Shown: one piece after another, positions 1 to 64,000 of the stretch
Layout: the number at the start of each line of letters is the position of its first letter
How positions within the stretch are numbered: the stretch's first letter is position 1
From: Romanomermis culicivorax
Taxonomy: Eukaryota; Nematoda; Enoplea; Mermithida; Mermithidae
Direction of reading: 5' to 3'
NCBI GenBank assembly: GCA_963922205.1
Contig: CAWUHX010000004.1
Coordinates: 1,116,001-1,180,000, forward strand
Length of the DNA: 64,000 bases
Program-made: the position numbers and the translations under genes
Notes under the pieces: model-generated
Databases searched by the model: none
What the model was told of the DNA's origin: nothing
The model's input: the letters and a program-made list of their open reading frames with translations, nothing else

Positions 1-14
1 CCACTGGCGATTCG

Positions 15-114
15 NNNNNNNNNNNNNNNNNNNNNNNNNNNNNNNNNNNNNNNNNNNNNNNNNNNNNNNNNNNNNNNNNNNNNNNNNNNNNNNNNNNNNN
101 NNNNNNNNNNNNNN
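15..114. other. Assembly gap (run of N)
   Basis: One hundred undetermined bases. The gap separates 14 bases of sequence from the rest of the window, so upstream exons of the host gene at 294-765 may lie in or beyond it. Confidence 0.99.
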
Positions 115-293
115 AACTGCCCAGAAGTAACATGAACTACGATGTATTGCCTGTCATTCACCTGTCATGTGCATCATTACTACAATTTGCATATTTTTAA
201 CTGCTAAAAAACCTGGATCCTGTTTTTTTAATCTGAGTCGATCGTTGAAGGTGGTAAACTTGAACTGTTTTTTAATTCTTAAATTTTTTTCAG

Positions 294-765
294 TCTGTCT
301 TGGTCAGCAAAGGCTACTGCAGCTTTGAAAATGATGCGGTCCATCTCTTCAGTGGAAGGTATAGATTTATACGCTATTAATTCTGCTTCCCCAGGATCGT
401 TCGACCTCATTTTGGATCAATGTCCAAATTTACGTTATTTTTCCGTCGACATCCTGAATGCCGAACAAATCCGGAAATTGCCCCTTAAAGCGCCCAACTT
501 GCAATATTTCCTAATAGACGACTGTTCAAGGAGGGACTTATCCCTAATCAAAGACGCATTAACATACACAGTTCAAAATTTGCCAAATTTACATCAATTA
601 TTCATTCCTGAGGTGCTGTATGATTTATTGGTAAGACTCGAGACGATCAAACGTTTGTCTAGGCAAAAAAGATTATCGATCATTACCGGCTGGCATTACC
701 GTTTTCCAGACGACTTGATCAATGAATGGATTCATCTTTGCTGCCAAGGAAACCCGTCCACCTAA
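294..765 (+). CDS. Last exon of an F-box/LRR-type host gene (partial)
   Basis: The exon opens after a pyrimidine-rich acceptor (run of T then CAG at 291-293). It is read in phase 1: one base completes a codon begun upstream, then LSWSAKATAALKMM and so on to a TAA at 763-765. The product ends with leucine-rich-repeat-like text such as LDQCPNLRYFSVDIL and LPLKAPNLQYF. It is clearly paralogous to the terminal exon at 59858-60341, sharing SAK.AAALKM, LEGIDLY-like, LILDQCPNLRYFS, RKLP.KAPNLQ and WIHLCCQ, with the same acceptor phase. By analogy with that gene the missing 5' part should carry an F-box, making this a likely SCF ubiquitin-ligase substrate adaptor. The function is inferred from the paralogue. 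The upstream exon is not visible in this window. Confidence 0.7.
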
Positions 766-1927
766 AATATTGGAACATGGAGAAACTTTGGGCATCTTTT
801 TGCTTTAAATCAGAATTTTTTCCCTTAGTTAGTTGTTGTTCCGATTGGCATATGTCCCATTATTTTGTTTGCAATTGCATCAATGTACTGCGAATTTTCC
901 ACCGAACTTTTCTATTTTTTAATCATTTTCACAAAAAAACTTTCTTAAAATGCAAAAATGTTCTCAAAAAATTGTAGTTAAACCTGGAAAAGTAGAGGTT
1001 TCCTGCTATGATTTCCTGTCTTTTCTTCATCTTCACAAAAACAAGATTACATTTTTGAAAAGTAAAAATTTTATTATTATTTGTATGTCAAATTGAGAGA
1101 AATAGGAATTTCTTGCCAAAAATTTCAATCGTTTCTATAAAGGAAGCCGAAAGATTTTTTCAGAATGCGAAAAATTTTCCATAATTTTTTACTAAAATTC
1201 GGAAAAATCGTAATTTATTTGTGTATACTTCCAGTATTTTGATGTTTTTATGCAGAAAAACCAGGAAAATTTTATCGAGATGCGAAAATTTTTTCCTGAT
1301 TTTGGCGTAAATTGACAGAAATCGCAATTTTTTTGCAAAATTTCCATCATTTCTGTTGAAAAAACTTGGAAAACTTCGTCAAAATACAATAAATTTCTCA
1401 TAAATTTGAAAATAAATTTGGAAAAAATGCGCAAACTATTGCTATATTTTCCATTAGGCTGGAAAAGTTCTCTAAAATGCTAAAAAAATTCTATCAGTTT
1501 TGAAGTAAAATTGGAAAAAGGTAGCCAGTTGCTGCTTTAATTTTCTGTTTTTCAATAATTTTTACAACAAAAACCGGAAAACATTTTTAAAATGCAGAAT
1601 TATTTGATAATTTCCATCTAAAATTGAGAGAAATAGCAATATTGTTATAATTTTCAATAATCGTTTCTATCAAGTAGAATTGAGCATTTTCCAGAGGGAA
1701 AATTCTACAGTATTGATCTGTGTAAAAAAATAATGATGACGACAGGTACCAATCTTGTCGCCTTCAAAAAATCATTGTATGAGAATATAGAATCCTCTAG
1801 TAGAATTTTTTGTCAGGTTGATTTTTTCTTGTCGGAAATCTGTTCTAGTTGCCATGGTTACCCTTGCGAACAAATTGTGACATTTTCTTGAAAATTACTG
1901 TGAAATTATGAAATCACGGGTAGGACA
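766..1927. repeat. Gene-free AT-rich flank with degenerate ~105-bp tandem array
   Basis: No gene is supported. Between about 1030 and 1690 a diverged unit recurs about six times. The block that begins AAATTGAGAGAAATAG-like recurs near 1089, 1195, 1310, 1412, 1508 and 1621, about 96-115 bases apart. Units share AAATTTCCATNNTTTCTNT and a GGAAAANTTT(A/T)TNNAAATGC-like stretch. This looks like old satellite-like sequence that has lost strict periodicity. Bases 766-1000 may include the 3' UTR of the upstream gene, but I see no decisive polyadenylation signal. Confidence 0.45.
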
Positions 1928-2103
1928 CAGGGTTTCTTTTTTGCACACAGCAACCAAATTTTTTCTGCCAAGTTGCACAGTGCAACTTGAAGCCTGACTG
2001 CCCTTTTGATTAGGTTATAGTGTTTTCTGTCCGGATATGCATTTTTATGCGTTCTAAAATGGAAGAAAGTGAAAATTTTCCAGCGTTTGGCACCGGGTTT
2101 CAA

Positions 2104-2430
2104 TTCATTTATAATTTTTTATAATATCCTAGTGCGCGGTTAGAAAAGGTCATTCTAGTTGGTGCTAATAGCTTCTAGTTAAGTATCAACATATTAGGGA
2201 TGAATGCTTGATTCTGTATTGTTTTTTGATGAATCTGATGAAAACTTACATTTTTCACGGTCATTTTCTCAAATTTTTTTGCGATCTTCATGAAAACTTT
2301 GACTTTCATGTGATTAAAACATTTTGAGTGTGAGACAATGCTAGAAATTTTTAATCCAAATTCTTTGTCGCCAGTTGATAGTTTTTGAATTTTAGTTTGT
2401 GAATTTTTGTTTTGTGAATTGATGTACATG
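2104..2430. repeat. Non-retroviral segment abutting the truncated integrase end
   Basis: The integrase frame loses similarity to the family at about 2405-2430. Beyond it the sequence is unlike a Pol or a 3' LTR. Bases 2122-2200 (CTAGTGCGCGGTTAGAAAA, then GTCATTCTAG) match the dispersed sequence near 16660-16740 (CTAGTGCGCAATTAAAAAA, GTCATTCTAG). The 3' end of the retroelement was therefore lost or replaced by another repeat. The tail of the reading frame here, down to a stop at 2175, is probably not retroviral. Confidence 0.5.
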
Positions 2431-5400
2431 CGGATACGCGTGGCTAAGGCTTGGTTGCAACGCTCAACTTCCCCATTGGCAATGGGATGATATGGGGTAG
2501 TGTGAATTTTCTGAGTATTGCATAAACTGGTGATCCGTGAGAAGAGATCGGATACAAAATCCGAACCACGATCACAATGGATGATTTTTGGGGACCCATG
2601 ACGGCAAACAATTTTGGTTACGAATAGCTTGGCAATAGTAGCTGCAGTGATGTCAGGGGTCGGGAATGCCTCTACATACTTTGTGAAATAATCGATGAAA
2701 ACGACAATGAATCGATTGCCGTCTTCAGTGAGGGGTAATGGTCCCATGCAATCAACACCAACTCGATCAAATGGGCCAGTCGGCTGAATTGGTACCAAGT
2801 TTGCATGTACTTTGAGCCTAAGAGCTTTCTGTGTCTGGCATGGGTGGCAAGTTTTGCAGTAACGTTTGATATCACGGCTCATTTGGGGCCAAAAATATTT
2901 CTGTCTGAGCAAGTGTAAAGTTTTCCGGGCCGCAAAATGACCTGTGAACTTGCTGTCATGATGTGAGGCGATGAGATGCTGGACTTGCGACTTGGGAATG
3001 TATAGTTTTGCCTGTTTGTCGACTATACGGAAGAGAATGTTTTGATGCACTGCGAATTTGATCAGAGTAAGGGGGTGTTTTTGGGCAATTTTTGCTAAAA
3101 TACTTTTGGCAGTTGGGTCAGTGCATTGGAGTTCGGCAAAATTTTTCTGTTGCTCTTCTTGTTCAGTTGCTTCAGCTTCCAAAACCGAATTGATAGTGGA
3201 TATTTCAGGGCGGGTTTCTAATTGCTCGATGTCAAAGGATTGTTTTGCTGTTTGCGAGGGGAATCGAGAAACTGCATCTGCGTTGCGGTTAGCAGTGCCT
3301 TTCTTGGGTCGAATGTCTAACTGGATACCAGAGAGGGCTAATCCCCAATGGGCAATGCAAGGGGACGGGTTTTCCTTTTGTAAGACTGCCTGAATTGCTG
3401 TGTGGTCAGTGTGTACAATAAAATGTTGCTGGAAAAGGTAGGGGCAGAAATACTTGACAAACTCAACTACTGCAAGGGTTTCCAACTCAGTGATCGGATA
3501 GTTGCGTTCTGGGGGTTTCAATGTGCGGCTCCCAAAAGCAATGGGGCGATCCTGACCTTTACTATCTAGCTGACTGAGAATGGCGCCGATTCCAAGTTTT
3601 GAGGCGTCGGTTTGCAGAATAAACGGTTTTGTGAAATCGGGGTGCTGCAGTATTAAGGCATGAATGAGTAATTCTTTTAGCTTAGTGAATGCATTTTGCT
3701 GTTCAGGGCCCCAGGAGAATTCAGAATTCTTTTTGAGTAGCGATGTGAGTGGGCTAGAAACTTGGGAGCAATTTGGGATGAATCTGCGATAATATGAGGG
3801 TAGGCCAAGAAATGACTTAACTTCTTTTGAGCTCTTGGGGGTGGGTATGTCATAAATGGCCTGTACCTTATGGGGATCTGGTGAAATGCCTTGCTGAGAA
3901 ATGACGTGGCCTAAGTATTGGACTTGGGGCTGGCAGAATTTGCATTTTTGTATGTTTAGTTTAAGGCCTGCTTGTGAGAATCGGGCAAGAATAGTGTCTA
4001 AACATTCCAGCATTTGGGCATGGGAGTCTGCGAATACCAAAACATTGTCGAGATATACAAGGCATGTGTTCCATTGCAGACCCGAAAGAATAACATCCAT
4101 TAACCTTTGGAATGTGGCTGGGGCATTGGTGAGTCCAAAGGGGAGGTAATGGAATTGATACTGGCCGGCTGAGCAATTGAATGCATTTTTTTCTCTGTCT
4201 GCTTGTGCTATGGGAATGGAATAATATGCATTGGATTGGTCAAGGGAGGTGAAATATTTCATTCCACGGAGGGTGTCTAGAATTTCGTCTATACGGGGTA
4301 AGGGGTAGGTATCTTTTTTGGTGACTTTGTTGAGGCCTCTAAAATCAATGCATAAACGATGGCCTCCATCTTTTTTGGGGACTAAAACTGTCTTGGTACA
4401 CCATGGGGAATTGCTTTGGCTTATGACACCTGCTGCTGCGAGTTGCTCAACTTCTGCTTGTATGATTTGCTTTTCTTTTGGGGAAGTCCGATAAAGTTGT
4501 CTACGTACGGGTTGAGAGCCATTGGTGTCAATTGTATGTGAAACAAGGGTGGTTCTACCTACGTCCATTTTGGATTTAGCATATAGTGTGGGATACTTCG
4601 ATAGGGCGCGTAAGAGTTGTGTTTTCTCAGTTTCTGTGAGGTCACTGGAGGCTAAATTAACATTTTCTTTTAACCATGTGAATGTATCAAAACAGTTGGG
4701 CTGGTTTTGCGTTGAAGGGGTTAGATTAGTGGGAGCATTTTGTTTTGGGATGTAACAAGAGACTGTGCCAATGCATGTTCCAGGGTAAAGAATTTGAGCT
4801 GTGTCTTGTGTATTCAGGACGGATATGCGTATGCGACTGTTTTGATTTTCCGAGATACAAGCTGTGAAATGGACTTTGGGATTCTGCTTGGGTTTCGGAG
4901 TGAATTCGAGCTGTTTAACTTGTAGGTACGATTTGGGCAAGGGGACAGTAAATTCGGTAACTGTACGGGGTGGCAATTCTAATTTCATGTCTAGATAAGT
5001 TCCACCACGGGTCGAAAGGGGGCTATATTCTAGGCCATCACAAGGTAGTATGACATTGCCAAATTTGACCTGTGATTTTTGATTGTTGATAGTGTATTCC
5101 GAAAATCGACTGAGAAAGTTTTTGCCTAGAAGGATGTCTGCTGTGCAATCTTTTTGGACATGGACCATGATTGTTTCCTGGATTGTTTGGGCTGTCACTG
5201 TGACAAAAGTGGTCCCTACAAAGTGAATCGGAAGATTATTTGCTGCTTTTGCTTGGACTAGCGGGGGTTTCATGTCTAACTGTAGGATTTGAGCGATTCG
5301 GGAATCAATGAGTGAGTAAACTGCACCAGTGTCAATCATGCCTTTTGTCATTAATTTGCCGTTAAGTGTGATTGGAATATGAGGGGTATGTTTCTCAGGT

Positions 5401-6326
5401 ACATTTTGGGGTGGCTTATTTGATGCAGATTGGTGAATTTGATTAATGAGTCCGATTGCAGGAGTTCGGGGGGTATCAATATCGACAAGGACGTATTTCT
5501 GCTGTGTTTGTGCCCCACAACGATTAGCTAATTCTAAGAGAGCATGGCCCAATAATGGGGGAATGGTCTCATGTAAATGTCTGTTGTTTGATGGTATTTC
5601 GTATGCATGTTCATGTGTAACCTGATGCTTTGGGGAGGGGAAATATTTTCGAAGAACGAGAAACGAATAAAAGACGCCTGCAATAACTACAGTGATAACG
5701 GCTAGATTGATAATGATTTGCAGGGGTCCTCTGAGTAAATTGTTTAATCCGTCCGTGAGACTTTGGGTGGTACCGGTTATTACATGTTCTATGCCTTGAC
5801 CGGCGCCAGAGAGTGTATTTCCGAGTGCTTGGCCAGTGCCTGAGATCATGTTGTAAACTGTATCCGAATTGAGAGACATTTGGGCGGTGTAATTGACGAG
5901 TTTTTTGACAACGTTTTCCAGTGTGTGAGTTTTGTAAATGTATTGTTTCAAAAAGAGTAAGTTGGTTGAAATAGTTGCAAGTTGATCATGAAAAATGGTG
6001 GGTGTATTAAAATGGAAAAGGGAGAAATTTTGGTTCCAGACGATTTCTAAAGGTAAATTTGTGACATGCGGGGATCCTGTTTCACTGACCCATGTATTAT
6101 TCTGTTTGTAAAGGGCTACATGCATGTGATGGCAGTCAACGGTTTGTGAGAAAGGGGTCAAATCGTTGCCTCCTGGATTTGAAAACATGAGTTCGGTTCC
6201 TATGAGGATGGGCAAAAGTTTGTAGCATGTTTGGTTGATTTTATGGTTGTAAAAGACTTTGGATGCATTTACCTGCTTGCAGGGCCAGACTGTGAGGGCT
6301 TCTCCTGTGAATTCTGCTATGATGTC
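2175..6326 (-). pseudogene. pol: Envelope C-terminus, protease, RT, RNase H, truncated integrase
   Basis: Residues below are numbered from a non-ATG codon at 6215; the open frame extends back to the TGA at 6327. A Gly-rich amphipathic stretch (about 125-162) precedes a membrane span at 165-188 (IIINLAVITVVIAGVFYSFLV) and a tail. The aspartic protease has DTGA at 295-298. RT spans about 560-740: LDQSNAYY carries the first catalytic Asp, but the YxDD box reads YLDN at 721-724. RNase H follows (QTDAS D870, ITELE, HTDH D937). Integrase has the zinc motif HH..GH plus C1123-x2-C1126 and core residues D1155, D1215 and E1251, with exactly 35 residues between D1215 and E1251. After about residue 1270 the frame diverges, so the integrase C-terminus is missing. 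Protease to integrase order is Ty3/gypsy. The copy is dead. Confidence 0.85.
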
Positions 6327-7094
6327 GGTTCACTGTAGGAATGCACGCGCTCCAAGGGTTGCATCAAGACGCAAAATTTGCCATACGAGATCAAGGTGAC
6401 GCTGTGCCTGTCTGCATAATTCATTCCATACATTTTTGAAATTTTGAATTTCGAATTCCTGTATTTTGTCTGCTAGATGATTGAGTTTCGCATTAATGGG
6501 TTCAAAATCATCAAAATCGTAGAGTGTAGTATGGGTTTCGTTGGTTTTTGGGGTTAAAAATGCATTACAATGTGGTGTGCTTTTGTCTAATTGTACAATA
6601 ATGCCTTGTTCGGTTAGAATGCTGTCTTGGATTTCTGGGCAATTGGGGTTTGAAAAGAGTGTGTTTTTAACCGAAAATGCACCTTGTAGCTCTTCTATTA
6701 TCATGTGGGTTGGCGTGAGTTTTATGGGATGTGTATTTTTGTATTCGAAGGGGCATAAGTTTTCAAATGCTGTTTCATTCCAGATAATGGATCCGTCGGC
6801 TGTGACACAATGACCTGATGTCGGTTTGCATGACCCCAGGTCACCTAGTGTACCTGTCATAGATTTTCCATTCCAAGATGCTATTTGTCCTATTTCTATG
6901 ATGACGTTAGTGACCGAGGTACAATGGTCTGTACAACACCATGTGTATTCTAGGCTTAAGGAGTTATTTGTTGACCGAAATCCTGGTTGGGTTTCGTATA
7001 ATTTTTGACCGTTGTGTTCTTTGTCTATAACGATTGCCTTACAAACATGTGGGGTTAGATTTTGCATTTCGGTTTGGTCGAAGACAATACCTTT
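6327..7094 (-). pseudogene. env: Envelope-like ectodomain, middle segment
   Basis: This continues in the same frame after the TGA at 7095 and runs to a second TGA at 6327-6329. It is rich in paired cysteines (WCCTDHC, GSCKPTSGHC, ENLCPFEY), has N-glycosylation sequons (NNS, NETA, NETH) and a TADGSIIW motif, and has no similarity I recognise to Pol. Together with the upstream signal peptide and downstream membrane anchor this is the build of a type I viral fusion glycoprotein. The pattern C..H/G-C-V-T-A-D-G..I-W...CP reminds me of negative-strand arthropod-virus glycoproteins such as Chuviridae rather than the baculovirus F-type envelope of classical errantiviruses. That assignment is tentative. 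The two TGA codons could be decay (for example CGA to TGA) or readthrough sites. Confidence 0.6.
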
Positions 7095-9110
7095 TGATCA
7101 AAAAAATCCTGTATTAGTACAAATTTTGCGTTTGCGAACACTGCATTTGTATGCGTCTGTAATGTGGGGCTTAGTGGAGGGGATATAGATTTCTCCGAAT
7201 GTCTGTACGGGTTTGTCTACTGTGGAAGGGGGCATGCATGATACAAGTTCTGGTATGCTGACTGAGTGACCGCTGAATGAAGTTCGACACATCTGAAATT
7301 GGGCACTACACGATGTTGGGATTATTATACAAAGAAAAATACAAAACAAGGGCCAATAGAATGTTTTAGTGGAGGCGGCGGGGCACTGTGTTTTTTTGCT
7401 CTGCTCGATTTGGCGTGGCGGTTTTTGGTGTTGTGGTTTTGCGATTTTGAGCTGGGGGGGTGGCCGGTTTGAAATCTGAACATTCTGTAAAACTTTAGAA
7501 GTTGAGTTATGGGATGGGGTTTGGACTTGCTTACTTATGGGGGTCGGTAGAAGTGTTTGGCGGGGGCGGAATTGGTAGGGTTCGGGGGTCAGGCCATGGA
7601 GAAGGGATAACAAGTTGCGGCCTGTTTTCGACGGGGTTTCGGGGGCAGTGGGCGGCGTAGTGTCTTGCTTTCGGGGGATCTTGTAGCCTACGGGGATGAT
7701 GGGCGGCGATTTTTCGATTTTTGCGGCTTCAGGCGTGGGGGGTGGTGACATGGCGCACCAATTGGGTACGTCCAGGTCAAGGACGTATTCGTCACTACGG
7801 CGGTGGGTGTTGGGCATGATTGTTCCTAAAGTAGTCTGAGGGCCGTTAGTTATGGCGGGTAATTTTGAGTAAAATGCGGGGTCATCAATGTCCATGAGGG
7901 GTTGGGGTTGCCTGTACTCAATGCAGTTTTGAATATTACGACTTTGCTGATTTGGAGAATATCTGCTTGTATGACCTCTCTGCTTGCATATGAAACATTG
8001 AAAATTGGAGTAGGGTTTTGAAAGGCAGTTATCTGATCTATGTCCTGTTTGGGAGCAGTGGATGCATCGGCTTTTACAATCACGTGTACTATGATTATTA
8101 TGGAAACAGATTTCACATGATTTTCGGGTGCCTACTGATTTACAATTACGAGCTACGTGTCCGATTTGTCCACACTGGAAGCATGTGGGCTGTCTAGGGG
8201 TGGTATTGTTCCTGTAAGCATTATTCCTGCTGAAAGTATTGTTACTGAAATTGTTGTAGCTACTCTGTTGTGGGGGTTGAGGTTTTTGTTTGATCTGCAA
8301 CTGTAAATCTTTTACTTGTTGTTCTAACTGATGCAAAAGGTCCTGTTGATCTGTATTTTTGGTTAGGGAAAAGATGGGTTCGGGTTTTGGGGGTATGAAG
8401 GGAAGGACGTTAGATTTTAACTCCTTTCTAAGAATTTGCTGTTCAATGTAAGCTGCTTCGTCTGACATTTCTTTTAGAGTCGCGAACCTTCTATACTTAA
8501 TTGCTTCCCTGATTTCGTTTTGCATGCCTTCTACAAAGAGGGGTTTTATGATCATTTCTCGTGCATCTGTGTTAAAGTTACGGTAGGTGAGGGTTGCGAG
8601 ATGTTCTAAATCAAATAAGAATTCCGTTACTGTTTCTGAACGCTTTTGTTTTCTTTCGCGTAAGAATTGTTGATGTAGCTCATTATCTCTATTGTTTGGG
8701 AAAAATGCCTGTAATGCGACTTTATACTGCTCGTATGTGTGGGGAGGGTTTTCGGAATTTGCTAAACTTTTGAATTTTGCTAACGCAGCTCCTCCTAAAT
8801 GAATTTCTAAACATGCCAACTTTAACTGTACGTCTGTATCTTTCATGCCTTGGAGTGCCATGAATTGTTCTAATCTTTTGTTCCATTCACCAAAATGTTG
8901 GGTCACGCCGCCCGTGAATACTGTAGGTTTCGGGTAGAAATTGTTTGCCATGTTATTACGAATGTTTGCTGTTCTTAGATCGTCTATTAGGGTAGGGTTT
9001 ACTGTATTCTGATTCAATTGTGTGCGTAGGGTATGAAAATGTTCTGAAAACAAATCGTTTATCTGTTCTCTAATGGTTTCTCCTAAATGATCTTGCGTTT
9101 GGTGGGTCAT
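7095..9110 (-). CDS. gag: Gag plus start of the envelope-like module
   Basis: The first in-frame ATG after the LTR and primer site is at 9110, chosen as the start; the open frame upstream lies in LTR and leader. The Gag core (about 8350-9050) is helical, with a retrotransposon-gag-like FLRERKQKRSETVTEFLFDLE stretch. Three canonical CX2CX4HX4C zinc knuckles follow, with first Cys at about 8183, 8117 and 8066. A fourth near 7997 has its last Cys replaced by Ser. A proline-rich linker leads to a hydrophobic stretch (FYWPLFCIFLCIII, about 7364-7310) with small residues after it (CSA), as in a signal peptide, then Cys-containing extracellular-type sequence. The frame stops at TGA 7095-7097, but the same frame stays open beyond it. 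The basic run RKRK just before the stop could be a furin-type site; that is speculative. Confidence 0.75.
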
Positions 9111-9330
9111 TCTTGGTTTGTGTTGGGATTTCTGCTTAAATGCTTCAATTTTTGCTTCACGCTGTATTCGTTTGAATGCATCGCTTAATGTTTTGATGGA
9201 GGGGATTTCCAGTTTGCTTTCTACGAATACTGTCTTACTGTAGGAAATAATTACTACTGTATTATCTAATGCTTCTAAATGCCCGGATAAGAGTACACCT
9301 AATTGGGGGCAGGGAGTTCCAGTGGTTAAC

Positions 9331-9348
9331 GTAACGGTACGGTCACCA
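9331..9348 (-). promoter_or_regulatory. Primer-binding site
   Basis: After the LTR end and a TATTC spacer the minus strand reads TGGTGACCGTACCGTTAC. The initial TGG pairs with the CCA end of a tRNA. I cannot say which tRNA: a tRNA whose 3' end is CGGTCACCA would fit the first nine bases. Confidence 0.55.
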
Positions 9349-9353
9349 GAATA

Positions 9354-10252
9354 TGTAACGACCAGATTTGTGTGAGGTACTTTACTTCTAACCAATCGGT
9401 CGATACGGCGGGGACAAACAACGGGATGGGGGCGCGGGCATATGGTTACAATAAAACAACGGTTGATCGACGGTCGCTTGAACGTCGACAATAAAATGCG
9501 TTTCGATTTATAATACGAACGGGGGCCTCGGTTTAAGTTGCTTTCGGATAGTCGGCCGCTTGCAAATGTATAAAAAAAGGACGAGATGAGCCAGGAAGTC
9601 AAAACGTAAAAACCACAAGAATAAGAATGATCGAATCACGCTTTGCTTCTTCTTTTATATGACGATTTTGGCCACTCCCTGGGCGTTGCGGGAGGTCGAG
9701 CTTCTGTCCATCTTCTTCCGCCAATCGTCGTTTCCTGCTACGCTTTTTATGCTTACTTAGTTACGCCTCTCTAACGCTTTCCTGGTACGGTATGCTTTCT
9801 GTGCTTTGCTTGCTTCCTACGGTGGGCTTGGCCACACCTTTGTGCTTCTGTGCATGCTTCCTGTATCGGTTTCTTTGTATACACATGTTTTGTGGGGCTG
9901 CTGCTACCATTACACTCGAGACTACTGTCTGGCGGGGCTTCTAGGTATTTTACTGTGTGCAGGTGTTGTTTACGATTTTTACGGGGGATTACGGTAGCTG
10001 TGGAATGTGTAGTTTAGTGTAGGTTCTAGGGGAACAGCTGCCGTTTGTGCAAATTAATTAGGGCATCTTAATGGGCTACCGGGGTGTGAACGGATCAAAA
10101 TAAAGTACTTCACGTAATTTTGTAGGAATGTTTGGGTGTGAATCCCAGACATCCTTGAGACGATAAAATGTGAAAATTAATAATATTTAATAAATGTCTA
10201 TCACATACAGTATGCTACATATTTACAGTACTGCTTTAGCAGGTACGTTACA
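9354..10252 (-). repeat. 5' long terminal repeat of the retroelement
   Basis: On the minus strand the LTR starts TGTAACG (10252) and ends CGTTACA (9354), a perfect 7-bp inverted terminal pair enclosing 899 bp. It is followed after five bases by a primer-binding-site-like TGG. A TATA-like ATATAAAAG lies within it at 9652-9660. The open reading frame that reaches up to 9602 runs through the LTR and is not evidence for coding there. Confidence 0.8.
9652..9660 (-). promoter_or_regulatory. TATA-like box in the LTR
   Basis: Minus-strand ATATAAAAG, about 300 bp before the 3' end of the LTR. It is a plausible core promoter that would define the U3/R boundary shortly downstream. Position and motif only; no transcript evidence. 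Confidence 0.4.
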
Positions 10253-10472
10253 ACAAGACAATTAGTTTGCCATGTTTTTTCCGATAAATTTAAGCAAATT
10301 TATTGATTTTAGACTGAGCAACCAATAATTAATCTGCAACCAAATTTTTTCCCAAGTTGCACATTGCAACCTGGCCTGTGCAAAAAAAAACCCTGGTTGG
10401 TCATAGGATCCACGAAAAGAATCTGCAATGTGGAAAAAATTTTGTGATCTCTCAAGTGTTTTCAGCTCTTTC

Positions 10473-10714
10473 CACTGTTTTTTTCCACATTTGCAGTATA
10501 ATGTGGAAAAAATCTGAAATGTGGAAAAATTTTCCAAGGTTTTTTCACAAATGTGGAAGAAAAATTTGAGGTTTTCATTTCATATTGAAAAGATGCATTT
10601 TAGTGCATTTTAAAACATCCAAATCATTATTATTTATTACCATGCTCAGGCGCAACTTTTAGCTTGTCTACCTTCACTTACCATCCAATCTTTGATAATT
10701 TTTATCATCCTGAA
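10473..10714. mobile_element. hAT-like CACTGTTTTTTTCCAC family element, left part
   Basis: This begins CACTGTTTTTTTCCACATTTGC and matches, inverted, the end of the complete family member at 53500-54519, including TGCATTTTAGTGCATTTTA and GCTTGTCTACCTTCA. It is cut at 10715 by the Merlin element, and the family sequence resumes at 16541 (TTCATGTTTAATTGGC). The host repeat therefore serves as an empty-site reference for the Merlin insertion. Confidence 0.6.
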
Positions 10715-10722
10715 CGTATTAT

Positions 10723-11270
10723 AGTATTACTGCAGCTGGTGCACACTACCTCATAGCGTTATAATGATAAGTGTATATACAGTATATCTGTCAGATTATC
10801 GATTTTTGTAGCTAAGAGACTAACTTGTTCATCAAACTCCAAAATAGCCAAAAAAGCTAAAAACGTGTCAAATGGCATGGACACCACCTTGGGAGGCTTG
10901 GGCACGACCACACGACCCGCGGGAGGTCAAGGGGTAAGGGGCTGCACAATTTCTTGCAAATGGGGCTGTTTCTTGGAACCTTTTCAACAATTTGATTAGA
11001 ATATTGACTACTAAAATGAGCGTTAACTGCGACATATTGTGAAGGGCCAGGCCACATGCCCCGCGGGAGGTCAAGGGGTAAGGCGCCGCACAATTTCTTG
11101 CAAATCGGGCTGTTTCTTGGAATCTTTTCAACAATTTGATTAAAATATTGACTACTAAAATGAGCGTTAACTGCGACACATTGTGAGGGGCCAGGCCACA
11201 TGGCCAGTGGGAAGTCAAGGCGCTTCATTTTTACTTATTTTTAGTTTTCTTATCAATTTTTTCTCCAGTT
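10723..11270. repeat. Left terminal inverted repeat with 144-bp units (Merlin copy 1)
   Basis: After a unique outer ~210 bp, a 144-bp unit recurs in direct orientation: unit starts at about 10937 and 11081, then a partial third to about 11227. Each unit has a GC-rich core (GGGAGGTCAAGGGGTAAGG) and the AT-rich stretch TTGACTACTAAAATGAGCG. Because 144 is divisible by three, long open frames run through the array; they are artefacts. Confidence 0.85.
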
Positions 11271-12599
11271 TTTTATCACATATTTAGTTATTTTTTCTTT
11301 ATTCATTTTAATTTATCTTTTTTCAGTTTATGAATTTTTGTCGAGTTGTTGTTTTTTGATTACTTTTTTACTTTCTCGTATGTATTTATTTCTTTAGTTA
11401 TAAATATTTTTTTTCAATTTTTTGTCTTTTGCTTGCTGTCTTTTTTATTCATTTTTAAATTTTTTTTTGTTTTTTTCAGTATATTGATTTATTTTTTCAA
11501 GTTTTGATTTTGATTGAAAATTGAATTTCTCTGTTTTTGTTTTTTATTGATTTTGTTGTTTCCAAGTTCTTTCATTTTTTTATTTATTTTTTTGCTTTTG
11601 TCTCTTTTGTCCGTTTAAATATGGGTTTCATTGTCAAGTTTGTCGTTTTTTTATTGACCAATTGTAGTTCAAGATGCCACACAATTATGTAATTTTTGTG
11701 AAAGCACACAGCAATCATAAAATTTATTTTTGATGTCACACAACATGATATTTCAGACTAGATTGGATAATTTTGTGGCAGTTCATTTAAGATCACATTG
11801 AATGCATTATCCTTGTTCAAGCCCCGCCACCAAAATTCAGCCATGTGACCAAGCAAAAGGTTGTGACTTGTTCCGCCCATCTTCCACATTATTATCATTT
11901 TGGCGGCGCCCCAGCTAGTTTCAATTTGTTGAGTATTAATGCGAGTTACAGGGTCAACAAAAAATAAGGAATGGTTGACCATTTTGTGTATATAGTTTAA
12001 TGCGCCCAGTCCATTATAAGCGGCCCATTTGTCACTCCTGATCATTGTTCCTAAATGAAATTGTGTCCCATTAGCTCAACCATATTAAGTGTGGTTAGCT
12101 TGTACTGATTTTTTATACCCATCCACACCTCTATTGTACTCCTACATCAGATTTTAAAGAATGGAACAATCTATTTTACCAGGTGCAACATTTCTTTGAA
12201 TAATCAGATTTAACGTATTTGCGTCATGACCCATAACTTGGAAGAAACGATGGTCCAATTTATTGTCTTGCCGCTTTTGAACCAAGCCAAATATCCAAGG
12301 ACCATCGACCACAGCTCCATAGTTACGCCTGGCTGGTCCCACTAGATTTCCTAGAAACATGCGACCCGCACCATTACCGGCTGGCTTTCTCCGTCCCCGG
12401 AAGTAACTTTCCTCAATTTCAACAATCTCATTGGGGCCACCCATTAATGGCACATTGTTCAATATGTTGGCCAACATTTCACGAATATAGTGAAACCAAT
12501 CGATGATTGTATGATCTCCTTGGCCAATAATGGTGCCTCAAAAGTTTTGTGATATTTGCAGAGATTGTAGGAGATGTGTCATGAATAGTGTTGTGAAGC

Positions 12600-13030
12600 A
12601 TTTCTTTGCTATTTTCCTTTGTTATTTCTCTTTGTTTTTTTATTGTTTTTGTTTTCCCTTTGTTATCTCTCTTTCTTTCTTTTTGTTCCCTTCTTTGTCA
12701 TTATTTCTTTCTCTCTATGCTATGTTTCCCACTTTTTCATTTATTCATTCTTTTTTTGTTTTTTTTCCTTTCATCTTTCTTCCACTCAAAGGGTTATATT
12801 TTCATCAAGTTAAAGCGACATTCATGGCAGTGAATTCTCATTCAGGGTAAAAAAATCGTCCTGCATGAAAATAAGCTGAAGGATGGAAAAGTTGAGAAAA
12901 TATGAAAGTAAAAAACAGAGAGAAAAGGGAAGAGAAGAAAAAAATAAAAAGGAAAAGAGAAAACAAACATAAAAGATGAAGAAAGAAAACGAAAATAAAA
13001 AAGGAATAGAAGGTGAGACACTTTGGAGGG
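12600..13030. repeat. Polypyrimidine tract followed by polypurine tract, copy 1
   Basis: 12600-12790 is almost pure C/T on the plus strand and 12895-13015 is almost pure A/G. The open frames here, full of F, L and S, are composition artefacts. This lies in the Merlin intron region next to the hAT insertion. Confidence 0.7.
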
Positions 13031-13069
13031 AAGGATTATCTCTTTTGAGGACCATTCTTATGTAGTTGA

Positions 13070-13916
13070 CAGAGGTGCAACAGTTAACTGGAACCAGAAC
13101 CGTAACTGATAAGAACCAATGAAAATGTAGGAACCAGAACTGAAGTAAGGCCAAATTAAAGAACCGAAACTGGAACCGAGAAAATAAAAGAGAACAATTG
13201 GTTCCTTTTTCGTTCCTATTGATAAACATGAAACAAACAGGAATTTTTCAACAAATTTATTTCAACCGACTAGTATATGAATTTAACAACAGGCAGGTTA
13301 TATTTCATCACAAGCAGTTTTTCTGCGGTTTCGCCCTCCAACTTCTTTCTTCTTGGCTGATAAATCAAACCGGCGGAGCTGAAAAGCTGTTCAGATGCGA
13401 CGCTTGTTGGGGGCGCACTGAAATATTTTCTCGCAATTTTGGCTAATTTTGGAAAATTCGATTGGTTGTGTCGCCACCAAGTGAATGGTTTGGATTTATT
13501 TGTAAATTCATCGAAAGCAAGTTTGTGATTTAATTCTAGATGTTTTTTTAAATTGGAAGTGCTTGCACCACCAGATCTTGACATATTGAAACCACAAGAG
13601 TTGCATTTCGCCTTATTATCATCCGTCAAGGTAAAATAATCCCAAATTAAACTCCTTGTTTTTGACATGATTCAAAGTGCAATCGATAGTAGGTAAGTAA
13701 GTGAAATTATTTTTTGCGCTAAAAAATAAACGTGAATTAGATGAATAATTCTGAAAAATTCTCAACATTTTTTGCAGCCCATTATGGAACCGGAACCGAA
13801 ACCGATCGGTTCCTAAAACTTTGGAACCAAAACCGGAACCGGAACCGAAATAGTTAAAATTTGAATACCCAAACCGGAACCAATAATTGCTTAAAAGTGG
13901 AACCGTTGCACCTCTA
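13070..13916 (-). mobile_element. hAT deletion-derivative transposon, 847 bp, copy 1
   Basis: Exact 8-bp target duplications GTAGTTGA flank it (13062-13069, 13917-13924). The terminal inverted repeats are CAGAGGTGCAAC at the left and TAGAGGTGCAAC inverted at the right. Subterminal GGAACCNGAACC repeats occur at both ends. It encodes a BED-hATC fusion on the minus strand. The size and the missing catalytic core mark it as a non-autonomous internal deletion. Confidence 0.9.
13270..13668 (-). CDS. BED zinc finger fused to hAT C-terminal dimerisation domain, copy 1
   Basis: This 132-residue frame starts MSKTRSLIWDYFTL. A BED-type finger has C22-x2-C25 and a HLELNH pair (about residues 8-50). It joins directly (FTNKSKPFTWWRHN, about 55-68) to a hAT dimerisation domain: FPKLAKIARKYFSAPP, SVASEQLFSSAG and KLEGETAEKLLVMKYN. 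The several-hundred-residue RNase-H-like catalytic core between these parts in full transposases is absent. The fused frame is intact from ATG to stop. Such a protein keeps DNA-binding and partner-binding parts without catalysis, like known truncated-transposase repressors (for example KP of the P element). Repressor activity is inference. It could also just be a fossil whose deletion happened to stay in frame. Confidence 0.8.
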   Translation of the reverse strand: MSKTRSLIWDYFTLTDDNKAKCNSCGFNMSRSGGASTSNLKKHLELNHKLAFDEFTNKSKPFTWWRHNQSNFPKLAKIARKYFSAPPTSVASEQLFSSAGLIYQPRRKKLEGETAEKLLVMKYNLPVVKFIY

Positions 13917-14531
13917 GTAGTTGATGAGAATAAATGTACTGAGAATGACTCTTTTAGGGGTCTTTTTTTAACTACTTCTTGCTTCAATCTTTTTGTGCTG
14001 AAAAGTCGAAAATGCATAGTAACATTTTCCAAAATACAAACTCAAAACTTTGCATGTCTGTTTGACGCCCATTTCCATTGCCCAACACCATGTAATAAGT
14101 AAAATTTTTGAGCTCGACAATTTGACATTTGAACATCCAAGTATATCGAATCGTGAAAGCCATGTGGCATTTCCTTGACCGCCAATAAAGCTGCCACAAT
14201 TTCTAAGCGACTTATATCTTTTGCAACTATTGCAGCAAGCATAATGACTACGATCTGTGTATTTAATGGAATTGATGAATGTATCATAATACACATTTAC
14301 ATCATGGGACAGGGCACATCAAACCGAAAATTCCAATCATTGATATTTCCTATCATGGTCAATTGACAGACAAAATTATTCAGAAAGAGCAGGAAAAAAA
14401 GAAAAAATATTCAAAAAAACAAATAGACATGCCTGTAATTGTACACCCTCCAAAAAACTATTGCATGCATGAGTACTCAAATTTTAAATGCTTGTAAATA
14501 CTGTACTTCGAATTGTCATTTGGTGCATAAC

Positions 14532-14970
14532 CATACATGTTTTTTGGGGGGGGGAATGCTATGGGAACCCCCCCAGAAATCGTCGACCATATAACTAGCC
14601 ATTGGGCGACCCCCCCCCCCAAGATTTTCCAATCCTATGGCTAGCCATATGGTAGCCCTAGAGACCCCCATAGTTTTAGTCAGGAAAATACTGAAAAATG
14701 TCATTTTTTCCATGAAAAATGTCAATTTTTGAACAAAAAATGGTCAAAAACGTCAATTTTCTCAGCGCTTCACGCCATAAGTACATATTTTACCATTTTT
14801 TAGACAAAAATTACTACTTTTTAAACCGTTTTTCGGACATTTTTCATGGAAAAAATCGAATTTTTTTTCCTTCAGGGACCCCTCCCCCCAAAATTTTGGG
14901 AATTACTGACCCCCAGCCCCAAAAAAGTGCTCCAACCCCCCCCCAGACCTCGGAGCTCTGTTACATGTAT
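14532..14970. mobile_element. Miniature inverted-repeat element, TACATGT family, copy 1
   Basis: Ends are ATACATGT at the left and TTACATGTAT at the right, with flanking GTGCATAAC on both sides (14523-14531, 14971-14979), a perfect 9-bp duplication. Inside are long G/C runs, GCTAGCCAT motifs in opposed orientation and no coding potential. Relatives lie at 22636-23073 and 48841-49262, with fragments at 60465, 61085 and 63640. Nine-base duplications would suit Mutator or Merlin; assignment open. Confidence 0.75.
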
Positions 14971-15849
14971 GTGCATAACACCCCTACAATTTGAGTCAAC
15001 GATTATTATATGAATGATTAGCAAATTTTCCAACACCAGGTACATCAGGAAGGAGGCTATTTCTCATGGCAAACCTGTTAGCCAATGTTTCATCCTGACA
15101 TAGGTCAACTATTTCTGTTATGTTCAGGTCAATTCAATTCAATGCTTGCACAATGGCCATAATACATAAAAATTAAGAAAAATCCTGAAAAATTTATGAC
15201 CTAATAGCTAAAGATGAGTTTGATTATTTATTTCAATGAAGAAAACAAAAAATATTACAACAAAAAAAAATTACAACCATTTTCAGTTTTAAAATTGAAA
15301 ACAAAATTGTCATGGTAACCGGCATATGGGGTCAATAGTTCGATGGTTAAAAATGATAGCCATTCACCTAAGTCGTCGTTCGATTAAAAATCAGGACTTA
15401 ATATTTTCGAAAATTCCAATTCTAATAAAAAATTGTTGGCCATTGAACATTTTTCCACAATTTTTGAACGTAAAATTTGACATTGATCCAAAGTTCGATT
15501 CGAAAATTGAAATTTATTCGATCACTAGAAAAATAAATGAAATTAGAAAAAAATTAAAAATAAAAAAAAAAATTTAAAAAACTTCCAAAAAATTTTTTTT
15601 TTTAATTCAAGAAAATAAAAACAGAAAAAAATAAAAACAAAAAGCAAGTGCAGCACATAGATCATAAAATTCATAACAAGCCAAAATTGTTCCGGAAAAA
15701 ATTTCAGAAAACTAAAAAATGTAGAAGTAAACTACAAAAAAGTGAAAAAACAGATTGAAAAATTACGAAAAAAACATTTTTTGACGTAAAATAAACCAGA
15801 AAAACAAAATAAACAAAAAATAACTAAATATTCCATAAAAAACTGGAGA
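14971..15849. other. Non-coding interior of the Merlin element
   Basis: No gene is supported. About 15530-15850 is A-rich (many AAAAA runs) and is a degraded inner extension of the right inverted repeat, mirroring the T-rich 11270-11640. Confidence 0.5.
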
Positions 15850-16532
15850 AAAAACAGATAAAAAAAGAAAAAAAACTAAAAATAAGTAAAAATGAAGGGC
15901 CTTGACCTCCCGCAAGACATGTGACCTGGCCCCTCACAATGTGTCGCAGTTAACGCTCATTTTAGTAGTCAATATTTTAATCAAATTGTTGAAAAGGTTC
16001 CAAGAAACAGCACAATTTGCAAGAATATGTGCGGCACCTACGCCTTGACCTCCCACGGGGCATGTGGCCTGACCCATCACAATGTGTCACACTTAATGCT
16101 CATTTCAGTAGTCAATATTTTAATCAAATTGTTGAAAAGATTACAAGAAACAGCCCAATTTGCAAGAATATATGCGGCGCCTTACCCCTTGACCTCTCAC
16201 AGGGCATGTGGCCTGGCCCCTCATGATGTGTCACAGTTAACGCTCATTTTAATAGTCAATATTTTAATCAAATTGTTGAAAAGATTCCATGAAGCAGCCG
16301 GATTTGCAAGAAATTGTGCGGCGCCTTACCCCTTGACCTCCCGGGGGTCGTGTGGTTGTGCCCAAGCCTCTCAAGGTGGTGTTCATGCCGTTTGACACGT
16401 TTTTCAGCTTTTTTGGAACTTGATGCGCAACTTGACCTTTTTGCTACAAAAATCGATGATCTGACAGATATATTGTATATACACTTATCATTATACTGCT
16501 ATAGGGTAGTGTGCACCAGGTGCAGTAATACC
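15850..16532. repeat. Right terminal inverted repeat with 143-144-bp units (Merlin copy 1)
   Basis: This is the inverted counterpart of 10723-11270. The CCTTGACCTCCC-type core recurs near 15899, 16047, 16189 and 16333, giving about 3.5 units against 2.5 on the left, so unit number differs between the two ends. The outer ~150 bp matches the left end closely, including TGTATATACACTTATCATTATA and GTGCACCAGGTGCAGTAATAC. Confidence 0.85.
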
Positions 16533-16731
16533 CGTATTATTTCATGTTTAATTGGCGATCTTGCTTGCATATTATATTTTTATATTTAATGAAGATTCGT
16601 GATGATGAATGATAATGAAACAAAATAGATTCCAATTCATAAAAAAATTATATATTTTCTAGTGCGCAATTAAAAAATGTCATTCTAGCTAATGTCCATA
16701 TGTAGCTATTAATGATCAAGATATTGTGGAT

Positions 16732-17185
16732 CAGTATTTTTTTTTGTACTCAGTCCATTTGTACTGGTATCAACGACCTCTCAAAAACCGTTTGTAATTT
16801 GTAAAAAATTGCTGAAAAATGGATTCATTGTTACAAAATGCAAGAAACATGCTGTTAAATATGAATACATTGGCTTTTTCCACGAGACACATAAGAAGAC
16901 TACAAATTCAGACAGATAAAACACTTGATCACAAGGCACATAACATGCGCTAGTGAAATACTCCACAAAAAGCTTTTATTATTATGCCACAGCTGCTAGT
17001 TTGTCCTTTTCGATGTGGACGCATAACAAACAAGTCCTACTAAGTCCATTGATACTGAATACTGACAGCTATTTAGTAACAAAAAATTTTTTTGTCCAAA
17101 AATTTTCGTTTGTACTGATACTAACGAAGCCCAGATTTTCCTTTGTACTCTGGACTGTTTTGTTTGTGAAGTACAAAAAAAACTG
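16732..17185. mobile_element. Small hAT-like element, CAGTATTTTTTT ends, copy 1
   Basis: The left end is CAGTATTTTTTTTTGTACTC and the right end is GTACAAAAAAAACTG. Both ends also carry GTACTNNGNCTG or its complement. Flanks TTGTGGAT and TTATAGAT agree at 6 of 8 positions, a decayed 8-bp duplication. A relative occurs near 46286 (CAGTGTTTTTTTGTACTTTG). The rest of 16541-18264 shows no gene. Confidence 0.5.
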
Positions 17186-19322
17186 TTATAGATGGATAAT
17201 AGTTTGATCTTATTATTGTTTTTGACCCATGTTTTTGAAAACCAACATTTTTCTCAGTTAGTATATATTTTCCCCAAATCTTTTTGGGATCTAAAAAAAA
17301 ATTTGAATTTTGTTTGATAGAAACATTTTGATTTCAAGGAGAAATTCTTGCTGATTAAAAAATCCAAATTCCTGCTTGATTGCCTAGTTTTCGAATTGTA
17401 GTCAGCCCGACTGAAAATTTATTGAATTCTTTTAAAATTGAACCTTCTGCCTAGGATATAAAAGTTCAGAAGAGTCATTTCATTGCATTCTAGAATTTAT
17501 CAAAATTCCAAAAATCCGAGGAAACGTGTTTTAAAAGTCGAAAACTGGTGTGAATCAAATGTAATACAAGAAAACTAGCTTCTGGTGGTTTTTCCAGTAA
17601 AATTGAGCAAATTGTGAGCAACCAAAATTTTCCCCCAAGTTGCACATTGCAATCCTGCCTGTGCAGAAAATTTTGGAAATAATTACTTTCTATATGGCGA
17701 AGCCATTAACATATGTACATCTTAATGGCCATTTAGTAGAAGTAGATATATCTACTTCCACTTTCTAATTAACCCTCAACAGTTTTTATCAATTACGTTG
17801 TCTTATTTTGTGAAATTGTGTAAACTTTCTCTCTCGAAGCTCATACCTGTCATTGAGGTAGTCCCGAATGTCATGAAACTCTACACACAAATGTTGGGAC
17901 GTCTGACAACTAAAAAAATTTGATAAAAAGTGGTTATTTTGACTTCTTTCTGTATATTTTTGAAATTTTCAGCCTTTTTCGTAAGTTTTTGAGACTTTTG
18001 TGGCACCCAAAATATTTTAGAATTTAGGGACACCACCCCAAAATGTTGGGTTTATACCCCGTGCAACTGGTCAAACCTCATGCAGGCAGGGTTTTTTCTT
18101 CGCTGCTTGTTCCGCATCTTGAGACGGTCAAAAATATTTCTGCACTAACATTAAGAACCCCTGAAAGCATTAAGACACAATTTCTGTAAGAATCAACCGA
18201 GCCCTGTAGTCAAGTGTGATAAGTAAAAAATTAAATGTAAGTAAGTGATAAGTAAAAAATCAATCATACCTCAAAAAGCATATTTTGTACAGTTTTTTGC
18301 ACTGAACAACATGCCAGTATTTGTTTGATCTAAAAATCAAAATTCATTCTGTAACATCAATCCAACCTTCAAATTTTTTGCAGTTTCCAAAATTTTAGGT
18401 CACAATTATTGAAGGCCTATAGGTGTTCCGGTATGCAATGCAGATCAATAATTATTTGTCAGTATATGTATCAATGCTTAGGGTGCATGCTTGAAAAATA
18501 TACTCATATGTAGCATCAATATTATGCTTTACACTACACTTTAAATTCCAATTTTTAGCAGTTATCAATGACTCGAATTCCCACATTTTTGTATCCTTAA
18601 AGTCAAATAATGAGTGTCATTGATTGAACTCCACTATGTTATACCTGGACCTCTTGGCCACATACCTACAAAGTTTTATCAAGATAAAAAAACCATTGGG
18701 TGTGCTACAGTGAAGCGAGTGGAAGCCATTTTTGGATCAAATTATAAAATTTTTTGTTTCAAAATGCAGTCATTCACCCAAAATTCTAATAATCCAACTA
18801 AAACTTTTTCACTTTGCAGGTTGACATCTTGGCTATTTACCCGTCAGGTTTGGTCATAGTACACAGGAAATTACACAAAGTGGAATGCATATTTGATTTT
18901 GTTGAAAAAACTTTTGGTACAATATGGTGTTCCATTTAATCGACATATTATTAATTCTAGTCCAAATCGACTACATTGTAGCCACAGTTTGTGGCTACAT
19001 ACCCACCAAGTTGCATCATATTAAAAATGAGAAAAACCACATTCTTTTGGTCAACTATAAGATGAAAGATATTAAAATTTTTAGCAAAAACTGATAAGGT
19101 AGTGAACCAACATGAACTTTTTAGATCTTTCTCAAATAAATGAGAGCCACATAGACAGAGGAAACTATATCAAAGCTAAAAGAAGCGAAATTGCATTTAA
19201 AAGGTGATTATTGACTCTACATAAGGCCAAAATCACATATTTCTGATCACCGCTCATGGCATGCTCTTAGTAATCTAATCCATTCAAAGTCAAAGGAGAA
19301 ATGTACAGATCACATTCATGAC

Positions 19323-19436
19323 ATGAAATGTGACAATTGTGAACAGTTAAAGAAGGCACTGAATAACATCAAAGAGGCAGTGACTCAATTCTCATTCATA
19401 CACTCAATTGATAAAGTTGAAGCTGGATATTTAGTT
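19323..19436 (+). pseudogene. Transposase fragment, N-proximal part, copy 1
   Basis: MKCDNCEQLKKALNNIKEAV and the following residues to SEAS are in the open frame up to the point where the 2.1-kb element enters at 19437. The Cys pair (CDNC) with a preceding His/Asp run resembles a zinc-binding lead-in. The continuation resumes after the insertion, near 21540. Confidence 0.45.
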
Positions 19437-19595
19437 AGTAGTGAGGCCAGCCAGTATGGGGGAGTATGGTTAAGCATATCCCTACCTTTTGTGTACCCCC
19501 CAGTAATTTGTCACTTCGGGTCGATTTATAAGGGGGTATGGTAAACATATATGGTCGATTTTTTGTCGATTTACAGGGGGTATGGTTAAGCATGC

Positions 19596-19795
19596 TATAC
19601 CTGTAAGACTTCTGACCAGTTGGGGTGAGGGGGGGGGGGTAGAAAAAAGTCGAAATTTTCCCAAAAAAGGCCAAAAAACATACACTTCTTCACAAATTTT
19701 TTTAATTTTTTCCAAATGGGGGGGATTGGATGATTTTGGTTACTGGGTTGGCCAAGTTGGGGGGGGGGTCCCCCAGCCCCCCAAGTACAGGTATG
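19596..19795. mobile_element. 200-bp miniature element, ATACCTGTA ends, copy 1
   Basis: Perfect 8-bp target duplication AAGCATGC (19588-19595, 19796-19803). The ends are TATACCTGTA and TACAGGTATG. It carries a GACCAGTTGGGG block and long G runs. A second independent member lies at 55761-55941 with its own 8-bp duplication, supporting hAT-type mobility. Confidence 0.85.
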
Positions 19796-20839
19796 AAGCA
19801 TGCATGTTCTAGAGTTACCATAATAATAGAGTTACGGTAATATTTGGATTATGGTAATATTTGAATCAAAAGTTTCAACTTTGATATTCTACAACTGCTA
19901 AATGAAGAACCTGATAATTTTGAAAAGTAGAACTTTTCTACATATTTAGAATGGTTAGGCGAATCATGCTTTTCTCCATGTAAGATTCTATCACATATGG
20001 TGGCAAACTTTGAAAACAATTTGTTTGTCAAGCTTAAGATTTCTGTGTTGATCAACTTTTCTATCAAACCAATTTTGGCACAGTGTTGGAAATACTATGT
20101 CCATATAATAGATATACATAACTGATTTTTAGTTTTTATGCCTCAGAACAGACAATATAAGTCAACAGTTATTGAATTTTGGATGTGCATGACCAAGTCC
20201 ACATATTATAGAACTCTGTTTAGTTACTCCTCCAAGTGAAAAATCAAAGAAATGAATCAAGAATGGAAAAAAGAAAGGAAAGTCAAATTTGGAACCTGTA
20301 TATGTGTGCTTAGGATGGTATGAGAACAAAAGTTCACTTTCCATACATTAAAAGCAAGCAATAGATCCATATTTCAACCTCAAAGGACATATAACTGACC
20401 ATATAACTTGTTTTCAAAGTAACAAAGCATTTTCCTTAATGATTGTTCAGAAATCAGAAAATGAGAGATTGATGGATGTCATTTTGAGCATTCTATTCCA
20501 TAGATTTCAGAATGCTGATTCCAGCAAAACAATTTGTTCTTGTGGATGTTTGGAATTCATCAAATGATGGGCCAAATTTGAATGCAGGTCATGACCTCGT
20601 GTTTCAACACACTTTTTTTGACGCATGCTTTTCATTGCAGTAGCGTTGTAAAAGCATACTTCAATAACACCAAGGATCCATACCTCGAACCATACTAACA
20701 GCTGAAACCTTTTTTTTGTGAGTCAGAATATAAATGAAATATGATAGATGAAATAGATCAAGAAATCCTAAAATTTGTAATATTATACTGTCTGGTAATG
20801 TGACACTGCCTGGCATGTCTTTTTTATGCAACCTGTTCT

Positions 20840-21300
20840 TGGTTTTTTTGCCTTACTCTTTTCACCTATGTACACTACATGTTCACTGTATGTCTACTTT
20901 TTTCTAGATTGGTTCTCTTTTTTTGCCTTACCTTTTTCACATTTCTATGTTACACGCTCACCATATGTCCACTTTTTTCCACATTGATTTTTTTGCCTTA
21001 CCTTTTCACCTTTGCATGCTACATTTGCACTGTACTTTCATTTTCTCCAGATCGATTTCCATTTTTGCCTTACCTTTTTCACTTTTTGCATGCTACATTT
21101 ACACTGTACTTTTTTCCAGATACGTTTTATTTTTTGCCTTGCCTTTCTTGCTTATGTACACTGTATGTCCATTTTTTCTAGATTGATCTTCGTTTTTTAT
21201 TTGTTATTTACATCCTTTTTTTTCCAAATTGATTTACATTTTTCCATTTTTTTGTTTCTAATCGATTTTATTTTTCCATTTTTTGTTCCACTTTGGTTTT
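20840..21300. repeat. Pyrimidine-rich ~72-bp tandem repeat, copy 1
   Basis: The phrase TTTTTGCCTTACCTTTT recurs near 20850, 20925, 20995, 21068 and 21137, each followed by GCATGCTACATTTGCACTGTAC-like sequence. Five to six diverged units. Overlapping open frames here in all three forward frames are low-complexity artefacts. Confidence 0.75.
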
Positions 21301-21539
21301 CCTTTTTCAATAGAGTACAACCTACAGTAACACAATTATTACGGTAATTCAAATATCACCATAATCCAAATATTACTGTAATTCTATTATCATAGTAACT
21401 CTAGAACATGCATGCTTAACCATACCCCCTATAAATCGGCCAAAAGTGACAAAGTACAGGGGGATACACAAAAGATAGGGATATGCTTGACCATACCCCC
21501 CTATAAGGGCCGGCCTTACTACTTTAGTTGATTAAATTA

Positions 21540-22336
21540 TCAATAATGTAATGCAATGGCATCAACACCAACTTATATCAATGCAACAAGATGATGCATG
21601 GAAAAACATTATTGACAACCTCCAGGAGAGTTATGTTTACCTCCAGCTCGATTGGGCAATGGAATTTCTGCCTTCGAGTGGATCAGTTGCACTGGTTTTG
21701 TAGCATGGTTTGCCATGACATATCACATATGCTCATGTGATGAAAAGTGACCTGCTACACCATGGCACATTTATCCATGTTTTCAACTGGCGTGCACAAC
21801 ACAGCAATGCAATTATCAAAATCCTAACTGACAGGTTGACAAAAACCAAGGCAGAACAACCTACAGTCAACATAGCTTTTTTGAAATCTGACAATGCTGG
21901 ATGTTTTCATGGCTCCCATACCTTGCTCATGGTGCCAAGAATATCTCTGAAAACAGATGTGACTATCAAGAACTGGGACTTCTCTGAACCTCAATTTGGT
22001 AAAGGCTCATGTGACTGAATTGCTGCACTAATAAAGAGGCAAGTTCGACTGTTTTTACATAAAAACCCTAGGTGTGCAACTGCTGGAAAATTCATCAGGT
22101 GTGCTATGACACATGCAAAGGTCAAGGGATTATCATTCATCACTGGCAATCTGGAAATCCCACACAAGAAGATGGATCTTAAAGTAGTCAGTATCAAGAG
22201 CTACTTCAATTTTCAGATCACATCTACTGAAATCAAGGCGACTAAAGCTTACAAGGTTGGTACTGGAAGCATATTGAAGACAAAAATATTGTATTTTGAA
22301 CAGTTACCAACACTTGATTCATGGTGTGGTTCATGA
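21540..22336 (+). pseudogene. Decayed DDE-type transposase, unknown superfamily, copy 1
   Basis: Read across several stops, this shows LDWAMEFLP, HITYAHVMKSDLLHH, HVFNWRAQHSNAIIKIL, FLKSDNAGCFHG, WDFSEPQFGKGSCD, a stop, then RCAMTHAKVKGL and TKAYKVGTGSIL. The order DWAM.FLP, SDNAGC and FSEPQ.GKG.CD is one I associate with repeat-encoded proteins widespread in invertebrates. Acidic residues in SDNAGC and GKGSCD could be catalytic. I cannot name the superfamily. The longest clean frames are 21737-22018 and 22106-22336, in different frames, so the gene is broken. It is the likely source of mobility for the element around it. Confidence 0.55.
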
Positions 22337-22635
22337 AGACCAGCCAGAGGTTGCACCCCTCAATCATAACAGTTCTGGATTTCCATAAAAATCACAACGG
22401 TCATCTTTGAAGAAGAATATGACGATCTTTCAGCTGCCACTCATGAGCCATATTGTATGGAAAGCAGTGCCTTCACTTCAACTGTCCTGAAGAAGGCTGT
22501 ATAAAGGTTTTTGGTCTTAATTGCAACTTGTTGCAGTATCTTGTTATGGGTAACTACAAGCTAATGCCACAGCAAACAAGTTAACATGATATGACAATAC
22601 AAAGCTGTAGTAGAACATTAGAAAAGGTTCAAATA

Positions 22636-23073
22636 ATACATGTAATTGGGGGGGGGGAAGTGCTATGGGAACCCCCCAGAAATTGTAGACCATATGGCTA
22701 GCCATTGGGTGACGGCCCCCCAGGATTTTCCAATCCAATATCTAGCCATATGGTAGCCGTAGTGACCCCATACTTTTGGTCAGAAAAATACTGAAAAATG
22801 TCAATTTTTTCACAAAAAATGTCAATTTTTGAACGAAAAATGGTAAAAAATTTGAGCCTTCTTGGCGCTTCGCCCCATGAATAAATTTTTCTGGACTTTT
22901 TAGGCGAAAATTACTATTTTTTAACTATTCTTCAGACTCTTTTCATGAAAAAATCAAATTTTTTTCCTTGAGAGACCCCTCCCCCTAAAATTTTGGGAAT
23001 TACTGACCCCCAGCCCCAAAAAAGCTGTGCAACCCCCCCCCCCCCAAAGGCCTCAGGGCTCCATTACATGTAC
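22636..23073. mobile_element. Miniature inverted-repeat element, TACATGT family, second site, copy 1
   Basis: Ends are ATACATGTAA and TTACATGTAC. The interior matches 14532-14970 (AAGTGCTATGGGAACCCCCC, GCTAGCCAT pairs, GGGAATTACTGACCCCCAGC). It lies downstream of the decayed transposase inside the 6.2-kb element. No clean target duplication seen. Confidence 0.7.
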
Positions 23074-24513
23074 ATATGGTATTATTCACCCCTGGCTTGC
23101 CTGAAGTTCAAGAAGCTCTTCAATTGTTTCATGAAACTGACTAGTTTGATGTTATGAAAAAGGTTGGGCTTTGAAGAAACATAAGATATGCAGTCCCTTG
23201 ACAGAAAAACAATGTGGATACTTGCTGGTAAAACACAATAGTGGCATTGCATATCATAAAAAATTTGATGCTGCAGTTGTTGATAAAGAAATGACGAGGA
23301 ACCCATCTTTTCTCAGATGTGACTACCTCACACAAAAAAATTACTGGATTCTGGGCTAGGGAAGCCAGCCATCATCCAAAAGAACATACTACATTTTATA
23401 GTAGAAACCTGGAATAAGAATGTGGAGTTAAGAAGAACCCTAGGAGGATCCTGTAATGTTTGATCTTCATTTATAATATGAAAGTGAACCACCAAAAACA
23501 GATTGTTTTGAATAACTTTCAATAATTAGTGTGTAGATCTGAATCTTCAAAAATGGCATCTGGTTTAGAACAAATATTTCTATGGGATTCAATTGAATTT
23601 TATATTGAGCTCTTATGATCTGAAAATGATCCAGAGTTTATCAGTTTTTGTTGAAAATTTGAACAATCTCTCCTCTTATAGTTAAGCAAAAGAACATGGC
23701 TTTTCTAGTTTTTAATATACAATGGGTGTCAATACTTTGCTGCAAGTTGGTTGGTTATGTAGCCACATACTGTGGCTCCAATGTGGTCGATTTGAACTAG
23801 AATTATTAATATCCCAACTTAATGAAACAAAATTTGCACCTGAAGTTTTTTCAACAATATTAAGAATGTGTTTAACTTTGTATAATTTCCCATGTAAGGG
23901 AAAATGATATTATGACTAAACCTTATGGGTGATGTCAGCCAAGATGTCAGCCTGCAATGTAAAAAGTTTCAGTTGGATTATTAGAGTTTTAGGTGAATGA
24001 CTGCATTTTGAAACGAAAAATTTTATAATTTGATTCAAAATTGACTTCCACTCGATTCACTGTAGCACACCCAATGTTTTTTTCATTTTGATGAAACTTT
24101 GTGGGTATGTGGCCAAGGGGTCCAGTCATAACATAGTGGAATTTTATCAATGACACTCATTATTTGACTTTACAGGTACAAAAATGTGTGAATTTGTGTC
24201 ATCAATAACTGCTGAAAATTTGACATTGAAGTGTAATGTAAACCATAATATTGAAGCTATACATGTAAGTGTATGCTTCAAGCATGTACCCCAAGCCTTG
24301 CTACATACACTGGCAAATAATTATTGATCCACATTGCATTCTTGAACACTTATAGGCCTTCAATGATTGTGATCTAAAATTTTAAAAATGCAAAAAATTT
24401 GATCCATTGAATTGATGTTACAAAATGAATTTAGATTTTTAGATCAAACCAATACTGGCATGGTGTTCAGTGCAAAAGACTGTACAAAATTTGTTTTTTG
24501 AGGTATGTATATA

Positions 24514-24692
24514 CAGCACGGGACAAATGGATCGCAACACTCGCTTCAAAAAGGGATAGCCAGTTTTTTTTAGGGGAAAAATGGGGGAGCAACATTTTTT
24601 GACGAGCAACCATTAGCGACAGGTTGAGGTCATACACTCAACAAAAGATTTATGATGTTCAACAGGCAAGTGTGACGAAAAGAAGAACAAAG
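24514..24692. mobile_element. First 180 bp of the fold-back element arm, at the duplication junction
   Basis: Starts CAGCACGGGACAAATGG after TA, identical to 38819-38997. It is truncated at 24692 where copy 2 of the tandem duplication begins. The full arm continues only after copy 2. Confidence 0.85.
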
Positions 24693-24770
24693 GGTTGGTC
24701 ATAGGATCCACGAAAAGAATCTGCAATGTGGAAAAAATTTTGTGATCTCTCAAGTGTTTTCAGCTCTTTC

Positions 24771-25012
24771 CACTGTTTTTTTCCACATTTGCAGTATAAT
24801 GTGGAAAAAATCTGAAATGTGGAAAAATTTTCCAAGGTTTTTTCACAAATGTGGAAGAAAAATTTGAGGTTTTCATTTCATATTGAAAAGATGCATTTTA
24901 GTGCATTTTAAAACATCCAAATCATTATTATTTATTACCATGCTCAGGCGCAACTTTTAGCTTGTCTACCTTCACTTACCATCCAATCTTTGATAATTTT
25001 TATCATCCTGAA
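24771..25012. mobile_element. hAT-like CACTGTTTTTTTCCAC family element, left part, copy 2
   Basis: Second copy of 10473-10714, cut at the same base by the Merlin element. Confidence 0.6.
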
Positions 25013-26898
25013 CGTATTATAGTATTACTGCAGCTGGTGCACACTACCTCATAGCGTTATAATGATAAGTGTATATACAGTATATCTGTCAGATTATCGA
25101 TTTTTGTAGCTAAGAGACTAACTTGTTCATCAAACTCCAAAATAGCCAAAAAAGCTAAAAACGTGTCAAATGGCATGGACACCACCTTGGGAGGCTTGGG
25201 CACGACCACACGACCCGCGGGAGGTCAAGGGGTAAGGGGCTGCACAATTTCTTGCAAATGGGGCTGTTTCTTGGAACCTTTTCAACAATTTGATTAGAAT
25301 ATTGACTACTAAAATGAGCGTTAACTGCGACATATTGTGAAGGGCCAGGCCACATGCCCCGCGGGAGGTCAAGGGGTAAGGCGCCGCACAATTTCTTGCA
25401 AATCGGGCTGTTTCTTGGAATCTTTTCAACAATTTGATTAAAATATTGACTACTAAAATGAGCGTTAACTGCGACACATTGTGAGGGGCCAGGCCACATG
25501 GCCAGTGGGAAGTCAAGGCGCTTCATTTTTACTTATTTTTAGTTTTCTTATCAATTTTTTCTCCAGTTTTTTATCACATATTTAGTTATTTTTTCTTTAT
25601 TCATTTTAATTTATCTTTTTTCAGTTTATGAATTTTTGTCGAGTTGTTGTTTTTTGATTACTTTTTTACTTTCTCGTATGTATTTATTTCTTTAGTTATA
25701 AATATTTTTTTTCAATTTTTTGTCTTTTGCTTGCTGTCTTTTTTATTCATTTTTAAATTTTTTTTTGTTTTTTTTCAGTATATTGATTTATTTTTTCAAG
25801 TTTTGATTTTGATTGAAAATTGAATTTCTCTGTTTTTGTTTTTTATTGATTTTGTTGTTTCCAAGTTCTTTCATTTTTTTATTTATTTTTTTGCTTTTGT
25901 CTCTTTTGTCCGTTTAAATATGGGTTTCATTGTCAAGTTTGTCGTTTTTTTATTGACCAATTGTAGTTCAAGATGCCACACAATTATGTAATTTTTGTGA
26001 AAGCACACAGCAATCATAAAATTTATTTTTGATGTCACACAACATGATATTTCAGACTAGATTGGATAATTTTGTGGCAGTTCATTTAAGATCACATTGA
26101 ATGCATTATCCTTGTTCAAGCCCCGCCACCAAAATTCAGCCATGTGACCAAGCAAAAGGTTGTGACTTGTTCCGCCCATCTTCCACATTATTATCATTTT
26201 GGCGGCGCCCCAGCTAGTTTCAATTTGTTGAGTATTAATGCGAGTTACAGGGTCAACAAAAAATAAGGAATGGTTGACCATTTTGTGTATATAGTTTAAT
26301 GCGCCCAGTCCATTATAAGCGGCCCATTTGTCACTCCTGATCATTGTTCCTAAATGAAATTGTGTCCCATTAGCTCAACCATATTAAGTGTGGTTAGCTT
26401 GTACTGATTTTTTATACCCATCCACACCTCTATTGTACTCCTACATCAGATTTTAAAGAATGGAACAATCTATTTTACCAGGTGCAACATTTCTTTGAAT
26501 AATCAGATTTAACGTATTTGCGTCATGACCCATAACTTGGAAGAAACGATGGTCCAATTTATTGTCTTGCCGCTTTTGAACCAAGCCAAATATCCAAGGA
26601 CCATCGACCACAGCTCCATAGTTACGCCTGGCTGGTCCCACTAGATTTCCTAGAAACATGCGACCCGCACCATTACCGGCTGGCTTTCTCCGTCCCCGGA
26701 AGTAACTTTCCTCAATTTCAACAATCTCATTGGGGCCACCCATTAATGGCACATTGTTCAATATGTTGGCCAACATTTCACGAATATAGTGAAACCAATC
26801 GATGATTGTATGATCTCCTTGGCCAATAATGGTGCCTCAAAAGTTTTGTGATATTTGCAGAGATTGTAGGAGATGTGTCATGAATAGTGTTGTGAAGC

Positions 26899-27329
26899 AT
26901 TTCTTTGCTATTTTCCTTTGTTATTTCTCTTTGTTTTTTTATTGTTTTTGTTTTCCCTTTGTTATCTCTCTTTCTTTCTTTTTGTTCCCTTCTTTGTCAT
27001 TATTTCTTTCTCTCTATGCTATGTTTCCCACTTTTTCATTTATTCATTCTTTTTTTGTTTTTTTTCCTTTCATCTTTCTTCCACTCAAAGGGTTATATTT
27101 TCATCAAGTTAAAGCGACATTCATGGCAGTGAATTCTCATTCAGGGTAAAAAAATCGTCCTGCATGAAAATAAGCTGAAGGATGGAAAAGTTGAGAAAAT
27201 ATGAAAGTAAAAAACAGAGAGAAAAGGGAAGAGAAGAAAAAAATAAAAAGGAAAAGAGAAAACAAACATAAAAGATGAAGAAAGAAAACGAAAATAAAAA
27301 AGGAATAGAAGGTGAGACACTTTGGAGGG
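26899..27329. repeat. Polypyrimidine/polypurine tracts, copy 2
   Basis: Duplicate of 12600-13030. Confidence 0.7.
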
Positions 27330-27368
27330 AAGGATTATCTCTTTTGAGGACCATTCTTATGTAGTTGA

Positions 27369-28215
27369 CAGAGGTGCAACAGTTAACTGGAACCAGAACC
27401 GTAACTGATAAGAACCAATGAAAATGTAGGAACCAGAACTGAAGTAAGGCCAAATTAAAGAACCGAAACTGGAACCGAGAAAATAAAAGAGAACAATTGG
27501 TTCCTTTTTCGTTCCTATTGATAAACATGAAACAAACAGGAATTTTTCAACAAATTTATTTCAACCGACTAGTATATGAATTTAACAACAGGCAGGTTAT
27601 ATTTCATCACAAGCAGTTTTTCTGCGGTTTCGCCCTCCAACTTCTTTCTTCTTGGCTGATAAATCAAACCGGCGGAGCTGAAAAGCTGTTCAGATGCGAC
27701 GCTTGTTGGGGGCGCACTGAAATATTTTCTCGCAATTTTGGCTAATTTTGGAAAATTCGATTGGTTGTGTCGCCACCAAGTGAATGGTTTGGATTTATTT
27801 GTAAATTCATCGAAAGCAAGTTTGTGATTTAATTCTAGATGTTTTTTTAAATTGGAAGTGCTTGCACCACCAGATCTTGACATATTGAAACCACAAGAGT
27901 TGCATTTCGCCTTATTATCATCCGTCAAGGTAAAATAATCCCAAATTAAACTCCTTGTTTTTGACATGATTCAAAGTGCAATCGATAGTAGGTAAGTAAG
28001 TGAAATTATTTTTTGCGCTAAAAAATAAACGTGAATTAGATGAATAATTCTGAAAAATTCTCAACATTTTTTGCAGCCCATTATGGAACCGGAACCGAAA
28101 CCGATCGGTTCCTAAAACTTTGGAACCAAAACCGGAACCGGAACCGAAATAGTTAAAATTTGAATACCCAAACCGGAACCAATAATTGCTTAAAAGTGGA
28201 ACCGTTGCACCTCTA
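27369..28215 (-). mobile_element. hAT deletion derivative, copy 2
   Basis: Duplicate of 13070-13916, with GTAGTTGA at 27361-27368 and 28216-28223. Confidence 0.9.
27569..27967 (-). CDS. BED finger-hATC fusion, copy 2
   Basis: Identical in protein sequence to the frame at 13270-13668. Both copies remain intact, which is expected from a recent duplication and is not by itself evidence of selection. Confidence 0.8.
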   Translation of the reverse strand: MSKTRSLIWDYFTLTDDNKAKCNSCGFNMSRSGGASTSNLKKHLELNHKLAFDEFTNKSKPFTWWRHNQSNFPKLAKIARKYFSAPPTSVASEQLFSSAGLIYQPRRKKLEGETAEKLLVMKYNLPVVKFIY

Positions 28216-28830
28216 GTAGTTGATGAGAATAAATGTACTGAGAATGACTCTTTTAGGGGTCTTTTTTTAACTACTTCTTGCTTCAATCTTTTTGTGCTGA
28301 AAAGTCGAAAATGCATAGTAACATTTTCCAAAATACAAACTCAAAACTTTGCATGTCTGTTTGACGCCCATTTCCATTGCCCAACACCATGTAATAAGTA
28401 AAATTTTTGAGCTCGACAATTTGACATTTGAACATCCAAGTATATCGAATCGTGAAAGCCATGTGGCATTTCCTTGACCGCCAATAAAGCTGCCACAATT
28501 TCTAAGCGACTTATATCTTTTGCAACTATTGCAGCAAGCATAATGACTACGATCTGTGTATTTAATGGAATTGATGAATGTATCATAATACACATTTACA
28601 TCATGGGACAGGGCACATCAAACCGAAAATTCCAATCATTGATATTTCCTATCATGGTCAATTGACAGACAAAATTATTCAGAAAGAGCAGGAAAAAAAG
28701 AAAAAATATTCAAAAAAACAAATAGACATGCCTGTAATTGTACACCCTCCAAAAAACTATTGCATGCATGAGTACTCAAATTTTAAATGCTTGTAAATAC
28801 TGTACTTCGAATTGTCATTTGGTGCATAAC

Positions 28831-29274
28831 CATACATGTTTTTTGGGGGGGGGGAATGCTATGGGAACCCCCCCAGAAATCGTCGACCATATAACTAGCC
28901 ATTGGGCGACCCCCCCCCCCAAGATTTTCCAATCCTATGGCTAGCCATATGGTAGCCCTAGAGACCCCCATAGTTTTAGTCAGGAAAATACTGAAAAATG
29001 TCATTTTTTCCATGAAAAATGTCAATTTTCGAACAAAAAATGGTCAAAAACGTCAATTTTCTCAGCGCTTCACGCCATAAGTACATATTTTACCATTTTT
29101 TAGACAAAAATTACTACTTTTTAAACCGTTTTTCGGACATTTTTCATGGAAAAAATCGAATTTTTTTTCCTTCAGGGACCCCTCCCCCCAAAATTTTGGG
29201 AATTACTGACCCCCAGCCCCAAAAAAGTGCTCCAACCCCCCCCCCCCCAGACCTCGGAGCTCTGTTACATGTAT
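28831..29274. mobile_element. TACATGT miniature element, copy 2 of first site
   Basis: Duplicate of 14532-14970, longer by a few C in a homopolymer run near 29240. Confidence 0.75.
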
Positions 29275-31036
29275 GTGCATAACACCCCTACAATTTGAGT
29301 CAACGATTATTATATGAATGATTAGCAAATTTTCCAACACCAGGTACATCAGGAAGGAGGCTATTTCTCATGGCAAACCTGTTAGCCAATGTTTCATCCT
29401 GACATAGGTCAACTATTTCTGTTATGTTCAGGTCAATTCAATTCAATGCTTGCACAATGGCCATAATACATAAAAATTAAGAAAAATCCTGAAAAATTTA
29501 TGACCTAATAGCTAAAGATGAGTTTGATTATTTATTTCAATGAAGAAAACAAAAAATATTACAACAAAAAAAAATTACAACCATTTTCAGTTTTAAAATT
29601 GAAAACAAAATTGTCATGGTAACCGGCATATGGGGTCAATAGTTCGATGGTTAAAAATGATAGCCATTCACCTAAGTCGTCGTTCGATTAAAAATCAGGA
29701 CTTAATATTTTCGAAAATTCCAATTCTAATAAAAAATTGTTGGCCATTGAACATTTTTCCACAATTTTTGAACGTAAAATTTGACATTGATCCAAAGTTC
29801 GATTCGAAAATTGAAATTTATTCGATCACTAGAAAAATAAATGAAATTAGAAAAAAATTAAAAATAAAAAAAAAAATTTAAAAAACTTCCAAAAAATTTT
29901 TTTTTTTAATTCAAGAAAATAAAAACAGAAAAAAATAAAAACAAAAAGCAAGTGCAGCACATAGATCATAAAATTCATAACAAGCCAAAATTGTTCCGGA
30001 AAAAATTTCAGAAAACTAAAAAATGTAGAAGTAAACTACAAAAAAGTGAAAAAACAGATTGAAAAATTACGAAAAAAACATTTTTTGACGTAAAATAAAC
30101 CAGAAAAACAAAATAAACAAAAAATAACTAAATATTCCATAAAAAACTGGAGAAAAAACAGATAAAAAAAGAAAAAAAAACTAAAAATAAGTAAAAATGA
30201 AGGGCCTTGACCTCCCGCAAGACATGTGACCTGGCCCCTCACAATGTGTCGCAGTTAACGCTCATTTTAGTAGTCAATATTTTAATCAAATTGTTGAAAA
30301 GGTTCCAAGAAACAGCACAATTTGCAAGAATATGTGCGGCACCTACGCCTTGACCTCCCACGGGGCATGTGGCCTGACCCATCACAATGTGTCACACTTA
30401 ATGCTCATTTCAGTAGTCAATATTTTAATCAAATTGTTGAAAAGATTACAAGAAACAGCCCAATTTGCAAGAATATATGCGGCGCCTTACCCCTTGACCT
30501 CTCACAGGGCATGTGGCCTGGCCCCTCATGATGTGTCACAGTTAACGCTCATTTTAATAGTCAATATTTTAATCAAATTGTTGAAAAGATTCCATGAAGC
30601 AGCCGGATTTGCAAGAAATTGTGCGGCGCCTTACCCCTTGACCTCCCGGGGGTCGTGTGGTTGTGCCCAAGCCTCTCAAGGTGGTGTTCATGCCGTTTGA
30701 CACGTTTTTCAGCTTTTTTGGAACTTGATGCGCAACTTGACCTTTTTGCTACAAAAATCGATGATCTGACAGATATATTGTATATACACTTATCATTATA
30801 CTGCTATAGGGTAGTGTGCACCAGGTGCAGTAATACCCGTATTATTTCATGTTTAATTGGCGATCTTGCTTGCATATTATATTTTTATATTTAATGAAGA
30901 TTCGTGATGATGAATGATAATGAAACAAAATAGATTCCAATTCATAAAAAAATTATATATTTTCTAGTGCGCAATTAAAAAATGTCATTCTAGCTAATGT
31001 CCATATGTAGCTATTAATGATCAAGATATTGTGGAT

Positions 31037-31490
31037 CAGTATTTTTTTTTGTACTCAGTCCATTTGTACTGGTATCAACGACCTCTCAAAAACCGTTTGT
31101 AATTTGTAAAAAATTGCTGAAAAATGGATTCATTGTTACAAAATGCAAGAAACATGCTGTTAAATATGAATACATTGGCTTTTTCCACGAGACACATAAG
31201 AAGACTACAAATTCAGACAGATAAAACACTTGATCACAAGGCACATAACATGCGCTAGTGAAATACTCCACAAAAAGCTTTTATTATTATGCCACAGCTG
31301 CTAGTTTGTCCTTTTCGATGTGGACGCATAACAAACAAGTCCTACTAAGTCCATTGATACTGAATACTGACAGCTATTTAGTAACAAAAAATTTTTTTGT
31401 CCAAAAATTTTCGTTTGTACTGATACTAACGAAGCCCAGATTTTCCTTTGTACTCTGGACTGTTTTGTTTGTGAAGTACAAAAAAAACTG
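31037..31490. mobile_element. Small hAT-like CAGTATTTTTTT element, copy 2
   Basis: Duplicate of 16732-17185. Confidence 0.5.
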
Positions 31491-33628
31491 TTATAGATGG
31501 ATAATAGTTTGATCTTATTATTGTTTTTGACCCATGTTTTTGAAAACCAACATTTTTCTCAGTTAGTATATATTTTCCCCAAATCTTTTTGGGATCTAAA
31601 AAAAAATTTGAATTTTGTTTGATAGAAACATTTTGATTTCAAGGAGAAATTCTTGCTGATTAAAAAATCCAAATTCCTGCTTGATTGCCTAGTTTTCGAA
31701 TTGTAGTCAGCCCGACTGAAAATTTATTGAATTCTTTTAAAATTGAACCTTCTGCCTAGGATATAAAAGTTCAGAAGAGTCATTTCATTGCATTCTAGAA
31801 TTTATCAAAATTCCAAAAATCCGAGGAAACGTGTTTTAAAAGTCGAAAACTGGTGTGAATCAAATGTAATACAAGAAAACTAGCTTCTGGTGGTTTTTCC
31901 AGTAAAATTGAGCAAATTGTGAGCAACCAAAATTTTCCCCCAAGTTGCACATTGCAATCCTGCCTGTGCAGAAAATTTTGGAAATAATTACTTTCTATAT
32001 GGCGAAGCCATTAACATATGTACATCTTAATGGCCATTTAGTAGAAGTAGATATATCTACTTCCACTTTCTAATTAACCCTCAACAGTTTTTATCAATTA
32101 CGTTGTCTTATTTTGTGAAATTGTGTAAACTTTCTCTCTCGAAGCTCATACCTGTCATTGAGGTAGTCCCGAATGTCATGAAACTCTACACACAAATGTT
32201 GGGACGTCTGACAACTAAAAAAATTTGATAAAAAGTGGTTATTTTGACTTCTTTCTGTATATTTTTGAAATTTTCAGCCTTTTTCGTAAGTTTTTGAGAC
32301 TTTTGTGGCACCCAAAATATTTTAGAATTTAGGGACACCACCCCAAAATGTTGGGTTTATACCCCGTGCAACTGGTCAAACCTCATGCAGGCAGGGTTTT
32401 TTCTTCGCTGCTTGTTCCGCATCTTGAGACGGTCAAAAATATTTCTGCACTAACATTAAGAACCCCTGAAAGCATTAAGACACAATTTCTGTAAGAATCA
32501 ACCGAGCCCTGTAGTCAAGTGTGATAAGTAAAAAATTAAATGTAAGTAAGTGATAAGTAAAAAATCAATCATACCTCAAAAAGCATATTTTGTACAGTTT
32601 TTTGCACTGAACAACATGCCAGTATTTGTTTGATCTAAAAATCAAAATTCATTCTGTAACATCAATCCAAACGTTCAAATTTTTTGCAGTTTCCAAAATT
32701 TTAGGTCACAATTATTGAAGGCCTATAGGTGTTCCGGTATGCAATGCAGATCAATAATTATTTGTCAGTATATGTATCAATGCTTAGGGTGCATGCTTGA
32801 AAAATATACTCATATGTAGCATCAATATTATGCTTTACACTACACTTTAAATTCCAATTTTTAGCAGTTATCAATGACTCGAATTCCCACATTTTTGTAT
32901 CCTTAAAGTCAAATAATGAGTGTCATTGATTGAACTCCACTATGTTATACCTGGACCTCTTGGCCACATACCTACAAAGTTTTATCAAGATAAAAAAACC
33001 ATTGGGTGTGCTACAGTGAAGCGAGTGGAAGCCATTTTTGGATCAAATTATAAAATTTTTTGTTTCAAAATGCAGTCATTCACCCAAAATTCTAATAATC
33101 CAACTAAAACTTTTTCACTTTGCAGGTTGACATCTTGGCTATTTACCCGTCAGGTTTGGTCATAGTACACAGGAAATTACACAAAGTGGAATGCATATTT
33201 GATTTTGTTGAAAAAACTTTTGGTACAATATGGTGTTCCATTTAATCGACATATTATTAATTCTAGTCCAAATCGACTACATTGTAGCCACAGTTTGTGG
33301 CTACATACCCACCAAGTTGCATCATATTAAAAATGAGAAAAACCACATTCTTTTGGTCAACTATAAGATGAAAGATATTAAAATTTTTAGCAAAAACTGA
33401 TAAGGTAGTGAACCAACATGAACTTTTTAGATCTTTCTCAAATAAATGAGAGCCACATAGACAGAGGAAACTATATCAAAGCTAAAAGAAGCGAAATTGC
33501 ATTTAAAAGGTGATTATTGACTCTACATAAGGCCAAAATCACATATTTCTGATCACCGCTCATGGCATGCTCTTAGTAATCTAATCCATTCAAAGTCAAA
33601 GGAGAAATGTACAGATCACATTCATGAC

Positions 33629-33742
33629 ATGAAATGTGACAATTGTGAACAGTTAAAGAAGGCACTGAATAACATCAAAGAGGCAGTGACTCAATTCTCA
33701 TTCATACACTCAATTGATAAAGTTGAAGCTGGATATTTAGTT
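33629..33742 (+). pseudogene. Transposase fragment, N-proximal part, copy 2
   Basis: Duplicate of 19323-19436, interrupted at the same position. Confidence 0.45.
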
Positions 33743-35828
33743 AGTAGTGAGGCCAGCCAGTATGGGGGAGTATGGTTAAGCATATCCCTACCTTTTGTGT
33801 ACCCCCCAGTAATTTGTCACTTCGGGTCGATTTATAAGGGGGTATGGTAAACATATATGGTCGATTTTTTGTCGATTTACAGGGGGTATGGTTAAGCATG
33901 CTATACCTGTAAGACTTCTGACCAGTTGGGGTGAGGGGGGGGGGTAGAAAAAAGTCGAAATTTTCCCAAAAAAGGCCAAAAAACATACACTTCTTCACAA
34001 ATTTTTTTAATTTTTTCCAAATGGGGGGGATTGGATGATTTTGGTTACTGGGTTGGCCAAGTTGGGGGGGGGGTCCCCCAGCCCCCCAAGTACAGGTATG
34101 AAGCATGCATGTTCTAGAGTTACCATAATAATAGAGTTACGGTAATATTTGGATTATGGTAATATTTGAATCAAAAGTTTCAACTTTGATATTCTACAAC
34201 TGCTAAATGAAGAACCTGATAATTTTGAAAAGTAGAACTTTTCTACATATTTAGAATGGTTAGGCGAATCATGCTTTTCTCCATGTAAGATTCTATCACA
34301 TATGGTGGCAAACTTTGAAAACAATTTGTTTGTCAAGCTTAAGATTTCTGTGTTGATCAACTTTTCTATCAAACCAATTTTGGCACAGTGTTGGAAATAC
34401 TATGTCCATATAATAGATATACATAACTGATTTTTAGTTTTTATGCCTCAGAACAGACAATATAAGTCAACAGTTATTGAATTTTGGATGTGCATGACCA
34501 AGTCCACATATTATAGAACTCTGTTTAGTTACTCCTCCAAGTGAAAAATCAAAGAAATGAATCAAGAATGGAAAAAAGAAAGGAAAGTCAAATTTGGAAC
34601 CTGTATATGTGTGCTTAGGATGGTATGAGAACAAAAGTTCACTTTCCATACATTAAAAGCAAGCAATAGATCCATATTTCAACCTCAAAGGACATATAAC
34701 TGACCATATAACTTGTTTTCAAAGTAACAAAGCATTTTCCTTAATGATTGTTCAGAAATCAGAAAATGAGAGATTGATGGATGTCATTTTGAGCATTCTA
34801 TTCCATAGATTTCAGAATGCTGATTCCAGCAAAACAATTTGTTCTTGTGGATGTTTGGAATTCATCAAATGATGGGCCAAATTTGAATGCAGGTCATGAC
34901 CTCGTGTTTCAACACACTTTTTTTGACGCATGCTTTTCATTGCAGTAGCGTTGTAAAAGCATACTTCAATAACACCAAGGATCCATACCTCGAACCATAC
35001 TAACAGCTGAAACCTTTTTTTTGTGAGTCAGAATATAAATGAAATATGATAGATGAAATAGATCAAGAAATCCTAAAATTTGTAATATTATACTGTCTGG
35101 TAATGTGACACTGCCTGGCATGTCTTTTTTATGCAACCTGTTCTTGGTTTTTTTGCCTTACTCTTTTCACCTATGTACACTACATGTTCACTGTATGTCT
35201 ACTTTTTTCTAGATTGGTTCTCTTTTTTTGCCTTACCTTTTTCACATTTCTATGTTACACGCTCACCATATGTCCACTTTTTTCCACATTGATTTTTTTG
35301 CCTTACCTTTTCACCTTTGCATGCTACATTTGCACTGTACTTTCATTTTCTCCAGATCGATTTCCATTTTTGCCTTACCTTTTTCACTTTTTGCATGCTA
35401 CATTTACACTGTACTTTTTTCCAGATACGTTTTATTTTTTGCCTTGCCTTTCTTGCTTATGTACACTGTATGTCCATTTTTTCTAGATTGATCTTCGTTT
35501 TTTATTTGTTATTTACATCCTTTTTTTTCCAAATTGATTTACATTTTTCCATTTTTTTGTTTCTAATCGATTTTATTTTTCCATTTTTTGTTCCACTTTG
35601 GTTTTCCTTTTTCAATAGAGTACAACCTACAGTAACACAATTATTACGGTAATTCAAATATCACCATAATCCAAATATTACTGTAATTCTATTATCATAG
35701 TAACTCTAGAACATGCATGCTTAACCATACCCCCTATAAATCGGCCAAAAGTGACAAAGTACAGGGGGATACACAAAAGATAGGGATATGCTTGACCATA
35801 CCCCCCTATAAGGGCCGGCCTTACTACT
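33743..35828. mobile_element. Nested 2.1-kb inverted-repeat element, copy 2
   Basis: Duplicate of 19437-21523, with TTAGTT at 33737-33742 and 35829-35834. Contains the 72-bp pyrimidine repeat at 35145-35605. Confidence 0.8.
33902..34100. mobile_element. ATACCTGTA miniature element, copy 2
   Basis: Duplicate of 19596-19795, one base shorter in a G run. Confidence 0.85.
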
Positions 35829-35844
35829 TTAGTTGATTAAATTA

Positions 35845-36641
35845 TCAATAATGTAATGCAATGGCATCAACACCAACTTATATCAATGCAACAAGATGAT
35901 GCATGGAAAAACATTATTGACAACCTCCAGGAGAGTTATGTTTACCTCCAGCTCGATTGGGCAATGGAATTTCTGCCTTCGAGTGGATCAGTTGCACTGG
36001 TTTTGTAGCATGGTTTGCCATGACATATCACATATGCTCATGTGATGAAAAGTGACCTGCTACACCATGGCACATTTATCCATGTTTTCAACTGGCGTGC
36101 ACAACACAGCAATGCAATTATCAAAATCCTAACTGACAGGTTGACAAAAACCAAGGCAGAACAACCTACAGTCAACATAGCTTTTTTGAAATCTGACAAT
36201 GCTGGATGTTTTCATGGCTCCCATACCTTGCTCATGGTGCCAAGAATATCTCTGAAAACAGATGTGACTATCAAGAACTGGGACTTCTCTGAACCTCAAT
36301 TTGGTAAAGGCTCATGTGACTGAATTGCTGCACTAATAAAGAGGCAAGTTCGACTGTTTTTACATAAAAACCCTAGGTGTGCAACTGCTGGAAAATTCAT
36401 CAGGTGTGCTATGACACATGCAAAGGTCAAGGGATTATCATTCATCACTGGCAATCTGGAAATCCCACACAAGAAGATGGATCTTAAAGTAGTCAGTATC
36501 AAGAGCTACTTCAATTTTCAGATCACATCTACTGAAATCAAGGCGACTAAAGCTTACAAGGTTGGTACTGGAAGCATATTGAAGACAAAAATATTGTATT
36601 TTGAACAGTTACCAACACTTGATTCATCGTGTGGTTCATGA
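35845..36641 (+). pseudogene. Decayed transposase, unknown superfamily, copy 2
   Basis: Duplicate of 21540-22336 with one noted substitution near the end (S for W before CGS). Same stops. Confidence 0.55.
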
Positions 36642-36940
36642 AGACCAGCCAGAGGTTGCACCCCTCAATCATAACAGTTCTGGATTTCCATAAAAATCAC
36701 AACGGTCATCTTTGAAGAAGAATATGACGATCTTTCAGCTGCCACTCATGAGCCATATTGTATGGAAAGCAGTGCCTTCACTTCAACTGTCCTGAAGAAG
36801 GCTGTATAAAGGTTTTTGGTCTTAATTGCAACTTGTTGCAGTATCTTGTTATGGGTAACTACAAGCTAATGCCACAGCAAACAAGTTAACATGATATGAC
36901 AATACAAAGCTGTAGTAGAACATTAGAAAAGGTTCAAATA

Positions 36941-37378
36941 ATACATGTAATTGGGGGGGGGGGAAGTGCTATGGGAACCCCCCAGAAATTGTAGACCATA
37001 TGGCTAGCCATTGGGTGACGGCCCCCCAGGATTTTCCAATCCAATATCTAGCCATATGGTAGCCGTAGTGACCCCATACTTTTGGTCAGAAAAATACTGA
37101 AAAATGTCAATTTTTTCACAAAAAATGTCAATTTTTGAACGAAAAATGGTAAAAAATTTGAGCCTTCTTGGCGCTTCGCCCCATGAATAAATTTTTCTGG
37201 ACTTTTTAGGCGAAAATTACTATTTTTTAACTATTCTTCAGACTCTTTTCATGAAAAAATCAAATTTTTTTCCTTGAGAGACCCCTCCCCCTAAAATTTT
37301 GGGAATTACTGACCCCCAGCCCCAAAAAAGCTGTGCAACCCCCCCCCCCCAAAGGCCTCAGGGCTCCATTACATGTAC
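36941..37378. mobile_element. TACATGT miniature element, copy 2 of second site
   Basis: Duplicate of 22636-23073. Confidence 0.7.
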
Positions 37379-40321
37379 ATATGGTATTATTCACCCCTGG
37401 CTTGCCTGAAGTTCAAGAAGCTCTTCAATTGTTTCATGAAACTGACTAGTTTGATGTTATGAAAAAGGTTGGGCTTTGAAGAAACATAAGATATGCAGTC
37501 CCTTGACAGAAAAACAATGTGGATACTTGCTGGTAAAACACAATAGAGGCATTGCATATCATAAAAAATTTGATGCTGCAGTTGTTGATAAAGAAATGAC
37601 GAGGAACCCATCTTTTCTCAGATGTGACTACCTCACACAAAAAAATTACTGGATTCTGGGCTAGGGAAGCCAGCCATCATCCAAAAGAACATACTACATT
37701 TTATAGTAGAAACCTGGAATAAGAATGTGGAGTTAAGAAGAACCCTAGGAGGATCCTGTAATGTTTGATCTTCATTTATAATATGAAAGTGAACCACCAA
37801 AAACAGATTGTTTTGAATAACTTTCAATAATTAGTGTGTAGATCTGAATCTTCAAAAATGGCATCTGGTTTAGAACAAATATTTCTATGGGATTCAATTG
37901 AATTTTATATTGAGCTCTTATGATCTGAAAATGATCCAGAGTTTATCAGTTTTTGTTGAAAATTTGAACAATCTCTCCTCTTATAGTTAAGCAAAAGAAC
38001 ATGGCTTTTCTAGTTTTTAATATACAATGGGTGTCAATACTTTGCTGCAAGTTGGTTGGTTATGTAGCCACATACTGTGGCTCCAATGTGGTCGATTTGA
38101 ACTAGAATTATTAATATCCCAACTTAATGAAACAAAATTTGCACCTGAAGTTTTTTCAACAATATTAAGAATGTGTTTAACTTTGTATAATTTCCCATGT
38201 AAGGGAAAATGATATTATGACTAAACCTTATGGGTGATGTCAGCCAAGATGTCAGCCTGCAATGTAAAAAGTTTCAGTTGGATTATTAGAGTTTTAGGTG
38301 AATGACTGCATTTTGAAACGAAAAATTTTATAATTTGATTCAAAATTGACTTCCACTCGATTCACTGTAGCACACCCAATGTTTTTTTCATTTTGATGAA
38401 ACTTTGTGGGTATGTGGCCAAGGGGTCCAGTCATAACATAGTGGAATTTTATCAATGACACTCATTATTTGACTTTACAGGTACAAAAATGTGTGAATTT
38501 GTGTCATCAATAACTGCTGAAAATTTGACATTGAAGTGTAATGTAAACCATAATATTGAAGCTATACATGTAAGTGTATGCTTCAAGCATGTACCCCAAG
38601 CCTTGCTACATACACTGGCAAATAATTATTGATCCACATTGCATTCTTGAACACTTATAGGCCTTCAATGATTGTGATCTAAAATTTTAAAAATGCAAAA
38701 AATTTGATCCATTGAATTGATGTTACAAAATGAATTTAGATTTTTAGATCAAACCAATACTGGCATGGTGTTCAGTGCAAAAGACTGTACAAAATTTGTT
38801 TTTTGAGGTATGTATATACAGCACGGGACAAATGGATCGCAACACTCGCTTCAAAAAGGGATAGCCAGTTTTTTTTAGGGGAAAAATGGGGGAGCAACAT
38901 TTTTTGACGAGCAACCATTAGCGACAGGTTGAGGTCATACACTCAACAAAAGATTTATGATGTTCAACAGGCAAGTGTGACGAAAAGAAGAACAAAGGGA
39001 CACAACACAATGAACATGATATTGTGGGCCTAGGATGGAAACCAAGGTAAGATACAGTAGGAATGTACAATATAACAATTTGTGGTCTATAGTAGATTGT
39101 AGGAACTCTTAAAGAAGATTTGAAAATTTAAATTAAAAATTGTTGAATGATAACTGAAAAATGTTTTTTAATTGGTTTCATTTTCAAGTTTTTTTCTGGA
39201 CAGAAAATTTGACATCTCTGCCACATTTTTTGACTGAAAATTTACATGACTTCAAACTTGAAAATTTAAATTTTATTTTTAATTTTCACGAATTAAGGGG
39301 TGTAAAAACACCCTAAGAATTTGAAGAAGCTCAAAAACGCTTGAATAAAGCATCTATGAGCAATTTTAATCGAAAAAATGACTTGAGGAAAATGTAGAAA
39401 AATTTTTGACCCCTTTCTCCATTTGGGAAAAAGGTGGGCAGGGAAACAGTGACTTCAAGTTTTTTGCATCATATCATAAACAACTTTTTCACAGAAATTT
39501 GTTGATTGCCAGAAAGAAACTCAAAATTTTTTGTGCTAAAACAAGACACCAGGCTTCTTTGGAAAATTAAAACAGTATGTAGTAAAAACAGTAAATATGG
39601 ATAATTTAAAGACAAGTAAATACATGATAGCTTTTATTCCTTTTGACAATTTATAATTTTAATCTTTTTCGTTTAGTAAGTAGGTTTTATTAAAATTTGA
39701 AAAAATTTTGAAAATAGTTCAAATTTTACATGTCCAAAAGCAAGATTCCAGGCAATTATGTGCATGCATGTTATTTGTAAGCCTCTCTATGTTTTTCTCC
39801 CCCCTCGCTGAGGGATTTTCTCAAAAAAACAATATGGCAATTTTTTGCTCATGGTAAAATGAGGATTTTTCTCTGGTGTCGATTCTATTTTTCTTCCTTT
39901 TGGTTTATTGCCAAAGTGCATGTGGTATTCCTGTGCATATTCAGGAGTGGTCATTCTTTTATGAGATCATAATATTTGCATGCAGCTGTTCATAACAAAC
40001 TAAAGCAGTAGGGAAATAGTAGTGGTAGTGGGCTAAAAAATCAATGCAGTGTGACTGCCTTGTACAACAGTTTTTTCTTTCGTATCCAAAGAACAACAGA
40101 TCTCTTTCTCCATTCCAATTGTCCACCCAAAAGTTCTCTAGGACTCAATACTATTTCCATACTGCTTTGGTTTCCAAGAAGAACAGCCGTGCGCATAAAT
40201 TATGACCTCATAAAAGAATGACCTCTCGTGAATAAATGCAGGAATACTGCATGCACCTTTGGGAATAAACAAAAAGGGAGAAAAATAGAATCAACACCTG
40301 AGAAAAATCCTCATTTCTCCA

Positions 40322-41228
40322 GGCAAAGTTTTTTTAGCATTTTATGAGCCACAGCTTGTTGTACTGACAAAATGGCTTGTAGAATTTGAGTCCAACAAGC
40401 CAAAATGACTTGTCAGAATTTTTTGAGTCATGTGTTTGATCATATTGGATACAGAAAAAATGCATTTTGGTGCATTTTAGAAGGTCATAATCTCAAAATT
40501 TTCCGGCACTTCGCCCTGGTTATAAATTTGATAAGCATTATTATATATTTCCTAGCTCAGGTGCTGCTTCTAACATGTCTACCTTCATTTACATTTAATC
40601 TTTAATAGTTTTAATGATCTTAAACGTATTATCTCATGTTTTAGGTGCTAATCTTCAATATTTTATCTCAATATTTAATGAAGATTCTCATTTTCCCCTT
40701 GACACATTTTTTGAGAAAGATCAATAAGTCAAGTCTGTAAACTTTTTGAAGTGATTATTCCTTTCTTAATGTAAACTCAATTCAAAAGCTTCATGGAAGT
40801 AGTTTTCGGAAATTTCTACTATTGTTACTCATATCTTTTCGGTCAAGTTCATGAGAGTGTGGGAATAAATTAATGGTTTTAAAATTTTTCAAACATAAAA
40901 TTCCAGAAATTACGACTTTTGAACAGAAAATTCGAAACTAATTCTTCAAATGAGTGGTTTGAAAATTGATTTTCCAGCATCGCAGAATATCAATACCCAA
41001 AAAATTTTCCGGTGTTTCAGGCAGGAAAGATTAATAGCTTTTTTGGGCTCTCACTTGTCATCATAGAAGGCTTAACCCTCAATTTCTCATGTAATTCAAA
41101 GTCATTATGTTCTTGGATAGTTTGCTGTAAAATATTATAAAATTGGCTTGTAAAAATTTGGAATGGCTTGTAAAATTTTAGGTCAACAAGCCACTTGGCT
41201 TGTGACTCGTAGGTCAAAAATAACCCTG
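40322..41228. mobile_element. 0.9-kb insertion in the fold-back right arm
   Basis: TCTCCA occurs on both sides (40316-40321, 41229-41234). The matching left-arm sequence (ACCAGAGAAAAATCCTCATTTTACCATGAG, inverted) has no insertion. The ends carry GGCAAAGTTTTTTT and an inverted CAGGGTTATTTTTG. CAAGCCA/GGCTTGT motifs recur subterminally. Inside is the dispersed sequence with the CCGGCACTTCGCCCTGG hairpin (40503-40519) and GCATTTTGGTGCATTTTAG. Confidence 0.65.
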
Positions 41229-41550
41229 TCTCCATGAGGGAAAAATTTCCATATTGTTTCTTTGAGAAAATCCCTGAACTGGGGGAGAAACACACAGAGA
41301 AGCTTACAAACAATATGCATGCACATAATCGCCGGAAACCTTGCTTTTCAACATGTAAAATTGAAATTCTTTTCAAAATTCTTTCAAATTTTAATAAAAC
41401 CTACTTTCTAATTGAAAAAATCGAAATTTTCTGTTACCAAAAGGAACAAAAACTATCATGTATTTACTTGCCTTTAAATTATCCATATTTACTGTAACAT
41501 GCTGTAACATTTTACAACATGCTTTTTCCAGAGAAGCCTGGTGTCTAAAC

Positions 41551-42088
41551 CAGTGTTTTTTTTGCCGTTGGCAAATGAAAATTTCTTGTGGCAAATGAAC
41601 TTTGAGTCGTCATTTGTAGATGTACAAACGAGAAGAATCCAAAATTTTGCTGAAATTTGTAACAAAAATTGAGATTTCCGCTTGTCTCAGCGGAACTGTG
41701 CTGCATGTTGTGAACCGCGCCTTATTACAGTGGTATAAATTTTATGATTTTATGATTGAGGCGGTGGTGGAAACTGCTGAAAGTGATGAAGAAGAAGATG
41801 CAATAAAATTGTTTGAGAAAGATCTTCCTCTACTTGAATGATTTTTCGATGTGCGGCCCTGCCCGGTGTTGAATAAATTTTGTTGTTGTTGAGTATTTTT
41901 TTGATTTTATTTAGAGCGGTCTCACTTCTTCTAAAATCATAATATATTAGATTCGATATCTGTACCAATAAGTACCCAAACAAAATCGCTTAAAAAACTA
42001 ATATTTTCATTGTACAAATATGTACAAATGAAAATTGCCTACTCGTTTGTACATGTGCAAATGGGTCATGTACAAAAAAAAAACACTG
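41551..42088 (+). mobile_element. 538-bp hAT-like element, CAGTGTTTTTTTT ends
   Basis: Perfect 8-bp target duplication GTCTAAAC (41543-41550, 42089-42096). The ends are CAGTGTTTTTTTTGCCG and ACAAAAAAAAAACACTG. Subterminal GTACAAATGAAAATTG and GGCAAATGAA repeats occur. Its first ~220 bp match, inverted, the right end of the larger element at 53339-55102, so the two belong to one family. Confidence 0.9.
41620..41841 (+). CDS. Small conserved element-encoded frame (MYKREESK family)
   Basis: A 73-residue frame starting MYKREESKIL with KFVTKIEISACLSGTVL and HVVNRALL. It ends in an acidic tail (ESDEEEDAIKLFEKDLPLLE). The first ~40 residues match the minus-strand frame 54850-55047 in the larger family member with only a few substitutions, while flanking DNA differs more. 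I do not recognise a domain. The acidic tail and IEISACLSGT region could be the remnant of a transposase end: full hAT proteins often end in acidic segments, but this is inference. Confidence 0.45.
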   Translation: MYKREESKILLKFVTKIEISACLSGTVLHVVNRALLQWYKFYDFMIEAVVETAESDEEEDAIKLFEKDLPLLE

Positions 42089-42617
42089 GTCTAAACTAAG
42101 CATTAGGGAAGAAGTGTTAGCCCTCTTTTGAATGGCCAAAATTACCGCCCCCTTGTTGATCGGTCAAAATTTTTGAGATGTCAAAAATGCATTATATGCG
42201 TTTTAAATAGTTTTAACTAACAACTTCATTTGTAAGAGCCTCAACAAGCCTAAGCGTAAGGAAAATATTAAAGGAAAAATGAATGAAAAATACATATTAG
42301 GTGAAAAACCATCTGAGGGGTGGTAATTTCAGCCAATCAGAAGAGGGCTTACACTTCGTCCCTAATGCTTAGTGGTGTCCAACATTGGTAGTGTTTGTTT
42401 TAGCACAATAAAATTTGAAAAGTCACAAAAAATTTTGAGCGTTTCTCACAATGGACACATTTCTGCGGAAAAGTCATTTATGGTATGATGCAAAAAACTT
42501 GGAGTGTGAAAAAACCCCCATCAGCCTATTCTTGGGATGGAGTATAGGTGAAAAATTTTCTCCACATTTTCCCCAAGTCGTTTTTTTCAGTTATAAATGC
42601 TCATAGATGCTTTATTT

Positions 42618-44671
42618 CAGGGTTCATACAAAGTTGGAGAAAAAAAATTCCCTGTGTTTTCCAGGTTTTCCAGGTTGACAAACGAAATTTTTCCAGGTTT
42701 TTATAATGATGAAATATACTATCCTGAAGAAAAATACTGGATAATAGAAACATGTGTGAGCTAAAGTATCATCAAAAATAGAGTACTAAATCAAAAAATT
42801 TATTTCAAATTATTGCACAACCTTGCACCGAAAAATTTTGATTCCGAGGCGTCTAAAACGTCGGGAAATTAATTTTTCAGCACATTCTTATGCAGCTACC
42901 GATGATCAATCGTGATCTTTTCACCATTTGATAGGTGGAAGCGTTAAAACATTTTTCTAACGTTTTCATATATCAAGAGCCAGTAATTTACCAATCATAA
43001 TTATTTATGATATATACATATAAACCAACGTATAAACCAGTGTTTTTTTTTGCACGAGCACGGTACAAAAAAATCACCAGAAAAGTTTTGCACACCAAAA
43101 AATTTGTTGTACGCTAAATAAATAGTCACATTTTTCCACAAACTTTTCTTCCACAAATAAAGACGTCAAATTTTTTCCACTCATCAGTGTTTTTTTCGTC
43201 ACTGGGCTTTCTGCATAGCACAGAAAAGCGAAGAAAAGGTTTCTGCACTGCGGTTTTCTCCTGTTACTACTGTTTTTTCGCACAAAAATGCTCATAGACG
43301 CTTTATTTGTGTATTTTTGATCTTTTTCAAACCTTCTGCTGTTTTTAGACTTAATTCATTAAAATTGAGGAAACATTTGAAATTTTTGGGTTTAATTGAA
43401 GTCTAATCTATATGCATTGTGGAACAAAATTTCCAGCAAACTATATGAGAGCATAATGACTTTGAATTACATGAGAAATCGACGGTTAGGTCCTCTTGAT
43501 GACAAGTGAGAGCCCAAAAAAGATAGTAATGTTTCCGGCGCGTAGCGCGGGAAAAATTTTTTGGGTATTGACATTCAGCGACACTAGAAAATCAATTTTC
43601 CGAACATTTATTTCAAGAATTAAATTCGAATTTTCTGTTCGAAATTCGTACTTTCTAGAAATTTTTTATTTGAAAAATTTTAAAACCAGTAATTTATTTG
43701 CAAACTCTCAAGAACTTGGCCGAAATGACATGAGTAAGAAGAGTAGAAATTTCCGAAAACTACTTCCATACAGCTTTTGAATTGATTTTACATAAAGAAA
43801 GGATCAATCGCTTCAAAAAGTTTACAGACTTGACGTATTGATCCTTCTCAAAAAACGTGTCAAGGAAAAAATGTGAATCTTCATTATATACCAAGATAAA
43901 ATATTGAAGATTACTAATTAAAACATGAGATAATACGTTTAGGATGATGAAAATAGATTAAGTGATATGTGAAGGTAGACATGCTAGAAGCTGCACCTGA
44001 GCTAATAAATAAATAATAATGCTTATTAAAGTTATAACTGGCGCGAAGCACCGGAAAATTTTCGATATGTTTTCTTAAAAACGCATAAGAATGCATCTCC
44101 GGACAGGAAACTCAACCAATCAAAGGGGTCGTTAGACTCTAATTTTTATAAGCCATGTTGGCTTGTGCCCCTAAATTTTTAGGAGTCACTCAGAGTTTTT
44201 AGGAACTATAGCTCCTAATTAACCTAAAAAAACCCTGACCAGACTCGATTTTTTCCGCTCGCAGATATGAATGCTCTATATAGCCGAAAAAATTTTGTTG
44301 ATTAGTCTCCAATTTTCTGGCATAAATGAGGAGTTGGAATGTTTTCTCGAATATTACCCTTACAATCCAATTGAAACGTTGATTTTGACATAATAATTGA
44401 AAGGCTAAATTAAAAGTTGAAGTTGATAAACTAAAAAAAAACCATCTCGGATACTGGATGATTTTAAGCAATTTCACTTTCAATGTGCATAGTCGAATAA
44501 GAAAACTCGCCGCAGCGCCGCGAACAAATTTGACGATTTTCCTGTAATTTTCAACACAAAATATTTACTTTTCCTTAAAATTCCCTGTGTTTTCCAGGTT
44601 TTCCAGGTTTTCCAGACCTGAAAAAAAATTCCCTGTGTTTTCCAGGTTTTCCAGGTTGTGTATGAACCCTG
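42618..44671. mobile_element. 2.05-kb CAGGGTTCATAC element in the fold-back right arm
   Basis: Flanked by TTATTT (42612-42617, 44672-44677). Removing one TTATTT plus the element restores CATAGATGCTTTATTTAAG, which the opposite arm shows uninterrupted (about 39325-39355). The ends are CAGGGTTCATACA and TGTATGAACCCTG, with subterminal TTTTCCAGGTTTTCCAGGTT repeats. Inside, about 43300-44110 is a copy of the dispersed family whose complete member is at 53500-54519. No transposase seen. Confidence 0.85.
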
Positions 44672-44986
44672 TTATTTAAGTGTTTTTGAGCTTCTTCAAA
44701 CCTTCTTGTGTTTTTAGACCCATTAATTCATGAAAATTGGGGAAAAAATTTAAATTTTCAAGTTTGAGGTCACATAAATTTTTAGTCAAAAAATGTGGAA
44801 ACAATATCAGTTTTCTGTCTGGAAAAAACATAGAAATAAAACCCATCAAAAAACAATTTCCAGTTTATCCTTCAACAATTTTTAAAATTACCCTAGGACT
44901 TCCTACAATCTACTATAGACAACAAATTATTCTATTGTATACATTCCTACTGTATCTTACTGTGACTTTCGTCCTAGGCAACCACT

Positions 44987-45973
44987 CATGGCCGTGCGCA
45001 AGGGGAGGGGCGGGGGACGGCCGCCCCCCCCCCATTGAGGCAGTAACTCTAAACCGAAAAGATGCATTTTGGTGGACTTTAAAAGATCAAAATCTCAAAA
45101 TTTTCCGGCGCTTTGCGCCGGTCATGGGTATAATTATAACTATATTCTATCAGGCACGGCCGCTAGCATATCTACTTCGACTTACTAATTAATGCTCAAC
45201 AGTTTCTATCAATCAAGTTAGATCATTTCATTTTCTAATCGTTTACAGTCAATTATGTTGCCGAAAATAGATATTTTTCATCATGTCTCTCAATTTTTTC
45301 CCTCGATGATTGGAATTTTTTAAACGTTTGCAATCTGAACTTTTGCGTTTATTGAAAGTGGAAATTGGAGACATTACTCTAGAACGCGATTTCAAAACAA
45401 TTGTTCACGAATTATCTGTTGGAAAGATTTATTTTTCAGTGTTTTAGAATACAAAAACCCAAAAATTTTTCCGGCGCTTCACCCCGGAATGGAAGGCAAA
45501 TTACGCTTCATCAGTCTGATTTTAATTTATTTCCCAACATTATGAAGGTTCATTTTCCAGCGTTTTAGAAAGTGAAAATCAAAAAATTTTTTCGGCGCTC
45601 CGCGCTGGACCATTCTATAGAACACTAATATATTCTTCATGAGCTCATTTTGACTAACATAACCAGAATTTTCTCAATTTTTTTCCTCATTTTTGCAGGT
45701 TTCTGACTACAAATACAACAAAATGCTTGGGTATGCTCCTAAAATGCATAAAAAAAGCAACCATAGCCACATTATAAGCGTTTTTAAAAATGTGGAAAAT
45801 TTTTGGAAAATGAGGAAATAAATTTTGGTTCCGGTTCTCGTGTGGAAAAAATCTTCGAGGAAAAAAAACGATGATGCACACAGTATATCCGCCTAAGATC
45901 AACATTTCTGGGGCTATTCAGTGAAAAAATCTAGTCCGCCCCCCCCATGAAAAAATCCTGCGCACGGCCCTCC
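44987..45973. mobile_element. ~1-kb element with GGCCGTGCGCA ends in the fold-back right arm
   Basis: ACCACT occurs on both sides (44981-44986, 45974-45979). The ends carry GGCCGTGCGCAAGG and its inverted form GGCCGTGCGCAGG. G/C runs lie just inside both ends. It contains three copies of the GGCGCTTYGCGCC-type hairpin (45105, 45471, about 45591) and a ~200-bp block (45680-45880) shared with 50035-50235 and 59455-59620. Confidence 0.65.
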
Positions 45974-46530
45974 ACCACTATTATGTTTGTCGTGCAACAT
46001 CCCTTTGTTCTTCGTTTCATCGCATGCACCTGTTGAGCATCATAAATCTTTTGTTGTGTGTACGACCTCAACCTGTCCCTAATCATCCCTCGTCAAAAAA
46101 TGTTGCTCCCCCACTTCCCCCCTAAAACAAAAAAGTAGCTATCGCTTTTTGAAGCAAGTGTTGCAATCTATTTGTCCCATACTGTATCACAATGTTGGTC
46201 AAGTTCTAGAGAAATTGTGTCTTAAAAAGTTTCCGTTTTCCACACAACCCTGAAAAAATCCGCACTGTATGGAGAAAATCCCTGCATGCAGGCAGTGTTT
46301 TTTTGTACTTTGCAAACAAAATGGTCCAGAGTACAAAAGAAAGCTCATATACAGTACAGGACAAATTCTTTGCAGCACCAGTAATCCTTTGGTGAATGTC
46401 TTGGTGATATACTGGGTCTTTACTGATAGAAATTTCGAGATGATATAGTGGATTACTGGTGCTTTGCTCCTTGATAGTTTGGCAGCCATGATGCTTACTG
46501 GTAAGATACTCCAAAAAAATACATGCATAC

Positions 46531-47541
46531 CAGAGGTCCCCAAGGTCGAAAATTTAGGTAGGGGTAATATTGCAAATTTTAAGGGTAGTACTTGAAATAT
46601 GCCGTGACCTTTTTTTTGCTCTCAACTTTTTGCGGAGGAGGGGGGAGTTGTAGTAGTCTAACCACATAGAACTTACAAAAATGAATAATGCCCCTACTTT
46701 TTATGGTAAAAAAGCATTTACTATTTCAACTCCATTTTCCAGCTCCCAATCATGCAACTTTGATGCACTAATTATACGTACAGAATAGTCACACTTTGAA
46801 GACTGTTGTGCCAACTGATTCCTCCACATATCTAGAATCAGACACAACATACGTTTGGAAACATTGTTTCAACCAGCATCTTCAGCAGTATGGGCTTATC
46901 CAATCACTGATTAGGCTTGGAACAGTGCTTCCAATTGAAAGTCTTGATGCTGAATGTTGCTTTAGTATTATTAATCCCATTAGACTATGAACTACGAGTT
47001 TGAAACTAAGCACCACTCCTGATCCATGTCAACAGACCTCACATGTCTCAACTCATAGCAGGAAAGTATGCCACAGCTTGGGTAATCATATGCGCACAGA
47101 AGACTCAACGCAGAAGTGGGGAAAAGGAAAGAAGAGCATGAAGAAGCAGAATTTTAAGAACATAATGTTTTTTGTCCCAAGAGGCGATTTTTTGATTAAT
47201 CACATATACATAAGTCATTATTTCATCTCCCAATTTTATTTACAATGATTTCCTACAAGTATTATATATTAATGTGCTGATATCCTTTCCTAAAAATCGC
47301 TATATGGCACAGAAGTTGCATACTTTCCCATTATCTTTTGCCTCGTGAATGTGTCAAAAAGACCAGTGAGTAATTCCTCAAAATCACACATTCTGCAATT
47401 TTTCTGGAATTAGTGTAACTTACTGGGGAGAGGATGAAGTCTACCAAATTTTTTTGCTATAGTGAGCTGTCTTTATGGGGGTAGTAAATGAATTTCCAAA
47501 TCTGAGATGGGGGTAATACCCCCCATACCCCCCATGGGGTG
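46531..47541 (+). mobile_element. Decayed hAT element remnant
   Basis: CAGAGGTCCCCAAGG at 46532 is mirrored by CCCATGGGGTGCTCTG ending near 47541, giving hAT-like ends. Flanking bases do not form a clean duplication. It contains a broken dimerisation-domain frame. The region to 47700 has another short open piece (47566-47670), possibly from the same gene. Confidence 0.4.
46796..47150 (+). pseudogene. hAT transposase dimerisation-domain fragment
   Basis: The frame reads QYGLIQSLIRLGTVLPIES, then LDAECCFSIINPIRL, then a stop. hAT C-terminal domains have a VLP.S.A.CER.FS..N.IKT pattern; here CER is ECC and a stop follows the INPIR segment, so it is a pseudogene. Downstream text (STTPDPCQQ and so on) is consistent with the end of the domain. 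About 250 bases upstream show nothing further. Confidence 0.5.
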
Positions 47542-48840
47542 CTCTGCTACCAGTAGTTGCAAAAAATGCTTGATGATTCAAACAATCAAGGTGAATACAA
47601 AAACAGCATTTTTGTTGACACAGTCAGTGAAGGTATGAAGAAACAATTTGAGAACATAGAACAGAATGAGTAAGAAAAAATTACAGTAGATTAAATATAT
47701 AGTTGAGCACAAGTCCAAAGGAGTAATGTCATATCAGAATGCAAATTGTTGCAATATTCCTTTATCCATAAGTCATGTGCTGACCAGTTTTACCCAAACC
47801 TCACATGATTTAAATCATGTTGATATTTTATGTTTTTTGCCACTTTGTATTTAACAGTTACTTACTTTTATTTTGTTTCCACCTCTATGGTTTACATGCA
47901 TCCTGTGTGTCATTTTTGCTGGGTTTTGTTGTTATTCTTTCTGCATGCGGGCTACAGTGTGACCCTTTAAATAGAATTTCCACCAGATAAGCTCTACGAG
48001 CTCATGGCCATAATTGGAGCATCACGTGCACCTCTTGTCAGTGAAAATGAGCAACATTTTTGCAATGCAAAATGACTAGTTGAGAAGTTTTCATTAAAGA
48101 TGTTCATATGTTTAGCATGGGAATGAAACTCATTCCCAATGCTGAAGGTATTTGAACTGGAAAATGTCTATGTGACCATAGGCATCTTCTGCACCATGTC
48201 CCTCTGCAGAAGTTAGCTTGGGCATGGTAAGCTCTGCCCAGGCCATACTTTAGGCCTAGGAGGCCCTTAAAAGGTTCAGTGCTTACATCTGACTTTGTCT
48301 TCTAGTCTGCATCTGCCGCTTATTATTTTACAATAAATTTGAATACTTGCATCCTAATTGCCTTCCATTGAGCCAATTTGCATAAACACCTGTAGCCTAC
48401 CTCGCACCAAGTTCCCGAACATGTTGCCCACATAGCGCCTGGTCACCCCTGTCACTCGTCCATCGAATACTAGAGCATCACCTCGACCTCCTGAGTTAAC
48501 CCATTGCCGGACGGAGTGGACCTTTTCCCTGTTTGCTGATCACTATCCAAAGCCACCAGGGACCAGTCACCCTTTTGTCGAATCATATTTGAGACCCAGG
48601 ACTAGGTAAGTCTTCTCAGGGCATTATTATTGTTGAGAATGTGTTTTGGGGAACCCTTTCTTAAGTCTATTTTCCCTCGAGTCTTCCCTTAGTCAGAAGG
48701 GCCCTTGTTCCTCTTCTTGGGTTAGGGCTAGAAGGGGATTTTGGTTTACAATCGGGTCCCCTATATCAGATCATTCGTTGAGTGACCTTGTCCATCTTAG
48801 ATACTGAATGGGACCAGTTCCCATAGTACATCCCCCCAAT
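47542..48840. other. Unassigned sequence, no gene supported
   Basis: Short open stretches exist (47566-47670 and about 47981-48080, the latter after a TTTAAATAG acceptor-like site) but neither has recognisable motifs. About 48360-48830 is richer in C and G than its neighbours and lacks the usual T/A runs (for example CGGACGGAGTGGACC, GGTAAGTC), so it probably has a different origin, perhaps part of an LTR or gene remnant. I could not identify it. Confidence 0.3.
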
Positions 48841-49262
48841 TACATGTAATATGGGAGCCCCCCTCTAGCAGAAATCGTTGACGGTATGGCTAGCCATTGG
48901 GGGACCACCTCCACAGGATTTTCCAATTCTATGGCTAGCCATATGGTAGCCATAGGAACCCCCATACTTTTGGTGGGAAAAATACTGAGAAATGTCAATT
49001 TTTTGATTGAAAATGTCAGTTTTCTAACAAAAATGGTTAAAAATGTGAATTTTCAGAGCAATTCGCGCCATGAATACATTTTTTGGTCTTTTTAGGGGAA
49101 AATCACTTTTTTGAACTATTTTTTGGACTTTTTTCGTGGAAAAAATCCTTTTTTTTTTGCTTGAGAGACTTCTCCCCCCAAAACTTGGGGAATTACTGAC
49201 CTCTGGCTTAAAAAAAGTTGTCCAACCCCCTCCCCCAGACCTTGGGGCTCCGTTACATGTAT
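48841..49262. mobile_element. TACATGT miniature element, third site
   Basis: From TACATGTAATATGGGAGCCC to CGTTACATGTAT. The interior matches 22636-23073 (GCTAGCCAT pairs, CTCCCCCCAAAACTTGGGGAATTACTGACC) with more divergence. Lies outside the duplicated block. Confidence 0.7.
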
Positions 49263-50917
49263 GATTCGGAACCATACTCAAGAAATGACTTCTTCATTTT
49301 GCACTCTGGTGTAAATGTAAGAAAAATATAGCCATGATTTTACAATATATAGTCAGGATTTTTTTTATAAAATATAGCCACGATTTTTTTGGTTATTTTA
49401 AACCTAAATTGCAAACAGATTAGGTCCTTGATATATCTGTGCTTAAGAAAAATAAAGAATCATAATGAAGAATATTAATCATTGTTGCTTGGGATTTACT
49501 CTTTCTTAATTTTCGGACATGCTCTAGAACATGGCAAGATAAATTTTTAACACTGACTTCATGATTTAAAATTTGATCTTTCCAGTCTGATGATGTTGAT
49601 GCTTCAACAATATGCAGATGTCTTCAACCAGCTAACGAACCAAAAATTTGGATTATTCGACCAGCAGTATCTGTATGTTTTTCCTCAAATGGGGTGTTTT
49701 GAGAAAAAATTTGGAAATGAGGAAAAACATTATGGGGAATTCAAAACCTAAAAGCTGCAATTTGGTGAACTTTAAATCGTCGAAATTTCAGAATTTTCCG
49801 GCGCTTTACACCAATCATTATTTTCTATCAAGTGCAGCTGTTAGCATATCTACTTCCACTGGCGCATCGCCCTGGACCAAGAACTAAGTAAAATTGGATA
49901 ATTCCAATCAGAGCCAGGGAAATGTTAATAGGGGATGAATTCATGAGATCTCTGACAATTGAAATACTTTATCTTCTCCTGTAGTCACCAATGTATTCGT
50001 CATCAAGTCATATTGACTAACCAAACCAGAATTTTCTCAATTTCTGCAGTTTTCTGATTCTAAAAACATCAAAATGTATGGGTATGTTCCTAAAATGCAT
50101 GAAAAATATCTGCAGTGTAGACACATTATAAACGTTTTTGAGAATATAGAAGATTCTTGGAAAATGAGGGAAAAAAATTTTGGGTTTGGTGTTCATGTGG
50201 GAAAAATCTAGGAGGAAAAAAAACATGGTCCACTCTGCACACAAAAAGCTAAGCAAATGATCAGCGCTGGGCCGCAATGCGCCAGATTCAAGGTTCCAAA
50301 GCAAAGTAATTGTATCAGAATCTTATCTCTGAATTTTTTTCATTAAAATGAAAATTACGTTCAAAAAATTTTTTTCTCATTCCCAATTTTCCATACAAAT
50401 AGCCTTGAAACTTCAATTGCAGTGTTGCCAGATTAAATTTTAGGGAATGCCAGATTTTTTTAGAAAATAGTGCCACATTGATTTCAAATAATGCCAGATT
50501 TTCAATGCTGGACATTACGAGACAGAAACTCTTTCTAGCATAAAAATCACAAAATTTCACATACAGAAGCTCCAAATGTTTAAATGCCAGATTCATAAAA
50601 TCAATTTTGGAGCAAGCACCACTATAGCAACTGTTTTTCCCAAAGTGTTGCTTTCTGGGTAAAAAGTATTTATATCTTCTCAGCCAAATTCATGAAAAAG
50701 TTTACAAATAATTTACTAGTTTTAAAATTCTTCAAATCATAAAATTCTAGTAATTACATATTTTGAACAGAAAACTCGTACTCAGTTCTTGAAACATGTT
50801 CCGGAAATTGATTTTCCAGCGCTCCAGAATATCAATCGCCAAAAAATTGTCAGAAAAATCTCTTTTGAAATCTCACTTGTAGAGGAGTTAACATATCTGT
50901 AATTGGGGGGGGGGTTG
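49263..50917. repeat. Dispersed-repeat debris
   Basis: No gene is established. 49750-49870 carries the TTCCGGCGCTTTACACC hairpin remnant and CATATCTACTTCCACT, shared with 45060-45190. 50035-50235 is the ~200-bp block shared with 45680-45880 and 59455-59620. 50640-50880 resembles 53880-54070 inverted. A possible micro-exon (49578-49673) is reported under findings. Confidence 0.45.
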
Positions 50918-52037
50918 GGGCATAATTGCAGTTTGGCGGACCTGTACTTTCTACACACACGCTAAGTATAGGAGGGTCAGCGGACCACATTTTCTACAGC
51001 TAATGCAAAGTACAGCGCGGCGTACTTTCTACACGTTTGTGCTCAAAGTATGGTGAGGACCAGGGTTGCTGAAACCAACCGTACTTTCTACATGTTCTGA
51101 AAATAGAATTCAATAAAAATTATCCAAAGCTTTAGGCAGCCGTTTTATGGCTAATATTGAACGAATTTTCATAATTCTTTTTCTATCAGATACATTGCCA
51201 CTTGATTGGTCACCAATATGCAAATTAGATTCCAAACTTAATTTGAATAAAAATGATCAAAAAGTTGAGGCTGCACTTTTGTAGCTAATATTTATCAGAT
51301 TTTGGCAATTTTTTTCACTAGATACAGCTTGACAACAGCTTTCAAGTAGTATATAACACATCAGTAATTTCGCTCAATCTATGCAAATTAGATGTATATA
51401 CAGTGTTGGCCAACTAATTATCCTCAAGATATTTTATTCCAAGTTGTTTAATAAGAACTTAAAAATGATAACACACTGATGCAGATGAGTACATACATTT
51501 TGAGGATGACACAATTTTTCACATTTGGAATCCATTTTTTAGTTACCTGTTTTTTGGTCAATAGCAATATATACTCTTATTTTTAATGCAAGGCTAGATG
51601 AGACACCCTGTCTCTTGTGCATCACATTGAAATCAAAAACAATTTTTACCCATGCTCCTAACAGGGATTTCTCTCATCATTTATGCTATAAATATAATTA
51701 CCATATTTGTGACCAATTATGTGCCAATGACATGCTACATGTTTTCGAAAGCTCTTGTTGAGCTGTATCTGATGAGAAAATTATGAGAATTAGATAAATA
51801 TTATCCATAAAGCCGCAGCCTAAAGTTTTGGATAATTTTTATTGAATTCTATTTTTAGAACATGTAGAAAGTACGGTTGGTCTCAGTGACCCTGGTCCTC
51901 ACCGTACTTTGTGCACAAACCTGTAGAAAGTACACCACGCCCTACTCTGCATTACCTGTAGAAAATATGGTGGGCGGACCTTCCTATACTCAGCGTGTGT
52001 GCAGAAAGTACAGGTCCGCCAAACTGCAATTATGCCC
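50918..52037. mobile_element. Inverted-repeat element with GTACTTTCTACA motifs
   Basis: The arms at 50918-51190 and about 51770-52037 are inverted copies. Both start GGGCATAATTGCAGTTTGGC from outside, then GGACCTGTACTTTCT, and both end near AATAAAAATTATCCAAA. Each arm has about four GTACTTTCTACA or TTTTCTACA motifs. The centre (51200-51760) has ATGCAAATTAGAT twice and TACAGTGTTGGCCAACTAATT at 51404, itself like a Tc1/mariner end. No transposase. No clear target duplication. Confidence 0.65.
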
Positions 52038-52620
52038 AAAAATTCCCCAAAAAAGAGTTGAATTTCTATAAAAACAATACACGCTCTAATTCTGAACGTT
52101 TCCGAATCTATTCGATCATTTGATTCCTTTGAATGACAAAAATTTCACATCTAGACTTCTTTCCTTGAAATGCTTCACCGGGATAAAAGTGCAATATAAA
52201 AGTACTTTTCCATACGGTCATGAAATCGAAAAATAAAAAACGAAAAAAGAATCAAAAAATGACTAAAAGGAGAAAACACAGAATCAGAAATGAAAACAAT
52301 AAAAAAGTTGATAAAAACGAGAAAAAGAAAAATGGGTAAAAATGAATAAAAACGAAAAATAAAAAACTTAAATCAAAAAAAGAAACAAAAAGAAAAATGA
52401 AACATAAATAAAAACAAAAAAATTAAATTTTAAATCAAAAATGGAAAAGAATAATATAATAATAGTAACCACTTGGATTTTCCACTATAACTATTAATTG
52501 AACAACATGTGAACATTCCACTATAGCTACTGTCTCAATATAGCCACAGGGAAAATGACGAAAATAAAAAAAAAGACATATGCTGTAGATTTCAATATGT
52601 GTAGAAAACGTACATAGACC
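52038..52620. other. A-rich non-coding stretch
   Basis: 52200-52440 is strongly A-rich with AAAAATGAA and AAAAACGAAAA-like runs. No gene or element end recognised. Confidence 0.5.
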
Positions 52621-53499
52621 TGGGTCCGGTTGCAATAACTAATGCTGAGGATCATCGCCAGCTCAGTATTAGGTCGTTAATGCTGAGAATTTGCTAATCG
52701 TGAGCTCAATTTCATCTTTCTAGGGTTTCAATAAAAAAATTGAGCTCGCAATTACTTGATGCTCAGGTCTACAAGTCCGAGCTCGCGATTATCTGGACCT
52801 TCCTGAAGGAAACGTCGGAAATACATTATTACGTGTGTGAAGTGAAAAGTAAACAAAAGTTGGTGAAAAAGCAGTGTCCAACATTGTTTGTCTTTCCATT
52901 TGCTGTTGATATGTCTTTTGTTCCTGCTTAAATTCTGAGTAGTTTCAAGGAGAAAATACATTCCAAAGTGAACACCTAGAAAAGAAGTACTTTTGAGAGA
53001 AATTTGTGATGAATATCGATTAGTTGTTGATTTTGACAGCTCAGATCTTAAAAGAACTTAACCTTCTCGATAAGTTTACCATAATGGTATAATATATGTA
53101 TAGTTAAGCTACTAGTTAAGCTACAGCTTAAGCTGCAACTCAGCTGTACCTTAAGTTTCTTTAATGAAACCAGCCCCATGTCTGGAATATAATCAATGCT
53201 GAGGACAATGCACAAAATCCCATTGTCCATAGGTCTCTGGAAGATATAAAAATTACATCCAAAAATGTGAAAACGGTACAAAAGAAGATTTGAGAAAGGA
53301 AAAAAGCAGTTTGGAAAACAGTTGATGGACCGCCTGGCAGTGTTTTTTTTTTGTACATGACCCATTTGCACATGTACAAACGAGTAGGCAATTTTCATTT
53401 GTACATATTTGTACAATGAAAATTTGTATATATTTTTCATTGTACATATTTGTACAATGAAAAAAATATTTACTTGGCTTCGTGTAATCGACATCGAAA

Positions 53500-54519
53500 C
53501 ACTGTTTTTTTTTCCACGAACTTTTTTCCACAAATGTGGAAAGGGGTCAAATTTTTTTTCCACATGTGGGAAAAAATTTTTTTCCCGTCTTAAAATCCTC
53601 GTTTTTTGGCTTAAAAATGCTCACAGGCGCTTTATTGCACTGTTTTTGAGCTTTTTCAAGCCTTCCGGTGTTTTGAGAGAAGTCAATTCATTAAAATTGA
53701 AGAAAAAATTGAAATGTTCGACTTAAAAGCCTAATCTACAAGCATTGTTGAACAAATTTTCTAGCAAACTATCCTAATTGACTTGAATTACACAAGAAAT
53801 CAATGGTCAAGTCCCCTATGATGACAAGTGAAAGCCCAAAAAAGATGGTAATCTTTCGGGCGCGAAGCGCCCGAAAATTTTTTGGGTATATTGGCATTCT
53901 GGGATGATGGAAAATCAATTTTCCGAACATTTATTTCAAGAATTCTATGTTCAAGAGTCGTAACTTCTAAAATTTTACTTGAGAAATTTTAAAATCTGTA
54001 ATTTATTTGTAAACTCTCATGAACTTGGTTGAAAATATATGAGTAAGAAGATTATAAATTTCCGAAAGATATTTCCATGAAGCTTTTGAATTGATTTTAC
54101 GTTAGCAAAGAAATAATCGCATCATAAAGCCTAGAGACTTGACGTATTGATCTTTCTCAAAAGGAAAAAATGTGAATCTTCATTAAATATTATGATAAAA
54201 TGTTGAAGATTACCAATTAAAACATGAGATACTATGTTTAAGATGATGAAAACTATTATAGATTAAGTGATAAATGAAGGTAGACATGATAAAAGCTGCA
54301 CCTGAGCTACTTAATGAATAATGACGATTATTAACGTTATAACCGGCGCGAAGCGCCAGAAAATTTTGAGATTTGGACCTCCTAAAATGTACCAAAATGC
54401 ATCTTTTCAATATGAAAACCCCAAATTTTTCTTCCACATTTGTGGAAAGACCTCAAAAATTTTTTCCACATCCCAGATTTTTTTTCCACATTATAGTGCA
54501 AATGTGGAAAAAAACAGTG
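53500..54519. mobile_element. 1,020-bp complete member of the CACTGTTTTTTTCCAC repeat family
   Basis: Perfect 8-bp target duplication CATCGAAA (53492-53499, 54520-54527). The ends are CACTGTTTTTTTTTCCAC and GTGGAAAAAAACAGTG. It contains two GC hairpins (53856-53874, 54343-54359) and the GCATTTTGGTACATTTTAGGAGG-type tract. This copy defines the boundaries of partial copies at 10473, 40440-41140 and 43300-44110. Non-coding. Confidence 0.9.
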
Positions 54520-54849
54520 CATCGAAAGCCTTTCGGCTTTCGATGTCAATTACACGAAGCCAAGTAAATATTTCTAGCCACGTCGGGTTGAATTTGTAAC
54601 AACGAGTAGCCATATTACTATCAGGTCAGTTCAAAGTAAAATAACAGATTTCTATAAAAAGGAGTGCATGAGTAAGTCATATTTAGCACCTGAAAAAGTG
54701 AGCAAAATTGCTTGGTGGGAAGAATTAAAAAAAAATTTTCCCCACTTGATATCTGAAGAATTGCGGGTGAGGTAAAAACTAATAAAAATTGACAACGACA
54801 ACAAAGTTAAACCTACTGATTTATCTAAGTACTTCAATTCAATTAAGAC

Positions 54850-55047
54850 TCAATTTATTATTTCCATCCAAAAAATTCCAAAATTTTCAATATTTGGAAA
54901 ATCATAAAATTTATTCCACAGTAATAAGGCGCGGTTCACAACATGCAGCACAGTTCCGCTGAGACAAGCGGAAATCTCAATTTTTGTTACAAATTTCGGC
55001 AAAATTTTGGATTCTTCTCGTTTGTACATGTACAAATGACGACTCAA
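54850..55047 (-). CDS. MYKREESK-family frame in the 1.76-kb element
   Basis: MSRHLYMYKREESKILPKF, then TKIEISACLSGTVL and HVVNRALLLW, matching the plus-strand frame 41620-41841 through ALL.W.KFYDF. After that the sequences part and the acidic tail is missing here. Function unknown. Presence in two family members with separate target duplications shows it belongs to the element, not the host. Confidence 0.4.
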   Translation of the reverse strand: MSRHLYMYKREESKILPKFVTKIEISACLSGTVLHVVNRALLLWNKFYDFPNIENFGIFWMEIIN

Positions 55048-55760
55048 AGTTCATTTGCCGCTAGAAATTTTCATTTGCCGACGGCAAAAAAAAAAAACAC
55101 TGCCGCCTGGTTTTTGTCTACCTTCCGAAAATTCTCAAACCATCGTAGAAGCACACCTGCAGCACTCCAAGAGATCAGGGAAGGTCTGTTATCTGATACT
55201 AGTTTATCTAAATTGGCCGCTGTTTCATGGAAGTTTTATTGGAGAGCCTAGATTTGATGGCTGAAAAGCCAAAGTGGCAAAAAGTGGATCCTTTGAAATA
55301 AAACAGTGACTCTAATAAGCAAGAATCTGAAAGGGAAAAGCTTAATTTAGAAAAGGGAAAATTCGGAATCCGAATTTTAGCAACATTGGATACAGGTCAA
55401 AACCAAATATTTGTTGTCAAAACTTTGAAAAAATTCAACTTGATATTCGCTTTGTGATTATTTAGTTGATAATGTAGAAAATTCATTATGACAAGTATGA
55501 AAACCGACAACTTTCTCAGACTTAAACTTACTACCGATGACAAATAACTTTTGGGAACCACTGAAACTGACCTGGGGATCAGAATCAGACTAGAAAATTT
55601 ATTACAACTACACTGCCCAAGCTCGGGTTTAAGTCCAAGCTCACCATTATCTCGAGCTTGAGATAATCGCGACGTCGCGATCATCCCAAGGTTATTGCAA
55701 TCACTGAACACGAGCTTGCGATGATTTTGTTGGAGATAATCTTGAGCTCAAACTTAAACC

Positions 55761-55941
55761 CATACCTGTAAGAGGTCTGACCAGTTGGGGGGAAGGGTAA
55801 ATCCAAAATTTGGGTTAGGGGTCAAAAAAAGTTGAAATTTTCCTCAAAAAACAATTTTTTTAAATTTTTTCCAAACTGGGGGGTGGGGGTTGGGTATATG
55901 GTTGGCCAAGTTAAGGGCCCCCCCCCCCAAGTACAGGTATG
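55761..55941. mobile_element. 181-bp miniature element, ATACCTGTA family
   Basis: Perfect 8-bp target duplication CTTAAACC (55753-55760, 55942-55949). Ends CATACCTGTA and TACAGGTATG. Interior shares CTGACCAGTTGGGG with 19596-19795. Confidence 0.9.
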
Positions 55942-55965
55942 CTTAAACCTGAATATTGCAATCGG

Positions 55966-57136
55966 CCCCTGATGCATATGGAAAATGACTGAACATTTAG
56001 AAAAATTTATGAAAAGAAAAAATAAAAAATAATACAAAATAAAAAAGTAGAAAAATTAATAAGAAACAATTGTGTTAAAAAATGAGTAAAAAAATAACAA
56101 TAAATAAAAAATCAATGAAAGTAATGAGACATTAAAAAATTGAAAATAAAAAATACAACTGAAAGTCAATATCAAAAAAGAGTGAAAAAGAAAAATGAAT
56201 AGAGATAATGAGAAAATCAATGAAAACAAAAAATATGAAAATTAGTGAAGAGAACTTTATATATTCGCAGATGAGAATGACATAGAGAGTGGGGGGGTAG
56301 ACCCTCATACCTGAGACCTAGAACATCCCTGGCCAGAAAAAAAATCATCAGACATCTCATCCTCTACTTTTTCTAAGACAGCTTTTTAATGACTTTTATG
56401 CATAGTTTTTATGAAAAACATGATTGCTGACTTTTTTTTGTGTTTTTGCTTGCTGATTCTCCACCACCCACTCTCTTGGATAAGCAGCCCGAAGATCCTC
56501 CCCCTATGGAAAAATCTTGCGGTGCATGTCACATGCAATAGAGGGATAGTGAGTTCCAGGAACTGGTGCCATGGCATCTAGCATTTGTCCACCCATGATG
56601 TTCTTTTCACAGATACCAGAATTTCCATGAAAGATGTTTCAACAGCTCAAAAAATATCAAATCTTGTCTAAACAATATTGGCTGTTGATCAAAGTAAATG
56701 AACTGCACGATTTTCTGAACTAAAACTTGCCAACTATTGTGTTCATTTTTGGGTGAAAAATGGCCAGGTCAGTCAAATTGAGTTGTTCGACCAACCATAC
56801 ATTTGTGTCTTAGAACAGTTGAAAGCATAGTAACGAGAGACTTCCTATGACCACATTGTGACTCCGATTAGACTTGTTGATCTTGTTTTTGTTTCTTATT
56901 CCAGCACATTGCACCGGAGAAAGTTTACTTTCTATAAATCGCTGGACAAGTGTAATTTTGTTGGTACCATGCAAAAAGGTGATAAATGCAATTTTCTCCA
57001 CATTGAAGTTACCATCACTATTTTTGACCTTCACTGGCACATCTCTTTCATATGAGAAAAAGTTATGTAAACTACAAAAATTCATGAATGAAATATCAAA
57101 TTTTGTCAGATTTTCAAGTTTGAATTTAACTATATA
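55966..57136. other. No gene supported
   Basis: 56000-56250 is A-rich. 56280-57130 has ordinary AT composition. A short open piece around 56920-57030 (FVGTMQKGDKCNF) resembles an inverted piece at 57860-57930 (IVGTLTKGDKSTF), so two copies of some old coding fragment flank the miniature element. Not identified. Confidence 0.35.
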
Positions 57137-57850
57137 CAGTCGAACACGGTTAATGAACACCCCGAGCGGACCAAAATAAAAGTGTTCACTATTCGTAAGT
57201 GTTCATTATCAGAACTCCATCAAATTCAACATGAATTTTACTTCAACATGAATCACTTATCATCATTTAAAAAATGACGTTATTTTAGACTGTTTCAACG
57301 AAGCAATATGACTTGTATCCATAAAATCATCAATAGAATTTACAGAGGCAAGTATTTCATCAGAGGATTCCTTTGAAAACAAAAAATTTCTGACAACCGA
57401 TATAGCTCATTTGGCTTCTTCAAACCTCAAGCAAAACAACATCCTTTTTGACAGGCGGCATGACACACTTGACACAAGAAAAAAAAGCAATGTACAATAG
57501 CACCAAGACAACAAGACAAGACGTTGTGTTGCATTAAGATGTTTCTAGAAGTTTCTGGAAGTTTCTGTAATTGATAAAGTGTACATATTATCTGTACACA
57601 TCGTGTTTACTAAGCGTAGATTAAAGCGTGTCCAATATCCGTCAACACGTGTTCATTAAATGTAGAATTTAACCTGTATCAAGATATGCAGAGATTCTAC
57701 CAGGCGTGTTCATTATCCGTTAACCATGTGCTCATTAACCGTATTATCAACATATAAGAAACTATATGAATTGAGTTGGGACTGTGCTACAGCGTGTTTA
57801 TTAAGCGTAAATGCTCAATATCCAGAGTGTTCATTAACTGTGTTTGACTG
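57137..57850. mobile_element. Pogo/mariner-like miniature element with TTAATGAACAC repeats
   Basis: The left end is CAGTCGAACACGGTTAATGAACAC after TA; the inverted right end is CAGTCAAACACAGTTAATGAACAC, followed by CA (TA expected). The GTGTTCATTA motif recurs at least five more times inside, in the same orientation. No protein. The TA target at one end and CAGT start suit Tc1/mariner/pogo. Confidence 0.65.
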
Positions 57851-58405
57851 CATATATTCTCCAAACAATAAAAAGTGGATTTATCACCTTTTGTCAGGGT
57901 ACCGACGATTTGTTGGTTATCCCAGCATGGAGCCCTAAAAAATTTTCGAGTTTTTATACATGCTAGAAAACAAATCTCTGCAACAAACATTTCTGAAGAA
58001 AAAGTTTAAATTTACAGCCTAGAATGATATCCTCAACCTCCATTGTCTATGTAAAAAAAGTAAAAAAAGTTTATTTAGCACAAACAAACTGAACATGCTT
58101 TAAGATACATTAAAATGATTCCTCAAACGAAAAAAGCAACGAATGTCAAAAAACCGAAAAAATTAAAGCAAAATAAAACACAACAGAATTAAAATGCTGT
58201 GCAACGTCAATAAGTCTGTGGTAGCACCAATATTTGATCTATATAGTAAAAGGTTAAAAAGTTTGATCGCAGTTCAGAGGGGTTTATCCGAATCTGACGC
58301 GTACGTACTTCGAATCAACCCATTGTGGATGCTGGAACTCATATTTTGATGAAACATAAACTCTACGGGTGCAACGCGAGAAGTATATTGTAACATAATA
58401 GAACA

Positions 58406-58450
58406 GGGCGCTGAATAACCAACGTAATGATAAAATGTTATTCAGCGCCC
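58406..58450. repeat. Perfect 14-bp-arm palindrome
   Basis: GGGCGCTGAATAAC (58406-58419) and GTTATTCAGCGCCC (58437-58450) are exact inverted copies around a 17-base AT-rich loop. Confidence 0.9.
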
Positions 58451-58478
58451 GGTGCTGCATAAAAAAATTAACATGCTT

Positions 58479-58507
58479 GGTTATTCAGCGCCGTGCACTG
58501 AATAACC
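58479..58507. repeat. Second palindrome with the same core
   Basis: GGTTATTCAG (58479-58488) and CTGAATAACC (58498-58507) around a 9-base loop. It shares the TTATTCAGCGCC core with the palindrome 30 bp upstream. Confidence 0.9.
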
Positions 58508-59170
58508 ACTGCCCAAAAATTTTGGCCGGTCAAACATTGAATTTCCTTAATTTTTAGACGTTTTAGGGGCTGAAAATGCAAAAAAATTTCGGCGCTTCGC
58601 GCCGCGTCAATGGATATAATAGTTCCTATTCATATATTTGACCCGAACGCGAACAATTTCTCTACGAACAGTGTATTAGTATTGTTGCAGCAAACTTTAT
58701 AGGCTGTCAAGACTGATGAGTGAAAAGAAATTCTGAATATTCTCTGCGAATTCAGTCAGATTCGGATTTAAAACTGGAATTCTTACTTTGTGTTGATTGA
58801 TTCAAATAGAAAAACCGATATCGTTGATAATCGTACAATGTTTGAATCGAAAATTTACAGAATTTTCAACTTTATTTTCTCTAGTCTTCACATTGTTGTT
58901 AAATATACATAAGTAAGTACTTAGATATTCGTAGTCGAAAATTGAATCAATTTGAACTTCCTGAACAATTCTGGAGCTATATTTAAATTTTTTCAGCATT
59001 CCATTATTTGAGTTTTCGTGAACAATTTTGTTGCACAGTTTTTTCTTGTCTCACTGATATGGTTAGCTGAAAAATAAGTTGGGCACGATTTTTACAAAAA
59101 TTAATGCCTTAAACGTTAAATTTTTATCAAACTTTTGGCCTAAAACTTTTCCGCAGTTTTCTTTTCAGTG

Positions 59171-59364
59171 AGGTAAAGTGGGGTGACTTTGATCAGAGTA
59201 ATGGCATTTGATAACTATTTGAGATCAGCACGTCATTTACGATGTGTAGGCAACCTCACAGCAGGGGATCTACTCAGCAAAAATGACCTGCTGATCTCAA
59301 ATAGTTATCAAATGTTCATACTCTGATCAAAGTCGCCCCTGATCAAAGTCACCCCACTTTACCT
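59171..59364. mobile_element. Palindromic miniature element, GGTAAAGTGGGGTGAC ends
   Basis: Arms of about 70 bp: AGGTAAAGTGGGGTGACTTT and so on, mirrored by AAAGTCACCCCACTTTACCT. The right arm contains an extra internal repeat of the GATCAAAGTC block (GTCGCCCCTGATCAAAGTC). Both arms include TTTGATAACTATTTGAGATC. No coding capacity. Confidence 0.8.
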
Positions 59365-59375
59365 TATGTTACTAG

Positions 59376-59640
59376 TAAAAAAAAATGTGCCATTGGCACA
59401 AATTTTTTTGGCCTCTTGTGCCAATTGGCACAAATGTCCGTGCACAAAAAACGCTGTTTCTGATTCCAAATGCAACAAAATGCTCGAGTATGCTCCTGAA
59501 ATGCATAAAAAAGTATCCGTAGCCACATTATAAGAGTTTTTCAAAATGTGGAAAATTTTTGGAAAATGACGAAAAGAATTTTGGGTCCGGTTCCCAGGTG
59601 GAAAAAATTTTCGAGGAAAAAAACGGTGCACTGCGCTGGC
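59376..59640. repeat. Dispersed ~200-bp repeat, third copy, preceded by a TTGGCAC pair
   Basis: 59455-59620 matches 45680-45880 and 50035-50235 (AACAAAATGCT..GTATGCTCCT.AAATGCATAAAA, ATGTGGAAAATTTTTGGAAAATG, GAGGAAAAAAA). Just before it GTGCCA(A)TTGGCACAAAT occurs twice. Confidence 0.6.
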
Positions 59641-59857
59641 TGGCTGAGAAAAAGTCCATGATTATTTTTTACAGTAGAACTACGAAATTGCGCAGTAAAT
59701 CCAATAAACTTCAGTACTTGTTTGTGTCATACTAATCAAAACAACAGTTCGTCGTCATGCGATTACACAGACCGATTGAAATGATGATTACGAATCAACT
59801 GAGATCGAAAATTCAGATTTCATAAAAAAATAAAGCAATCTTCAATGTTTCATTATT

Positions 59858-62577
59858 TCACGCGGATAAGTCTTCTTGGCAACAAAGATGAATCCAATTA
59901 ATGATCAAATTGGCTCTAGAACCCGAAAGCGTTTGAGTAATGACCGATAATCTTTTCCGCCTACACAAATGTTTTATCGGCTCGTGTCGTAACAATAAAG
60001 TGTATAACGTTGGATAAACACATAATTGACGTAACTTTGGCAAATTTTCCACTACGTAGGTCAAATGGTCGATGATTGGGGCAATGGTTCCGGGAAAATC
60101 GGCAGTGATGTCGTAACATAAACGAAAATGTTGGAGGTTGGGTGCTTTGAAGGGCAATTTTCGCATTTGTTCACTATTCAGATTGTCGAGGGAAAAATAA
60201 CGTAAATTTGGACATTGATCCAAGATGAGGTCGATCGATGCTGAGGAAGCTGATTGAGTATCGTACAAATCTATACCTTCCAACGAGGAGCTTGAAGAGA
60301 TCATTTTCAAAGCTGCGGCATTCTTAGCTGACCAATGCAGACTGAAAGAAAATTTAAGAATTGAATCCGTTCACCAACATTGCCAGCGTGGGCATTATGT
60401 TAGTACGTCAAGACTCAACAGCCCTCCAAAATCCTTCGAAAACAAAAGTTTAAACATATTTTTCAGATACATTTTTTGGTCTTTTCCTGGAAAAATTGTT
60501 TTTTTAAACTATTTTCGGAATTTTTTCGTGAAAGAATCGAATTTTTTTGCCCTGAGAGACCCCTCCCCCAAAATTTTCGGAATTACTGACCCCCGGCCCC
60601 AAAAAATCGCCCAACTCCCCGGACTTCGGGACTCCGTTTATAATATGGTTTTATGATGCAAAAACTGAGAAAAAAATTTCTGAAGTTTCTGTAAAAACAA
60701 TACTGACATTTTTTTCTAAACGTTTTTGAGCCTAGCCAACAAATTAATTTTTTAAATCACAAAAAATTTGTGTGTCGACTGTTCTCCTCGAAATGAAAAA
60801 TGCAAAATGAAAGTGCGGCATAAAAATACAATACTGTTGCACATCTTTAAGATTTTCTAATTAGCCAAGATGTCAAATAAGACTTTAGTAAATAGTTTTA
60901 ATTTCATATTATTTGTCAGACAAGCAATGCAAGAACTTTCCATGAGAGGGTCCACACCGATTTATAATCCAGGGTGGTTGGTATGTGCAAGCAAACAGAC
61001 GCAAAGAAGTCCCATTAGCAAAAACCATGAACAATGTATTCATGACGCGAGCTGTCGAAGAAATTGACGTTGTTGACAATTTTTCCTCCAGAAATTGACA
61101 TTTTTCGTCAAGAATTCACATTTTTCAGTATTTTTCTGACCAAAAGTATGTGGGTCCCTATACAAGCTACCATATGACTAGCCATACTATCGGAAAACAA
61201 TGGGTGACGGTCGCAAATGGCTAGATGGGTTTCTAGAGGACTTATTTTCTTATAGGAATTTTGTATGCTTAATACATTACGTCTTATTTATTCAACGAAA
61301 ACATCTTCCTCGAAAATATTTTTCATTCAAAGCTTCAAGTCTTTAAAAAAACTACCTGTTCTGTAGTATTCAGCCACCACTCTAATCAATATAATCAGCA
61401 AAATTGAAACTTACAATTTTAATTTTCTTAATTTGTTGATCTTTTGAATATGATCGGAGCGAAAGTAGCTGAACGTTAAGCGGGAGCACTTTAAATTTGC
61501 CATTTTCGATAATTCGTTGCAAATAAACGACTGTACCTCATCTGTAGGCACATGACGAATTTTTAAAATTTCAATATGATTATAAACGGGAAATTTGTCG
61601 AAAAGGGTGCGATAAAACGCCAAATTATCATCGAATGCTTCTAAAGAAAATTCTTTCAACCGGGGACTACGAGTTAATAAAAAGGCGACGAATTTTGCGT
61701 GACTTTCAAAGTTTTCACAGTAAACGTGAATATTTTGCAAAGAAACGAAATATAGCTCGTTTATAATTTTGTGATGAGGTAAATCGGAATCTTCATAGAG
61801 GCGGTTGTCGGCATAACGAATGTCCAACGACAAAGTTTTCAATTTAGGCAACCTCATCAACTTTTCGATCATTTTTACGTTATCATGTGATACCTTACCA
61901 ATATCCAAACTTTCTAAATTCAAATTAACGTCGAGCAACGTTAACAATTGTTCATATTTTTGAATATTCGTTCTTCCATACGATTTCAGTGTAAAATGAG
62001 TCAAATTTCGACACAATGACAAATCAATCCATAAATCATGCCAAAGGAAAATGTCCAATTTAGTCAAGGCGGAATGGCCAATAATAACTTTATTTATTTG
62101 CTCTTTTAATTCATTGTCAAATAATTCATATCCGCTTATACACGCACTGAGTTGCCGCAAGTTAGAAAAATTTTCCACAAAACTCAATGCATTTTTCCAG
62201 CCAAATACTCTAATAAATTCTGAATCAATTTCCAAACATGTCAATTTTTGTAAACTGGGAAGAAGGATCAAGAAATTTTTCACAAAATCCTCAACAATAA
62301 ATGGATCAGGCGAAACAAAAGACGTTTTTCTAATGAGCACCAAAGACATCATGTAGTTTAAATTTTTCAATTTACGCAGACTGGGACAGTAATTTTGTAT
62401 TTTTTCCATTATTTTAACCCAGGAACCAGTGAACATTCGATCAAAATTGACGTATCTCAATCGATGCAACTCTGATTGGACGCAACTTTTGAAATTTGGA
62501 TTGATTCGCTCGGCTATGCATAATTCTTCGAAGTTGAAATATTTTAAAATCTCCATAACAATGTGGACGTTGTCCAT
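59858..62577 (-). CDS. F-box/LRR-type protein, two-exon host gene
   Basis: Coding exons are 62577-61415 and 60341-59858. The intron, 61414-60342, has a GTAAGT donor and a TTTCTTTCAG-type acceptor. Exon 1 ends with two bases and exon 2 supplies one, so the frame closes as KLRKLK-F-LHWSAKN. The product is about 548 residues. The ATG at 62577 is chosen because TTTTTTTCTCTTCAG just upstream (to 62611) is a splice acceptor and the exon then begins in 5' UTR. N-terminal MDNVHIVMEILKYFNFEELC with ERINPNF and LHRLRYVNF fits an F-box (about residues 1-45). The rest is leucine-rich repeats (LTHFTLKS, LESLDIGK, LKTLSLDIRY, LKEFSLEAF, CPNLRYFSLD). F-box/LRR proteins recruit substrates to SCF ubiquitin ligases through Skp1; the substrate is unknown. 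The last exon is paralogous to 294-765 at the other edge, in opposite orientation. Confidence 0.8.
60465..60645. repeat. TACATGT miniature-element fragment in the host intron
   Basis: GAGAGACCCCTCCCCCAAAATTTTCGG and GGAATTACTGACCCCCGGCC match the right half of the family at 22980-23060. The end near 60642 reads CTCCGTTTATAATATGG rather than the intact terminus. Confidence 0.6.
61085..61210. repeat. TACATGT miniature-element fragment in the host intron, second half
   Basis: AATTCACATTTTTCAGTATTTTTCTGACCAAAAGTATG and GCTACCATATGACTAGCCAT match the left half of the family in inverted orientation. With 60465-60645 this looks like one element split and rearranged inside the intron, with ~440 bp between the halves. 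Confidence 0.55.
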
Positions 62578-62610
62578 ATTAACAAAGTGATTGATCGAGA
62601 TTCTATTGAT
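62578..62610 (-). other. 5' UTR part of exon 1 of the F-box/LRR gene
   Basis: Begins after the acceptor CAG at 62611-62613 and runs to the ATG at 62577. A further upstream non-coding exon is implied but not identified between here and 64000. Confidence 0.5.
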
Positions 62611-62753
62611 CTGAAGAGAAAAAAACACTTTTTGCAGATGACAATCATGTTGAAATCAGATAAACAGAAACTAAATCAACCATTTGAGAAAAAGTAAAAG
62701 TTAACAATCAATATTGTGCAGCATTATAAAAGTGCCTCGCCCTCAAACTATGC

Positions 62754-62772
62754 ATATATATATATATATATA
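62754..62772. repeat. (TA)n microsatellite
   Basis: About nine TA units directly after ATGCA, upstream of the F-box/LRR gene. Confidence 0.9.
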
Positions 62773-63179
62773 CCGGAAACAAGAATCAAAATTACCCAAT
62801 CATTGTTTTGGACGTGGACCTGATATTTCCGAAATTTTGAGCCAGGTCCTGGATCCGAGCCTAATATTATGAATATTTTGGCCCAAGATCCTATATTTTC
62901 AAAATATGTTACCCAATGCACCTTTAGAAAAAATAATTTCCACAAAGTGAAAAGCTTGTCGCAAGTTTTTTACTCATAGGAACGTTTCTCAAATGCGGCT
63001 GTTAAGCAGCCTAGTAGAATTACTCAAAATTTAGTTACCTACTTTCATATATTTCTAAAGTTTTATCTACGGATGTCCCAGTGCCACATTTTTTGCTAGT
63101 GCCTAGGCACCTGATTTGATGCCAGTGCCAATAATTATACAGGTTTCTTTATCTATATTTAATATGAATTTTGTGTACA

Positions 63180-63420
63180 TTTCGCTCCACTCTCAGGACA
63201 AAATCTGTTTCCTCAACAATTAGGGGAAGGAATAAATGGTCTTTAGCAGTTGATTACATGCTACACTGACGTGGAACATGAAAATCACTTGGCGTAAGTC
63301 AACTTTGCTGGACCTCCAGTACAAGACCCGTTTCTTCAATGGTAACCAGAAAGATGGAATGGAGTAATTAGTCATTGATTACATGTTGGCCAACATGGAA
63401 CAGGAAAATGAGGAAATGCC
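63180..63420. repeat. Two diverged ~120-bp direct repeats
   Basis: TCCACTCTCAGGACAAAATC ..TTTCCTCAA...GTTGATTACATGCT...TGGAACATGAAAAT (from about 63187) recurs as CTGGACCTCCAGTACAAGACC..TTTCTTCAA...ATTGATTACATGTT...TGGAACAGGAAAAT (from about 63308). No coding role seen. Confidence 0.5.
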
Positions 63421-63639
63421 AAAGAAATCCGTTAGACCATTGGAAAACTAAGAACAAATACGATTTGCTTCCTTACCTAGGGTGATGACTCTTATGTGCC
63501 ACTCCTACACATGTATCTAGCCAACATTCATTCAGTATGAATGGCACCATTAAGGACAAGGTTATTGCCAGAAAAGCCCTAAATACTAGTGTATTTGTCC
63601 AACAATTTCAACATTGTGAAAGTTGAGTAAGAAATATGA

Positions 63640-63860
63640 TGGAATTGAAGCAATTTCAACATCGTTCAAATGTGAATTTTCCATCAATGATGTCTCGTGC
63701 CATGAATACATTTTTTACGATTTTTTAGACACTAAAAACCATTTTTTAACTGCTTTTGCAGAAAAATTCGAATTCTTTCCCTTCAGGAGCACCCCACTAA
63801 AATTTTGGGGAATCAGTGACACCCAGCCCCCAAAAATGGAAAGAGCGACCACCAGCTTGG
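63640..63860. repeat. TACATGT miniature-element fragment near the right edge
   Basis: GTGCCATGAATACATTTTTTACGATTTTTTAGAC, AAATTTTGGGGAATCAGTGAC and CCCAGCCCCCAAAAA match the right half of the 48841-49262 copy, with decay. Confidence 0.5.
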
Positions 63861-64000
63861 TCGGATCTTATACCCAAATATCGGCAACCCCTCTCAACTC
63901 AGAAAAATTTGGGAAAAGGTAGCTTTTTGGGATTTTCTGGGAATCTCACTCTAAACACAGTCATTTGCCTGTTTTTTCCACTTACTTATAATTCCTCAAA

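What the first reader, a model, noticed from the sequence alone, without database searches (positions are those of the whole stretch)
5640..9110. Envelope-like glycoprotein lies between Gag and Pol in one frame
Seen: zinc-knuckle Gag is followed in the same frame by a signal-peptide-like stretch (7364-7310), a Cys-rich sequon-bearing ectodomain, a membrane span (5723-5652), then the DTGA protease and RT-RNase H-integrase. Known: envelope-bearing Ty3/gypsy and Bel/Pao elements, and retroviruses, place env after pol. Inference: this lineage makes a Gag-Env-Pol polyprotein, or placed env upstream with processing by signal peptidase and protease, a novel architecture. Membrane insertion in the middle of a polyprotein would put Gag and Pol on the cytosolic side, which is topologically workable.
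Basis: partly seen in the sequence, partly recalled or inferred. Interest (0 to 1): 0.88.

Follow-up and report, generated by a model that had tools for sequence, protein, structure and literature searches.

The report
Retroelement with envelope inside Gag-Pol
A family of retrovirus-like elements in one unnamed, probably animal, genome carries its membrane-fusion (envelope) protein between Gag and Pol within one long reading frame, instead of after Pol as is usual, and several copies look recent.

Summary
On the minus strand a Ty3/gypsy-type element reads LTR, Gag with zinc knuckles, signal-like stretch, Cys-rich ectodomain, membrane span, protease, RT, RNase H, integrase, in one frame. The window's copy is dead: two in-frame TGA stops split env, integrase is cut short, no 3' LTR remains.

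The same genome (359 Mb) shows the order is not private. In 28 of 28 env loci compared (five subfamilies, env means down to 33% identity) the pieces found keep the order; Gag was matched in 25. Five copies read end to end have one uninterrupted frame, identical LTR pairs and 4-bp target duplications. Their frame ends 9-31 nt before the 3' LTR, leaving no room for a downstream env.

The ectodomain matches class III-type viral fusion proteins (Pfam PF24664; all 68 scored genome hits over cut-off). In subfamily I it is under purifying selection about as strong as RT.

Class III envelopes in gypsy elements are already reported; the Gag-Env-Pol order I found nowhere in the searches made. How Env is made (membrane-threaded polyprotein, or spliced Env-Pol message) was not shown. 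An env-less control and a structure model could not be run.

The parts
9354..10252 (-). 5' LTR, TGTAACG...CGTTACA
   Evidence: read; 88.5% to the LTR of an intact copy (run on 9356-10250)
9341..9348 (-). primer-binding-site-like TGGTGACC, 5 nt after the LTR; same motif after the 5' LTR in 5 of 6 other copies read (C147 differs)
8430..9110 (-). Gag, capsid part (Retrotrans_gag match 8804-8565, just under cut-off)
   Evidence: matched in relatives
7890..8267 (-). Gag nucleocapsid, CCHC zinc knuckles
   Evidence: PF00098; relatives
7365..7889 (-). Pro-rich linker between knuckles and Env; holds a PTAP motif
   Evidence: weakest constraint in subfamily I, dN/dS 0.48
7296..7364 (-). signal-like hydrophobic stretch at Env start
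   Evidence: hydropathy; present in 5 of 5 subfamily representatives
7101..7295 (-). Env ectodomain, piece 1
   Evidence: env1
7098..7100 (-). in-frame TGA stop inside env, this copy
6333..7097 (-). Env ectodomain, piece 2
   Evidence: matched in 28 of 28 loci; dN/dS 0.12 in subfamily I
6330..6332 (-). in-frame TGA stop inside env, this copy
5724..6329 (-). Env ectodomain, piece 3, class III-type fusion-protein core
   Evidence: PF24664 E 5.5e-11, 41.6 bits against cut-off 27
5652..5723 (-). Env membrane anchor
   Evidence: hydropathy 2.40; net positive charge after it in relatives
5400..5651 (-). tail running on into protease without a stop
5106..5375 (-). aspartic protease, DTGA
   Evidence: PF13975 E 5e-8
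3900..4382 (-). reverse transcriptase
   Evidence: PF00078 E 4.1e-37
3330..3713 (-). RNase H
   Evidence: PF17919/PF17917
2415..2999 (-). integrase, cut off at 2415; 3' LTR missing
   Evidence: PF17921, PF00665; end of homology

Best explanation
This is a Ty3/gypsy-type retroelement lineage whose genome encodes one Gag-Env-Pol reading frame. Shown: the order, the single frame in five copies, the class III-type family of Env, purifying selection on Env in subfamily I, young LTR pairs. Inferred: the full-length RNA is translated from the Gag start; the internal hydrophobic stretch acts as a signal on the nascent chain, leaving Gag in the cytosol; signal peptidase frees the ectodomain start in the ER lumen; the second hydrophobic stretch stops transfer, so protease, RT and integrase are again in the cytosol; the element's protease then cuts Pol from the Env tail. 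Gag is left for a time with a membrane-anchoring C-terminus, rather as capsid is in flavivirus polyproteins (recalled). Particles would bud at a Gag- and Env-bearing membrane and spread between cells, germline cells included, by class III fusion.
For: Order constant, for the pieces found, in 28 of 28 loci over five subfamilies. Five copies with one frame from Gag to Pol, LTR pairs 100% identical over 887-912 bp, 9-31 nt from stop codon to 3' LTR, 4-bp duplications. 63 of 150 scored RT hits (of 6,778 candidates) lie in stop-free frames of 2,450 aa or more (Env inside them inferred from length, not read). Env, protease and RT trees agree on subfamily branching for the subfamilies each contains. 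dN/dS in subfamily I: env2 0.12, env3 0.12, RT 0.10, PR 0.08, CA 0.17. A signal-like stretch in 5 of 5 representatives, and an anchor followed by net +3 to +4 in the 4 that reach it. 15 Cys invariant over six env sequences from four subfamilies. Class III type: marginally 74.
Against: No protein, RNA or fold data. Equal Gag, Env and Pol output from one chain would be unusual, and the intact frames show no stop or frame change between domains that could adjust it. Splice-acceptor-like sites lie in the linker of some copies of subfamilies II to V; in two of three II-type copies an in-frame ATG follows 12 nt later. Only 7 of 28 stretches are open from end to end; the rest carry stops or frame breaks. 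Two of the breaks upstream of Env, in C147 and C150, are absent from siblings and look like decay; the others were not examined one by one. The D[TS]G[AS] protease motif was found in I, III and IV but not in the II stretch scanned, though II protease aligns. Copies were chosen by similarity to Env or RT.
Confidence: 0.62

Rival explanations
1. Env is expressed from a spliced or trans-spliced message that begins just upstream of the signal and reads on into Pol (an Env-Pol precursor), while unspliced RNA gives Gag-Env-Pol or is mainly packaged.
For: II copy L031 has TTTTTTCAG 136 nt before Env with an in-frame ATG 12 nt later, and L052 a similar site; III has CTCTTTTCAG and V GATTTTCAG in the linker; the two IV copies have three TTTYAG sites each there. 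C. elegans Cer1 makes CERV from a spliced message (PMC10309623, abstract and passages).
Against: No TTTYAG site lies in the linker of the 4 subfamily I copies examined, nor in II copy L049; density in the linker is higher than elsewhere in IV but not consistently so in the other subfamilies. Env has no stop before protease in the intact copies, so Env would still be fused to Pol.
Confidence: 0.25
2. The Env segment has been kept as a membrane-anchoring module for Gag-Pol assembly inside the cell and no longer serves entry.
For: Gag-Env-Pol fusion would tether all parts to one membrane; no particle or infection evidence exists. Inference only.
Against: The whole ectodomain, not just signal and anchor, is conserved: 15 invariant Cys over four subfamilies and dN/dS 0.12 in subfamily I. 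A mere anchor would not need it.
Confidence: 0.1
3. The window's arrangement is a private insertion, a nested element or an assembly chimera.
For: The window copy is broken and truncated.
Against: Same order in 28 of 28 loci on many contigs, long open frames at 63 of 150 RT hits, agreeing trees.
Confidence: 0.01
4. The order is real but already described: the metazoan survey of envelope-carrying gypsy elements (Chary and Hayashi 2025, eLife.108449) may contain it.
For: That work covers envelope-carrying gypsy across metazoan phyla, per passages of PMC13172572. It is not held here.
Against: No gag-env-pol order in the listings, abstract starts and passages seen (searches; several listings were capped at 10-20 rows).
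Confidence: 0.15

Closest known systems
Envelope-carrying gypsy elements of animals (errantivirus-like) with type III fusion glycoproteins
   Same: LTR element with gypsy-type Pol order and a class III-type Env, as noted for mosquito gypsy in PMC13172572 (passages)
   Different: Env sits between Gag and protease in one frame here; an ORF3 downstream of pol is the usual place for env (PMC5408684, passages)
Anakin: BEL/Pao elements with a chuvirus glycoprotein, mosquitoes (PMC7642597, passages)
   Same: Jingchuvirales-type glycoprotein captured by an LTR element
   Different: BEL/Pao, not gypsy. The passage read on three other BEL-Pao elements places env-like genes downstream of the polyprotein; Anakin's own gene order was not seen. 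PMC10084718 (passages) found no clear capture by gypsy
Cer1 of C. elegans (PMC10309623, abstract and passages)
   Same: gypsy/Ty3-family element; Gag-Pol with no stop between
   Different: its extra ORF lies after pol and does not resemble retroviral Env, by that paper
Flavivirus or alphavirus structural polyproteins (recalled)
   Same: capsid, internal signal, membrane glycoprotein and cytosolic enzymes in one membrane-threaded chain
   Different: no relation claimed or tested; analogy of mechanism only
Romanomermis culicivorax protein A0A915J6I7
   Same: 76% identical over 285 aa to Env of subfamily II
   Different: listed as a separate uncharacterized protein of 357 aa; its neighbourhood was not seen

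Membership tests
Ty3/gypsy LTR retroelements (Metaviridae) | Pol order protease, RT, RNase H, integrase | tested here: met
   relatives
Ty3/gypsy LTR retroelements (Metaviridae) | two LTRs with TG...CA ends and short target duplication | tested here: met
   LTR pairs in 7 of 7 copies examined, ends read in 6; 4-bp duplication in 5 of 6 as delimited, sixth if its LTR end is moved 1 nt. Window copy has one LTR only
Ty3/gypsy LTR retroelements (Metaviridae) | RT placed in a gypsy clade by phylogeny with reference elements | not tested
   no reference RT set was used; only element subfamilies were compared
Errantivirus-type envelope-carrying gypsy | env as third ORF downstream of pol | tested here: not met
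   stop of the frame lies 9-31 nt before the 3' LTR in 6 copies of subfamilies I, II, III; a IV copy has a 441-codon ORF there without an Env match
Errantivirus-type envelope-carrying gypsy | any viral-derived envelope present | tested here: met
Class III / Monjiviricetes fusion glycoprotein (PF24664) | match over the curated cut-off | tested here: met
   41.6 bits against 27; 68 of 68 scored genome hits over cut-off, of 2,320 candidates; 6 of 6 relatives' envs match
Class III / Monjiviricetes fusion glycoprotein (PF24664) | class III fold, fusion loops | not testable with these tools
   structure prediction switched off; PDB profile search is only marginal: glycoprotein B E 0.0073, ORF8 0.018, glycoprotein B 0.3, ribosomal S6 0.8
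Anakin (BEL/Pao with chuvirus glycoprotein) | BEL/Pao-type Pol | tested here: not met
   no BEL/Pao-specific Pfam model among hits (that Pao Pol hits such models is recalled)
Retroviridae | env after pol, made from spliced RNA | tested here: not met
   position only; splicing not testable

The most novel reading that the evidence does not exclude
A lineage of retrovirus-like elements replaced the separate, spliced env gene by an Env built into the middle of one membrane-threaded Gag-Env-Pol polyprotein, flavivirus-fashion, with Gag briefly anchored by the Env signal. It is old enough to have split into five subfamilies and has copies with identical LTRs today.
Probability: 0.5. Interest if true: 0.9.

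Novelty: new variant of a known kind. Interest (0 to 1): 0.78.

Why it matters
Gene order gag-pol-env is treated as near-universal for retroviruses and envelope-bearing LTR elements, and the separate spliced env message is part of the textbook explanation of how they balance Env against Gag and Pol (recalled). A lineage with intact, young copies and Env inside the single frame would show that another solution has been kept by selection. It makes testable how Gag, Env and Pol amounts are set without splicing or frameshifting, and whether Env capture can occur within gag-pol. It also matters for annotation: screens that look for env only downstream of pol would miss such elements.

Tried and rejected
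Rejected: private insertion or chimera. Rejected: a second env after pol in the six copies of subfamilies I, II and III read to the 3' LTR (no room).

Led nowhere: env and RT pieces in IMG/VR (no relatives) and env in genome contigs (none); two protein searches with the broken copy's pieces (none scored; a third, with relatives' envs, found three proteins); PHROGs and NCBIfam; PDB by single pieces; tRNA and Rfam scans. PTAP/PSAP late-domain motif in the linker: in 6 of 7 subfamily I copies examined (only 23 residues of the seventh were scanned) and in the window; in none of 9 copies of II-V examined, of which 3 were scanned only after their last stop; chance in shuffled linkers 1-5%, so weak. 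Splice acceptors: not conserved, inconclusive.

Not obtained: an RT-based control for env-less cousins. The subfamily I RT search was saturated by close hits (96-100% identity), and the subfamily IV RT search did not complete. Host identity and LTR copy number were also not obtained.
Full report
What was checked. The minus strand of the window from 9635 to 2175 is one reading frame in three abutting stretches. [quoted passage not shown] Between them lie a hydrophobic signal-like stretch, a Cys-rich, sequon-bearing segment and a membrane anchor; these two are the only strongly hydrophobic stretches. The window copy is therefore a dead remnant.

What the segment is. The piece downstream of the second stop matches Pfam PF24664, Monjiviricetes viral fusion glycoprotein, at 5.5e-11 and 41.6 bits against a cut-off of 27; the pieces upstream give nothing over a cut-off on their own. 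An alignment of six envs from relatives in four subfamilies has 15 invariant cysteines. All six match PF24664; four match Borna disease virus G (best 6.5e-6), three herpesvirus gB (best 0.0025) and two the rhabdovirus fusion domain (best 0.082). A profile of that alignment against the PDB gives four matches at E up to 10: glycoprotein B (0.0073), a chain named ORF8 whose matched stretch is nearly that of the first (0.018), glycoprotein B (0.3) and ribosomal protein S6 (0.8); this is marginal support. Rhabdovirus G and gB are class III fusion proteins (recalled). The fold could not be modelled.

Is the order constant? The genome holding the window has 359 Mb in 595 contigs. A search with PF24664 scored 68 of 2,320 candidate places, all over the cut-off; it rang in none of 14 control genomes. 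In 28 of 28 the pieces found lie in the order Gag, Env, protease, RT. Gag pieces were matched in 25 of 28; the three subfamily IV loci show only a single knuckle, and one has an upstream ORF with a Ty3-capsid match below cut-off (E 0.021). Protease was matched in 28 and RT in 27. Seven of 28 stretches are open from end to end; the others have stops or frame breaks. Several loci are near-identical copies, so the independent units are the five subfamilies: I (the window's), II, III, IV, V. Mean identity to I in env2 is 52, 44, 40 and 55% for II to V; the lowest between-subfamily mean is 33%, II against IV.

Are there whole copies? For six copies I took three separate stretches each. Five (C382, C51, C10, C15, C8) have no stop from Gag through Pol, LTR pairs identical over 887-912 bp, and a stop codon 9-31 nt before the 3' LTR. 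Four-bp target duplications flank these five. The sixth (C147) has LTRs 99.48% identical over 577 bp and an in-frame stop in Gag that two siblings lack. A subfamily IV copy, C150, has LTRs 98.1% identical, a stop between Gag and Env that two siblings lack, and a frame break in integrase. A search with the window's RT scored 150 of 6,778 candidates; 63 of the 150 lie in stop-free frames of 2,450 aa or more, 22 of them exactly 2,486 aa. Env was read directly only in the fetched copies; for the rest its presence is inferred from frame length.

Is Env under selection? Pooled within subfamily I (12 sequences, 36 to 66 pairs): capsid 0.17, nucleocapsid 0.16, linker 0.48, env1 0.26, env2 0.12, env3 0.12, tail 0.24, protease 0.08, RT 0.10 (dN/dS). 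In II to IV there is little divergence or few pairs; values scatter from 0.04 to 1.99, and env2 is 0.37, 0.90 and 0.70 in II, III and IV. Between subfamilies synonymous sites are mostly saturated. The copies were picked by their match to an Env profile, which may favour well-kept Env.

History. Trees of env2 and RT give the same branching, ((I,(II,V)),III),IV; env3 (without V) and protease (without IV) agree for the subfamilies they contain. The Gag capsid tree, without IV, joins II with V too but its midpoint root falls elsewhere. So Env appears to have descended with Pol since before the subfamilies split.

Mechanism. Topology follows from the two hydrophobic stretches: a signal-like one in 5 of 5 representatives, and an anchor followed by +3 to +4 net charge in the 4 that reach it. 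In III and IV one further stretch each passes the laxer threshold of that call (1.65). That would put Gag and Pol in the cytosol and the ectodomain in the lumen. The processing steps are inference. The spliced-message rival has some support in II to V but no conserved site, and none in the linker of I.

Known context. Chuvirus-type or type III envelopes in LTR elements are known: Anakin in BEL/Pao (PMC7642597, passages) and type III glycoproteins in mosquito gypsy and BEL (PMC13172572, passages). PMC10084718 (passages) reports no clear capture by gypsy. ORF3 downstream of pol is the usual place for env (PMC5408684, passages). Literature searches (listings and abstract starts, often capped at 10-20 rows) showed no Gag-Env-Pol order. 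The broadest survey, Chary and Hayashi 2025, could not be read.

Host. Unnamed. A named relative of Env is from the mermithid nematode Romanomermis culicivorax, 76% to subfamily II over 285 aa. A nematode host is possible but not shown.

Limits. No env-less control, no fold, no expression data; one genome.

Noticed in passing
L060:2684-4006 (with LTRs L059:2249-2934 and L061:43-727): The subfamily IV copy C150 has about 2.5 kb between integrase and the 3' LTR with a 441-codon ORF without Pfam match: an extra ORF where env would normally sit, though env lies between Gag and protease. LTR pair 98.1% identical.
   Followed up: partly
window 10395-24694 and 24693-38999: A 14.3-kb stretch beside the element is tandemly doubled at 99.9% identity: very recent duplication or assembly artefact.
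   Followed up: no
G000:C180:404-910, 8769-9275, 17134-17640: Three env hits exactly 8,365 bp apart, as if elements stand in tandem.
   Followed up: no
L021 and L023 (copy C8): Sequence on both sides of the C8 copy also matches its own LTR (95.5% and 82.8%), as if it had inserted into the LTR of another copy.
   Followed up: no
window 11758-12537 and 13270-13671: Remnants of an ISXO2-like transposase (below cut-off) and of a hAT transposase with BED finger and dimerisation domains over cut-off.
   Followed up: no
window 283-765, 59858-60370, 61411-62655: LRR / F-box-like ORFs; the first two resemble each other by eye; Pfam matches below cut-off.
   Followed up: no
window 7365-7889 (linker): PTAP or PSAP motif, in retroviruses a budding signal (recalled), in 6 of 7 subfamily I copies examined and none of 9 from II-V, some only partly scanned.
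   Followed up: partly
P0003: A relative of this Env (39%) is filed as a gammaproteobacterial MAG protein on a 1.4-kb contig, probably eukaryotic DNA in a bacterial bin.
   Followed up: no
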